Shown piece by piece: positions 1 to 64,000 of a DNA stretch of 64,000 nt. The stretch comes from Branchiostoma floridae (taxonomy: Eukaryota > Chordata > Leptocardii > Amphioxiformes > Branchiostomatidae). Position 1 is the stretch's first letter, and every line of letters starts with the position of its first letter. The stretch is from assembly GCF_000003815.2 (NCBI RefSeq), contig NC_049981.1:20368646-20432645 (forward strand), read 5' to 3'. The position numbers and the translations under genes are program-made. Under the pieces are notes generated by a model that was not told the origin of the DNA, did no database searches, and saw nothing but the letters and a program-made list of their open reading frames with translations.

Positions 1-8
1 ACATTTAG

Positions 9-110
9 GCAATAGCAATTCTGAAAGAAATTGTAGCACTGATTTTGTCTACAAATACACATTGACATGCGATATGAGCGATTGCGTGGATGACACGGAC
101 ATAGTTTTAG
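9..110 (+). CDS. candidate internal exon, unidentified gene
   Basis: An open stretch of 102 nt lies between a possible acceptor (tttag at 4-8) and a good donor (gtaaaa from 111). Its entry and exit phases are both 1, so it would be a symmetric 34-codon exon. The reading contains NCS, TCDM and DCVDD, giving three cysteines and several acidic residues, which would suit an extracellular segment. It lies inside what should be an intron of the PAQR-like gene on the other strand, and I see no following plus-strand exon before 2495. It could be chance. I assign no function. Confidence 0.22.
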
Positions 111-439
111 GTAAAAAAATATAATGGTTTTATAAAAGGCAGTGGTAGATTAATTAACATGTTAATTGGTAGTATGATCTGCTAACTTTGATGTTGATTA
201 ATAAATCCTATCTGCCATTATCCATTAGCTTACCAGTTGCCAAATACCCTGGATATAGATAAAAAACAGTTATTGCTCGTATTAGTATAAACAAGGTCTT
301 GATAAAACCTTCTTGGTATAAAACGTCATATGTCAAAACCAACATGATAACTATAAAGTTTACAACACTACTGATGACTTAAACTTGATTGTAATAATGG
401 AAACCCAATGCCATGCCTTACATTAGTTACAAGCCTTAC

Positions 440-603
440 CTTTTCAGACATAGTGCAGTGGGCAGGTATGCCCTGTACCCACCCACCACATACGGGTTCC
501 CCTTCAGGAAATTGGGGATATCGTCATAACCATACAGCTGGATCCCATAGCTGTCAGACTTGGTGCTGAACACCTCAGGAAAGCTCAGCCCAGCCTCCTC
601 CAT
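440..603 (-). CDS. PAQR-family receptor (PAQR3-like), first coding exon, partial
   Basis: The minus-strand reading is MEEAGLSFPEVFSTKSDSYG followed by a block with YDDIPNFLKGNPYVVGGYRA and LPTALCLKR. An acidic lead, then (D/E)IPxFLxxNPY, GYR and a Leu/Cys stretch is the hallmark of the cytosolic N-terminus of progestin-and-adipoQ receptors just before helix 1. The wording is closest to my recollection of PAQR3 (Golgi-resident RKTG). The donor gtaagg follows 440, so the membrane helices lie beyond the left edge. I start at the ATG at 603. The frame stays open upstream to a TTG at 633 with no ATG, and a possible acceptor (ccctgccag) lies just upstream of 603, so a 5' non-coding exon is likely. 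The gene is head to head with ASH2L. Family confidence is good, subfamily moderate. Confidence 0.65.
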
Positions 604-1029
604 AGAAACCCTGGCAGGGACATAAGTATACAACTGTAATTTGTATACAAAGGTTTCGACTGAGAACTTTACTCTCTACTCTACTCTACTCTAAACAAGA
701 TCTAAGTTAAAGACTATATTATTTGTAAACATTTTGATCCTTTCCTATCAAATACATTTGTACAGTCTGTTAAATTATCTTTACATCAATACATGGTCTA
801 GACATTCTCCTACACGGAGGGACCACAGTCATGTCGAAACTCCTTGTGGTCCCCTCTGCTGTCTGGAGCACTCAGATCAGTTACTGACCGCCCTGCTCAT
901 AAATATTAATGAGCTTACCCTCATATGGGAATCATTCAATCAGGCATTTGCGAGATCCCTTTCGAAAACAAAAAGGCCAAGAAACGCCTATTCTCTGATT
1001 GGCTGACAGCTAGTTTGTAGCAACGCTCA

Positions 1030-1114
1030 CAGTTACAGCTGGTACGCCTCCAGACAGCAGGGCCCCAACAGACAGTTACCGCTGGTGGGCCTCCAGACAG
1101 CAGGGCCCAAAAAG
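1030..1114 (+). repeat. two-copy tandem repeat
   Basis: The phrase cctccagacagcagggccc occurs twice, each time preceded by a cagttac(a/c)gctggt variant, giving a unit of about 40 bp. It lies in the PAQR-ASH2L spacer. A shorter related string, with gtctggag, is seen near 860. Confidence 0.6.
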
Positions 1115-1457
1115 GCAGTTAGTACTAGTGCCCATGGGGACAGTGCGTAGGAGGATGGGTCTCATAGATTTCTGAAGTATAAAACAGCGCTGTGGCTATT
1201 GACAGCTCAACAGCGCTGTGGCTATTGACACACTCAGTGTGCTAATAGCCAAACAGGCTATTGACACACCGAGATGCCAGTCAGCCAATCAGAGCTTGTA
1301 ACATGCCTTTCCGGCAATATTTTACACAAGCAATAGTTGATTAGACATTGTTCGGAAGATTAGACATTGGAATCTTTGAATCTTGGAATGAACGGACGTA
1401 TTCAAGTTATGCCTTACATTTGGATAACTGTTAATACGGCCTTCATCGTGTATGGTT

Positions 1458-1535
1458 GGCGTAGCGCCGTGGATAGAGCGTTGACCCGGGAATTCATGAC
1501 AACAGCTTCGACCCGGTTCGAGTCCGCGCCAGAGT
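1458..1535 (+). mobile_element. tRNA-derived SINE or tRNA pseudogene
   Basis: The A-box-like tagcgccgtgg and a perfect B-box core ggttcgagtcc are spaced as in a tRNA. TGGCG near the start can pair with CGCCA at the end. The T stem is mismatched and an A/T-rich tail (aattttttttttttaatt) follows. This suits an RNA polymerase III derived SINE better than a working tRNA gene. Confidence 0.5.
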
Positions 1536-2070
1536 TTATTTAATTTTTTTTTTTTTAATTTTTCTTGTCCCTTTTTAAACATCCACTTGATATAAGAATA
1601 TTTTACATATAAACAACTTTTAAAGTTTCTGTTAACATCATAAACCAAAAATAACACTGACCACAAAACATATCGTAAATTTTTCGGCCGTGTGGTTCCG
1701 GCGCTATCGGCAGAGACTCGGAAGAATATTTCTTTCACATTAAAAATAATGGAGGTAAAACAACAACTATAACTTCGCTTCCTTAGTGATATAAGTTTTG
1801 AGGCCGCAAATTCTCCAATACGGCAGGAATTCGTCGGTAAACACAGCTGAAAACGTGTTCCTAACCGATCCAACATGGCTGCCATGATCACATGCGGTGA
1901 CAGTAAAACTAGCACCCTATATGATAGCAGATTCCGATGTTTAAAATTGTGCCGTAAACACGTGAAAAAGATCGTATTTTGGGTTGATAATGGACACAGG
2001 ATGCCATTTGTATTTTCAGAGTGTTGATTGTCAAATATAATCGTAAGATTTCCTCATTTTAGTGGTTTCT

Positions 2071-2205
2071 AGCACTGGGTGTGTCAATAGCCTAAACAGG
2101 CTATCGCCACACTGGGTGTGTCAATAGCCTAAACAGGCTATCGACACACTCAGTGTGTCAATAGCCTGTTTAGGCTATCGACACACTGGATGTGTCAAAT
2201 TATAG
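2071..2205. repeat. palindromic minisatellite upstream of ASH2L
   Basis: At least three tandem units of about 37 bp carry cacactgggtgtgtcaatag followed by cctaaacaggctatcgac. Each unit is itself an imperfect hairpin because atagcct pairs with aggctat. One unit is inverted (cctgtttagg instead of cctaaacagg). A shorter related block sits at about 1188-1275, so the two may be ends of one old element spanning about 1.0 kb. The array ends about 290 bp before the ASH2L start codon. Confidence 0.75.
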
Positions 2206-2490
2206 CCTCGCTCATAAAACAGACCATAGTCATGGAGATCATAACCTTTCACGCTGGTTTTTCCATAAAAATTATAGCCCATCAAATGAGATTAAAGGAT
2301 GCACAACACACCATGTCATCGCTACAGTTATCAACTTACCACCGAAGACGCCCCTTAACGCCACCAAAACAATTTTGTTTACTACTTGTGGATTCGTGTT
2401 TTTACTAGGAAGCTGCCATTTTGGATTTCAGATCTCGTTTCAAACTCTCGCAAAATCAAATCTCGCGATATCGCGTTAGCGCGGGTTCGG

Positions 2491-2502
2491 CAACATGGCG
2501 GA
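2491..2502 (+). promoter_or_regulatory. TISU-like start element of ASH2L
   Basis: The start codon is embedded in caacatggcgga, which matches the TISU consensus SAASATGGCGGC at 11 of 12 positions. TISU elements are YY1-bound sites that combine transcription and translation starts on very short leaders. A transcription start within a few tens of bases upstream is inferred. Confidence 0.55.
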
Positions 2503-5500
2503 CGCTCCAACCGAGGAGAACAAAGAGAAGAGGTAAATATTTGTTTTCATTTCTCGGTCAAACATGAGAGTTCAGTTATCAATTAGCATATCGGGGCTGA
2601 AGAAGTGTTTGAGCCGTTAACTGCAATATATGGTAATCTGGAATTTCCTTCTGTGCGAGTTTATATGTCCAAAAGCCGAAGCCTGTTCTGCCGCTGCTTG
2701 AAATAATTTGTTTGTCAACAACAAACCATACTCGTAGCATAATTAAACGGTTTTCAAGCATTTGCCTGACAAATTTTCGTGTTCGCGACATTGCATCTTT
2801 CATTGTAGATTATAGAAATCCCATGCCTCTAAGGTAACATGAAGTATGTATTGGCAAAATAAGTTTAGTATTTCGACGGCTTTGCAGAATATTTAAAATT
2901 GTTTTGGAATTATAAATTGAATGAAAGTCAACGTTATGAAATACTTGGTACTGACGTTAAAGAACCATCATATCGTACTGAGCATTCAATAAATCTCACA
3001 AAAATTATAGTTTCCTGGGTGGTTTCAAATCTACTTGCTTTTGGATAAGAAAATTGTACTGTAGTTTAAACCAACCAACCAAACCACCATGTGCTATGTT
3101 GAATGAATGAAACACAGCTGACACACCCACACAAATTAAAGCTGGAGTGTTACGTCAAAGGGTGGTTATACCGGCTATATAGATACAGGTACAATAAGGT
3201 GGTGAATGGTACAGGCCATCTCTAACATGTCAAAAGAATCAAGGTTTGTTCGGCATTTGTAACACTTTGCAACAACTGTTTTGTGAACAGCAGCAAGGAT
3301 CCTGTTCCAGAGGAGGAGATGGGGGAGAGGATGGAGGTAACCCCAGAGGAGGAGGCAGTTGCTATGACAACAGAAGCTGTGGAGCAACAAGGTGTTACAG
3401 AGAAAGAAGACGAAACAACGGCTGTGGAGACCACCAAGACAGAAACTGGAACAGAACAAGTTGAAGAGCCTGAAACTGGTGATAGGTGTGTATGATCCTT
3501 GGTATGATCTATCATAAAGTTAAAAACAATGTAGAAATTCAGAGGGGCGAGTAAGAACAGAAAGAAACAACACCCCGACTCCCGGGATTCGAACCCGTGC
3601 CGAACCCGGGCAGCCGGATCACAAATCCAACGTGCTAACCACAACACCAAAAGCTCAAGAGCTGTTGGCGTGGTCAGTTTGGCAGCGCTAGAACCCCACT
3701 GTTACAACAAAAACAAAAAAGAACACATGTACAATGTAATATAATACAATATGTTAATTCACATGAAATGTTTACATAGTTTTTCATTCATAAGGAACCT
3801 TAGTAAGACTTTGAGTACTAGGCTGTACTTATGCTATGAATAATACTGGGCTCCAATGAAATACCCTCTATCTGTTTGTTCACAAACTGCAGTTTGGAAA
3901 GAAACTTCGATGTCTGTGAGGTCCAATGTGCTATGTGTTACAAGTGGTATGCTGCGGACAATCTAGACTGTCGTGAGAGTATGGGGTAAGTTTTGTCATC
4001 TATATATGATGGTATACTATATAGGCTGTCAATTATACAAGATAAGTGATATTATTCTCACCTCACCGGTCCCATAGCCTCACTGGCCGTAGGGGCAGCA
4101 ATGCCATCAACGTACAATTATATTATTGGAAGGAATTAAACACATCAAACATGTACTCATACATCGTTATTACTGTAAAGTTCTGACAAATGCAAAGATT
4201 CCATAGTGTAAATGGAAACATGCTGTTTTACTTGACATACAAAAATTGATCATATATTTTGTCATGCATTGAAAATTTGGAGAATACCAAAAATTTTCAG
4301 CCTCACTTTTCAGTGTTATTCCAAAACCCATGTGACCAATGTTGCTAATTTCATTGCTTTGGTTTCTCCATTCTCTTCTACTTCCAGCGAATGTGTACCA
4401 TTCATGAGTAACTACACATTCTACTGCAAGCTGTGCCATCAATCCAAGACTGACAATTTCACTAAGGCCAAAGCAAGTAAGTACTACGTAGTACATACAT
4501 AATGTACATATTTCTATGCCCAAGTAATTCCTCCTCTCAAACAATAGGAGGAAGTATAATGTTTAAGATAAAGCAATTGATTTCCCTATTGAATTGTGAA
4601 ATTGGAAATAGTAACATTAATTTATCATTGAAAAAACTACACTGTACAGTCTATACTACTACTACTGCAGTGACAATCACTACTATTGCTACTACTAGTA
4701 CTGTGTGAAGTTAGATATCATAATATTGTGGTGTTGTGTCATGCTTGTGATTATGTCTCTTTTACTGCTGTTTCTTGCAGATTTCACCCAGGTCTGTATA
4801 ACTGCTCTTGCAAACTTGACTCACAGACATCGACAAGATGAAAATCCTAGGACCATGTTTTCCAAGGAAAAGGTACAGTCATTTTGTTAGACTTGTATTA
4901 TCTATATAACAAAGATCTTCACTTTAAAATATGAAAAGACTAGGAATATGGAAAGTGTCAACGTCAAAACTGTATTAAGTTTACCGACAACTGTAAAAGT
5001 TATCATACTTTCATAGTAAAATTAAGGTACCTTGATACCAGGAAGTTACCTATCTTTAACCTCATTGCTTGATGATACATAGAAAACATGAATGTCGCTT
5101 TCTAATGAATATGATAAGGAGTATGACTACACAAGAATGAGCCTCTGATTAAGGTATAATGTTTGTTCACAGGAAGTGGTCCCCTACATAGACAAGTACT
5201 GGGAGGCTCTAACTCACATGCCTCGTCGTGTTAAACTGACCTGGCACACGACCATCACTAAAACCATGGTGAGTGGACATCGTACTGGATTACATTCTAT
5301 GTTGTAACTCATCACACTTTTCTAGAATATTTAGGATGGTGTAGTCAATCATATACTTTGAAATTCGTAGTTTCATTTTGTCCTCTTTGGTACATGTAGA
5401 CCTTCAAGTTGTTCAGAATTATGAAAAATCTTTGGAATATGCAAGGCAATATTAATATCTGTCTGTATAGCTAAAATTTCTGCCAATTTCTGATATTACT

Positions 5501-8500
5501 ATTCTGCCAGTAGATCCAATATGAAGCTAATTTTGTCATGAAAATTTATTGAGCACATTTTATGATGGGCTAATACATGTAAAACAAATAAACCATTTTG
5601 CTTTTGATAGTAACTACTAGTAACCCTAATTGGAAAAAAGATTCTAACATTAATTGCACATGTGCCATGTGTCGATAAAGGTTAGACATCTAGGTAATAA
5701 GATTGGCCAAAAAACAGTTACTCAAGCAACTGGATATGATTTTGGAGACGTCTGAGCATTTCCAAAATCATATCCAGTTGCTTGAGTAACTGCTTTTGGC
5801 AGGTACCATGTGTTTTTATCATTACTATGCTGGTAGAAAGATGTAGCCTTGGCATGCTGAGGCTGATGGCAAACTTGGAACGAAAACTGTATTTCTTGTA
5901 TATACTAGTATCCAAATCATCTGGTAGGAATAAGGGGTACCTGACAGTATGATAAGGAGAGTGCCAACATTAGACAGAGGTCAACTGGTCAAGGCTCTAT
6001 GGCAAAAACAAGCCTGTCAAGATATTTTGTCTGTTTCTCACACCATGTAATTCACAATAAGAGCCTGAATTTCCACATTCTTTGTGTTTTCTGCTCTACT
6101 ATCGCATGTATGATAGTCCCTGTGTTATGTTGCAGACCAGAGAGGCAGACCTGTTTGTGGCCCAGGAGAACCCAGAGGGAGGGGAGAATGACATGATATT
6201 CGGGTTACTTGACCAGGTAGGATTAATCATTCTCTATTTCTTTATTCTGCCAAAAAGTCACTGTAAGTTTTGACTCAAATAAAGTTCCACTCAAAGGGGT
6301 TATGCGGCTCCAGCGCCTTTTCTGAAGATAAGTGAGTGTGGTTGGCTTGAGGTTGTCCTTTCCCACGTACTCTAAAAAGTTACTGTAAGTTTTGTTGTTA
6401 GTTGGTTTGCTAAAAGGCTATATCTTTCTTGGGGTTGTACTTTTTGAATTGTTTTCTAATGTAAATAGTTATGCCTTGAGATACATGCCTCAAGTAACTT
6501 TTTGTGACCTGACTTAAGTTGAGGTAATATGCAATGGAAAGAAAGGGATGAGCTGTGCCTTCCAATACTGTGCCGTGGACACAGTGGGTACCAACCCCCT
6601 GCGCATACAGCCTCCAAAGGGCTAAGGGACTACTAGTACCTTTACCTTTAAATACTAGTGTGGCAGTACGCATTTCTGATTCTCCCCCAGAAGATCCACA
6701 AATGCATTACATTATTAAACAGTCATCCGTGGACCGTTCTATCCATCATGTACATGTACATGTATGTTGTAAATATTTCATTTTTTATAGTCAACTTGTC
6801 TTGTCAACTTGTCATGCAAACAACAGAAAATGCTGTAACAGCCTTCTTTCTTGAGATAGACTGTGTCAGTGTTTCCGCCAGACCTCAGCTGGGAGGCCGT
6901 CCACCTTGGGGCGCGAAAACCGCGAAAATTAAATTTAATCGCATAACCGCGAACATTAAATTTAATTGTAAAACCGCGAAAATTGAATTTAATTGTAAAA
7001 TCGCGAAAATTAAAGTTAATTGTTAACTGTCGCAAGAAAAAACAAAACAACTAACTTCCGATTAAGTTAGTGCCGAAGTGTTATGATCTGTGCCGCGTAC
7101 CGGTATGCCGCACCGAACGGGTACTACGACTTTTAAAAAGTTCTAGAAACGGTTCTTGGACTTTCAAAAAAGAAATAGCATTTGTATATATTCTCTTTTA
7201 TGTTGTAGTATACTTATAAATCATCTAAAACCTTCCATAGATCGAGAAATTTGCGTTCAGAAATGACGAAAAACATCCTATCGGCGACAGTGAGCGTAAT
7301 GGCGGCCGAAATCCCGCAATCTCACGTGGTGACTTCTCGCGAGATCTGGGAAAGCTAGCGACGTCACGGGAAACTAGCGCTGTGATTGGCTAGGATACAC
7401 AACAGCTACTGACCGCCATTTTTGATGCGTATTTATCCCGAAAATTTCTGCCGTTTTCGGAGATTTTGCGGGCTCAAAACTCAGATAAAAAGGAACCAAA
7501 GTTATACTTGATGTTTTTTACGTCCATCACCTCTTATGTGAACACTTTATTTTTCCGCTGTGTTGCCGATAACGAACTTGAAAGAGGTCGGGGATTTCCT
7601 GTGCCAAGCCCCGGTGGGCACATGTTTCTGATCATCGTGTTTTGTTTTGTTTTGTTTACGATGATTGATGATGAAAACAGAGACTAAAGTTGTTAATATC
7701 TAGATAAAGTTAGTGTGTTTTCTTATTAGTTATTTCTCCCAATAACAACTATTAGTTTGTAGTGTAATAGCGAGATCGACCTACCGCCAAGTTTTCGAAA
7801 TGTGGCAGGGAAAATTCGCATAACTGAGACCTTGAAAAACGGGTTTTAATGAGATAATCGTATGTGAAAGGGCGCCGACACACATTGTCAACAATCATAA
7901 CAATAGCAAAACAAACAGTAAGCGGCTTTCTGACTGTGGACGGCGTCCCCTAAGCCTCTAGCTTCAATACAAAACACAAAACTGCGGTTTACATTTATCG
8001 ACTGTACAGATTTCTCGGCAAAATGTGGGTCGCATTTTTTTCATGAGGACGGCCTCTGTTTGCGTTCAAGCCGTCCAAAACGAAATGAGACCGTCAATGG
8101 ACGGGTGGACGCCCCTCTGGCGGAAACACTGGACTGTGTACGTCTGTTATTTTGGAGAAGAGATGATGTATGGCAATGAGGACCTTATTTGCATACATAA
8201 TCACAAACACACAATACATCAGTTGTAAAGGTTGAAATCATTTGGGGAAGATATGAGGGTATGGGGTTGTGGAACTCTAGTTTCATGTACTGTACATTAA
8301 CCTCTGCCCCCTATTCCTATTTTTCTTTATAAAAAAACTAGTATGATAGAATAATTGAATTTCAAATGTATCGCTCCACGTGTCACTAAAATTGATAAAA
8401 TTGTATGATTAGATCTTCCCATCTGTTATGACAATAGACATTTTTCTGTAAAATTTATATCCACACATAATTGGTAGACTCGTTTTATATATTATGCATA

Positions 8501-11500
8501 ATACAGTTCCTTTTCATATGTTCTGAAAACCAAAACAATTAGGGATTGAATGCAGCTGCAGGTTTATGATCTAACCCATTGAGAGGAGTACGTCAACAGG
8601 AAAAAGGAAGAAACGATAAAAACTGTGCATGCAGTTGCTACAAATATTATGATAGCACTGCAATAGAAGCTACCACATATACACGTACAATGTAGAATTA
8701 TCTGGGGTGATGTGATTTAAGTCTGTCAGCTTTGGCCATGCGAACGTGTATTTTACAGTCATTATGGTGGAGAATGTTTCTTACCATCACCTTCGGAAGG
8801 GATCTTTGCTCCTTTGTGAACTTGAATCCATCATTTGTGGTCCCATATGGTGTACATGGCCTCCTGGGGAGTCCGCAAGACGTCAACAATCCTACTGAAT
8901 TACCATGAACTTGGTGGGCACTCCTTATTTGGTGTACTGGTATATGATCCACAATCTGGGGTGAAAACAAGTGCAGACAAAAGTTCATCTGAATGAGGAG
9001 ATGATGCAGCAAAAATTCTAACATCAAATTCGGAAGCAGGAGTTATATTCACCATGGGAAAATGGTAGCCTGGGTGCCATCCTACAGGAGCCTCAGTAGT
9101 AAATCAGATGACACCCAGGTTAGGAAGGAAAATGGGACTTACCCAAATCACTTTGACTAAGCAATACCAGTCTTTGTCTAAGATTGATATTACATACTGT
9201 GGCCATTATCTATGCCAATGTGTGCTGTCTGCACCATCTATACATGTAGTGTAGCAAATGTAGTATGCATGAAATCAACAGCAATTTCAGGGAAAGATCA
9301 GCAACAATCATGGGGTGGGGCAGAGTTGATAAGATATGGGAATAAAATGTATGCTGATCATATTTACATGTAGGTATTTGTGACAAATTCTGCAGGAAAG
9401 TTGAAAAACAATCCAGGAAGGCAAAAATGTCGAAGGCTAACAAAATATATTGACAAGGAAAAACAGGTCTAATATTTTAATTGATACCTCAGACATTATG
9501 AGACTAAATGATGTATTCAAATTTGAAATATTTCATTACTTGCTTTGGTTGCTGTGAATGTGCTAATTATAGAAGTCTGGGAAAGTAATGTACAGTATAT
9601 TGTAATGCGTTTTTGTGCAGCAATATATTACATTCCAAAGTAGAGATATGACAGTCATAATTTACTTGGACATAACCTACCTTACTGTGATGATTCCTTG
9701 AAATGGTTGTTGCTGTTTGTCCCTTGTCCAAAAGGAGGTCTGTCCTTGCGATACAACACCAAACAAAATTGAGCCCAGTAACCTAAATTGTGTACCAAGA
9801 GTGAACTAACAACCTGCTTGTCTGGAATGGATGACTCCTTTGCAACTGGTTACACCTTGTTTTTTATACTGTCTGTTATTGGATACCATGTGTGCCATCC
9901 ACTAGTACTGTACAACTGAAGGCATTCTTGTATGTCCTGACTGAGTTGATGGAGTTATCAGGTACAAGTATGTGGGCAGACCATAACATGTTTGCCATGG
10001 TTTAGGGCTAGATTTACATTGTCAGTTTGTGCAGATCATGAATTCCTCAGGAGGCTTGGGGGGCAAGGCTTTCCCAAACCTCTCCTCCATTCCTTGATTG
10101 CTAATATGCATACACATCAGAATGTAAACACAGAGTGTTTATTGTCTTAATCCAACATTATCTGTTAGCATGGTTGGTCAGTTTGTTATGGAAATGGCTT
10201 TTGAACACATCAAAAACAGCTCACGGCCTACCCTGGGCACCCCTTCAGAGTGGTACGTCCTCTTGTGGTGATGTCACATTCCGGCTAAATGCCCTTTGTA
10301 GCTACAAATCAGACATGCAGTTCTAAGCCTTGACTGAAATCTGGTGCAACACTACTCAGTCTATCCAGTGGAGTGAGTCTTCTTCTGCATCACTGACAGG
10401 TTTCTGAATGTTTCGTGGTTGCGATAACAGTATGTTTATACTTTTTATGTCCACCAAGTTGTAGTTGGTGGGAATTGTGATAGTTTGTTTCTGTTTGTTC
10501 ATGCCTCATTTTCCCAGCCTTTTTTGATAAACATTGAAGGGTGTGAAAGAGGGTTTTGCAGTCCCCATTAAGGAAAAATATCTACATAAGGAGTTGGTGT
10601 CCTAATTGGTTAGGAACTATTTCATCTACATTTGTAATTATCATATCATTTTTCAACCCAATATTACACCACCTTTCAGACATTTGATTCCTGCTGTGCT
10701 TCCATGCCCAAACACAGTCTTAGACAAACAAAATTTCATGAGGACGTTTAGAGTGACTGAAAAGAATACTGGAAAAGCCTACCAGGATATATTGTTGCAT
10801 ATTCAAATGAAGAGAGCATGGCAGCCTTGTTTACTTTGTACAGGAAATTTGAGATCTAGAGTCAGCATTTGTTTTTATAGTGAACGTTGGATGATGGCAA
10901 CATTAAGTTGTCTCTTTTTGAAATGATTTTATATTAGTAATAGGTTACAGGTATAGGTAATAGGTTTCAAAAAGATGTTGACTCTATGTTGACCTAGTAA
11001 ATGTATGCTTATTGTCTCTGTCTATGTGCAATAATTGTCTGGTAAGTAAAGGACAATTCATATGGATGAGTTGCGCTGGAACGAGTGTTATTTTATATAC
11101 GTCTTTCTCAAAGCTCCTTTCCACCATCTTGCTCAGTGTCACTGTAGAAAGGTAATGGAAGCTGCATGAAATATCTGACCTTTCCAAAATCATATCCAGT
11201 TGCTGGTCCAGGAAAAACTTCCATTTGGTGTATCTGGATGTCTTACCATCATTGGTGAAAACCATTCCTCTCCATGCCCCAAATGTCCAGGATCCACAGG
11301 ACTGACTTGATGTTGCCTGTCTATTCTGTATTCAGCTGGCAGTGGGCCATTAGACGCTTCTCCCAGCATCCAGGCAGCCCCTGGATGATCACAGCTCAAT
11401 GTGTTACAGACGGAGAATATTTTTTTCCAAAGTTCGTGGGTTCTACCAGCATGTTTGTTTTTAATGAGTTGCAGCTAATGAGGCATTGTATACTAGGATG

Positions 11501-14500
11501 GGGGCTAAGGTGTCTGGTGGGGTTCTAGGCCGTTTGGAAGAATATTCTGCACAATTAGAGAATGATTTGTAAGAAAGGCAGGGAAGCATCTGGTGCACTG
11601 CAATATTTTATGCCATGATAGGCAATAACAATGCAATAACCTTGTCAATATCAACCAAAGCATTCGCCAAGAAAGCCGGGAAATCTATGTTTTTTTGTCA
11701 AAGACTAGATTGGTTGGAGGGAAATTTGTAAGAGAATGCAAAACACATTTTACAAAAGACTGATAGAACAATCATATCTTACTGTTACATATTTGATATC
11801 TTTATGGACCAGTAATACTCACCACAATGATTGGATTACAGTCTGTGGAGGTCGATGCTTCTAGGAATTATCGGAGAGTTCTTGGAAATTGGATTCTAGT
11901 CAGTATGAACTTTTGCCTCAGCAGCATAGTGGCAAGCATATGCAAAATGCCTCTTATTGTCTTAATTTAAGGATGTGTAATATTGATTTTTTGTGTGTAA
12001 TATAGATGAGTATATATGATATGGATAGTATTGNNNNNNNNNNNNNNNNNNNNNNNNNNNNNNNNNNNNNNNNNNNNNNNNNNNNNNNNNNNNNNNNNNN
12101 NNNNNNNNNNNNNNNNNNNNNNNNNNNNNNNNNACAAAATCAATCATCTGTAACCCGTGCTGCTTCTGGAGATCTCTTCTGTCCATTTTATGGTGTCAAG
12201 TCAGTTCACTCTTCCAGTGGATAAACATGTTTTCTCTTTGTCAGATTTTTATTGGAAAACAGCCAGCTATTTGTCTTGTCCAAGTTTGAATCAATTTTGT
12301 CATACTCAGACTTGACCAAAAACCTGTCCAGCATCATAAAAATTCCCCCAGCTGATCAGGGAATGACCAAAAGAACATTCTTTGCTAATAGAGATTCCAA
12401 GCTGACTTGCCATACCAAATGAGTCATCCCTAGGTTACAATACAATTGGCAGCCCACCCTTGCTGAGGGTCACTGGTGCTGTGTAGCCCAGCAGTGCCAG
12501 TGGGTGTGGTCTGTAGTACCAGTAGCTGTGTCTATCTTCTGTCCGCTTGTTTCGTCCATGATTGTCATCTCAGTTTGCCTGTCTCACTGGCACGTCAAGT
12601 GGTGTCCCCATCTAACGGATCCGTATGGTAAGTTAGTAAGGATCACCTGAGCAAGGTTTAATGGCTTTGCAGCAGCACATTCAGTTTTTGATAAAATGTA
12701 TGCTAAAATGATTTCTCAAGCATACTGGTTGTCAGTCCTCCAGGTGCAATACTCCAGGTCCAGGTATTTTTGTAGATATGATTAAAACAATATGTACAAA
12801 TTTTGGATTTCCCAAAATGTATGTAGCAAGATGTGCAGCATTTTTTAACCTGCACTGGTCCAGCCCAATTTCCTGTGAAGAATGCCGGATGGGCGAAGCA
12901 CAATTTGAATACCATTCTTGTGCATGAAACAACCATCAGGGTTGGCAGCTTGATTCCTTGAACTTGAACTAGAAACAGTTTACAGAATTGTATTGTAATA
13001 TACACTGTGGCTGTTGTGCATTTCATATAATTAAAAATCAATATCTCACAGACAATTTTGTTAATATCTCTGAGATATATTATGCCAAATTCTGTGAAAA
13101 ATGTTGATCAAGTTTGTTTTGACTTACCTATGAAATCATAACAGATGGATATTTTAGATTTCAATATCCTTAATTTTCTGACAAATATGAATAAAAGCGA
13201 CACTTTTTCTCTCAAAATGGTTGAACCATTCTGTCTGCCCTCTGAACCTTTGGGGATGCTGGATCCTAGTAGGGAAATCCATAGTGTTTGAACAGTGACA
13301 GTCTGGAATGTGTTTTTAATAGGTTATAACAAGATGTAAAGTAGGTCAACAGTTGAAACTCACAACAGTGAAGAGGAGAGGATTCTGTTTGGTGGTTACA
13401 ATAAAAATTGATTCAAGATTGGTGAGATGAACTGATGATAGTCTTAAGACTTTTCTCCCTCCTGCTAAAATGGTAGGTCCCTCTGTTGAGTGCCATTATA
13501 TTGGGGTCTGACTTTTTGTGTGACTTCCTTTTGCAGCGGAATCGTGTGGAAGGAAATAGTCTAGAGATTCAAGACATCCTCTGATATTTTGTGAGACTTT
13601 GCTTACACAATTTTTTTACCATATTCTGCAAATTTACATAGAATGGTTACAAGGTCAGTCATACATGTATCTACTAACACTTTAGGCCTAAATAATGGTA
13701 CAGTTCAATAATAAGAAAATTTTGGGTTTGAAATGAAGATCAAGATTGTGTAGGATGTCAGTTTGTTTTGAACAGTTTATTGTCCATGGTTTGAGGTGTC
13801 TTATGATTATTTATGGAAATGAAACCAAAAATATGACATATTTACCATATGGTGTTTAGTTCCTAACTTGGTAGAATTTCTATAGTGCCCAAATAATTTC
13901 TTGCTTCCTGAATCTATCAGGAAATGATATATTGGTATATTAAAAGAATAGTTTAGTTGTCTGGTATCCAGTGCTGTATAGTATTTGTAATGCCACAATT
14001 GCCAATGGAAGCTGCTGGAAATTGGAAGAGACCAATGTTTTACCAGTTCAGTAGAAGAGAGAGAACTTCAGAAGAAAAAGAGAGAAAAAGAGTAACAACA
14101 AAACTTCATGTTATGATGCTTGATGGTGCTTATGTATATCTGGGATATACCAAATTTCAGACCAAGTCATTGTTGCAAAAAGTAGGGTACCAATATTTCC
14201 TGCCCCCTGCCAAAGACAGATGGTATCTTCCTCAGGTTATAATGTTGTATATTTTGGATGGAGTACGTGGTCTGTTATGTGTAGGCACTCAGGTCTGGAC
14301 ATGTTTTACAGTGTAGAGGTAAGGTGTTTGCAGATATCGATCATTTGTAATGATTACAACAGTGTTATTTTGCAAATACATGTATAGCAGTAGAAGTGAA
14401 ACATTTGAGGTCATGTTTCTGTATTTAATCCGGATCCTCTTTTTAACCAACTTTATATTTGTTTAATTGAAGATTGAGCAATCATTGTGTTTTATGAAAT

Positions 14501-17500
14501 CCTGTAAAAGTTAATCACATTTTTTGGCCAAAACAAAGTAAAAATGTCCCTTTCTTGATTAGTGATACATGACAATTCAGTAGCCAGTTCAAACCCTGAG
14601 TATACCTGGCAGTGCGTAGTCTCTTCGTCCTTTCATGCAATTAGAGGATGAAGTCTTGGAGACTCAGCAGCTATAATAGGTTTGGATACCAGGCTAACAA
14701 TTCAGCTGTTATTCAGGTTTTCACGGCTAATGCCTCCTAGGTACATTGTCTGCTTAAACAGTTTGTGCAGATCATTGAATCCACGACTACTGCAGTATGT
14801 ACATGGGTTTTGGGTCTTCATGCTGTTCTATCATTTTTTCCCCAAGGAAATCTGCAAAAATGTTTTGTACTTAGTGTCTATGATTTAACGCGTTTTCCTG
14901 ATATGCTATGGTCTACAAACTTGGCTCATAAGCAATCATGCTTGAAAGGTAGTGATTTCGAATTTACCACAGCCATTGCAATATAGTTGTTTGAATAATC
15001 CTGCTGTTTTCACATCAGTCTACCATGTAATAAATTAATATACTCAGCAATATAATGCTTTGTTGTTACAGTCAATAAATACAATTAAAAGAATATCAAT
15101 ATAATATTTAAACTGCAAAATGTAATCATGATCATATTTGAATGCAAAGAGACCTTATGATTGTGTATTGGCTTTTTAGCTGAAGGTATGTAGTGACTGT
15201 AATGTATGCTACTGTTGTTTTCTGCAGGACTTGTCCAGAATTGGCCCCAACATTGATTCCCAGAAGCTGAGCAGCAGCATGAGAGAAAACGGACAGAAGC
15301 TGGTGTCATCATTGTCATCATCTCAAAATGGTGGGGATGCCAAAGAGCAGTGAAAAAATGAATGAATGAATGAATCAATAGATGAATGAATGAATGAATG
15401 ACTGAATGTCAAGACAATATTGGCTTAAAGAACAACAAGCTAAAAAATTTTGGGTTTCACCCTTGTGACACTCCAGCTGTATTTGGAAGACTGAAAGAAT
15501 CTCTATGAGTAATGTGAGATCTCCTGAAAAATTTGATTATCCTCTGATATATTTCGATCAATATATTTCTCCATTTGTGCAGAAATATGCAAATTAAACA
15601 AGATTTGAGCCTCTAAGCCCAATGATGAGCAAGCATGTTAAGTGGGTCACATGTTGGCAAATTAACTTGCGTAATGAGCAACGCACATATTTGCTTTGCA
15701 ACCTACTGGGGATATAGCATAGGCACTTATACAACTCCCTCATCATGGACTTTGATCAAAACATTCCTGTAGGTATTACTCTTTAAAATACTTATCTCTT
15801 CCTCAAAATACCAATTATATGTATGAGAATCAAAGCTTTTATCCCAATGCTTACAGAGATTGTTCAAAATTTCAGCAGGCAGTTTAGTCCATAATGTTGT
15901 TGTTTACCAACAGATTAACTGTCATGGTTATATGTATATATTTGTTCATATGGGTGGTTTTGCTGTGTAGAATACAGGTATTAACCATTTATTTACACAG
16001 TGCTTAACAGCTATTGCCTTGATATGTGAAAGTTCATAATGAAGAAACCTCGTTGTTGTTTCAGGAATGGGTTCCCTGACTGCAGCAGGCAAGGGGAGGG
16101 GAGCCAAGAGAAAGGCAGTGGAAAACACGCAGTCAGCAACAGCCAGCAAGAGAACACGGGGGTAAATTTTCACAAACAAATGGCATATTCACTTGTTGTT
16201 TTCACACTCATTTTGTATTTTTTACAATAAAATTTCTATAGAGAATTCTTTAGTAAAGTTCCTAGACAAAAGACCAATTCAAGATTTTTTTATTTGTACC
16301 TCAAAGGCAGAAAATAATGTAGAATTTTGATTAAAGTACTTTCATCGTGGACCCTATGTCTATGACCAAATCCAGAGCTATTACCATTTGCAAGAAGAGG
16401 CAGAGACCTTTTCTTGACAACACAAACAATTGCGACATCATTAGGGTCTAATCTAAGTAGGATAGCCAGGGTAACCATTCTGAAGTCTGTATCAAGTTTG
16501 TATTGATGATTGAGTTGTATATGAAGTATAAGACTTAGTGAGAAGTAAGTCACCAGATTCCCAGTTTAAATGTGTGTATTTCGTTTTGACAGTGTGTTTC
16601 CTGGGACCAGACACCTGATTCCCAACAGGTGACACATGCTCGCTTGCGTAGCCTGTACAGCACCTGCTACAGCCGCATGCACCTGTCTGTGTTAACTTAG
16701 AGGGGTACTAGTACATCAAGGATAGAAGGGGGTATCTTTGGAAGTGTTCTGAAAAAGAAGAGGACGATCTTTGTCCTGCACACAGGCTCTCCGTTATTGG
16801 CCTCAAATCACCAAAATTTAGCTTTGTACCTTTGAAAGCAAAATCTTGTTGGTACAGATTTGGAATGATGCCAATGCAAATACAATGCACCTATAATACA
16901 AGGCTCAATGGGCATTCTTGCCCATTCCTTTACTGGTATATTGTTTTGCAATGCACGAACAAGCAGATGAGTGTCCCTGTCTCCACACAGGAAAGATGCA
17001 TGGGCAGTGTTAGTGTGCCTGATCACTAGCAGGCATTGTTGCTACATGTTGCATAACTGCTTTGCATCATTTAGTACAGATGGTGAAGTTGTGATGTTGT
17101 TGCCTGTTCTGTTACACTTCAAGGTTCAGCTCAGTAGTACCTCATTTGTGCATGTGAACATCTCCCCTGCATGTGGTTATGCAGCACTTTTGTGCTTGTA
17201 TGAGGCATAATAATGAGTACTCTGTTAGCTAGCAAATGTTGCTGGACTCTTGTTTTTTTCTTCTTATTTTGCAAAGAATGTCATAAAATGATCTTCACAT
17301 TCAATTTCTTGTTTGGTTGTGTTCATTATTATCTTTTGCTAACTTACCTTGTTGGAAAAAGTCAAGGAAGAACTGGTTTTATTGACTTGGAACAGTGTGT
17401 AGTCAATTCGATATCAATATCGTATGAGCTTGAATACATACTATCAAATATTTCCAGTCCAGATTGTACATTTACCATCTCAATATAAACCAGATAGAGA

Positions 17501-20500
17501 TATAAAACAAGTAAGTTAATTTCATAACATCAATTTTTGAATCTTAGGGACATCCTGACATCTCTGAAGCTGCCACCGCTAGGCTTCCCCCAGGAGCATC
17601 CCTTCAACAAGGATGGGTACCGCTACATCCTGGCTGAGCCTGACCCTCACGCACCACACCAGCTGCTGGACACAGACTTCTATGCCGGGAAACCCATCCC
17701 TGCAGAGCTGTACCGTAGAGCACTGCACGACAGGGTACTGCTGGCCCTGCATGACAGAGGTGATACACACTTGTCAGACAACCTGAATAAATGTTTTGAT
17801 AAAGGCTTCAAATGTATTGCTGTTAACGAGACGGTAACAGTATTTGGACTTTTGAACTGCAGACTTATCAGCTTGAGATATGATTTACTGTTACTTCAGG
17901 ATGAAAGAGGTTCTGATTTACACGCAAAAGGCTCAAGAATGAGTCACCATCATGGTAATGAAATGAAAATGCTATCATACTTTATTTTATATTTTGTATA
18001 TACAACAATATATCTGCTGTCCTTGATGCTGACTTATGTTTTGATCTCATTCTTAGTATTCCATTGCTCTAATATTTTGTAAACTTACTGCTGAGTAAAC
18101 GTGTGAACTTAGTAAACTGTTAGTTCCATCACTGATTAGCTCTTTTATTAAACATTGGATGGATAACAGTTGGATCAGCAACCCAGTAATGTATTCATTT
18201 ACATTTGGTGTGGTCAGCTCCCCAACTGAAGATCTCCGAGGACAGGCTGTCAGTGACTGGAGAGAAGGGGTACTCTATGGTCAGAGCAACTCACGGTAAA
18301 CATCTACTTATTACCCTTGCTAAGGAAGCTACAATATATGCAGCATTTCTTGCTTTCTTTGTTGGAAGATTGGACAATGCACAAAGTAATAAACAGATAA
18401 TTTTTGTGTGTGTGTGGATAATGCTTGGCTTAGGGGAAAGGGGGAAAAGTATGCTGTAACACATGTATTTATACTACTGTTCTCAGAATCAAACAAGTTG
18501 TATTGAAAAGAACTGTTTTATATATATGGCAAGTCTATATCAGTTCCTTGTTTTACTTAAAATCAGAAGTTTGGGAATATTGGATATTGAATTTGGTGTT
18601 GTTTCTCCAGGAGTGAACCGTGGAGCCTGGTACTTTGAGGTTAACATAGAGGAGATGCCAGAAGGGACAGCCACCAGACTGGGCTGGGGACAGGCTTTAG
18701 GTTGGTCCTCTTACAGGGAAAATGTTGAAATCTTGTCAGAATCTATTCAGAGGGTCTGAAGCAAAACTCTGCCTATACTAATCTGTGTAACACAAACTCC
18801 GCTGTCCAGGGCTATTTAGCCCCTCCCTGCAGATGCAGGACAGGCCAGAAGAAGCGCGATTAAATCAGGCTATGCCTATTCAGCATGTTGTGATCTTGTG
18901 ATCTTCCCACTGTGATTTTCTTCTAAAAACTGTATAATACAGTGAATTCCAATTGTTCGTATTACCCCTTTTTGGATAATTCGGGTAATTCCATAGAATT
19001 GCGAAATCCCAAACCATTTTGCCATTCATTCTATTGTATAAGGCTTCGCAGAATTGGATAACCCCCGGTCTCAAACTTCGGGTTTTTGGATAGAATTACG
19101 TCAAATTATAGCGAATAAAATGGGAAAATATACGCTAAAACTTACAAAATGAGGCCAAAATTAACCAACAACTGTATGTATGAAGGCATGTAACCACGAA
19201 AAGGACCGTAAGATAGGTAGATTCCACCGAAAATCTTGCCAATGCTGCTGTGGTAGCGTGCAAACATTGGTTAGGCGCCATGTTGATAGGTTGCCGCAAG
19301 GCATGATGGGCGGACGTCATGGGAACGTCAACACACCTTTGAGTTCATATTTCCCCTTCAGACAACGTCTAAACTTGGTTTACCCTACAAAATGTGTTTT
19401 TACATATCCACTGTTTCATTATTGAGCTGATTTCGGCTGCACTACGTAGATTTTTACAGTGCACGTAACGCAACAGGGTCAATGAACTGTGATGTTGCAA
19501 TCAGCCGCATTGAATGGCGGGATATCTCAAGCCACGCTGCGACGCCATTTTAAATGTTTTGAAAGTGAAATTTTCCGTCTTCCACCGCGAAAGACGGCGT
19601 CGAGCTTAAACTTTCAGCGTAATTTGTGGACACAATAAGTAAATAAGAAGGTGAAGAGTTTATCTCTCCAATACGTACCGTCATTTTGCTCAAAATTGCG
19701 GAGTTATGTTTGCCTTTGTTGTGGTTCGATGAGTTATGCTGTCGGCAGTGCGAGTCAAGCGTATTTTTCTACATGTTCATTTAGCCACCGACTTAAAAAT
19801 CTTTATTAGATTTATCAGCGCACGTAAATTGTAGAATATCGGAACGTATAAGTATGTAAAGCTTGTAACTGGAATCTGTTCGATCTTTTGCTGGCTATTT
19901 GGTGATGTGGTAGATTCAAACAGCAACAGTTGACGTTCCATTCGTTCAAAACAGTACTGTAGGTTATTAATAACTACTGCTTAGACTACTACTGCTCTAG
20001 ATGAACAAATGTCTGATTCAAAAGTTTTGTAAATGAAGTTCCGTATCGTGTGTGTAGTGTTTGTGTCTTGCGTAGTAGTAATCCTATATTCACCCCCCTC
20101 CCGGCACCCTTCGGGGCGTTAGTGGCCCAATTTCGGACTGTTGGATACTTCGGACTATTGGATAAAATGCGCTGACAAATGAGCTATCCAAATAAGCGAA
20201 TTCCACTGTATTATTAATCAGTCTGAGTTCACATGGTGTTTATATCCCTCCTACCATTTCATCCACTGATTTAGTATTGTTTACAGCATAGTTCAGTTGA
20301 GAAAGCCAAGTTTTTGTAGGGTTAGAAGTGAAGGTGATTGTTCTGCTGCAGGAAACCTCCAGGCACCTCTTGGGTACGACAGGTTTGGGTACTCCTGGCG
20401 CAGCCGGAAGGGAACGCGGTTCCACCAGAGCCGAGGGAAGCACTACAGCGAGGGGTACGGGCAGGGCGACGTGCTCGGCTTCTACATCTCCCTGCCAGAG

Positions 20501-22239
20501 AGCACGGACCCCGGGGCACTGCTGCCGGAAACTCACAAGGAAACGGTAAGGATATCTTCTCTTCATGCAGAGGAACTGTGTAGTTTTGTTGTGGCTAATG
20601 AATATCCACATGGATTGGAGAGTCAAGGTCTTAAATCCTGGCCAATTAGAATTCTGAACCTAAAATATGGCTGCTTGCTCTTATCCTCAGTTTATTTTGA
20701 ATGCAAAGGTTGAATCTTTCCATTCCTAAAGCACTGCTGATGCTAGTATTCCCCACAATCCTTTCCCAGCCACTGATCAAGTTCAAAGGCCAATTAGATT
20801 TTCTGAATCTTAAGATATTTAGTTTACTTTGAATAAAAAGGTTGAAAATCTCCTATTAGTTTAATCCTTCCATTCTTAAAGCACTGCTGATGCTTGTATT
20901 TTCCACAATTCTTTTCCAGCCACTGATCAAGTTCAAAGGTTACCTGTACTTTGAGGAGAGGGACAACATGGATGCCGCCCTGAAGAATCTGACACCTCAG
21001 GAAGGGAGCAAGGTACGGCAAATATTCATCTCCAGTTGGTCATTGTTGGATTTGCACTTAGAGATTATCATGGTTGAAGTTATGTAACATTTCCCTGTAA
21101 TACAAACATTGCTGTGCGTGATACTCTTTTGGGTCATTGCTCAGGACATCATTTGACATGTTCTCTATAATTAAAAAGTCTTTGCTGCTTTTCCCTTCCA
21201 GATTGTGTATTACAAGAATGGAGAGAGTCAAGGAGTGGCATGGGGAGATATCTACTCAGGAACCTACTACCCTGCCATCTCTCTGTACAAGAATGTCATG
21301 GTGAGAGACCAACTATGAACATTCTTTTTTTCCTGTTGATAAAGTAGCTAGAATATTTTCCATGTGAAAAAAATGCATCCAAACACTTGAATCTTCATGA
21401 AGTATAAAAAGTATTGGATAAATAAATAAATATAAAAAGTATTGGATAAAAAGTATTGGATAAATAAATAAATATAAAAAGTATTGAGCATGCCATGTAG
21501 AGCCCGGTAGAGACCAATACTACAGACCTAAACAAACATCAGGGAGAGTAAGACAAGCCTGAATAATTTCATCCGGTCATCACTGCCCTGAAGAAGGTGA
21601 TAGATGGTCACCGGCTGTTATGTTACTCCTTGGTTGTGAATGAAGAATTTTGTGAGACAAATTCTTTTACTTTTTTCTTTGCAGGTGACAGTAAACTTTG
21701 GACCTGACTTCAAATTTCCACCTAAGGACCTGGACGCCAGCAGCTACCAACCAGTAAGTTTGTAACATCATTTCCCTCCATCTGTGGAAAAATTTGGTCA
21801 AGTGGGTAGAGTATTCGCCTTGCAGTCAGTAGGCCATGAGTTCTGTCCCCGGCCGAGTGATACCAAAGACTTAAAAAATGGTACATATTGCTTTTTTTGT
21901 TTAGCATTATTGGGAAAGAATATGGTAGCTGAACACACAGATTTGGACTAGTCCCTTGCTTTAGTGATTGCAAAGAGGTTTAATCAGGATAAGACTTCCT
22001 TGGTGATTGCATAAAGCTGTGGCCCAGGGCTATAGAAATGGAATACATGTATACACAAACAAATAAATAAACAAACCTGTGTATGGTTGTGCCCACACCA
22101 GATGTCTGCTGCTGCACAGGAGTCCATGGTAGAGTACACACTAGCTGAAGGCCTGTATCACATAGAGAATGGCACATCCATCCATCTAAACCAAGAGGAG
22201 GAGCAGCAAGCTGATGCACTCTTATTTCCCTCATCTTAG
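2495..22239 (+). CDS. ASH2L: ASH2L, core subunit of SET1/MLL histone H3K4 methyltransferase complexes
   Basis: Seventeen coding exons join in phase: 2495-2532, 3291-3485, 3893-3985, 4388-4476, 4781-4872, 5173-5268, 6136-6216, 15228-15330, 16065-16161, 17548-17759, 18218-18295, 18611-18700, 20352-20545, 20920-21012, 21202-21300, 21685-21753, 22102-22239. The product is 618 aa (human about 628). After an acidic N-terminus come an atypical PHD finger with winged helix (about residues 80-228; [34 protein letters not shown]), the basic KGRGAKRK patch (272-279), a SPRY domain (about 295-573; [32 protein letters not shown]) and a C-terminal helix ([13 protein letters not shown]) matching the DPY30-binding segment. 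With WDR5, RBBP5 and DPY30 it activates SET1/MLL methyltransferases in the nucleus. Oddities are a 9-kb intron 7, a weak donor after exon 8 (g|gtgggg) with an in-frame stop just beyond it, and a duplicated acceptor before exon 14. Exon 2 could instead begin at 3294. The start has a TISU context. Confidence 0.95.
3555..3660 (-). mobile_element. tRNA-derived SINE (minus strand)
   Basis: Read on the minus strand, the segment has an A-box-like TTGTGGTTAGCACG, a 5-bp anticodon-type stem with loop TTTGTGA, a long variable region and a B box GGTTCGAATCC inside CACGGGTTCGAATCCCGGG. The lack of a clean acceptor stem favours a SINE head over a working tRNA. It lies in ASH2L intron 2. Confidence 0.6.
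5706..5802. repeat. perfect 32-bp-arm hairpin (foldback MITE)
   Basis: Arms 5715-5746 and 5761-5792 are exact reverse complements (cagttactcaagcaactgg to tccaaaatcatatccagttg) around a 14-nt loop. Imperfect pairing extends to ggccaaa/ttttggc on the outside. A piece of the same arm (tccaaaatcatatccagttg) recurs at about 11187-11206, so it is a dispersed family. It lies in ASH2L intron 6. Confidence 0.85.
6867..8131. mobile_element. non-autonomous hAT-type DNA transposon with exact 8-bp target duplication
   Basis: The 16-bp terminal inverted repeats CAGTGTTTCCGCCAGA are identical at 6867-6882 and (inverted) 8116-8131. The 8-bp target duplication gactgtgt flanks the element exactly at 6859-6866 and 8132-8139. 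The CAGTG start and 8-bp duplication are typical of hAT elements. The 1265-bp body has no recognisable transposase, so it would be mobilised in trans. It holds a minisatellite of four 27-bp units (about 6920-7024) and GC-rich sequence with a TCTCGCGAGA palindrome near 7336. It sits in ASH2L intron 7. Identical ends suggest a fairly young insertion. Confidence 0.88.
6920..7024 (+). repeat. 27-bp minisatellite, four units
   Basis: Four consecutive units of about 27 bp follow the pattern accgcgaaaattaaattt plus aattgtaaa with a few substitutions. They lie just inside the left end of the hAT-type element, where subterminal repeats commonly bind the transposase; that role here is inference. Confidence 0.75.
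9065..9122. repeat. short inverted repeat
   Basis: Cctgggtgccatc near 9071 pairs with gatgacacccagg near 9108 with one mismatch, around a loop of about 25 nt. It is probably a MITE remnant in ASH2L intron 7. The rest of this intron from about 8140 to 15227, apart from the N gap, shows no supportable gene; its open frames look like chance. Confidence 0.4.
12034..12133. other. assembly gap (100 N)
   Basis: Exactly 100 N, a conventional scaffold-gap length, so the true distance is unknown. It lies in ASH2L intron 7 and interrupts no recognised exon. Confidence 0.98.
15340..15412 (+). repeat. (GAAT)n microsatellite
   Basis: An imperfect run of gaat/gatg tetramers starts about 10 nt after the assigned donor of ASH2L exon 8. 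Confidence 0.8.
18940..20208. mobile_element. pogo/Tigger-like non-autonomous element
   Basis: The left end CAGTGAATTCCAATTGTTCG and the inverted right end CAGTGGAATTCGCTTATTTG share the CAGTG(G)AATTC start, and TA dinucleotides flank both sides (18938-18939 and 20209-20210). This is the signature of pogo-type Tc1/mariner relatives. The interior has several ttggata/ttcgg repeats but no transposase reading frame. It fills most of ASH2L intron 12. Confidence 0.65.
20640..20938 (+). repeat. tandem duplication that copied the exon 14 acceptor of ASH2L
   Basis: Two units (20640-20787 and 20788-20938, about 85-90% alike by eye) both start ggccaattaga and both end with a polypyrimidine tract, an AG and the 20-nt string ccactgatcaagttcaaagg. 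In the second unit that string is the true start of exon 14 (20920). In the first it forms a decoy exon start at 20770. Reading from the decoy meets TGA at 20830-20832 after 20 codons. Confidence 0.85.
21405..21486 (+). repeat. short A/T-rich tandem repeat
   Basis: The phrase aaaaagtattggataaataa repeats with small changes over about 80 bp in ASH2L intron 15. A LINE-3'-end-like string (gaagaaggtgatagatggtc) follows at about 21592. Confidence 0.6.
21785..21870 (+). mobile_element. tRNA-derived SINE fragment
   Basis: The segment has an A-box-like tggtcaagtgggtagagt, an anticodon-arm-like tcgccttgcagtcagtagg and a degenerate B box gagttctgtcccc, spaced as in a tRNA head. It lies in ASH2L intron 16. 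Confidence 0.5.
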
Positions 22240-24289
22240 ACATCTACTTTACTTCAACCGTTATTTTTGTAGTAATGACTGCTTCGTACAGTTGTGTACA
22301 ACCTTTGGTAGTTGGAATAACATGGGACAGCCATCTGTTTTTTTAGGATGTGCATGTGTGTATTGGGGGGGATTAGAATTTAAAAAATGAGATGTAGGGT
22401 TAATTATACCAGTCTGCAACAATGAGGAGAGTGCTCAATTCTTTGTCATAATTTCTTCTTGAGGAGGATTCTAAGATGCCAACATGCTACATTTAGCATG
22501 GTAAAAACATACCTGTCCTGGCCATGCTTTCTCTGTATGTAACGTTATTGACCAACATATTGTATCTAAGTAGAAGTTGAAAGTCGATGAATATTACTGT
22601 TAGCTCTGTTGAATGGAAGTTTGGTATGTCTTATACCAGTACAACTAAAAGTGTGCAAAATGATATGACTAAGTCCTCTATGTGCAAGAGAGAACAATGT
22701 TGAAGAATTAGCAAATGTCTGTTGTACATGTATATTTATAAATGTGAAAGCTCCCACAATAGAATCCTGCATTAAGAGATCTCTTGGCAGTTGTTTTTCA
22801 TCTTACAGTACTTAACAAATGCTGATGAGTTATGAATTGAACCTTATTGATGTAACACATCAATTCACTGGTCATCCACATCTTTCATGCCCATTTAGAT
22901 GAAGGCAGCTCAATGGACCAATCCCATATCCCCACCCACTTTAGATAATACAAAATAAGACCATAAAAATGCAAATATTTGATCAACATTCACTTACTGT
23001 TTCATTGGTCGAGCACATAATTGTCATGCTATCATTGGTTGAACTACTGATTGTGATGNNNNNNNNNNNNNNNNNNNNNNNNNNNNNNNNNNNNNNNNNN
23101 NNNNNNNNNNNNNNNNNNNNNNNNNNNNNNNNNNNNNNNNNNNNNNNNNNNNNNNNNNTTAATAGTTTAGTTAATTGTTTGTGAGTGAACAATTTGAGAG
23201 TACAATGTACTAAGTATGTAAAGTCATTGTTGTCTGTGTCAGTACAGCAATTCTTATTCAAAAGCAAGTATGTACAATTTAATAAGATCATGATTAATAA
23301 TCAATTTTGATATACCAGTATGTACTTTAGACAATAGAGGTAAACATTCCAACAAGTATTAACTTAACTGTGCCACAGACTGTGTTCAAGAGAGTTTTGT
23401 TTTTGGTATTAATAAAATCTATTTTGCTCACTTCCAAAGGCTATTCTAGTGCTGTTTTATTCTGTGATGAAAAAGGTTCAAATGAGAAATTGAATTGTCA
23501 AATTGAAAACTTAGTTCTGAAAAATTTTTTAACCTCCTTGCCTATAGGTGTAGAGTGACATTCTGAAACAAATTATAACTTTTATACATCACAAGTTGTT
23601 GAAAAAGGTAGGGTCACTGAATTTTCTGCTACTTGTCAGAGTGAAAGATACTAGTAAACAAAATGAGCAAACATAAAAAGATCACTGTGGTTGGTGACCA
23701 ACATTCAATATACAATTGAGATTTTCCATTACATTGCAGACCTGATATCATGTGCAAATACTGTGTTGTTGGCAAAAGTTCTAATCTTGTTAACTTTGTT
23801 GGAAGATTTACTGTTACATTTACATCCAGACAATGGACACAGCCATTGTTTTCATAATGTTCTGTTGTCACCCTGATAAGATGACATTTGGCCAACACTT
23901 GATAGGTCTAGGTCATTTCATATATTTTCCTTAGTTAGGCACAGTGCCCAAAACTAATTATGTTAAGACAACATTCTTTGATTAATATTCATACCTACTT
24001 AATTCTGTATATACTGGAGACCATGGAAAAGTTGCCTTCATGATGTAATCTTTAACCTCCTTGGTATAACATTTATATTTGGAAACCTAATGCATAAATT
24101 TCCTCATCTTGCATTGTACGATCTGCAGCATGTTTAAACACTTTTCTTTGGAAATGGCCTAAAATTGATGCGCAGATAAGTTATATCCATACAAATTCAA
24201 CTTGGCCTTTCAAAACAACATTTACTGAGAAAAACACCCCTTCGTATTAGTCGATTCGCCCATCCGGGAAGTCATATGATGTTGACAAG
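22240..24289. other. ASH2L 3' region and HGSNAT upstream spacer
   Basis: This 2-kb interval should hold the ASH2L 3' UTR; an AATAAA hexamer occurs at 23411. It also contains the second N gap (23059-23158). The sequence entering that gap is a 30-bp tandem unit (tcattggt at 23002 and again at 23032). A phrase shared with repeats at 38.2 and 41.7 kb (ggaaatggcctaaaattgat) lies near 24150. I see no supportable coding sequence. Confidence 0.6.
23059..23158. other. assembly gap (100 N)
   Basis: Exactly 100 N. The bases immediately before it form a 30-bp tandem repeat, so the gap may be an unassembled minisatellite. Confidence 0.98.
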
Positions 24290-24297
24290 ATGGCGGC
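24286..24297 (+). promoter_or_regulatory. perfect TISU element at the HGSNAT start codon
   Basis: The sequence caagatggcggc fits the consensus SAASATGGCGGC at all 12 positions, with the ATG at 24290-24292 as the start codon of the signal peptide. It predicts a transcription start only about 5-30 nt upstream. Confidence 0.7.
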
Positions 24298-27200
24298 TGT
24301 GTCGGTGAAAACTGTTGGCAAGCTTTTGTTTTTCTTCACTTTCTTCTCAACAGGTGAGTTTCCCCCAGAGTTTCTCACATGGCAACAATATTTCCATGAT
24401 GTTTCTTCAATTGCAAGCATTGCATTCGGCATGAGCGGCTGGATCATTGAAAAAAGGTGTTTCGACTCGTCGCGACTGGAGGGGCAAGTTTGTAGGAAGG
24501 TGGCACCTTTCAGTGGGGTTGGCGGAAACGGCTGCCCGGTCGGTCGGCGGAAACCCCTGCCCGGTCCGGTCCGGAGGTTGAGATTGGGGGTTTCTAGTAT
24601 TGCATACAGCAGAGTAAGGTATCTAGTGCAGCTGCGCCTTCTTGCAGCAGAAAGCATTGTAATCTCAATATTAAACATACACCCATCGTAGAATAAACTT
24701 ATACAAAACCGTGTCGAAATTTTGGACGGGGTTTTGGTTGGAAAAAGGCTGGTAGTATTCTGTATCTAAATCACGACGAGGGTAATCGTGAACATGCTGT
24801 AAATCCGATCGTAATTACGGCCTTATTTACGGGGCGCTATCACGTGGAGAGCGGTCGGTAATATTAAGAATATTCATCTTCTGAATACCATGTAGACGGA
24901 ATATTAATAAGAACATAATTGATTGTTAATCAAACAGCCTGAAACTGCAATTCTTTGATTGATCACGATAATATTTTCTCACACGTCGGAAATGAAGAAA
25001 CCCGCAGACAATAAAGATTAAACCAAGGATAGAGCGGCTAGAGCACAAATAACACTGCGATAAACAACGTGGGCATGGTCGGCTCGAGAAAATTTTTTGA
25101 TTAGCAATTAATCTTCAACACGAATGACTCATACCCTGATCAATGCCCACATCTTATTTGTCTAAAGCTAATTCCGAAGAGCAAGTAATAATAAAGTTTA
25201 CTACTGTCCCCTATTAGAAGCGTCTCACACATATCCACGTGTGTATTTCGGGGTCAACGACCTAATGTGCGCCGCATGGAATGACGAAAACCTCCGATAA
25301 ATTACACAATCCAATCAATCCAACCTACAGTTTTCTTATTTCAGAGTATATAATATAAAACTAGTCTAGTTTTATATTATATACTCTGAAATAAGAAGTA
25401 GTGTTGGGGATAACATTTTCGAAAAAAAAATCAAGGCGATAATCTTTTCTTACTGTGAGGACACGCGGCTCATTATCGACCTTATTAGCGTTAATCTTAA
25501 TTAGCTGGCATCACCGAAATCTGGTGTTTACCGTAAATGTGTGTAAGATCAAAATTACGCCGTTATTACGGTAATTACGGTAATGTTTACGATATTAGTG
25601 CTACTGTTCAACGTAGGGTCAGCCTACACGAGAAATGCACTTATAATTACTGTTGCGACAGCAAGCCATGTTGTTTACATTTGGTACACTCGAAACCCCC
25701 AAAACCAACCTCCGGACCGGACCGGGCAGCGGTTTCCGCCGACCGACCGGGCAGCCGTTTCCGCCAACCCCCTTTCAGTGTCTCTTGATGTTTGTCTTTC
25801 GAAGACTTCCAGGTGCAAGAAGTCCCAAGAAGCCTTAACTCATACCCTAGGGAAAAGTGAGAGCTTTGACTGTTAAAATTTGACTTGGAGATGTGTTCTC
25901 TATTTTGTTACACAAAAACAAATTTATCTAAAACCAAGGAGGTTATAACTTATATCACTTTAAATTTGTGATATAACCTCCTTGTCTAAAACCTTCCATA
26001 TGATAAATCATGAAAGTTGCACTGGAAAAAGCCAAACTTTGCAAAAACATTGTTGTTTTTGTGTTCGTTACTGAGCCCTTGTGTTTAACTGTTTCAGCTA
26101 TTTAACAATTCTATGTTAAGAACTGTAACAAAAAAAGTATTCCTAGCTCACCCACACATGCCATGGCCAGAGTTCTGAACCTGAACCTCTGGACCTGATG
26201 AGCATCTTTGAGTCTAGGTACTGTTACACAGCACTAGTTTAATACATGTTTTCCTACTGCACCCATTCACAACAATGTTACAAAGTAATGCAGTCACTTG
26301 TTGATCAAAACTTGAATCTTGAAGCTGTTGTCGCCTTTTTGCCAGTTGTATTCCTGCTCTGGGCAGAAACTCAGCTTCCATCTAAAGCCACCAGACATTT
26401 CCCATGTATGTGTGAAGTTCTTGAATTAAATTTAAAACAGTGCAATGGTGTCAACTATGATTGAAAGCAATTAAAATCCAATGTATGCCTTCCCTGCTTT
26501 GCAGTGACTGTAGTCTGGCTGGACCAATTGGAAGGTAATACCAATTGCATGGCAATTGATAGCCTCTACCAGGCTCCACATGTCGCTGAAAATTGTAGAA
26601 CTTCTCCAAATAGACAATTAACACACTACTATTTAAAGAGGGCTCATGATAGAAGCCCTGAACAACTGCAGTCACAAACAGTACTAGTAGTATGTAGGTT
26701 TTGGTGGGCCATGCCCATCCTGGTGTTATTTGTCTATTTTGCCTATGTCTATTTCCAGCGACATGTGGAGCCTGGTAGAAGAAGGTGATTGTGTGATTGT
26801 TGCTAATTTACTAACGTTAACACCACCCCCCGTTAACACCAACAGCTTGCTTCACTCATTATTTTGCAAAACTGGTAATGTTTTTGCATGCAACATAGTC
26901 AAGCTGTATCATTCTGTAAAGCTATATTCATCTAATGTCGGTATAACTGACCATGATAGATATGTTGAAAAGTTTTATAATGTTTGATGAAGTCTTTATT
27001 TGTTGTCTTGCACACACAGCATCTTTACATGCTTGTCAAGTTTCTCAGTGTTCCCAGTTGTCTGATCTAATATGCATGCAAAAAGCTAGATCTAAACAAA
27101 ACAGTAGGATGCACCAACATCACACCTCTTTCCCTCATCAGACACCGCATAGAAAACAATCAACAGACATAGAAAATAATCCAAATGGAGCTTATGATTG

Positions 27201-30200
27201 ATTTAACAGTACTAGTCAAACACAAAACTGCGTGGTTAATGCAGAAATCTCATTAATATAGAAATCAGGACCAGATACCTGGAAATTATCAATGATATTT
27301 AAATGAACTCACATGAAGAGCTTTGAAAAGGGAAATCACATGACAAATGAAATTAAAGTACATGTAGGGGGAAAATATTGTGCAAAATTATTGAATATAG
27401 ACTTTGTAGTGTAGCATATATGAACAGTCATGTGACTACCATTTACCTTGTGTATTGACACAATCAGAGTACAAGCCTAGGGCTTTTGCTCGGTCATTCT
27501 ACCCATGTTAGTCACCTGTATGTTACTACTGTAATGCATTGATTTTGTGATGTGGAGCTACGTACAGTACAAGGGTTGCCATAACACAGACATGCCATAG
27601 CTGCTCTCATTTTGATTCATTTATCACCTTTGAATTTGAAAGATTCCTTGCAACAGTGATGGTTAAGGATTTGAGATATGCTAAATTTACAAGAGAAGAC
27701 AATGAGTCTCAACCTCCTTGCTTTGACAAAAATGGTCACCTGTTGTATTGAGGTTACAATAGTTAGCGCCAAATGGCAACCACTCCAGACATCTGAATAA
27801 TTATGTAATTGTAAGCTTCTCGCAATTCAGCCCCAGGCTGAAAAGAGAGAGTCCTCGGCCCACCCAATAATTATTAAAGTAGATGTTCCATTTTCCCATT
27901 TAATAACTTTCTGGTATTCTTTGCTTTTTCGTTCCAGTAAAGGCAATAGACTCCCCAACAGATAAGGAGATTTTGCAGTATCAGCTGCAGAGAGACAGCA
28001 GACATCATCACCATATGGGAGAGGTGCCCAGAATGACCATGGACACAGCCATCCTGAAGGTTAACACAAGCCTGGATTATGCTGTTCAGATATGGGCTGT
28101 GTCTGCTGAGTGTCACAAGGTTGGTAACTTTATCAAACTCTTGAATTTTGTGTTCAACTTCAATACAAAAAAGTTAGACTTATCAATCCTATATTCCTGA
28201 CTGGTGCAACGTCCATTGAGAAGAGTGGTTACCTGGCATTGGGTTTGTTTTGTGTTTGATTCCTGTCATGTCAAACACTGGAAAAATGTCATACTGCTTT
28301 CCCTGCTTACCCCTTTGCATTTGAAAAAGAGATGGGCAGTTAAACACACACCACTACACCTTCTATAGTAATTGCCCAAAGTTGTGTGGCCCAATAGCTG
28401 AAAGTAGATGGGCACTGCCCTATGTGCCATTTGGCACAGAAAATAGTGTACTTAATAGTTCTCTTTAGAAACAGTAGCCAAATATGTCTAACACATGACA
28501 TCATGGACATGTGCAATCAGTATGGAACCTTGCTATCACAGTTACATGATTGGAGGCTTACATCCATTTTTCCTGTTTTTTTTCCAGTGCAATATGTCCT
28601 TTATGATGGAGGTTGATCCTAGCATTCCAACTGAGCCCTTCCTGGTGCAGACTACCTTCATGACACACATTTCCATTGTAAAGGACAACCATGATGGCAC
28701 CAATGACTCCATCTGCAGGTAGTTTACAATGTCATATCCTTTTATCCATCCTTTTTATATATCCAGCCTTCTGTTATATTTCAAAGTAGAATTAATCAAT
28801 TTGCATGATAGTCTTGAAACATATAGAGCTGAGGTTGGAACTTGAATGATTTAATCAGGTTGGTAAGTCACTGAATAAAAAGATTCTTTGAATAAATCAA
28901 TGACTAGATATTTCAAAATGCAAACTCAAAAAGTTAGTCTGGTCTGAGGAGGTGTCCTGAGGTGCTTACATGACATGTATGTTCTACCGGTAGTGACATA
29001 TCATCACTATAACAATGGCTCAAGATGCGATGGTTCTGTTCATTAATGTAGATGTGTGGAAAGTTTTTCTTTCGATTTTTTAAAAGTTCATTTTCTGACT
29101 TGTAACGTTTTAACCCAGTTTAGACAAGTTGTTTGGAGAACATGGTGAATACCAGATGTTCATCAATGCCAATGGACCAAGTGAAGAAAACAAGTTTGAC
29201 TGTCCTGTGTATCCAGATAAAGACCCCATTGACAGCAACATCCGTAAGTAATACAGAAATATATTATGACAAACAAAATGTATTATTCTGAGTTATAAAG
29301 CAACTGGGGATTTAGAATATGCCACTTAATAGTGTTCAAGTGACCAACATTTTGACATTGTACAAAAGTGTATGTATGAAGAGCAATGATGCAAACAATT
29401 AAGGTTGAACATTGCAGTCTGATGTTTTGTAATGATTGTATTTTGCCATTTTCAGCCATCCTGGTTGCCTTCTGCATCTATGTGGGACTAGTTCTCCTCT
29501 TCTTGGCTGTCAGACAGTTGTACTATACAATTGGCAGGTATGTAACAGTTGTAAAACACTCTAGTGTGTGCTGATTTTTGTAACTTCATATTTCCTTTAT
29601 GCCTGTTTGTACTGACTTCTTACTCTGCAAGCAGAATTTAACTTTGGCTTTATTGAATTAAATAAATGTGTTTTAGGTGAACAATTAGAAAACATGATAA
29701 AACAGAGAACCCAACAAAAATACCTAAAACATCGAATTTCTGCTGTGGCAGTACTAATTTGTACTTTCCTCCCCCCTTCAGGTCTCAGTACGCTTGGTTT
29801 ATTGGCTATTTTCCATTTCGAGAAACAGACAGGCTGGTGAATTCAGTAAGTACATATATATGTGTCACTGGTCAATTTTGTTCTTCAACTGTGATATTTG
29901 TCCTTAACCTCTTCTGCAGTTCCAATTTAAGTCACTAGGGTCGGGATGCACAAATGCACAAACCTAGCACAATGAGACATCTATGCCATTCCCACAGGAC
30001 TTAGGAGCACCAAGTCCATCCTCCACAGCTACAGAAGACAGAAGCCAGACAGTGGCCAACTCCTCTACACAGCCTGCCTCACAAGGGATACGTAGACTCC
30101 GCTCCTTAGACACATTCAGAGGGTATGTTTGCTCAATCTTCCATGGGCCTCAAATTCAAAACTATCTTGACAGCCATACATTTATTGATTTTGGCTTGTG

Positions 30201-33200
30201 CCCTTGCAAAAGGAGATCTTTTTGACATAAGAGGAATGATATATATGTGGTATAAATTTAAAAAGCTATTTGAATACATCATCATTTGAATACCAGGGAA
30301 TTCTTTGTGAAGGTAAAAAATAAGAGGAGGTGCCTCTAGCATTTTAAAGGGAAAGGGCTAGCAACCCCTCCCATAAAGATACACCCTGCTACAGAAACAG
30401 CAAGGTAACTTGCTTCCCTATATGCAAGTAAACACTAGAAGGTGAACAACAGTAACATTGTTAGTTCAGGTGTTGTAGATGAACAAAGGTCCCTGTAAGA
30501 AGGAAATTTGTGACTGGTTGGTATTTTTCAGGTTGTCGTTAGCTGTGATGGTTTTTGTAAACTACGGAGGAGGGGGATACTGGTTCTTCAAACATGCCAG
30601 GTGGAATGGTAAGGTCATCAAAGGACTTTGTAACAATTGCAATACTGTAGGAGATACAGAGTTAGTAGGTAGCAGGAACAAGGTCAATTTGCATTCTGAT
30701 ATATAGTCACTGTGACTATATATCCGAAGGGATGTAAAATGGGGGTCTACTGTTCGATGGGGTTTCTTGAGCATGTTACAACAGCCTCATTACTAAGATG
30801 GGTACCTATAGCTACTGGCTGTAATGATTTGCCAAGGTGAATTACACAAGGTGAAGTCTTTAAATCACTACTTGCCAGCTGACCTAACCTAATACATGAA
30901 CACTTTGTATTAGAACAATTGAAAACTGTAACTATTCTTTTTTCGTTGTAGGCCTCACAGTAGCAGACTTGGTCTTTCCTTGGTAAGCAGATATTTCTCA
31001 ATGATTATGTTCACTCCAGCTAATCCGTTTGCAACATAAGAAGAAATTATACATTGTGTAGAAGTAAGCAAAATTGAACTAAGGAGAAAGTGAGCCTTTA
31101 AGAGATACAAAATCTTCTTAGTAATTTACAATGACTTAATATCATGATGGACTGTTAGTTCTTAATGAGGCCTTAAGGATTTAGGATTTGGGCCGTCTAG
31201 CAGCTCTTTATGGTACAGTAGAAGCCGCTTAATTGCACAGCCTATTTACCAGCAAATTTCGTGCAATTATCCGGCTGGTGCAATAATGCGGAGTTATCCA
31301 GCTGGACCGCACCGGTTTGGGATTTTGGGATTTTGTGCAGTTAACAGAAGTGTGAGTTAATCCGTTGTGCAATTGACTGGCTACGGATTGCACTGTAGTG
31401 GAACTTTTGGTAACTTTCAAGTTTTGTAGTTTCTTACATATCCTTCTATTTGAATTGGTGGTTAGGTTTTCCGCATTCTCAACTGATGACCTTAATAAAA
31501 GGTGTAGAATGTTTGCTGACGAATCGCGTTGTTTTGTGCAGGTTTGTGTTTATAATGGGCACGTCCATCGCCCTGTCGTTCCGGAGACTGCTGAAGAAGG
31601 GCGTGTCCAGACTGAGTCTGCTGTTGAAGGTCATCCAGAGGACAGTCATCCTGTTCCTGTTTGGACTGTTCATCATCAACACCAAGAAAGGACGTGAGTG
31701 CAGACTCTACATCCTTCCTACAGATCCACACTGTTTTTTATTACACCTTGTTTGTCCTTTCATGAAGGCTTTTATGACTGTTGGCCTTTTTGGTGAAGGA
31801 TTTTCTACCATCCCTGCTTTCTGGCTATTTCATGATCCTGAAACCTGGATTTGTAGTCATTAGTATTCGTGACTATTGTATACTACAGTATGATGTAGAA
31901 AAAAAGGACAAATAATAAGACAGTGCAATGTTTTATCTGGAAAAATCATCCGACCTTCTTCCTGTTCCAGACAACTCCTGGTCCACCCTGCGGATCCCGG
32001 GGGTGTTACAGAGACTTGCCCTGACGTACTTCATTGTTGCCCTTATGGAAGTGATAGGAGCTACAGCAGAGGACAGGAACTGGGTATGTCAGTCTTTTAT
32101 CTGACAAATCAAAGAAATCTATCTGTCAAATATTGTAACCCGTCCATTCTCTTATCACCTCTCCTAGTGTCTAAACTTTTTCCTTCCTTTCCTGTCTTCC
32201 CTTCTCTTTTACTCCCTTCTGTTCCCTTAGTGACAGTGCTTCTTTCCAGGGTGATGTGTGCCCTTCTCTTCCCCTCTGTCATATCTCTTGCCATCTCCCA
32301 GTTCTGTACAGTTAGTTTCTCTCTTCATCGACTTTCACTTCATGACTTTTGATGAAGAAGAATCTGCCTGTGTACCCAAATAAGAGTGAAAGTGTGATAA
32401 AATTAAACAAAAAAATTATACTACTGGCTGATAAATGTTGAACTTGTGTACATGCCCAGTGCCCTCCTACCCCTGCTGCTGTACCAGTGGACCCCCCTAC
32501 AGTTGCCGGTGGTATGGTCCATAGCTGCCATGTGTCCCCACATTAACTCCCCTTTTCTCTTGTATGTTTGTGTATGAAAGTCTTGGAAACACCGAGGCTA
32601 TCTGTCCCTGTACCTATTACAGACCTCGCGGATCGCGCCCATCCGGGACATCGTGAACTCCTGGGGGCAGTGGCTGTTCATGATCGTGGTGGTGACGCTC
32701 CATCTGGTGCTGATGTTTTGGCTTCAAGTCCCAAACTGTCCAATGTAAGCAAGCTTTATTTGATAACCGGTCACTTCTACTAGTCTAGGATAAAAGTACC
32801 AGAACTTAACCTTCTCTCTGTGAAGTAGCCTTATTGCACCAAGTTTATATTTGTTACATTGTTAGGCAGCAGAGAGAACGTTGATATTTGAGAAAATTCC
32901 CTTTCAACAGTTTTTTGGGTCATGATCCTTTTGTTCTGTCAATGTCAAATAGTCCACTGCAGTTCTTTGAAAAATTAATGTTACATTCTGATGTGCAAAG
33001 GCTCAAAATCAGCTCATGATTTCTTTTGCAGATTTTGTTATAAGACTAGTATAGAATTAGTTTGTGAGAAGGTGTTCCAGTTTGAAATACTGTAAACTAT
33101 CACATCAAAAACCATGAGCATAAAACCGCTGCAAAAATGTGAAGAATGACAGTAGATGTTTGCCCTCCCCAGTGGTTACCTGGGCCCTGGTGGTCTGTCT

Positions 33201-35173
33201 GACATTGCCCACTACAACTGTACTGGAGGAGCCACTGGGTACATAGACAGGGCCGTCTTCACTGATGACCACATCTACCAACATCCAACACCAATTGTAA
33301 GGCATTACCCACACTTCTAACCTTTGCCTTGGTGATGCTTTACTTGCATTTGTTTGTTTGCTGGTTTGCTTTTGAGATGACTTTAAAAAAGTGTGAATTT
33401 TTCTTTGTGAGAAAGTTAGCTTAAAGGAACGATTCAATTAATAAAGTGAGAAGTTCAGTAAATAGCTATGGGTGATTTTGTATTGAATCATAACGTGCCT
33501 TGAACCCAGAAACAGGCCTCATACATTGTATGTCATTTTGTAGACTGTTTACAAGACAGAAGTGCCCTTTGAGCCAGAAGGACTTCTTGGCACGCTGACG
33601 TCTGCTCTACTCTGCTTCCTGGGACTTCAGGTAAAGAACATGTACATGTACATAATTATGTACTACTGTGTCTTCACAAATAGAGTTTGGAAGCAACTCA
33701 TTATTGATACTGTAATTGTAAGTCTTTCATCAAAGTGGCTCAGGAATTTTTAAGAAGTGTCTTATGATTTTTCTGTATCTGGTTTGACTGAATAAGATAA
33801 ACTGTGAACTATTGCCATTTGTATCTTTAGTTTGGAAATTGAATCATAAACTTTATAGCCAAATCTGATTATTTGTTTAACAAATTTGTTCAAACCCTTG
33901 TAGTGCCCAGTGACACATACCGGTAGGACCCAGTGTTATGATTGGTTGATTCTTGTGTTGCAGGCTGGGAAGATCCTCTTGACCTATCCACAGAATGGTG
34001 CCAGGGTGGGCAGGTGGTTAGGGTGGGCTGTGGCAACGGTCAGTACTTTTCTGTAGACTTCCACAGAATGTCATCAACTGCTGCATAACAGGCACTTAAG
34101 TAGTCTCTCAATATAACATAGTCACCTGCTATATGTTTCTGTCTTGTAGAGTAAGTCCCATGTAGATGTAACAAGTTGTGAAATATTGATGTTAGAAACT
34201 GGAATTGTCTTGACAGGGAGCCATTGGTGGGTTACTGTGTAATGGAAGACAGAACGAAGGATGGATTCCACTCAACAAGAACCTGTGGTAAGTGTATGCA
34301 GCCTGCATCAAGCTGAATTATCTCTGAACCTGTGTGTTGTTAAAAGTTTGTTAAATGCTGTTATAATGGAGGCTCTGCTGTGGTTAATGTTGGTTGCAAA
34401 TATGTACTCTACACATTCAATAGAAATTGTGTTTTTACAAATTATAATGGATAGGATAGCTGAAGATATTATTCATGCATAAAAAGGACCTCTATCAACC
34501 TTCCTTTAAACTGCAGATGACAAGCATGCCAATCCTTTGGAGAACCTTATTGTTCTGATTTAAGGTTTACTTTTTATCTTATATCATAGTGGATACTCCT
34601 TTGTCTTGTGCACAGGTCGCTGTCGTTTGTGCTAGTCCTGTCCTGTTTTGCCTTCGTGCTGCTGTCTGTGTGTTACATCATCGTTGATGTCAAACAGTGG
34701 TGGACGGGAGCTCCATTCTACCAAGTCGGTAAGGAAAATTCTAGACTGGGCTTGTAACCACAATGATACCTAGTACTTGCTACACTGTTAGTTAATCTGT
34801 GCAGTATGATTGTACTGATTTAAAAAAAAATGACAAACAGCAACACTCTACAGCTGTAGGTATGGTATGTGCAATGTATAGAGATAAATTTTGTGGGATT
34901 TGAAGTTGTATACGTATGGGGATGTAGAGCCCTTGTTTTCTTGTGGAGTTTGTGGAAAAACTCCAGTGACTGAAAAGTTGTTTCCCCTGCATTACAGGTA
35001 TGAACTCCATCCTGGTGTATATAGGTCATGAGCTGTGTGCAGACAAACTGCCCTTCCAGTGGGCGGCATCGCCGACACACGCCAGTCAGCTGGCTACAGA
35101 CCTGGTCGGGACAACGTTATGGGTTCTCATTGCAGTGTGGCTTCACTACAAGAAATTCTACCTCAAGATATAG
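24290..35173 (+). CDS. HGSNAT: HGSNAT, heparan-alpha-glucosaminide N-acetyltransferase
   Basis: Eighteen coding exons join in phase: 24290-24353, 27938-28119, 28588-28718, 29119-29243, 29456-29537, 29782-29845, 29998-30122, 30532-30608, 30952-30982, 31542-31693, 31971-32083, 32623-32744, 33173-33296, 33544-33630, 33964-34038, 34217-34287, 34616-34728, 34998-35173. The 637-aa product (human 635-663) has a signal peptide, a lumenal domain to about residue 167, a first helix (about 168-190) and a multi-helix transferase region carrying [71 protein letters not shown] and [11 protein letters not shown]. It moves acetyl from cytosolic acetyl-CoA across the lysosomal membrane to terminal glucosamine of heparan sulfate, a step in its degradation. 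His279 in FFKHARW aligns with the acetyl-accepting histidine of the family. Intron 1 (3.6 kb) carries a large DNA transposon. A possible 57-nt cassette at 32464-32520 is not needed for the protein. Confidence 0.95.
24515..25771. mobile_element. DNA transposon with about 90-bp inverted repeats and 8-bp target duplication
   Basis: The left end (24515 to about 24605) and inverted right end (about 25683-25771) agree over about 90 bp, starting GGGGTTGGCGGAAACGGC and rich in CCGG/GGTCGG. An exact 8-bp duplication ctttcagt flanks the element at 24507-24514 and 25772-25779. The 1257-bp body has no recognisable transposase. The 8-bp duplication fits hAT, Merlin or P-type integration; the GGGG terminus makes hAT less certain. 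It sits in HGSNAT intron 1, 161 bp after exon 1, and contains the long palindrome at 25333-25397. Confidence 0.85.
25333..25397. repeat. 65-bp perfect palindrome
   Basis: Two 32-nt arms are exact reverse complements with a single T at the centre (25365). The arms read ttcttatttcagagtatata then atataaaactag. This is close to the limit of what is stable during cloning, because the arms can snap back or form a cruciform. It lies within the transposon at 24515-25771. Confidence 0.92.
25934..25984. repeat. inverted repeat, aacctccttgg family
   Basis: Caaggaggttata plus atcac (split by a 6-nt insert) pairs with gtgatataacctccttg. The string aacctccttgg recurs near 23530, 24054, 27712 and 50322, so it may be an end motif of a small dispersed element. 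Confidence 0.55.
26558..26782. mobile_element. foldback element, copy 1
   Basis: The left arm (about 26560-26620, agcctctaccaggctccaca) pairs with the inverted right arm (about 26728-26782, ending tgtggagcctggtag). The arms are about 55 nt around a loop of about 107 nt. The same arm sequence flanks the hairpin at 42781-42987, so this is a dispersed foldback family. It lies in HGSNAT intron 1. Confidence 0.75.
31216..31395. mobile_element. 180-bp pogo-like MITE
   Basis: The left end CAGTAGAAGCCGCTTAATTG and inverted right end CAGTGCAATCCGTAGCC are related. TA flanks occur at 31214-31215 and 31396-31397. Internal phrases (gcaattatccgg, gcggagttatcc) resemble those of pogo-type MITEs. It lies in HGSNAT intron 9, about 145 bp before exon 10. 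Confidence 0.6.
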
Positions 35174-38100
35174 TCTTCTTCCAATCATTCATCGCAGTGT
35201 CCTACTTTAAACTGAAACTGTACAGTTTTTTAAAACCTCTTTGCACTCTTTTCCCATGTACGGAAACAAAGTGTCAATCTCTACTCTTTATGGTCAACCA
35301 TATCAAATTGGAACATTTTGGTGTAATTATTGGTCTTACACTGTGGCTTGTTAATGATATTATCATATAAAAACAAGCATTTGCTTCTTGTTGGATGGAA
35401 ATGGCATCTTAAGTTATGGCTGTTGTATAGCCACCTTAAGTATATTCTGAGGGGAAATGGGGAAGTTGTATGTGATCTGTCTTCTTTTGAGCACCACCAT
35501 TCCAATTTTTGATGAAGGTTAGACATGCATCTAACCGCTTAGATTTCTGCTTGCGTATACTGTATGTACAACTGTATATTACCTCAGGATATTATTTCAA
35601 TCAACTTAGTTTTGCCTTTTCTCATTGCTTCAAATGCACCAAAACAATCTCCTTACTTTATCCAGTTGTGGTAACCTACCAGTAACATTCCAATGTTAAA
35701 AGAAGCTGGTCTTTTTTTCATTGATTTTGTAGTTATCACAGTATTACCTGTGTTTACAATCAATCATGGAAAATATCAATGATTACATGAGCCTGTAACA
35801 AATTTGTCTACATTTTATACTGAAATGCTCAATATGTGTACATGATTTGTATGTGTTTGTAAACTCTGAAAAGACCTTGTGTTGTTATGTAATTTGGGTA
35901 AAGTTTAAACCATACACACCAACATATGTTGGTGACAATGTTTAACATAAAAATAGAGAGGTACTGAGGCTGTGATACTACAGGCAATGTTTGTTCAATG
36001 ATGGAATTTTAAATTTTTTTATAACAGTATTCTATGAAATATATGATATACCTAATATATATCATTGTCGAAATCTAGTAACAGTACCAAATCAAATGTT
36101 GGTTGAGACAGTTTGATAGATCTAAATTAAGAAATACACCCCATCAACAGACAGTTGCCTAATATATAAGTATACTTCTCTCTGTTTACCTTTTGCTTAA
36201 CAAGGAAACATGACCATTTGTATATGGGTGCAATCTCTGTAACTTTGTTGTTAATTGAAACATAAACATGAAATACTGAATCATAATCACCAAGGGATCC
36301 TTGTCTTTAATCAGACCTAATAGAACCAATAGTGTAAATAATGTTAGGCACAATAATAGAGTAATAATTGAAAATCCTACAAGGCAGACTGATGAGAAAA
36401 AGGGCGATCATCAAATCAGAAAATATTGGGTGCATTTTGGAGTTGGCAAATGAAACTGCTCTCTTGCTAGGGAGTATCTTGTTTGGCTTTAAAGTTTAAA
36501 GACACTGTTTCCGACAAGCTGTTTCCAAATAATAATCATGATATGATAGTATAGTATAATATGACAGATAAAGAAACAAAAACAGTTCATCAGTGTCATC
36601 AGTATATTCTTTAACCCCAGAATATTCTACATACAATGTCATACATTGGCAATAGTGGAACCATTCAGGCAATAAAACCAACAAAGTTAAACCTTGCATG
36701 AGGTGTATTCAGTTGAAGTACCTGTAACTTCAATAGTGCCACCACATATAGGTCAACTACATTATGAAAAACATAACCATCTTTCTAGGATAAACAAGAT
36801 TACAGCTCTTCACCAAAAGTAAGGAAAATCCCAATATTGCGTTTTAATAGTAAAACATTAAAATAAACCATTGAATGCATCAAGCGAATCTCTTACAATT
36901 GTTATCAATTCTTGAAGGGCTTTTCTTCTAAACTATATCTACACTAGTAAGGAGCCCTGTGGGTCACTTCAAATATGATAGAATAACTATCTTTTATTCA
37001 TGTACAAGATGGAAGTTACCCAAGAAACATTTAGGAAACAACAGTTATTAGCTCATTTCCAGTAAAAAAACAAAAGCCTCAACTACATCCTTTACAACAT
37101 TCACATGTACTGTGTACATGTACTAGACTTAACCACCAAACACATTTTGCATGTGTACACACATATGAGAGTAAGGCACTATTTTTCTATTATCATTATT
37201 ATTACTGGTAATCACAGAAAAGTCAATCACATTATTACATTCCACATTGTTCTACACCTTTGTCATCAAACAACTGAAATCAAAGTTTAACTTTTTTTAT
37301 GGATTCTAAACCTAGTTTCTAACAAACAAGTGCTAACATAAGATACGCAAAGGCACTAAGGACTTAGGCCACAGCAAGTAAAGTCTAGGGATGACAACCT
37401 CTGCAAACTCCAAATCTAATGCGAGAGGGAAAAAATAGATGGTAAAAAAACAAGATACCTACATTTGTGAAAATAAAGACCATAAACATTCTGCCAAGAA
37501 TTGAAGTGACAAATGTATTCAGTGTTTCACTGGCAGCTACACACCACACCAGTGTCGCTTATATAAACACAAAGGTGGCTACCAAACGACATATTTTCCC
37601 ATTTTCAATATTTTCTTGACTGTCATGCTAACCATCTCCGGAGGGTAACAAAATGTCTTTTTCTAATGTGGAAAAAATCAAGGCAAGCTCTGACATCATC
37701 TATAAAATTTACTTGCTGTGGCCTTACTAACATACATGCTTGATATGATACTGATATAATAAATTACAGACCAAAGTAACTTTGCTACGACGAGATAATT
37801 TACAACCGATAGCATATTGCAGAGGCAAAGTTCGACAAATAGTAATTGCAGCCATAGCCTTTTTGTCAGCATACACTCAAGTGTAATATGGTACATATCT
37901 ATGGGTTATGGTGGTCAAAAAGCATGTTTCAGGCCATGTTGATTCCATTATATGGATGATATCCTCTGGGAACCCCCAAACTGATGTGCCAGAGAGTGAA
38001 ATAAAATAGGCAAAAAAAGTTACAAAATTGGTCAGAAGGTTGAAACACACAGAGTATTCCAGTATACTGAACAATAGATTCTTCATTTTTGTTCTTTCAC

Positions 38101-40634
38101 AATTCTTCTTCTTAGAGTTTAGAATTCACTTTGACATTCAATAACATTCAATTTGTTTACTGCATATATGCGCTAATTCTACAGCTGCTTCGTATGATTT
38201 ACAGTTTGGTTGAAAACTTTTTTTCTTGGAAAGGGACAAAAACTGACATGCGGATTTCATTCAAAATTATTACTGAATCAACATGGACTTACATGTAAAA
38301 CATGGCAAGTTTAGGTCCAATGATTCTAGCATGATTTTCCATTAAACAACATAAGTACTGTAATCTCCATCCTTAGTTCTGTTAAGAACCTATTCTTTCA
38401 TTAGCTTCCAATGGTATTAAGATAAATGTAAGGAAGAAAAATGAGAATTTTGTGCATCTTTCTAAAAACACTAAACTAACAGTAACAATAACCGTTACAA
38501 TTGTGTTGCATTTTGTGACAGTTCACACAAAGCACACTCTTTTAAACACTAAGTAACTTAAAGCAAAATTCTCCCAAAGCAAAACATACAACTTCATACA
38601 ACAGGCTAGGTACAAGTAACATCAAGGTTTTGTCGGAGATCTGCAATATTCTTATGGGCTTAAATACTCTCAACAATTCAGCCCCCCACTATACATACAT
38701 ACATACAATAGCATTATAAACACCCTGCTTTTGACCATTTCCACTTTACATAATCTCAACAACAACAAATTGAAGCTAGATTAACATAAAATACTACCAC
38801 ACACCCTTACCAACAACATGCTTTCTTTTTATATTTATTTCTAAGAGAAAAAAAAGGTTCATTTTCTTTAACTTTGTGTATAAAATTTTGTCCATGAACA
38901 TTTCCTTGTATCTTGAACAGAGTCACGGAAGTATGTTTTCTCTGGTCACACTACAGGGACTGTACAGTAATTATCAGAGTGAATGCTTGTGCGGCTGCAC
39001 TGGCACCTGTTAAACGGAAGCAGAAATAGTTGTTCCCCTTGTGAGCTGTCAGAACACAGTAGCTACCACCACCACCACACCATAAAAGATGCAAGGATGT
39101 ACATTCAATCTGATACAAAAATACCTTATGATAACAACTACATGAGATAACATTGGGCTGATATTGTTTCTTTTGTCTACAACAAATGCTGACGGTTACT
39201 CAAATATGCACAATCATATATACATGAAATTATAAGGTAGTATCATTCGCAGGTAACAGCTATGCCATGCTCTGATATGTAAATCTTTCTGCTTGTCTGT
39301 CTTGAAGCTTGCATGTGCCACCTTAACCCCTTACACATGCCCACAGGTGTTACTAAGAGGGAGGGAAAACAAAAAGAGCAACATGTGTGAGGAACTCAAC
39401 AAGGAAAAGTGCAATTTGGAAACACGGGGTTGGGAACTGGGAAAGAAAGAAGGCATTACACCAAGGTGCAAGTGGTGGAACCATGCACACATGAGGTAGC
39501 AGAACACAGTATTTTCCATAAATCCCCATAGCCAATAGCAGTTCAGGCACAAAGTAGTGCTTCACAGTACTTAAAAGAGCCATAGAATACTTCTGTGCAC
39601 ATCAGTAAGGCAGCAACTGTGGTTAATGGTAGATCTAGAAGAAAATGTCAGTTTTGAGACTACAAACAAACAAACAAACTTGTATATATGATTATTTGGG
39701 TTGGAATATGATATCTGTTCAGTCGGTTTGAACTTTACAAATAGATGTGGTTACCGCCAACTGTACTGTTGTGCGTTGGCTGCAGTATGATGACCTCGAC
39801 TTTGGGTCATATAAAAGTGGTTTTGAAAAGAAGTGAGTAGGAGAACTTCGGCCCATTTTTAAGTATTTTGTAGACTGCACCCCAAACTTCCACATACCGG
39901 TATTCAATTTTTGTAAACTGATTTATGCACTCTGCTACATATTTTGATTCATCAAACCTTCTCACATTGGGGTCCTTAATTACCATGTAAATCCCCATAG
40001 GTGTGTTCTGCTACCTTAAAGAATCAAATGCAATGCATTTCACATGCACCACCTAGCAGAATGAAATAGAAGTGCAGAACAAACCAATTGTGAAGTACAT
40101 TGAATGTAGCTCACAGAGGATTACTGCCAGGCATTTTACATTCCTGCTAAGCTGCATACTAATATCATAGAATATACTAGTAATTAGTGCCATTTCTTCA
40201 AAGGTACCCACGATATACATTGTAGTATTCTGAAAACAGCATTTTTCACTATCCATGGCACTAGAAGATTGATAAATATCATATCTATTTCAATCCTAAG
40301 CTTGTTATACATGTATGAAAAGAAAACAATGTTCACCATATTCCTACCGGACAATTATCTTACAGTTTTTCTCACACAAAACCAGATACAGCATTTATAT
40401 GATAAAATTCATCAAGAAATTAAACTATGTTTTAATGTAAGAAACCTCTGTCATGCATAAAAGCATGTCTGCTTCTGTGACACAAATCAAAACTGACATC
40501 TTTTGTTGCCTGTCAAGTTCCAAGAAAAGTAGAATATCAAGCTTTTCTTCCTGTAGATTATGACTGTGCTCTGAAGATCTGGTCTTGTGTCAGAAAGTAA
40601 CGACTGGACGTCAATGTTGTCTAACCTTTTCTCC
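35174..40634. other. convergent 3' regions of HGSNAT and the TGN46/KCT2-like gene
   Basis: This 5.5-kb A/T-rich interval lies between the stop codons of two converging genes, so it should hold both 3' UTRs. It contains ATAC and ACAA microsatellites (about 38695 and 39660) and one copy of a dispersed repeat (about 37917-38265). No open frame has splice-compatible borders or a recognisable family, so I see no additional protein gene. Overlapping antisense 3' UTRs are possible but cannot be shown from sequence. Confidence 0.55.
37917..38265 (+). repeat. dispersed repeat, copy A
   Basis: The segment contains caggccatgttgattccatt, atatggatgatatcctctgg and, further on, acagctgcttcgtatgattt. All recur in order in the block beginning at 40850. 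A third fragment matches near 24150. The element type is not identifiable. Confidence 0.55.
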
Positions 40635-43600
40635 CTAGAAAACAGCGTTCTTTATGCTTGGCATAGCTTCACTCACATTCTGGTCCAGCCTCCGATATCC
40701 CCCGCCGCTGGGCCGCCGGCTTTTCCTGTCCCGTAAACCTGCCCGACCTTCTATGATGATGGCTATGATCTACATAACAAACAAACAAACACTGGTCACA
40801 AACAGCCCTGTCACATACATTTAGAGTAGGAGGCGTAAACCCCTAAACATGATTTAGGCCATGTTGATTTGATTATATGGATGACATCCTCTGGGAACTC
40901 CAAAATTGATGCGAGCGAGCAAGGAGCTTTTATCAGATAAAGCTCCTTGGAGCGAGCGAATAAAAAAAAAGTTTGGCAAAAAAAAAAAAGCTGGCTTCAG
41001 TATGTAATCAAAGTGGCCAGCAAGGTTGAACGTAGGACTACAAACACATAGTATGGTATACCAACAGTTAGATGTTGCGACCAGTACATCATACGGGTGC
41101 AAAACATTTCTTTTCTTCTTGGACCAATCTGAAATAAACAGACCTGAAAAAAAAATCAGACGAACGGGGTTCGACAATTGCAAAATGGACACACTATGTC
41201 GGTGGGTGTTTGGGGTCTTACCGGGCCAAAAAGACAACAAAAGCGAAGTGAGTAGAGGTTATAGTCACTTGTACCAAGTTTCTATAGGCAAAGGTACAGA
41301 GACAGTTAGCCTTTATTACATGAAGATGGGATTTTAAAATGCCAGTGGTAGTCCAATGTTCCTTTGTAGAGATTCCTTTGTAGCAAAATTGACCAATTAC
41401 CATTGTTTTGAGTATAATCAGTTCTCAAGTTTCCACAGACAATCAGGTCCAGGTTCACGTCCACCTGGAAATGATCCTCTGGACCTGAACGGGACCTATC
41501 CCGAATTTACTGGTACATGTACAAACCCCTACCAAAAATCCTTTTTTTCTTTCTTTCTGTCCTTTCACATCTTATTCTTTGACTTTTGAGATTTATTTTG
41601 GCATTCTATGGCATCATTTATCGATTTTCTTATACTTTTTTTTCAATCTACGGAATATTTGTGCTCATTTTACAGCTGCTTTGCACAATTTACTGTGTGG
41701 TCCAAAACTTTTTTTTTTTTTGGAAATGGCCGAAAATTGATCCCAGATTTCAGTTTTATCATACTAATGGAGTTTGTAACAGAGACTAGATTGTAGTTAT
41801 GCCTTTCAAACTTTTTTTACTGGCAGCCAGTTTGTTTTCACAAGGATAAGTACAAAAAATTCAAACCCATTTGAATCACTTTTTGGTAGTCTCATATATA
41901 GTTATCCCCTAGACACAAGCATTACGAATCCTGTCTATAGTTACCACCTGTCCACCTACACCACTCATTGAACACAATATTGGTTCCCTGAGTGGTCCTC
42001 TTGGGCAGGTTTCACTGGTTGGGCTGGTTCTAAAAATTGAAGAACTGCAAGCATCACAGAAAAAATGGGATCCTCTGTCTTCCACTGCTTCCAAAATACT
42101 GTATATTGGGAAATGTTTGCTGTATATGTAGTTTGATGTTCCTGGATTGAGCTTTAAAGCAATGCAAATATTTTTTTTGGTTCTATCCACCTACATGTGT
42201 ACCGGCCAACTTAAAACTGCCGTGAACACTCCAATTTCTCTCCAAAGCAAAATTAAATCACTTCAAACATTTCCCATTTTACATTAAGTCAAATCCAACA
42301 AAAAAAGAAGGTTTACCTTTTGTCTATTGTGGTAGGTGACATATCCTAGTACAATGAGTACACAGAAGGTCACAAAGTATGCCATGAAGTGTCCTTGTTT
42401 TGGCTCGTCGTCTAAGTCGTAGATATTAGCTTGAGCACCGAGGTCTTCTGTAACAAAGAAATTAAATAAACACTATAAGTGGTGTAAACATTTTATGCGC
42501 TGGTCTGTTTAACACAGTTTACTTGTCCAACTGTTGTCATAGACATTGTTTTAATCATACTTTAATTTCATCTTCTGAATTTTTCTTTGAACTCTGAACT
42601 CACCTAAAACGTAAACCTTAATCACCTATATGACAACTGCTACTTAAATGAGTACAACATTTCCAGCCACAAACATATCAAGTGAAATCAACACAGAACA
42701 ATATCTTGAAGTAACAGGCCTTGCATTAAATGACTGCCAGAAATGCACATGAGTTGGCTTGGAAGTTGGAGGTCATGCTGATAGCCTCTACCAGAGGCTC
42801 CACATGTTGCTGGAAACACAGTAGAAACTGGCCAAATAGATAACATGACAGGAGCTAGCTGGCCGAGGAGTACATTTTGCGACCAAACCGTACTCCTCGG
42901 CCAGCTAGCTGCCCTGGCATGTTATCAAACTATTATGGTAATTTCTACTGCAACTTCAGCAACCTGTGGAACCTGGTAGAGGCTATTATTTTAATTTTAA
43001 ATCAATTGGGTATAAAGTCTGTACAGACAAAAGAAGTTAAAGGTGCAAGCTTAGTGAGCAGGAGAAGGCGTATGTGTACCCACCTCAGAGCAGGAGGAGC
43101 CTTCCACATGTCACTATTAGTGCAAGCACAAGTCTGCCACACAAAGTCTACACAGCATGCTTGTTAAATCAGATTCTAAGTCTTAACAGGCAAATTAGTG
43201 GAGAAGACAGAACTTAAATGTGTTAGTCAGGATACGGAGTTTGTCTTCCTAAATGCCATACTCAACTGTCTATTGTGCATGGCTTTACTGTTTCCTGATC
43301 TACAGAGGTCTGCAGTGAGCTTTGTGAATGTCCCACCTCTAGACTACAGGATGACATATAAAACTCTCAACATAAACTCTCATAAGCATTATGCCTCCTA
43401 TTCAAACTCTATGCTATGCTATGCAATGACATAACATGTGTCTGTAAAGCTTGCATCTTCTTTATATGACATTTTTGGCAGTAATACACCCGGCGTTCCC
43501 TTGATCATTGTGCAAGTTTTTAGCCAATGCTTGCAGGTTCCTAATCCCCGTGGAGCCAAGTGAAATATACAGTCAACTTCTAGTGATTTCTAAATTCTGA

Positions 43601-46600
43601 AACATTGTTGTGATCGACAATCACAGCTAAAGCTTGTTGACTGTGTGACAGGGGCATTATGAAAATCGCAGTGAGAGGGTGTGCTGGAATAAGGAGTACT
43701 CCTGGAACAAGTACTGTCAATGGCGTCAAAGGTACAGGATAGCCATGTATGCATCAACACTGTCAAATGTCTGACTCAGAGTTTTCCCTAGCGCCAGTCA
43801 TTCTTTTGTTTGCAGACAGATTCTTGTTGCTAATGACAGACAGATATTATGCTCATTCTGTCATATTTACAGAGTTGGCATGTCTAGTATTTAACATATT
43901 GTTAAGAGCATGGGTTTGGTAGGGTGATGGGNNNNNNNNNNNNNNNNNNNNNNNNNNNNNNNNNNNNNNNNNNNNNNNNNNNNNNNNNNNNNNNNNNNNN
44001 NNNNNNNNNNNNNNNNNNNNNNNNNNNNNNNTCACTGTAGCTCAGACTAATGCTTTCTCACCAAGATATGCACTACTTAAGGTCCACAGAGGTCATTTGG
44101 TAACACGAGTTAAGCTAGTTCCTAAGGACTGAATGAATAGGGTGACATTGTTCTCACCTGTCAGTTGGGCCTGATCATTTCCATGGGGGTGGCCACCTTC
44201 TCCGGCCCAGTCACCCCCACCACCTGCAATGGTATCACCATCATCATGTTTAATAAAAGATTCGTCATCCTCTCCATCATCGTTGTAATCATGGTTTGTA
44301 ATGATGTGCCCGTTGTCGTAATCGTCATCTTCGTCATCCTCATTGCCATACACATCACCATCGTACTCACCCTCTTCCCTATCCTCATTCAAATCTCCTT
44401 CATTAACCATTTCTTCTTCCTCATCACGAGGCTCGTCAGGGTACGTATCCTCCTCATCATCATCATCTTCTTCTTCTTCCTCCTCCTCAATGTCTACTCC
44501 CGCCTCTTCTTCTTCTCCCTCTTCAAAGTTGGGGGGCAGTAGCTGGTTTTCTGGACCAGTGTCTTCTTGTCCTCCTGTTTCCTGACCAATGGCAATCCCT
44601 TCTCCAAGTCCAGTTTTGTCACCCTCCCCAATTGGTTGTCCTACTGTTTCCTGACCAATGGCAGTCTCTTCTCCAGGTCCAGTTTTGTCACCCTCTCCAA
44701 TTGGTTGTCCTACTGTTTCCTGACCAATGACAGTCTCTTCTCCAGGTCCAGTTTTGTCACCCTCCCCAATTGGTTGTCCTACTGTTTCCTGACCAATGGC
44801 AGTCTCTTCTCCAGGTCCAGTTTTGTCACCCTCCCCAATAGGTTGTCCTGCTGTTTCCTGACCAATGGCAGTCTCTTCTCCAGGTCCAGTTTTGTCACCC
44901 TCCCCAATAGGCTGTCCTGCTGTTTCCTGACCAATGGCAGGCCCTTCTCCAAGTCCTGTTTTGTCACCCTCCCCAATTGGTTGTTGTCCTGCTGTTTCCT
45001 GACCAATGGCAGTCTCTTCTCCAGGTCCAGTTTTGTCACCCTCCCCAATTGGTTGTCCTCCTGTTTCCTGACCAATGGCAGTCTCTTCTCCAGGTCCAGT
45101 TTTGTCACCCTCCCCAATTGGTTGTCCTGCTGTTTCCTGACCAATGGCAGCCCCTTCTCCAGGTCCAGTTTTGTCACCCTCCCCAATTGGTTGTCCTACT
45201 GTTTCCTGACCAATGACAGTCTCTTCTCCAGGTCCAGTTTTGTCACTCTCCCCAATAGGTTGTCCTCCTGTTTCCTGACCAATGGCAGTCTCTTCTCCAG
45301 GTCCAGTTTTGTCACCCTCCCCAATAGGTTGTCCTGCTGTTTCCTGACCAATGGCAGCTCCTTCACCAGGTCCTGTTTTGTCACCCTCCCCAATAGGTTG
45401 TCCTCCTGTTTCCTGACCAATGGCAGTCTCTTCTCCAGGTCCAGTTTTGTCACCCTCCCCAATAGGTTGTCCTACTGTTTCCTGACCAATGACAGTCTCT
45501 TCTCCAAGGCCAGTTTTGTCACCCTCCCCAATAGGTTGTCCTGCAGTTTCCTGACCAATGGCAGTCTCTTCTCCAAGGCCAGTTTTGTCACCCTCCCCAA
45601 TTGGTTGTCCTGCTGTTTCCTGACCAATGGCAGTCTCTTCTCCAGGTCCAGCTTTGTCACCCTCCCCAATTGGTTGTCCTGCTGTTTCCTGACCTGCGAC
45701 AGCCCCTTCTCCAAGTCTAGTTTCTTCAATGGGCTTGCCATCTTCTGGGTCAGGTCCTCGCTTGTCTACAGACTGCACTTCTTCAATCCCACCTGGACCT
45801 CCATCACCAGTCAACTCTTCACCTATCAGCAGAATATTGGAAAAAAAATATTTGTTTAATAAGGTATTCTTTTATGTGATTTGTTATCCTGTACCAACAT
45901 CAAAACAACTTCACAGCCTTCAAATCCTTGACATATAAAGGCATCATGATCATGTAAACAAAACAAAACAAAAACTTACACAAAGAACAGTACAGTAAAC
46001 TAAGTATGAATTCACAGTATTAGATTTGGACCATCTCTTTCTTACATTACTAGCCCTTAATCACAATGACAGGGCAAGAATTTTTACATATAAAATGAAA
46101 TGACACATATGAGAAACAAGAATCACCTTTTGCATCATCATCCTTTGTCTCTGCAGCATTTTCACCCTCTTCCTGATTAGCTGTGAGTTCCTTATTCTCT
46201 GTAGCATCATCAGGGTCCTTGTCTGCTTCAGCATTCTCTGTGATATAAAAAATATGTATGTAACACTGTCAAGTATCAATAAGGACAGCCTACTCCAATG
46301 TAAGGTTTCCAACATAGGCTTTATCTACTGGTTACACAAACTATAGTGATGACGATGTGGCTTAACAGGTAGCAACCTCACAGTTGAGCTCCTGGTTCCA
46401 ATTCGCTGGTGACTGAGAGACCTTGGTTCAAACCTGGGAAGGGTATCTGGGTTGGGGCCCCAAATGGGGGTCCCATGTTTCACGGTGTTTGAGAAGCTGC
46501 CTTAAGCAAGTTAAAGGGAGAAGTGAATTGCTTAGCCTACTAAAACAGCAAGGAAACCTGTTGACCTGCACTCCTAGGACTTACAACAATATCTGATGAA

Positions 46601-49600
46601 CAGCCTAGAAACGTGACTTTGGCTGATCATGTCAATCAATGTCTTTGCAGAAAAGCTTACTCCTACATTTTTCTACATTCTAAAACTGTACTTTATTCGT
46701 AATAACGTTGAATATGTGGAGGACATAACAACCGGGATACAATCTTTCAAATCTAAGTTTTCAAACTTGTGGTGACTTCACGTAAAACAGCTTTGTTTGT
46801 GATGCAATTCTAGTGAATATTCTGATCAAACACAGATGGAGTACGTACCAAACAGGCTTGTTTCTTTACCTTCCTGTCCGGGGTTGTCTACGTCCTTCTC
46901 CGTTTCTTGTACAGTCTCTTCCTGTGGAACATCCCCACCTGTCTGGTCCTGCTGAGGACTTCCACCTGTTTCAGCATCTTCTGCCACCTCATCCTTCTGG
47001 AGCGCCTCTCCTGTCTCCTCCTGGGGCAGGTTACCTCCTGTCTCATCACCTTGTACCGTCTCCTCCTGGGGCAGGCTACCTCCTGCCTCTCCCTGCTGGG
47101 GGTTGTCTGCTTCAGGGTCCTCCTGAGGTCCATGGCCCGCCTCGGCCTCTTCTGCCTCTGTGTCAGCAAACAGGTTCCTGCTTTGGTGGACATTTTCTGC
47201 AACTGTCAGGTAAACATTCCATTAGATGAAGATTTTTATAGCTGATAGACACTATACAGCCTTGTATTTCAAATTTATTGGGGTGTTACCCAGCTCTAAA
47301 AATCCTACGAGATATTATTCTTTCTGAAAAAAAAAAAAACAATGAAAAAAATCTTAAAATTGTGTGGGCTGCATTCCTGTCAACTAAATATATACTTCTT
47401 AGAAATTCAATTTTCTGAGTTGTGTAATGTGCTTTATCCATTAATATTAATAGTGAACTCATACTTAAAAAATATTGGCCTCTGTGTTCTAACTAACAGA
47501 GTTCAACTTCAATAACTGGGCTATGATATAGCAGGGAAACAGACAACACTAAACAGCTATTCTTAAAGAAAACACTGGGGAAAAAAAGCTTTTCCTGAAA
47601 TATGGATTGAAGCATTTAAGTGGAGAAGGAAGAAGTGGTACACAAGTACCTTGTTTGTGACCACAGTGGTCATTGTCATTGTCAGTGTGCTTGAGGTAAT
47701 ACATATCAAGACGTTATCATGCAAACTTTCCCTTTTTTCTGTCAACAGTGTTAAAAACTTTGCTGTTTTTGCCTATTTGCTTGGATCAAATTTTACTCTA
47801 GAGACATCCAGGCAAGAAAGACGAAGACGTCCCTCTTCAGTACTGGGCAGAAAACTGGACTGTCCAAGCTATCGGAACAGGATGTACTTGAGAGATACAC
47901 CTTGAGGATGTACCCATACAGACATCAGTTGGTAAATATTATTGTTAGCACAGAGAACTTTTGATGTCTACATTTGATTGATGTTCCTGTGCTCTGGTAA
48001 AGAAAGTGGCTGCAACGTTTTGGTGCCAAGTGGTTCTCTCTGGTTTGTAAACAACACTTAATGTCTCTTGACCCACATGAGGGATATGGGAAAAGGTGAC
48101 CACCTTTGGCAGGTATAACAAAAGGACAATGGTGCTGGCTAACATGGAGTCAACTTGGTAAAGGCAAGGGTGAAATGTACAAAGCTATGTTGCTTTTATG
48201 TTTCTGCCAAAAATCAAAGGGTGCATTTGGGTATGGTACATACCATGCATTCTCAAAACATCATCAAGGGGGAAGATTTCAAAACGTGCAAATGTAACTT
48301 CGACTTGTCAGCTGATTATCAAAAACATCACAACCCTATTGTCTTAATGAACATTTTTAAACCATACAATAACAAATGAAAAGAAATCTTTATAGTTTTT
48401 AGTTAATTACATACATGTGTATCATGTACAATCCAGTATATTATGGCACCCATGCACCAGCCACTATTCAAGTACCATGTGTTTACATCTGCCTGTTTAA
48501 ACTCAAGTGTCCACAAAAACTCAAAGTCTCTGATGACATACAGATTTGTTCATCAGAGGGGAAGTTAAAGCTCTACACACTCATCATGATCCATCACTCA
48601 ATGGAAACGTCCTTGAAAACTGGTACAACTACCGATTATGTAAATGAAGAGATGTGGCCACTGATGACCCTTTGAAAGTTGACGATGACATCACAAAGAC
48701 GTCATATGATGATAGCCTCATTTGAGTGAATCACCTAGACCGGACTGTCTAAACTTCTGTTGCAGAGAATTAAAACATCAATGATGTGTCAGTGAACAAT
48801 TCAACTACCCAGCAGGCATAAGTGTGACAAATGGAGAACTTCTGTACAGACCCAGTTCAGTAAACATTCAAATTTACTGACTGAGAATCAGAAATGGAAG
48901 GATGCCTGTAGCTGATGAGCAAATTAATGAAATAATGTAAATGATGAGTAGCAGAATAGAGTAGAGAACTGGAGTAGAGTACTTTAGTTGAGCAGCAGTA
49001 TCAATCAAGCTGGAACTGCTCTTGAATCAAACATTGCATCTTAACATAATCAACAACTTACTCTACTGGTAGAAAAGTTAGATATTACTCACCAATATGG
49101 ATGTCTCTGTTCTGGAGCAGCTGGAAGACACCATCACACACGAGGAGGTGCTCCTCATCACAGACTCTCTTACACATGTCCTCATTGTCTGACAACAGGA
49201 ACAGTCCTGGGGGTACGAATAAAGCTTTCTTTACTTATATTTGGCATATGAACTCCTGTGTAGTACAGGTAACAGATATACAATATAGTCTCTGCTTTCA
49301 CTAGTTTCAGCTTAATCAAATTATTACTATTATTATTATAGGACAAGTGCTTACAAGTTAGTACAAATGAAACTAGATGTTTCTAGTTGTTAAGCAGTTC
49401 AATATGTTTTGTTGGTAATAGATTTTAACTGTAGGTTTCAAAAACACTTTGAGACAACCCATCTGATCTTGACAAAGTTACCACAGAGTGACGTATGGAG
49501 CCTCAAAATTTCCTACTAAATGTGCAGACTAGGGGTGGGTACCGGTACAGAAAATTCAGGTCCAGGTCGGGTTCAGGTCCAAATGATCAGGTCCAGGTCT

Positions 49601-50962
49601 GGACATGAACCTGGACCTGATGCAGTATGACTCATACCAATGGTCCATTTCACTACAAAGAAATCTGTTTGGTGGAGTATTAGACTTACACTGGCATTTT
49701 GAAATCCTACAACGCTAACTGCACCTGTACTATTGGCTGTAAAATTTGGTAGAAATTACTACAAACTCTACTCTACTTCACTCTTGTTATTTTCTTCCAC
49801 CTGCATGTAGTGCATGCACCAAAACGTGTGAATGCCTGATAAAATAATCTGTAAATTTTCTAATCGGTCCAACATCCGGTCCACCTAATTTTTTCAGGTC
49901 CATTTTTTCTGGACCGGTCCAATAAGAAAAAACGGTTTTGTACCGGTACGCTGTACCGATACCCAGCCCTAGTGCAGACTCTATGACTTACAAGTTATCA
50001 CAGTGAGAGAAAAATAAAAAGTTTGGCAGTTACACATGTTGTATTTCTCACAAAGACCTTGACAATCTTATGTCCTTGCTTTGTACCGAGTTGTCCTGCT
50101 TCAGCTAGGGGCTGAGTTGTCGCAGGTGCAGAGTTGTCCTGATACCGCTAAATCAAATACTGTTGTTTTTCAACTGACTCAAACTGGTTTTTAAACTTTC
50201 CCTCTGTCACTGGGAGTCTGCTAAAATAACTGAATAGGAGACATACATGATACAATTGTCTTAACATTGTCTGGTAGCGGGACATCTACATTGTACACAG
50301 AACATTGTCTGATTGAATGGAACCTCCTTGGTTAAAACAACAACACAAAGAGCAAATTATATTATTCAGAATACATGACGTCTATTTTTAGCTTTACCTG
50401 ATCAACTTTGCTGGTAGGTAACTTTGCGACTTCTCTTCCTATTCATCTTATACATTATGAAAGCCATTATCATATATAACGTTATATCATAACTAACTTG
50501 TTGGCCAAGTGCTGTAAACCCAATTTTTTTGCACCCACCTAGATATTTCGTTCGTTCTTTGGCGATTTCGTCACGCAGTTCACTGAAACTGTGACACAAG
50601 TCCTCACTTGTTGACGCTCCCAGCTGGAGTTGAACAGGTTCGTTACAGAGAGACATGCTTTGTTCGTGGAAAAGTTCACAGATCGGCGTGATAGGCGACA
50701 TCTCTGTGTCTACCTCGTACACACTGTCACATGCGTCCAGAAAAACTTTCTGGAATTCTGGAGTAGGGAACATACACTTCTTGTCTGTCCACTCCCGAAA
50801 CGCGATCTCTCCGACGGTAAGCGTTTCATTCCTCTGTCTCTGTATCCTCTCGACTGAGAAACCATGACTGGAAGAGGTACAGAAAACTAGAAGGACGAGC
50901 AAAAGCTTCATTTTGGAGAGCTGCGACGAGTACTGCTTTCTACAACTACCTGTCGACGCCAT
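40635..50962 (-). CDS. TGN38/46-KCT2-like type I trans-Golgi membrane protein
   Basis: Seven coding exons (minus): 50962-50539, 49206-49093, 47196-46870, 46237-46127, 45822-44158, 42447-42317, 40769-40635; phases after exons are 1,1,1,1,1,0; product 968 aa. In order: a signal peptide (MKLLLVLLVFCTSSSHG after a 17-residue lead), a Cys-rich head with eight cysteines (about 60-179), an acidic Gln/Glu-rich stretch, sixteen 23-residue repeats of the type GEGDKTGPGEETAIGQET, a Glu/Asp-rich stalk, one membrane helix (about 901-919) and a 44-residue tail. The helix edge and tail (YHNRQKIIAIIIEGRAG, RRPSGGGYRRLDQ) match TGN38/TGN46, and the end (RLDQNVSEAMPSIK) matches KCT2. YRRL at 949-952 fits the YxxPhi signal that cycles TGN38 between the trans-Golgi network and plasma membrane. 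Starts at 51004 and 50911 are possible; 50962 has a TISU-like context. Precise role unknown. Confidence 0.87.
40842..41780 (+). repeat. dispersed repeat, copy B, broken by other insertions
   Basis: The blocks at about 40850-41110 and about 41560-41780 correspond in order to copy A at 37917-38265. Between them lie a hairpin (about 40917-40960, caaggagctttt/aaagctccttgg) and a relic of the hAT element found at 49530-49971. It lies in intron 6 of the TGN-like gene. Confidence 0.5.
41325..41525 (-). mobile_element. diverged relic of the 49530-49971 hAT element
   Basis: The order of phrases aaaatgccagtg, cctttgtag, caggtccaggttc and ctggacctgaac matches, in inverted orientation, the interior of the intact element at 49530-49971. 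The ends are not preserved. It lies in intron 6 of the same gene. Confidence 0.5.
42781..42987. mobile_element. foldback element, copy 2
   Basis: Arms 42781-42873 and 42890-42987 are inverted repeats around a 16-nt loop. The inner 21 bp pair perfectly (gctagctggccgaggagtac with its complement), and the outer part carries agcctctaccag and gctccaca(t/g)gttgctg, as in copy 1 at 26558-26782. It lies in intron 5 of the TGN-like gene. Confidence 0.8.
43932..44031. other. assembly gap (100 N)
   Basis: Exactly 100 N, in intron 5 of the TGN-like gene, about 130 bp from the repeat exon. Confidence 0.98.
44562..45690 (-). repeat. coding minisatellite, sixteen 69-bp units
   Basis: Sixteen units encode GE(G/S)DK(T/A)G(P/L)GE followed by a variable pair, then IGQET(A/V/G)GQPI, preceded by a partial unit. 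All are 69 bp except one of 72 bp (about 44943-45014), which adds one Gln. Because 69 and 72 are multiples of 3, long open frames also appear out of frame and on the other strand; these are by-products. Variants such as TVIG and GAAIG recur at separated units, as expected from unequal exchange. Confidence 0.9.
46340..46470 (+). mobile_element. tRNA-derived SINE
   Basis: An A-box-like gtggcttaacaggtag and a B box ggttcaaacct are followed by a GC-rich body (gttggggccccaaatggggg). It lies in intron 3 of the TGN-like gene. The 3' end is not clear. Confidence 0.5.
49530..49971. mobile_element. non-autonomous hAT element with exact 8-bp target duplication
   Basis: The left end TAGGGGTGGGTACCGG and inverted right end TAGGGCTGGGTATCGG are related repeats. 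The 8-bp duplication gtgcagac is exact at 49522-49529 and 49972-49979. TAGGG(G/C)TGGG is a common hAT terminus. The 442-bp interior has many caggtccaggt strings and no coding potential. It is in intron 1 of the TGN-like gene. Confidence 0.85.
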
Positions 50963-50966
50963 CTTA
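50955..50966 (-). promoter_or_regulatory. TISU-like start element of the TGN-like gene
   Basis: On the minus strand taagatggcgtc matches SAASATGGCGGC at 10 of 12 positions around the ATG at 50962. This supports that ATG over the in-frame ones at 51004 and 50911, though the one at 50911 gives the cleanest signal peptide. Confidence 0.45.
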
Positions 50967-53900
50967 AATTGTCTGGAATGGTCCAATTTACTGGAGGGTA
51001 ACATCGATCATTTTACACCTGAAATGTGACGTATTTTACCAACAAAAAGAAGACTACAAAGAGATAATATGTATCAAGAAAGCTATTTTCCTAGAATTGA
51101 AGATTTTTATCGTATCTAGTTACCACACCACATTGTTTATTTACTTGAAGATGATGTCACCCACAGATAGTGGTATGGCTCACATGACGAGTATGCGCGT
51201 GACGTGGCCAGTATCCTGATGACTCAATATTGCACTTGTGGCACGGACTGACCTGTAAGGTTTAGAAGTAGCACTAGGAACCGCTTAAAGATCCCGCTAA
51301 AGTGGGAGGTTAGCTAAGTTACTTACAAAAGTGTGATTGAGTGGTAATTGTACGAGTTCCTTGTTTGCAGAACTGTTTGACCCACGGTAGCCTTTCGACA
51401 CCAAAGGGAACAGGACAAAAGGAGCATTGATTTCTGTTTGCACCTGTGACAAGTTAAATTTTCACGGGAAAAGCTGGCTGTTGATGTTAGCAGACTATTG
51501 TCACAGCCCTCACATAGAGAGTAAGTTGTTACATCGCCATGACATTTAATCTCTGTGGCATTATGTACATGTAGGGAATTGTCCCTATAAGTCGTCATAC
51601 TGTCCTTGGTAACCCCAGGACCCAAATTAAAGACATTCCTTTGATGTATCATGCAAGAGCAAAATGCCGTCATGAGTTTGTTTTGTCATTTGTATTGATT
51701 TGCCACCTACAGCTGTGGTTGGAATCACCTATTCAGACCATGAGCATCATCGTTACAGTTCTAATGTCAGTCAAAATAGTTTCTTTTTTTTCTATGTCGA
51801 CTTTAATAGTCTGAGCATAGCAGCTGGACTGCCGATGGTAAAGAGACCGAAAACTGAATGGTAACACAAGATTAAATTCTCTGCTAATCTTAAAATTATA
51901 AATGTTGACACAGATTTTTGTACATTGCATAAAAAGTTTCATAAGTATAACTTAGACCCCATTCACACTCAGAAAAACGATTCGAATAAAACATTTATCC
52001 GAATAAAAATTTTTCTATCCGATCCAAAATTTTGTTCACACTGCTCTTCAGCAATCCGATCAGTGCGCCCTCAGTCTTATCTGAATAAAACATTAGTTGC
52101 GTTTCAAAGATGTATCGCTACGTCTTGTGATAGCTGGCGGTGAGATTCTTCACTTTATTTCTGCACTGGTCGAGGGATTTCTCAAATCCATGCTCCGCCA
52201 TTCTTTCGGATATATCTTCATATTACTAGTATTATGTCCCTGTTTTTATGAACCTTCCCGAGTTTTTTCTGTGTCTACTCCCACCCCCAGATGGAAATAT
52301 TAAAGCAGCTTCGTTTGTTATGGTGTCCACTTGGCGAATGATGAAGATTTCCCTTTCTTTCCCCTTATTGTTGTTGGAAGTAAAATACGGTGGAAAATGC
52401 TCGCTGAAAAACGAAGCAATCAGTGTGTAGTGTTTCGAAGTATGACCCCAAGTTCCCGGATGAATGACGTTACACCCCAGAATAAGCGGAATCCTATCCA
52501 TTTGCGCGTTCACACTGCCGAATCGCACGAATCGAGACTCCCCGCGGCGCAGTTTTATCCACTTCCCGGAGTTTTACCCACCTCCCCGAGGTGGATCGCG
52601 AGGGATTCGAATCGATGAAATCCAAGTGATTTGGGAGCGTTCATACTGCTAAGTTTTATTCGGATCGGGTAGTTTTATTCGGATAACATGTTTTATTCGA
52701 ATCGTTTTTCTGAGTGTGAATGGGGTCTAATACACGTGGGAGAGGAAATATAATCAAAATCAATCTCAAGAATTTAAAATTACAAGATAAAAATTTCAGA
52801 TCATGAAACCTTTGCTGTAGTGTAATGCAACAAATCAATGAAAGGGCCTTTTTGTTGATATTAGTTGCCAGGATGTATTCTATGGTATAAACAATGCTGG
52901 CATGCTAACAACAGGACCCTTAACCCATGATAATGAATCTATTTCCATTGGAAGAAAGCTGGGCACATGCGAGATGCATTGCCAAATGTGAAAACTAAAT
53001 CAAAGTAAGCATGACTGAAAACAGGATGTATGTTTTTACATGTATGTGCTATGACACAAGCTACATAAGACATTCATTCAATGCAAATAAACCTAGGACT
53101 TTTTTGCCTCTGGCATTTTATTCCCTCTGCTATAAAAATAAACACACCAGCAAGTACATAAATATACCTTGACCTCCCAAAATATACAGAAACTCCAATT
53201 CATAACATTTTCTTTACAGTGGTACTTGATATGCAGTGAATTGTGTGAAATATTGTACACACTTCAGTGATAATAGAATTCAAACTTTCTCAGATTGCAT
53301 AGGTAACGTTACTCTACTATGGTTCACAGTAAGCAGCAATCAATAATTATCTTCATACAGTTGACAAAAAACTGCTCCAAACAAAATGCTGATTGACTGA
53401 CAGTATCCATTAGTCCAGTGCACATATCAATAATTGTTGTTCTAGAAGCTGGCCTGAGACTCCATTTGAACATGAATGGTGGTACAATTGAAAACATGAT
53501 TTGCCAGAGTTCAGTGTTAGGCTGTAACACAAAATTATGTAACTATGTAGTCTTATGAATACACTTTTCTGTCGCTAAAAGTTTAGAAACTATTAAGTTA
53601 AAGTTAAAGCTTGCAGTCACTACATACATTTGTATTTCTCTTCATGTGGAAGTTAAGGCACTTCAGCGCAACATCCAGTGTTATTAGATACAATATCAGG
53701 TATCTTGCTGCCTTTTTAAGGAATATTTCTTCAGCTCCAATATTTCAGTCAATCCATGACCTATAATAAATATACACCTGTGGTAGTTGTACCTAAATAT
53801 AAGTAAATAGTATAGGTACTATGTAGGCTAATTCTTTCATAGCAATATGACTATTCCATCAATTCATCGCTTATGCTAGAAAATTTCCACACTTCATGAT

Positions 53901-54260
53901 TTTATAGCAATTCAATTAAAACAATGTGATAGAAATCCTCCATTCATGATTTAATCTGATGATCAACACAATGGGACTCAAACTTTTGTTTGTCAAAGAG
54001 TTGCCAAGTGCTTTACAGTGGGTATTACCCTGTAAACCTTCGAGGTAAGAAAAATAATCATTAGTAAATATATAAACCTGGATCCAAAAATCACGGATAT
54101 GCTATAATTGTACAGTCTATGAGTTAACCCGATACATGTATAATTCTTTGACTATGTTGTGACCATCATATCAATAATTGGTTTTCTATGTGTGTATATA
54201 TATATATAAGATGGACTAATGTTTAAAATGATCTAGTGAAGGTCTATACATGCTCCTTTC
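50967..54260. other. tandem spacer between the two type I membrane protein genes
   Basis: This 3.3-kb interval should hold the TGN-like promoter and the 3' UTR of the Q/P-rich gene. It contains the MITE at 51955-52727 and a (TA)n run near 54197. No supportable coding sequence was found. Open frames around 52100-52650 are inside the MITE. Confidence 0.6.
51955..52727. mobile_element. MITE with about 55-bp inverted repeats and TA flanks
   Basis: The left end gaccccattcacactcag plus aaaaacgattcgaataaaac and the inverted right end are nearly identical for about 55 bp. TA occurs on both flanks (51953-51954 and 52728-52729). The 773-bp interior repeats tttattcggat and gaatcg motifs and has no transposase. 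Confidence 0.8.
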
Positions 54261-57200
54261 TCAATCTTCCTCCTTGTTGTACAGGAGTCTGTAGCCATGG
54301 TACTGTGTGATGGGCCTTCCCCTCCAGTACAAGAACAACAAAATCGCCATCTAGGAACAAGTGGCAGAACTTCAGCCAGAGTCATTGTACACACCCCAGA
54401 CACCTTAAACTAACCAGGGGGATGAGTGTTCTCATGGCTTTTCTGAATTGATAGATCAACCAGGATCATAAACGGAATAGTTGAAATTTAACTCAATTTT
54501 TCCATATTATACATACACAATATATCTATAATATCTATAATTAGTTTAGTAACAAATGCATTGTCTGTTTTCAAGCAGCCTTGTTTTGCATTCCTATGTA
54601 ATTGATAAATCTCCTGTTCGCACATTACAGCTTCGAATGTTTAAATGTATTCTTTGTTGTGCAGTTGCTTGTAGGTTCTGCTTCTGGTGGAGCCTCGCCA
54701 ATACTTCAGTAACAGGTAGCCCATCTATAGAGAACAGTCCAAGAAAAGAAAGCCAGGATGGGTGATCACAGCAAAGCAGCATGCACAGAATATTCGTTAC
54801 AGCTGTCCTCGGATTAGAACGATTAGGCCTTTTACCAACTCGGCCCAGTCGAGTCGGCCCAACACACTGGTTTAGCCAGCATCACTAGTTGGGTTAGGTT
54901 AGGATTGGGGTATTGGGCCAAGTTGGTAAGGTGTCAGGCTGAGTTGGTCTTATGAGCCATGGGCCAAGTTGGTAAATGGCCAAAGTGTCCAACATCAATC
55001 AACATCTGCCTGATACCACAACAGATCAAGTTAATGCCAGATTGATATGGATATATTGATAGCACCACACCAATAGCACCACACCTTAGAAAAATAGACA
55101 GAATAGACAAATGGGATAAACTTACAATGATGATAACTCCAAGAACCATGACATAGAAGAGAGCCTGGCTGGCCTTGCTGGTACGTGGTGCACTTGGTTG
55201 AGGTCGAACTTTCTTTGAAGCAGCTTTCGGAGCTTGGGCTGTAATTGGTGACAACAGAAAACCATTACCTACCAATCAGCACACAAAGTAGGAGAAAGTC
55301 TATCTTTAGATAAGGACAACTCATCTTTTAAAAACATCCCATGATTTTCTAAATTTGTCAAAATAATAAATGGTTTAAAGAGGCAACTTAATTGTCTACT
55401 GATCTCCCTGCGCTTCCAGATAAAAAGGAAATTACTCTCCTAATAACATCACGAAACTCACATTTAACAGAAAAGGGGGCGGTATCCTTTGTCTTCCCAT
55501 GTCTCAGAAAAAGAAGTCAAACCCAATAAGTCTACACTATTTGTTCACCCCTTTCATGTAACCTGCCATTACAATTGGCAAGGACATTATATCTCATATA
55601 GCATCCTTGCAATTGGGCAATAATTTGCAATAAACTTATAGCTAATATTCAGAATGATAACCTTCTACTGCTCTATGCATATGTAAAGTTGTATATTACA
55701 AAATGTACCTGGTTTCTTGACAGAGTTGGACTCATCCTGGGTGTCACCAGGGTTGAAATCATCCCAATTATAGTCGTCTGTATCCCACTTGTTCATGTAG
55801 TCAGGCCTAGAATAGGGAAAAAGTACAACTACATATCAGATGTACAACAAAACATCCTTACACTACTTAACATTGTACGTTTTCAGTCCTGAAAGAGATC
55901 CAATCATGCCTATTTCTTTGCCACACACAAGGATGCCCGGATATATCAATCTTCAATAGCTAACACTTTTGTAGTAAAACTATATGATTTTTCAACAAAG
56001 TGTAAAAGTACAATGTAGCAATTTGTAGTTTGCAGGTGAAATTATACAATTAAGATGCAATAGCAGTTTAGTGGATTTTTTAAAATTTCAGCAGTATGAC
56101 TGCTGTGCAATACAGGGCTGTCTCCAGCTTTAGATATTTTCTGTCCTTCGAAAGTGTTCGAAAGTGTCCAAATGTTGTTGATTTTTGTTTTAACCTTACG
56201 ATAAATTTTTACAAAACATCAATTTTCATCAATTCTATGTCATGAAATTTGGATTCTTTTTACGGACAAGGTAAGATTTTGTCTGTCCCAACAGGCAAAT
56301 TTCCATTCTGGGACAGAGGGAGGATCCTGGAGACAGCCCAGGTGTGAAAGTTATAGTAAGTTCACCCCTCAGTCGATACCTTCTCTTTCCATTATAGTCG
56401 TAGTAGTCATAGTCATAGTAGTCTGTGTACATTCTGTCAGTGGTGCTCTCAACATTGGGTTGTTCATCAAAGTCTCCTTCCTAAGGGGAAAAGAAGAGAG
56501 AAACATTAAAACTGTATTATAGGTTTGCCTTCTATGTTTCCATCTGTCACCACGCACTAGTATATCTCAGGTACATGTACAAGGAAAGTCTCTAGAGGCA
56601 GAGTGATAAGCTGACTGCAAGTACATATACATACCACTGGAATTGTATTCTGCCGGTATGAGATGTATACATGTATTTACATGTCATAGCTCGTATAAGT
56701 TATGTATACTATAATTGCCCTTTTGTGCAACACAGAAACTTTGCAGGTATGTGGCATGACAGCAGCTGGTTATATCAAATTGAACAACCTGTCATACGTA
56801 ACCTTACCAAGTCTAGCTTTAAGCATTGTATAAAGCAAACTAATGAGGATGTTCCTATACACTAGACTAAGCATAATTTGTTGGATTTCTGCTAAAGATA
56901 GAATCACGTAATGACAAGTGACAGGTTATAAAGAGACGTACCTGTGTATCTTCATCATCAGCATCTTCTTCCAAAGTCTCCTCTTCTTTCTTTTCCTCTT
57001 CAGGTTCTTTTACCTGTAACAATTAAGATGTAATCACCACTTTATTGACCCAATCTAAGAACAAGAGGAATCATATTGCAGTAAATACATAAAGCAGTAG
57101 AGAGTGATATAAAAGTATGTCCATCAAATGTCACGTGACAGAGAAACTCCAAGATGAGACTCCCGGGTTGACAAAGAGACAGAGTTCGTCTCGAAAGCTT

Positions 57201-60121
57201 CCCCAAGCTAATTGAACTTTAGTTGTGTGTATTTGTTTAAATCTTTGTCAAAAGATATAAAAGTAGATATCATGTGGAAAAACTTTTAACTTAACCCCTG
57301 ACAAATTTCCATCAAACAAGGAGTTTTTACCTCTTCCTTTGGTGCTTGTGGTGGAGATGGCGGCTGTTCAATTTGCTTCTGTGGCTGTTCAGCAGGCTGT
57401 TGTGGTTCTGCAGGTGGCTGTGGCTTTGCAGGTGGCTGTGATTGTGCAGGTGGTTTTGGTGGTTGTGCAGGTGGCTGTGGCTGTGCAGGTGGCTGTGGCT
57501 TTGCAGGTGGTTGTTGTGGTTGCACAGGTGGTTGTTGTGGTTGTGCAGGTGGCTGAGCAGGTGGTTGTTGTGGTTGTGCAGGTGGTTGTTGTGGTTGTGC
57601 AGGTGGTTGTTGTGGTTGTGCAGGTGGCTGTGGCTGTGCAGGTGGCTGTGGCTTTGCAGGCGGTTGTACAGGTGGCTGTGGTTGTGCAGGTGGTTTTGGT
57701 GGCTGTGCAGGTGGTTGTGCAGGTGGCTGCTGTGGTTGTACAGGTTGTTTTGGTGGCTGTTGAGCTGGTTTCTGTGGTTCTGCGGGTGGTTGTTGTCCTT
57801 GTGAAGCTGGTGCCGAAGGCAGTTCCGCTGGTTTTGCAGGCTCAGCTTCCTTCCGTTGTAACTGCATCAATGTTCCTTCCTTCTGCACATCATTAACCGC
57901 AGCTGAAGAAGAAAACATACATATGGGAATAATTACAATCCTGTAATGATTAAGTTCAACATTTCTAAATCATTTGGCCAGGTTTAACTTGTAATGATTG
58001 AAATAATACTAGTATTCCTCCAACAGCCCTGTCCACTAAAAAACATAGCAGCTTTCTATTATGGTATATGATGATCAGTACAAACAGGAACTAAGTGCTG
58101 GCAAAACAGACACAGGTCTGTTTTTCTTTGGCAATTACAATTTTCTATGAGCTATGTATACATCCACATGTATCTACAGAAAAAGTTAGAAGAGTCAATG
58201 CATAGTTGATACCAATGGCAAACTGCTTTGTACTTCGTCTAAAGAATAAAAATGTAGCAAGATTGCCCTAGCTTATTTTAGTTAACAGTCACTCTTGGCA
58301 TATAGACCACACTGAGTGTAATCTATCATTCTCTCAAAAGGCCACAAGCATGAATGTTAGGTCCTATATACAAGTAAAACGCTAGTTCACCTTTATTTGC
58401 GGGGTACCCTATTTTCATTGTTTTTAAAAACAGGGTATCTAGAAATATCAAGTCGACGGAAGGTTCAAATTGCAATATATGTATTTTCAAAACATTGCAG
58501 CTTGAAGCCACTGTCCGTCAACTTGATATCCCCACAAGTAGATACGCTGCTTTTTTTAAACAATGGATTTAGATTACCCCACGAATAAAGGTTAACTAGC
58601 CTTATATGCACAAGTAAATGAGTATAGCAATTGCACCATAACTGAGTTTGAATTGTTCTTTAGCGGTCATTGATGTGCTGTAATGCCAGTTCTAGCTGGT
58701 TCCTTCATGCACAGGGCGGTTTTGACTGGTTACTTCAATACATAAAGGATGACGCACATGCAAGTACATGTAGAAATACTGGTTAGGTCACCTTTAGTTT
58801 GATATGCAAATGAGGTCATTCTGCTTTCATCAGTAAGAATAATAATATTCATTGTTTTCACTTAACTGTGTCACGTTATTTTCACTTTGATTTGTATATT
58901 AGTTGTCCTGAACATGATATTCTTATTATACAATTGAATGTGTGCCCTACATATCACTGTCTTCTCAGAAATGGTCTGCCCCGAGGCAATGTATTAAGTG
59001 CCATTATATCAACAACTTAATGGTAAAACTGTAAGCATGCAGGTCTGTTCCCAGCCCTCCAAAAACAGCAAGACAGACTTTATTCTACATATATTATAAA
59101 CCTACAAAAGTGGTCACATCTTGGTGATCCCCTACATAATTTTCATAGTGACATCTAATGATCTATATTTTACTTATCTGTCGACAAAGATTGGATTTTA
59201 TAAAAAAAATTATCTGTCCCCTGAGTGGTCTTCCTGGAGAGATCTAACTGTATAACATTATGTCCTCTTATGTCCCTGATTCAAACAACAGATACATAAC
59301 ATCATGACAAGGGTTATCATTATGCCATGAGAAGGTTTGTACCTGTATACCCTGATAAACATTAGGGACATCACTGTAAAACTACCGTATGATGGAAGGG
59401 GCTTGATACCATGTAGACATGTACTTTTAACACCTCATAATTCCACCAGATGCCATAAGATTGTCACATGAGAAAAGATACATGAATTCAAAGTGATAAA
59501 AATAGATGTACCAACGAAGCATCAGTAATCCTGGGTTATATAAGTTATAACGTTTATAGTAACGTGTTACACTTTAGAATCTATCTAACGTTAGGTGTTA
59601 GCAAAAAGCTCCTTGGTCCTCTACAACATCTTTTTAATCATGTGACGTTATTATGGCACCTGGTGGATTTATGAATATGAGAGTTGAGGTAAGCAAGGTT
59701 CTTGGGTTAAATGTCGGAGGCAATCGATAACACCGAGACGTAAATAGAACCAAGGAGCACAAACTCAACGTAACGTTATCTAATCTCAGTTAATCAAAAT
59801 GTCGTTTAGTACTAAGTTCGAGATACATAAATGTATATTGGCTGATTAAGCTACAGTAATGTTATATAATCTCCAGCAAACAGACAATGACGACATGGTC
59901 GGTCGACTAAAAATTCGTCAAGGCAGCTGGCTCCTGCTGGACAAACCGGTTCTGAAGCTTCAGGCCCGTGATGTCACAAAATGTCTAAACTTGATGCCGA
60001 TTTTCCACGATAACTTACCAACATTGCCGGCTGGATTAGCGTTACCAGGGTCCTCTGCAAGACTAGGCTGTGCCTTATAGAAGCTGACGAGGAGAAACGC
60101 GAGGACTAGTCTGGAAATCAT
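54261..60121 (-). CDS. type I membrane protein with Q/P-rich lumenal region and YRLL tail, family unknown
   Basis: Seven coding exons (minus): 60121-60019, 57902-57331, 57013-56942, 56480-56380, 55806-55709, 55238-55126, 54350-54261; phases after exons 1,0,0,2,1,0; product 382 aa. A signal peptide (MISRLVLAFLLVSFYKA) precedes a long Gln/Pro/Ala region (about residues 55-220, many QPP and QPQQPPAQ units), an acidic stretch (EPEEEKKEEETLEEDADDED), a Tyr/Asp-rich block (MYTDYYDYDYYDYN, WDTDDYNWDDF), a basic linker, one helix (about 341-362; VMVLGVIII then AILLFLYW) and a 20-residue tail RGRPITQYHGYRLLYNKEED. YHGY and YRLL are possible tyrosine sorting signals. I do not recognise the family. Like its downstream neighbour it is a type I protein with a low-complexity lumenal part and a GYR(R/L)L tail, which suggests Golgi/endosome cycling as inference. 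The reading is supported by seven consecutive in-phase junctions. Confidence 0.78.
54826..54981. mobile_element. 156-bp MITE-like inverted repeat
   Basis: Ggccttttaccaactcggcc at the left pairs with gggccaagttggtaaatggcc-type sequence at the right, with another internal copy of gggccaagttggtaa. It lies in intron 6 of the Q/P-rich gene. Confidence 0.6.
57370..57790 (-). repeat. coding QPP/QPQQPPAQ repeat
   Basis: This purely coding stretch of degenerate 9- to 24-bp units (on the plus strand tgtgcaggtggttgttgtgg and variants) gives the Gln/Pro/Ala segment. It also creates a 185-aa Val/Gln-rich open frame on the plus strand, which is a by-product. Confidence 0.85.
58385..58596. mobile_element. 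212-bp MITE with TA flanks
   Basis: The left end gttcacctttatttgcgggg and inverted right end gttaacctttattcgtgggg match over about 24 bp. Both flanks read CTAG, consistent with a TA target. It lies in intron 1 of the Q/P-rich gene. Confidence 0.75.
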
Positions 60122-62715
60122 GTTGGAGAGAAGAAGACACGAGTGAGCAGCCACGTATCTTCTATCTGTCCCTGTCCCTCTGTGATGGCCCGCGCGGGGG
60201 ATTGTGGGAAACATCCCCCAGGTGACGCAACCACGCCCATCTCAGGTATTGTGGATGGACGATACCATCTCGGCAAGATATTCTTGTGACATTCTAGCAC
60301 CTTTATTTCAACACATGGCTGGGTATGAAATATTTCACAAACAACAAAACAACTTAATTTATCAGCTCGTTTTCAGGTTGTTTTCAGGTTGACGAAGCAC
60401 AGATTTCGTGATCGTCTTCATCACTATAAATAAATCGATCAACTGGATGAAATCTAACCTTTCCTCCCGACCTCTATAAAAAGCACCCTGCAGGCCGATT
60501 CGAGCTTCTCATCATATAGGTTCAAACAAACAAACAAACAAAAAACGACAACAAATATTTTGTGTACCTTTCCCGAAAGCAAGGAAACAAAGACGATTAA
60601 TACATTTTCGAATCGCAGAGAGTTAAACCGAAAGATAAAAGGCTCCGCGAGACACATCTCTAAACTATATATCTTTATATATCTCTGACGTTATACCTCT
60701 AAACTAAGGGGCCCAAAATCTTAAGTCATCAAGACCGACGTACAAAACATCAAGACAATCTACTCAAGCCTTCTAGAGTTGTTATGTTGACAGAAATGTA
60801 CACGACCCCAACTACTTTTTCATGGACATATGCCCCGACTTGCGACAGGTCTGCTGCATTATCATCGTGCGATCGCAAAGTGAGGGTATCCTTGGAAGAG
60901 TCGCGCATGCCAATGTCGTACAATATTCATGTGCCATGTTACCTGTCTTAGAACCTTGTCGGCCGTTGGTCCTAGATCTGCCACAGCCTTTCAGTGTAAT
61001 CATACGACATCTTAAAATCGTACAACAAACTGCGACAAAAGTGGCAGGCGGGCCCCTACAGGAAAAACAAGGCTTTTACTGTGTTCTAACCATGACAGGT
61101 GACCGTGGAGTAGGCGTTAACCTTGTCACGGTTACCCGGACTCTCACCGCGAACATGGGTGGTCCTGTCATCACTCTGTCTATTCAACGAGACACACAAC
61201 AGTTATCGGACGGGAGCATAGCCTCTAGCCGCTTCACAGCCTTCTAGGAGCGCGGCGTTTATTTTGGGGGAGCCGGCTGATTATCATTTCAACCAAGGAC
61301 CTTGTTTTGATATATGGGCCAGGTTCTTAAACGCTATAACTCGAAAAAAAATCTATATATTGTAACAAGAAGTGCTTTCCGAAGTTCCTAAGATAAAAAG
61401 CAACGTGCTTGTTGGCAAACGTGGCACTGATAATACTTAATACAGCTTCCTTCCAGTGACTAGGGTAACACCTGGTTTCGTGTCTGATGATACGTTACCA
61501 TGTGTAATACCGACGGCATTATATAGTAATATCAGAGTAATACCATAAACCGCATTCGCCAGTCAATCGGTTTTCTGATTTTGCCTCCTTCCTTTGAGGT
61601 AAACGCGAACTACTAAAAGATACATGGAACATGCGTAAAACTGACTGAACCAGCGCTTATATCTGCCTGCAGATTAACAGTGCGTAACACGAGTGGGAAG
61701 ACCATAAATGGTGTCCATGTACAAGTTGACTGCACAGTGCATCAGCACTATGATATTCAGCAACAGTGACGTCACCATCTGAAGAAAGTTGACAAGGCAG
61801 ACAAGTTATCCTGCGAACATATCTACACCTTAAAATGCACGGTTGGTATTTAAATTTTTAAAAATATTTAAAAATCAATAAAGATTTTTTTCAAACTCCA
61901 AATGGCAGACAACAGAACTTAGACCCCAGTGAGGTGTACGTTTCCACATAACGTTACCTGCCTAGTGGGTGGTGACTGTTTTCCCTCAAGGTTTGACAGA
62001 GCTCACGGTATCTGCAGCACCTGATACCGATCGAGACATCTCACTTTCCTCGCTTCTGTTCCAGGCACGGTCGGGAGGGACCTCACACTGCACTTCGTCC
62101 AGGAATCCGACAGAGGTCGATACAGCGCCTACAGGGTGGTTAGAGGGCAGGCCGGGGTCATGTTTGTGTGTCGAGACGTGATCATTACGCAGGGCACGCG
62201 GGAATGAGGCCATGGCCGCCTCCACAAGGCAGCGCTCCAGGACGTTATTTCCCAAGATAAACACCTGCCGGGAGGATATCTGGGTTTAAACTACCGCCAA
62301 CCTCTCATTCATCTGTCGTCACCTATCGGAGGGAGCGCTCTAGCCTTTCCATCTACCGGGCGAACTGCTGGACCGTACAGGGCCGACATAGGGTTACCCG
62401 TCATGTGTTAATATTTCTACCGGCGGGAACGGATGAAATAGGCGTTTCCTCTCTCCGCGGCTGCTGTCACGCGATCGCTACAACTACTACACGTACACGG
62501 GAGAAGATCGGAGCATTAATAGCGCTTTCGGCTCGTCTAGCGCGGTTCTTCATCCAGAAACGTGCCGTCTCCTGTCAGCGAGGTGCCCCAGGCGTGTACA
62601 GAAGACTTTCCAAGTCACTGGGAAACTTTCAACCTCTCCGCGGCTGGATGGATGCGTCTTGAGTAACAGTGCAACGTTTGTAACGTTTTAGTTGTATACG
62701 GCACGTGGACATGTT
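60122..62715. other. divergent spacer between the Q/P-rich gene and GASK1-like gene
   Basis: This 2.6-kb head-to-head spacer becomes GC- and CG-rich from about 61970 to the GASK1 start. It is probably a CpG-rich promoter and 5' leader. An open frame at 60822-61247 resembles no family and contains tcgtac/gtacga repeat phrases, suggesting an old transposon. An ACAA microsatellite lies near 60522. Confidence 0.5.
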
Positions 62716-63564
62716 ATGAGTTATCATGATCTGGACACATTGTTGGCTGCCCCGTTGGTGTTCGTTGCGAGGAGCGTGTTTGTTTTAGGAACCCGCGTCT
62801 GGCAGCCGCGGTGCGGGCCAGGCCTGGCGGCGGCACAGGGCTGGCGCGCTCTCAGGGCGATGCGCAGCCGAGACCTGAAGACAGTCCTGGCCCTCATCGC
62901 TGTAACAAACGCCATGGTGGTGTGTGTGTTGTACGGTGTTATGTCAAATTCTCGCGTGGAGACGCTCAGTAATGCTGACATTTTAAACCCTACAAACACA
63001 CAGCCTTCCCCAATCTTCATGCAAGATGCTGGCCGGGGTACAGACGCACAGAACACCCAGGGGACGCGTCGGAACGTCCGGTACCTGACGTTCCAACCCG
63101 ACTACAACAGAAAACATTTTAGGACGTTCACGGTCAAGAAAGTTACCCAAAATGCACAGTCGCGACCTAGTGCCACTGAGAGAAGTAAAAAAGTTAGAGG
63201 TAGCAGTGTCAGAACACTAGCTCACAGGCGCGACAAGAAAGAGAACATCAGAGTTTACGCACTTCCTCCATGGTTCTCGGAGACTGACCTGTTGGACATG
63301 CACAGGTTAGCTGACGAGAACATGACCTTCGCTGGAAGAGATACACGGGGACTAGACTGGTGGACTTTGGGCACAACTGGGAAAACGTCTGAAACGTTGC
63401 TGACTGAAGAAGGCGAAGTCAGCGCCATGGAGTGTAAAAGCCACTGCATTATTGTCGACGACGAAAAAAGGTTACATCAGGTGTTCGCCTTTCATCTCGA
63501 TCGCGTCCTCGGGATCAACCGGACGTTGCCAATGGTTGCGCGATCTTTCAGGCAGATGTTCCAT
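62716..63564 (+). CDS. Golgi-associated kinase 1 (FAM198/GASK1) homologue, first coding exon
   Basis: The exon encodes 283 codons from the ATG at 62716 and ends at the donor ccat|gtaaga. The frame is open to TGA at 63598 only by reading into the intron. A single hydrophobic segment (TVLALIAVTNAMVVCVLYGV, about residues 55-74) follows a basic MRSRDLK, giving a type II Golgi-style signal anchor. A basic, Ser-rich stem follows. The end carries YALPPWFSETDLLDM, GLDWWTL, METCKSHC-like MECKSHC and VFAFHLDRVLGINRTLPMV; the last closely matches GASK1A/B and starts the FAM20/four-jointed-like secretory kinase fold. The catalytic lobe lies beyond the right edge. The alternative start at 62860 removes 48 residues and begins just before the anchor. 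Vertebrate GASK1 proteins are Golgi proteins of poorly known substrate. Confidence 0.82.
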
Positions 63565-63780
63565 GTAAGACATCACGAAATCGCCGCAAAATACAGCTGA
63601 CCGCGCGGGTAGGTTACAACACCGACGCCGTGTAAGGCATTTTGTCGTGACCGTGTCAGGATCGTGTATGACATCACGAAATCGACGCAAAATGCATCTA
63701 AGCCCGCGGCCCGTTGTAACACCTTCGCGGAAGACATGCCAGGCATTTCGCCGCAACCGTGTAGGGATCGTGTGTGGCAT
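63563..63780 (+). repeat. tandem duplication at the GASK1 exon 1 donor
   Basis: Gacatcacgaaatcg(c/a)cgc begins at 63569 and again at 63670, a period of about 101 bp, with diverged gtgtaaggcatt/gccaggcatt tails. The first unit starts within the donor region, so the duplicated unit carries a second gtatga-type site. Confidence 0.7.
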
Positions 63781-63796
63781 CTGGCCCTGCTTAAAA

Positions 63797-64000
63797 AATT
63801 CCTACAAAATCCTACAATTGTTGCTGTAGATGTTTGTAGTCTGAGAGTGACACAGGAAGCGGACCATCTAAAATTCAACTGTAGGAAGTGTAGGATTGTA
63901 GGAATCCTACATAATCCTACAATTGGTGATGTAGGTATATGTAGGCTGAGCGGACATGGAGAACAAACCATCCGACATGAAGCTGTAGGAAGCGTATGGT
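63797..64000 (+). repeat. two-copy tandem repeat, period about 105 bp
   Basis: Cctaca(a/t)aatcctacaattg occurs at 63801 and 63906. Each copy is followed by tgtaggt/tgtagtctgag and ggac-at-related strings and ends with ctgtaggaag(t/c)g. It runs to the window edge. Confidence 0.65.

Follow-up and report, generated by a model that had tools for sequence, protein, structure and literature searches.

TGN46, encoded by TGOLN2, is a standard trans-Golgi marker, and its lumenal domain has tandem repeats. In GeneCards, C5orf15, the gene for KCT2, has TGOLN2 among its listed paralogs, and the kinship of the two genes is already known. TGN46 was reported in 2024 as a cargo receptor (PMC10928510), and the available parts of the published accounts describe sorting of soluble cargo via its lumenal domain, recycling and intra-Golgi position driven by a tail that contains YQRL, and export in CARTS carriers that is independent of this tail. 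According to the accessible sections of work on TGN38, DYQRLN was crystallised with AP2, and the AP-4 mu subunit gave no detectable binding of a TGN38 peptide. For KCT2, no title on its function was found in the open-access literature, as far as titles and the starts of abstracts go, and no joint treatment of the TGN46 and KCT2 families was found there, judged mostly by listing.

Here we analyse an amphioxus gene whose predicted cytosolic tail resembles that of TGN46 in its proximal half and that of KCT2 at its distal end. We give a probability of roughly three in four to the reading that this gene is the single-copy amphioxus counterpart of both TGOLN2 and C5orf15, that it encodes a cycling type I protein, and that the vertebrate pair arose in the early vertebrate genome duplications. 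Neither the two-in-one tail nor the linkage of the gene to VDAC, TCF and SKP1 was found in the open-access literature listings consulted.

Gene model and predicted protein

The gene lies on the minus strand at positions 40635-50962 of the window, by which we mean the whole stretch of 64,000 nucleotides that was analysed (C3:20368646-20432645). It is predicted to have seven exons that together form one open frame ending in TAG. The length of the product depends on the start codon, being 975 aa from 50962 and 958 aa from 50911, where the product begins MKLLLVLLVF...; the original prediction had numbered 968 residues. Introns are in phase 1 in five of six cases, and the last is in phase 0. All features below are on the minus strand unless stated otherwise. 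Exon 1 (50539-50962) contains the candidate start codons, a peptide that looks signal-like by eye, and the beginning of a lumenal region with eight cysteines, which lie within residues 63-165; this region ends in exon 2 (49093-49206). Exons 3 (46849-47196) and 4 (46127-46237) are acidic, and exon 5 (44158-45822) encodes acidic repeats together with an acidic, Asp-rich region. The repeats form a tandem array at 44567-45723 with a 69-bp unit present in 16.7 copies with 93% matches, which corresponds to an acidic repeat of 23 residues. Exon 6 (42317-42447) encodes a juxtamembrane segment, the predicted membrane span FMAYFVTFCVLIVLGYVTY (42332-42388) and the residues YHNRQK, and exon 7 (40635-40769) encodes the cytosolic tail IIAIIIEGRAGLRDRKSRRPSGGGYRRLDQNVSEAMPSIKNAVF and the stop codon. 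The span has a hydropathy of 1.99 over 19 residues and lies near residues 908-926, and values above 1.6 were reached only in 19-residue windows starting at residues 906-909. The predicted product is a type I membrane protein in which a signal-like start, an acidic lumenal part, one span and a 50-residue tail follow one another.

Intron 5 contains a run of 100 N at 43932-44031. In the same intron, an inverted repeat around CTAGCTGGCCGAGGAGTAC was seen by eye at about 42857-42912, and may represent a small mobile element.

The N-terminal 204 residues, which include the cysteine region (49093-50962, minus strand), had no Pfam match at E<=10, and to our knowledge neither human TGN46 nor KCT2 has such a region. 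Modelling of residues 18-141, which cover part of exon 1 only, with AlphaFold2 without an alignment gave a helical model with a mean pLDDT of 53.7. A Foldseek search of the PDB with this model returned six rows, the best with an E of 4.3; the model is so poor that this outcome shows nothing either way. When the membrane-tail part was compared with solved structures at E<=10, the only two rows were to photosystem I subunit F/III, with E values of 0.46 and 0.76, and we rejected them as chance matches.

Lumenal tandem repeats are a feature that the amphioxus protein has in common with TGN46, but the 23-residue acidic repeats are different from those of TGN38/TGN46, and the N-terminal eight-cysteine region is a further difference from these proteins. 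The lumenal part is also far larger than that of KCT2. It comprises 871 residues with a pI of about 4.05, 17.3% Glu, 9.3% Asp and a single NxS/T site. This composition and the 16.7 tandem repeats would suit an acidic granule protein that mainly condenses cargo or calcium, and not a recycling sorting receptor. However, the matches to known families fall in the membrane edge and in the cytosolic tail with its YxxPhi signal, and we regard a function mainly of this kind as fairly unlikely. It would in any case be compatible with the proposed ancestry. Human TGN46, in the available portions of the published work, joins a cargo-sorting lumenal domain to a recycling tail, so that granule and sorting roles need not be exclusive.

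Comparison of the tail with TGN46 and KCT2

The original prediction held that one tail carries the signatures of both TGN38/TGN46 and KCT2. Exons 6 and 7 joined scored 48.1 bits (E 2e-12) against PF17818, the KCT2 model and the sole Pfam family found in the C-terminal part, well above its curated cut-off of 26.2 bits. Alone, exon 6 (19.2 bits) and exon 7 (21.5 bits) fall below this cut-off. The score of the joined exons exceeds the sum of the single scores, which supports the splice. The junction between these exons is in phase 0 and has standard splice letters, with the donor AAG/GTAAAC, where exon 6 ends in ...YHNRQK, and the acceptor TTGTTATGTAG, after which exon 7 reads IIAIIIEG...YRRLDQNVSEAMPSIKNAVF and then stops.

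We also scored provisional reference tails against PF17818, and obtained 198.6 bits for human KCT2, 43.4 bits for human TGN46 and 36.5 bits for rat TGN38; the first of these values also served as a check on the KCT2 end used as reference. Since the model catches all three tails, it already unites the families. The position in the model at which the alignment ends differs between them, being 169 for TGN38, 171 for TGN46, 180 for the amphioxus protein and 187 for KCT2.

We then compared the two halves of the tail pairwise with the provisional TGN46 and KCT2 reference tails, using 5000 shuffles for each comparison. The membrane edge and proximal tail scored 62 against TGN46, a value that no shuffle equalled, and 30 against KCT2, for which three of the 5000 shuffles were as good. 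The latter score is explained by the HNxxK edge, which is common to both families. Beyond HNxxK, the proximal tail scored 40 against TGN46 (0/5000) and only 16 against KCT2, where 795 of the 5000 shuffles were as good; the KCT2-type proximal tail is thus absent from this part, and the TGN-type feature KIIAxxxEG...RRP is present. At the distal end the situation is the reverse. Here YRRLDQNVSEAMPSIK scored 70 against KCT2 with 13 of 16 residues identical (0/5000), in keeping with the KCT2 feature YHRLDQNVNEAMPSLK, and 28 against TGN46, in an alignment limited to YxRLDQ (1/5000). The KCT2 and TGN46 reference tails scored 51 against each other (0/5000). The sequence comparison thus confirmed that the proximal tail is TGN46-like and that the distal 16 residues are KCT2-like, and the predicted mosaic was borne out both by the PF17818 score and by the comparison of the two halves.

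Within exon 7, the membrane-proximal IIAIIIEG (40746-40769) is TGN38/46-like by comparison with the provisional reference tails. It is followed by RRPSGGGYRRL (40686-40718), which combines a TGN-like RRP with the YxxPhi signal YRRL (40686-40697). The TGN38 peptide KVTRRPKASDYQRL is printed, together with DYQRLN, in the accessible parts of published papers, which bears out the reference tail from RRP to the Leu. The KCT2-like NVSEAMPSIK (40650-40679) forms the distal end, with PF17818 positions 164-180 falling at 40650-40700. Taken with the predicted type I topology, the overall pattern HNxxKIIAxxxEG...RRPxxxxYxRLDQ with its YxxPhi signal constitutes the likeness to TGN38/TGN46, and the distal YxRLDQNVxEAMPSxK, together with the Pfam score above cut-off and a VDAC neighbour, constitutes the likeness to KCT2. 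The YxxPhi core had been predicted to be kept, and in YRRL the Tyr, the Arg at +2 and the Leu at +3 are all retained, at a spacing from the membrane similar to that in TGN46 (tail position 31 in amphioxus, 28 in TGN46). The residues that precede the Tyr differ, being GGG in amphioxus and ASD in TGN38/TGN46. The C-terminal end is NAVF in amphioxus as against ITNDYIF in the KCT2 reference.

It had also been proposed that TGN46 lacks the distal end. In the published numbering available, isoform 2 of human TGN46 has 437 residues, with a tail at 403-437 and YQRL at 430-433. This places the end of the protein four residues past YQRL, consistent with that proposal and in agreement with the reference tail of 35 residues. 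In amphioxus 16 residues follow YRRL, twelve more than in isoform 2.

A mosaic of this kind might be an artefact, if the tail exon belonged to another transcript or if a short tail had converged on YxRLDQ. The tail is only 50 residues long and the exon structure is predicted from sequence. Two of the upstream junctions are weak, with scores of -0.3 for the exon 5 acceptor and 1.7 for the exon 3 donor on an ad hoc splice scale. In addition, YxRLDQ occurs once in the six frames of the 264 kb searched but five times across 20 shuffles of this sequence, and so is weak evidence by itself. The longer patterns RLDQNVxEAMPS[LI]K and RRPxxxxYxRL, by comparison, each occur once in the six frames of the 264 kb and not at all in 20 mononucleotide shuffles. 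KIIAxxxEG has no occurrence in these six frames because an intron cuts the motif. Against an artefact stand the standard splice letters at the phase 0 junction, through which the PF17818 alignment passes with a joint score above the sum of the exons, and the distal KCT2 identity and proximal TGN46 match, each of which was unreached in 5000 shuffles. We therefore consider an artefact very improbable.

Copy number and gene neighbourhood

Searches of the whole assembly covered 513,431,437 bases in 431 contigs, of which C3 accounts for 34,247,348 bases. PF17818 returned four rows at E<=10, two of which are exons 6 and 7 of the same gene (19.8 and 18.1 bits). The other two lie on C5, one at 14.9 bits (E 6.6) and one at 14.6 bits (E 7.4); a TGA is present in each, and both were rejected as chance-level matches. 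Querying with the KCT2 tail gave the tail exon of the amphioxus gene as the sole match (E 1.31), and the gene's own tail matched only itself at E<=0.001. The TGN46 tail gave no match in the whole assembly; since this query misses even the amphioxus tail exon, it is uninformative on copy number. Thus no second gene of the TGOLN2 or C5orf15 type, which would have counted against the original proposal, was found in the assembly by profile and tail searches, whose sensitivity is limited, and a copy too diverged for these searches, or one within an assembly gap, may exist. Searching viral and prokaryote genome contigs for the tail gave 32 and 596 pattern matches, respectively, and confirmed no relative; none is expected in these collections, which are without animals.

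We compared the surroundings of the gene with those of the human genes, taking the order in published gene lists as map order. In the portions of these lists available, C5orf15, VDAC1, TCF7 and SKP1 stand in a row in human, and C5orf15, VDAC1 and TCF7 are listed in pig. On the other side, human lists give TCF7L1, TGOLN2 and RETSAT, and further on MAT2A and GGCX; one of these lists separates TCF7L1 from TGOLN2 by a single LOC entry. In amphioxus, a VDAC gene lies at C3:20274123-20280005, on the same contig and 129,275 bases from the gene described here; the probability that a gene falls by chance no more than 135 kb from a particular position is ~5e-4. A Porin_3 search of the whole assembly gave five rows, three of which are this VDAC gene. 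The other two, 2 kb apart on C1, were considered as a second VDAC and rejected, since the stretch checked is TOM40, so that one VDAC locus was found.

The remaining markers were also located genome-wide. The only TCF/LEF locus found in the assembly (PF08347, two rows) is at C3:26.71-26.74 Mb, and the only SKP1 row is at C3:33.14 Mb. MAT has two loci, at C3:26.14 Mb and C11:2.83 Mb. The loci of PF05090, the GGCX family, are on C6 and C11, and C3 has none. Four of the five marker families searched genome-wide (VDAC, TCF/LEF, SKP1 and MAT, but not GGCX) therefore have a locus on C3. This contig makes up 6.67% of the assembly, and the presence there of three single-locus markers would be expected by chance with a probability of ~3e-4, GGCX not being counted. 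Within the 264 kb searched, there was no row at E<=1 for UBE2B, PPP2CA, MAT2A or the TCF HMG box, and SKP1 gave a chance-level row only (E 0.67).

The TCF/LEF, MAT and SKP1 loci are about 6-13 Mb from the amphioxus gene. The available part of a 2020 amphioxus paper places one ancestral-linkage boundary inside chromosome BFL3, and if C3 is BFL3 these distant markers might lie beyond it; the VDAC link is independent of the position of this boundary. The GGCX-type loci on C6 and C11, the placement of one of the two MAT loci on C11 and the negative marker searches of the 264 kb speak against the preferred reading. Nevertheless, the absence of a second copy from the search results and the neighbours shared in four of five families support the proposal that two vertebrate genes derive from one ancestral tail, for which the amphioxus gene is a candidate ancestral form.

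Alternatively, the amphioxus gene could be the ortholog of KCT2 (C5orf15) alone, with TGOLN2 stemming from an earlier duplication and amphioxus having lost the other copy; the TGN-like proximal tail would then be a shared ancestral state. The nearest shared neighbour, VDAC, is on the C5orf15 side, and the curated family that names the amphioxus gene is KCT2. However, PF17818 also catches the TGN46 and TGN38 reference tails, the proximal tail is common to TGN46 and the amphioxus gene and lacking in KCT2, and in the human lists a paralog of the TCF/LEF gene on C3 accompanies each of the two genes. We consider orthology to KCT2 alone quite unlikely, and prefer a single counterpart of both genes.

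Several other features were observed in the window and elsewhere. On the plus strand of the window there are ASH2L exons at 17528-18082 and 20270-20713 (PDB matches of 3.6e-28 and 2.6e-30) and an HGSNAT-like exon at 31414-31863, which matched heparan-alpha-glucosaminide N-acetyltransferase in the PDB at 2.5e-05 and Pfam HGSNAT_cat below its cut-off. In human, ASH2L, HGSNAT and VDAC3 are all on 8p11, and the ASH2L exons may thus extend the ancestral block proposed here. An exon of the FAM198 (GASK1) family lies at 62692-63600 on the plus strand (56.4 bits), and a Pro/Gln/Ala-rich low-complexity open frame of 227 residues from stop to stop at 57286-57969 on the minus strand. A tRNA scan found none. 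At C11:9473882-9476798, HTTM-domain matches fall inside open frames that run for 956 and 1002 residues with no stop, which would be an intronless and possibly acquired gene, or contamination.

Proposed origin and role of the two-in-one tail

If the amphioxus gene stands as the one outgroup to the two vertebrate paralogs, a trait it has in common with either is most simply ancestral. Under the preferred reading, TGOLN2 and C5orf15 would go back to a single chordate gene, close to VDAC and linked to TCF/LEF, that was copied along with its neighbours early in vertebrate history. In TGN46 the membrane-proximal half of the tail would have been kept and the distal end lost; KCT2 would have kept the distal end while its proximal half changed.

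The protein would most likely cycle between the trans-Golgi network, endosomes and the cell surface. Clathrin adaptor mu subunits would read YRRL in its tail as they read YQRL of TGN38, and the role of the acidic lumenal repeats would be to hold secretory cargo or to escort it. Because the Tyr, Arg and Leu are kept at a similar spacing, we infer that adaptor-driven cycling would be the likeliest role of the amphioxus protein. We likewise infer the expression, adaptor binding, cargo role and duplication history of the gene.

The distal NVxEAMPSxK, which amphioxus has in common with KCT2, probably provides a second tail-binding element. More tentatively, and with what we judge to be somewhat less than an even chance, duplicates from 2R of a cargo receptor with two separable sorting elements may have divided an ancestral itinerary between them, so that the function of the KCT2 motif might be read from amphioxus. 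One element would be the YxxPhi signal with the RRP/KIIA membrane-edge part and the other the distal NVxEAMPSxK; TGN46 would have lost the latter, and KCT2 would have replaced the former.

The likely ancestral state of the tail can be read from an outgroup gene in which both halves are present, and such a gene would tie both human genes to one paralogon. It also points out NVxEAMPSxK as a conserved motif of KCT2, the role of which could be tested by tail swaps.
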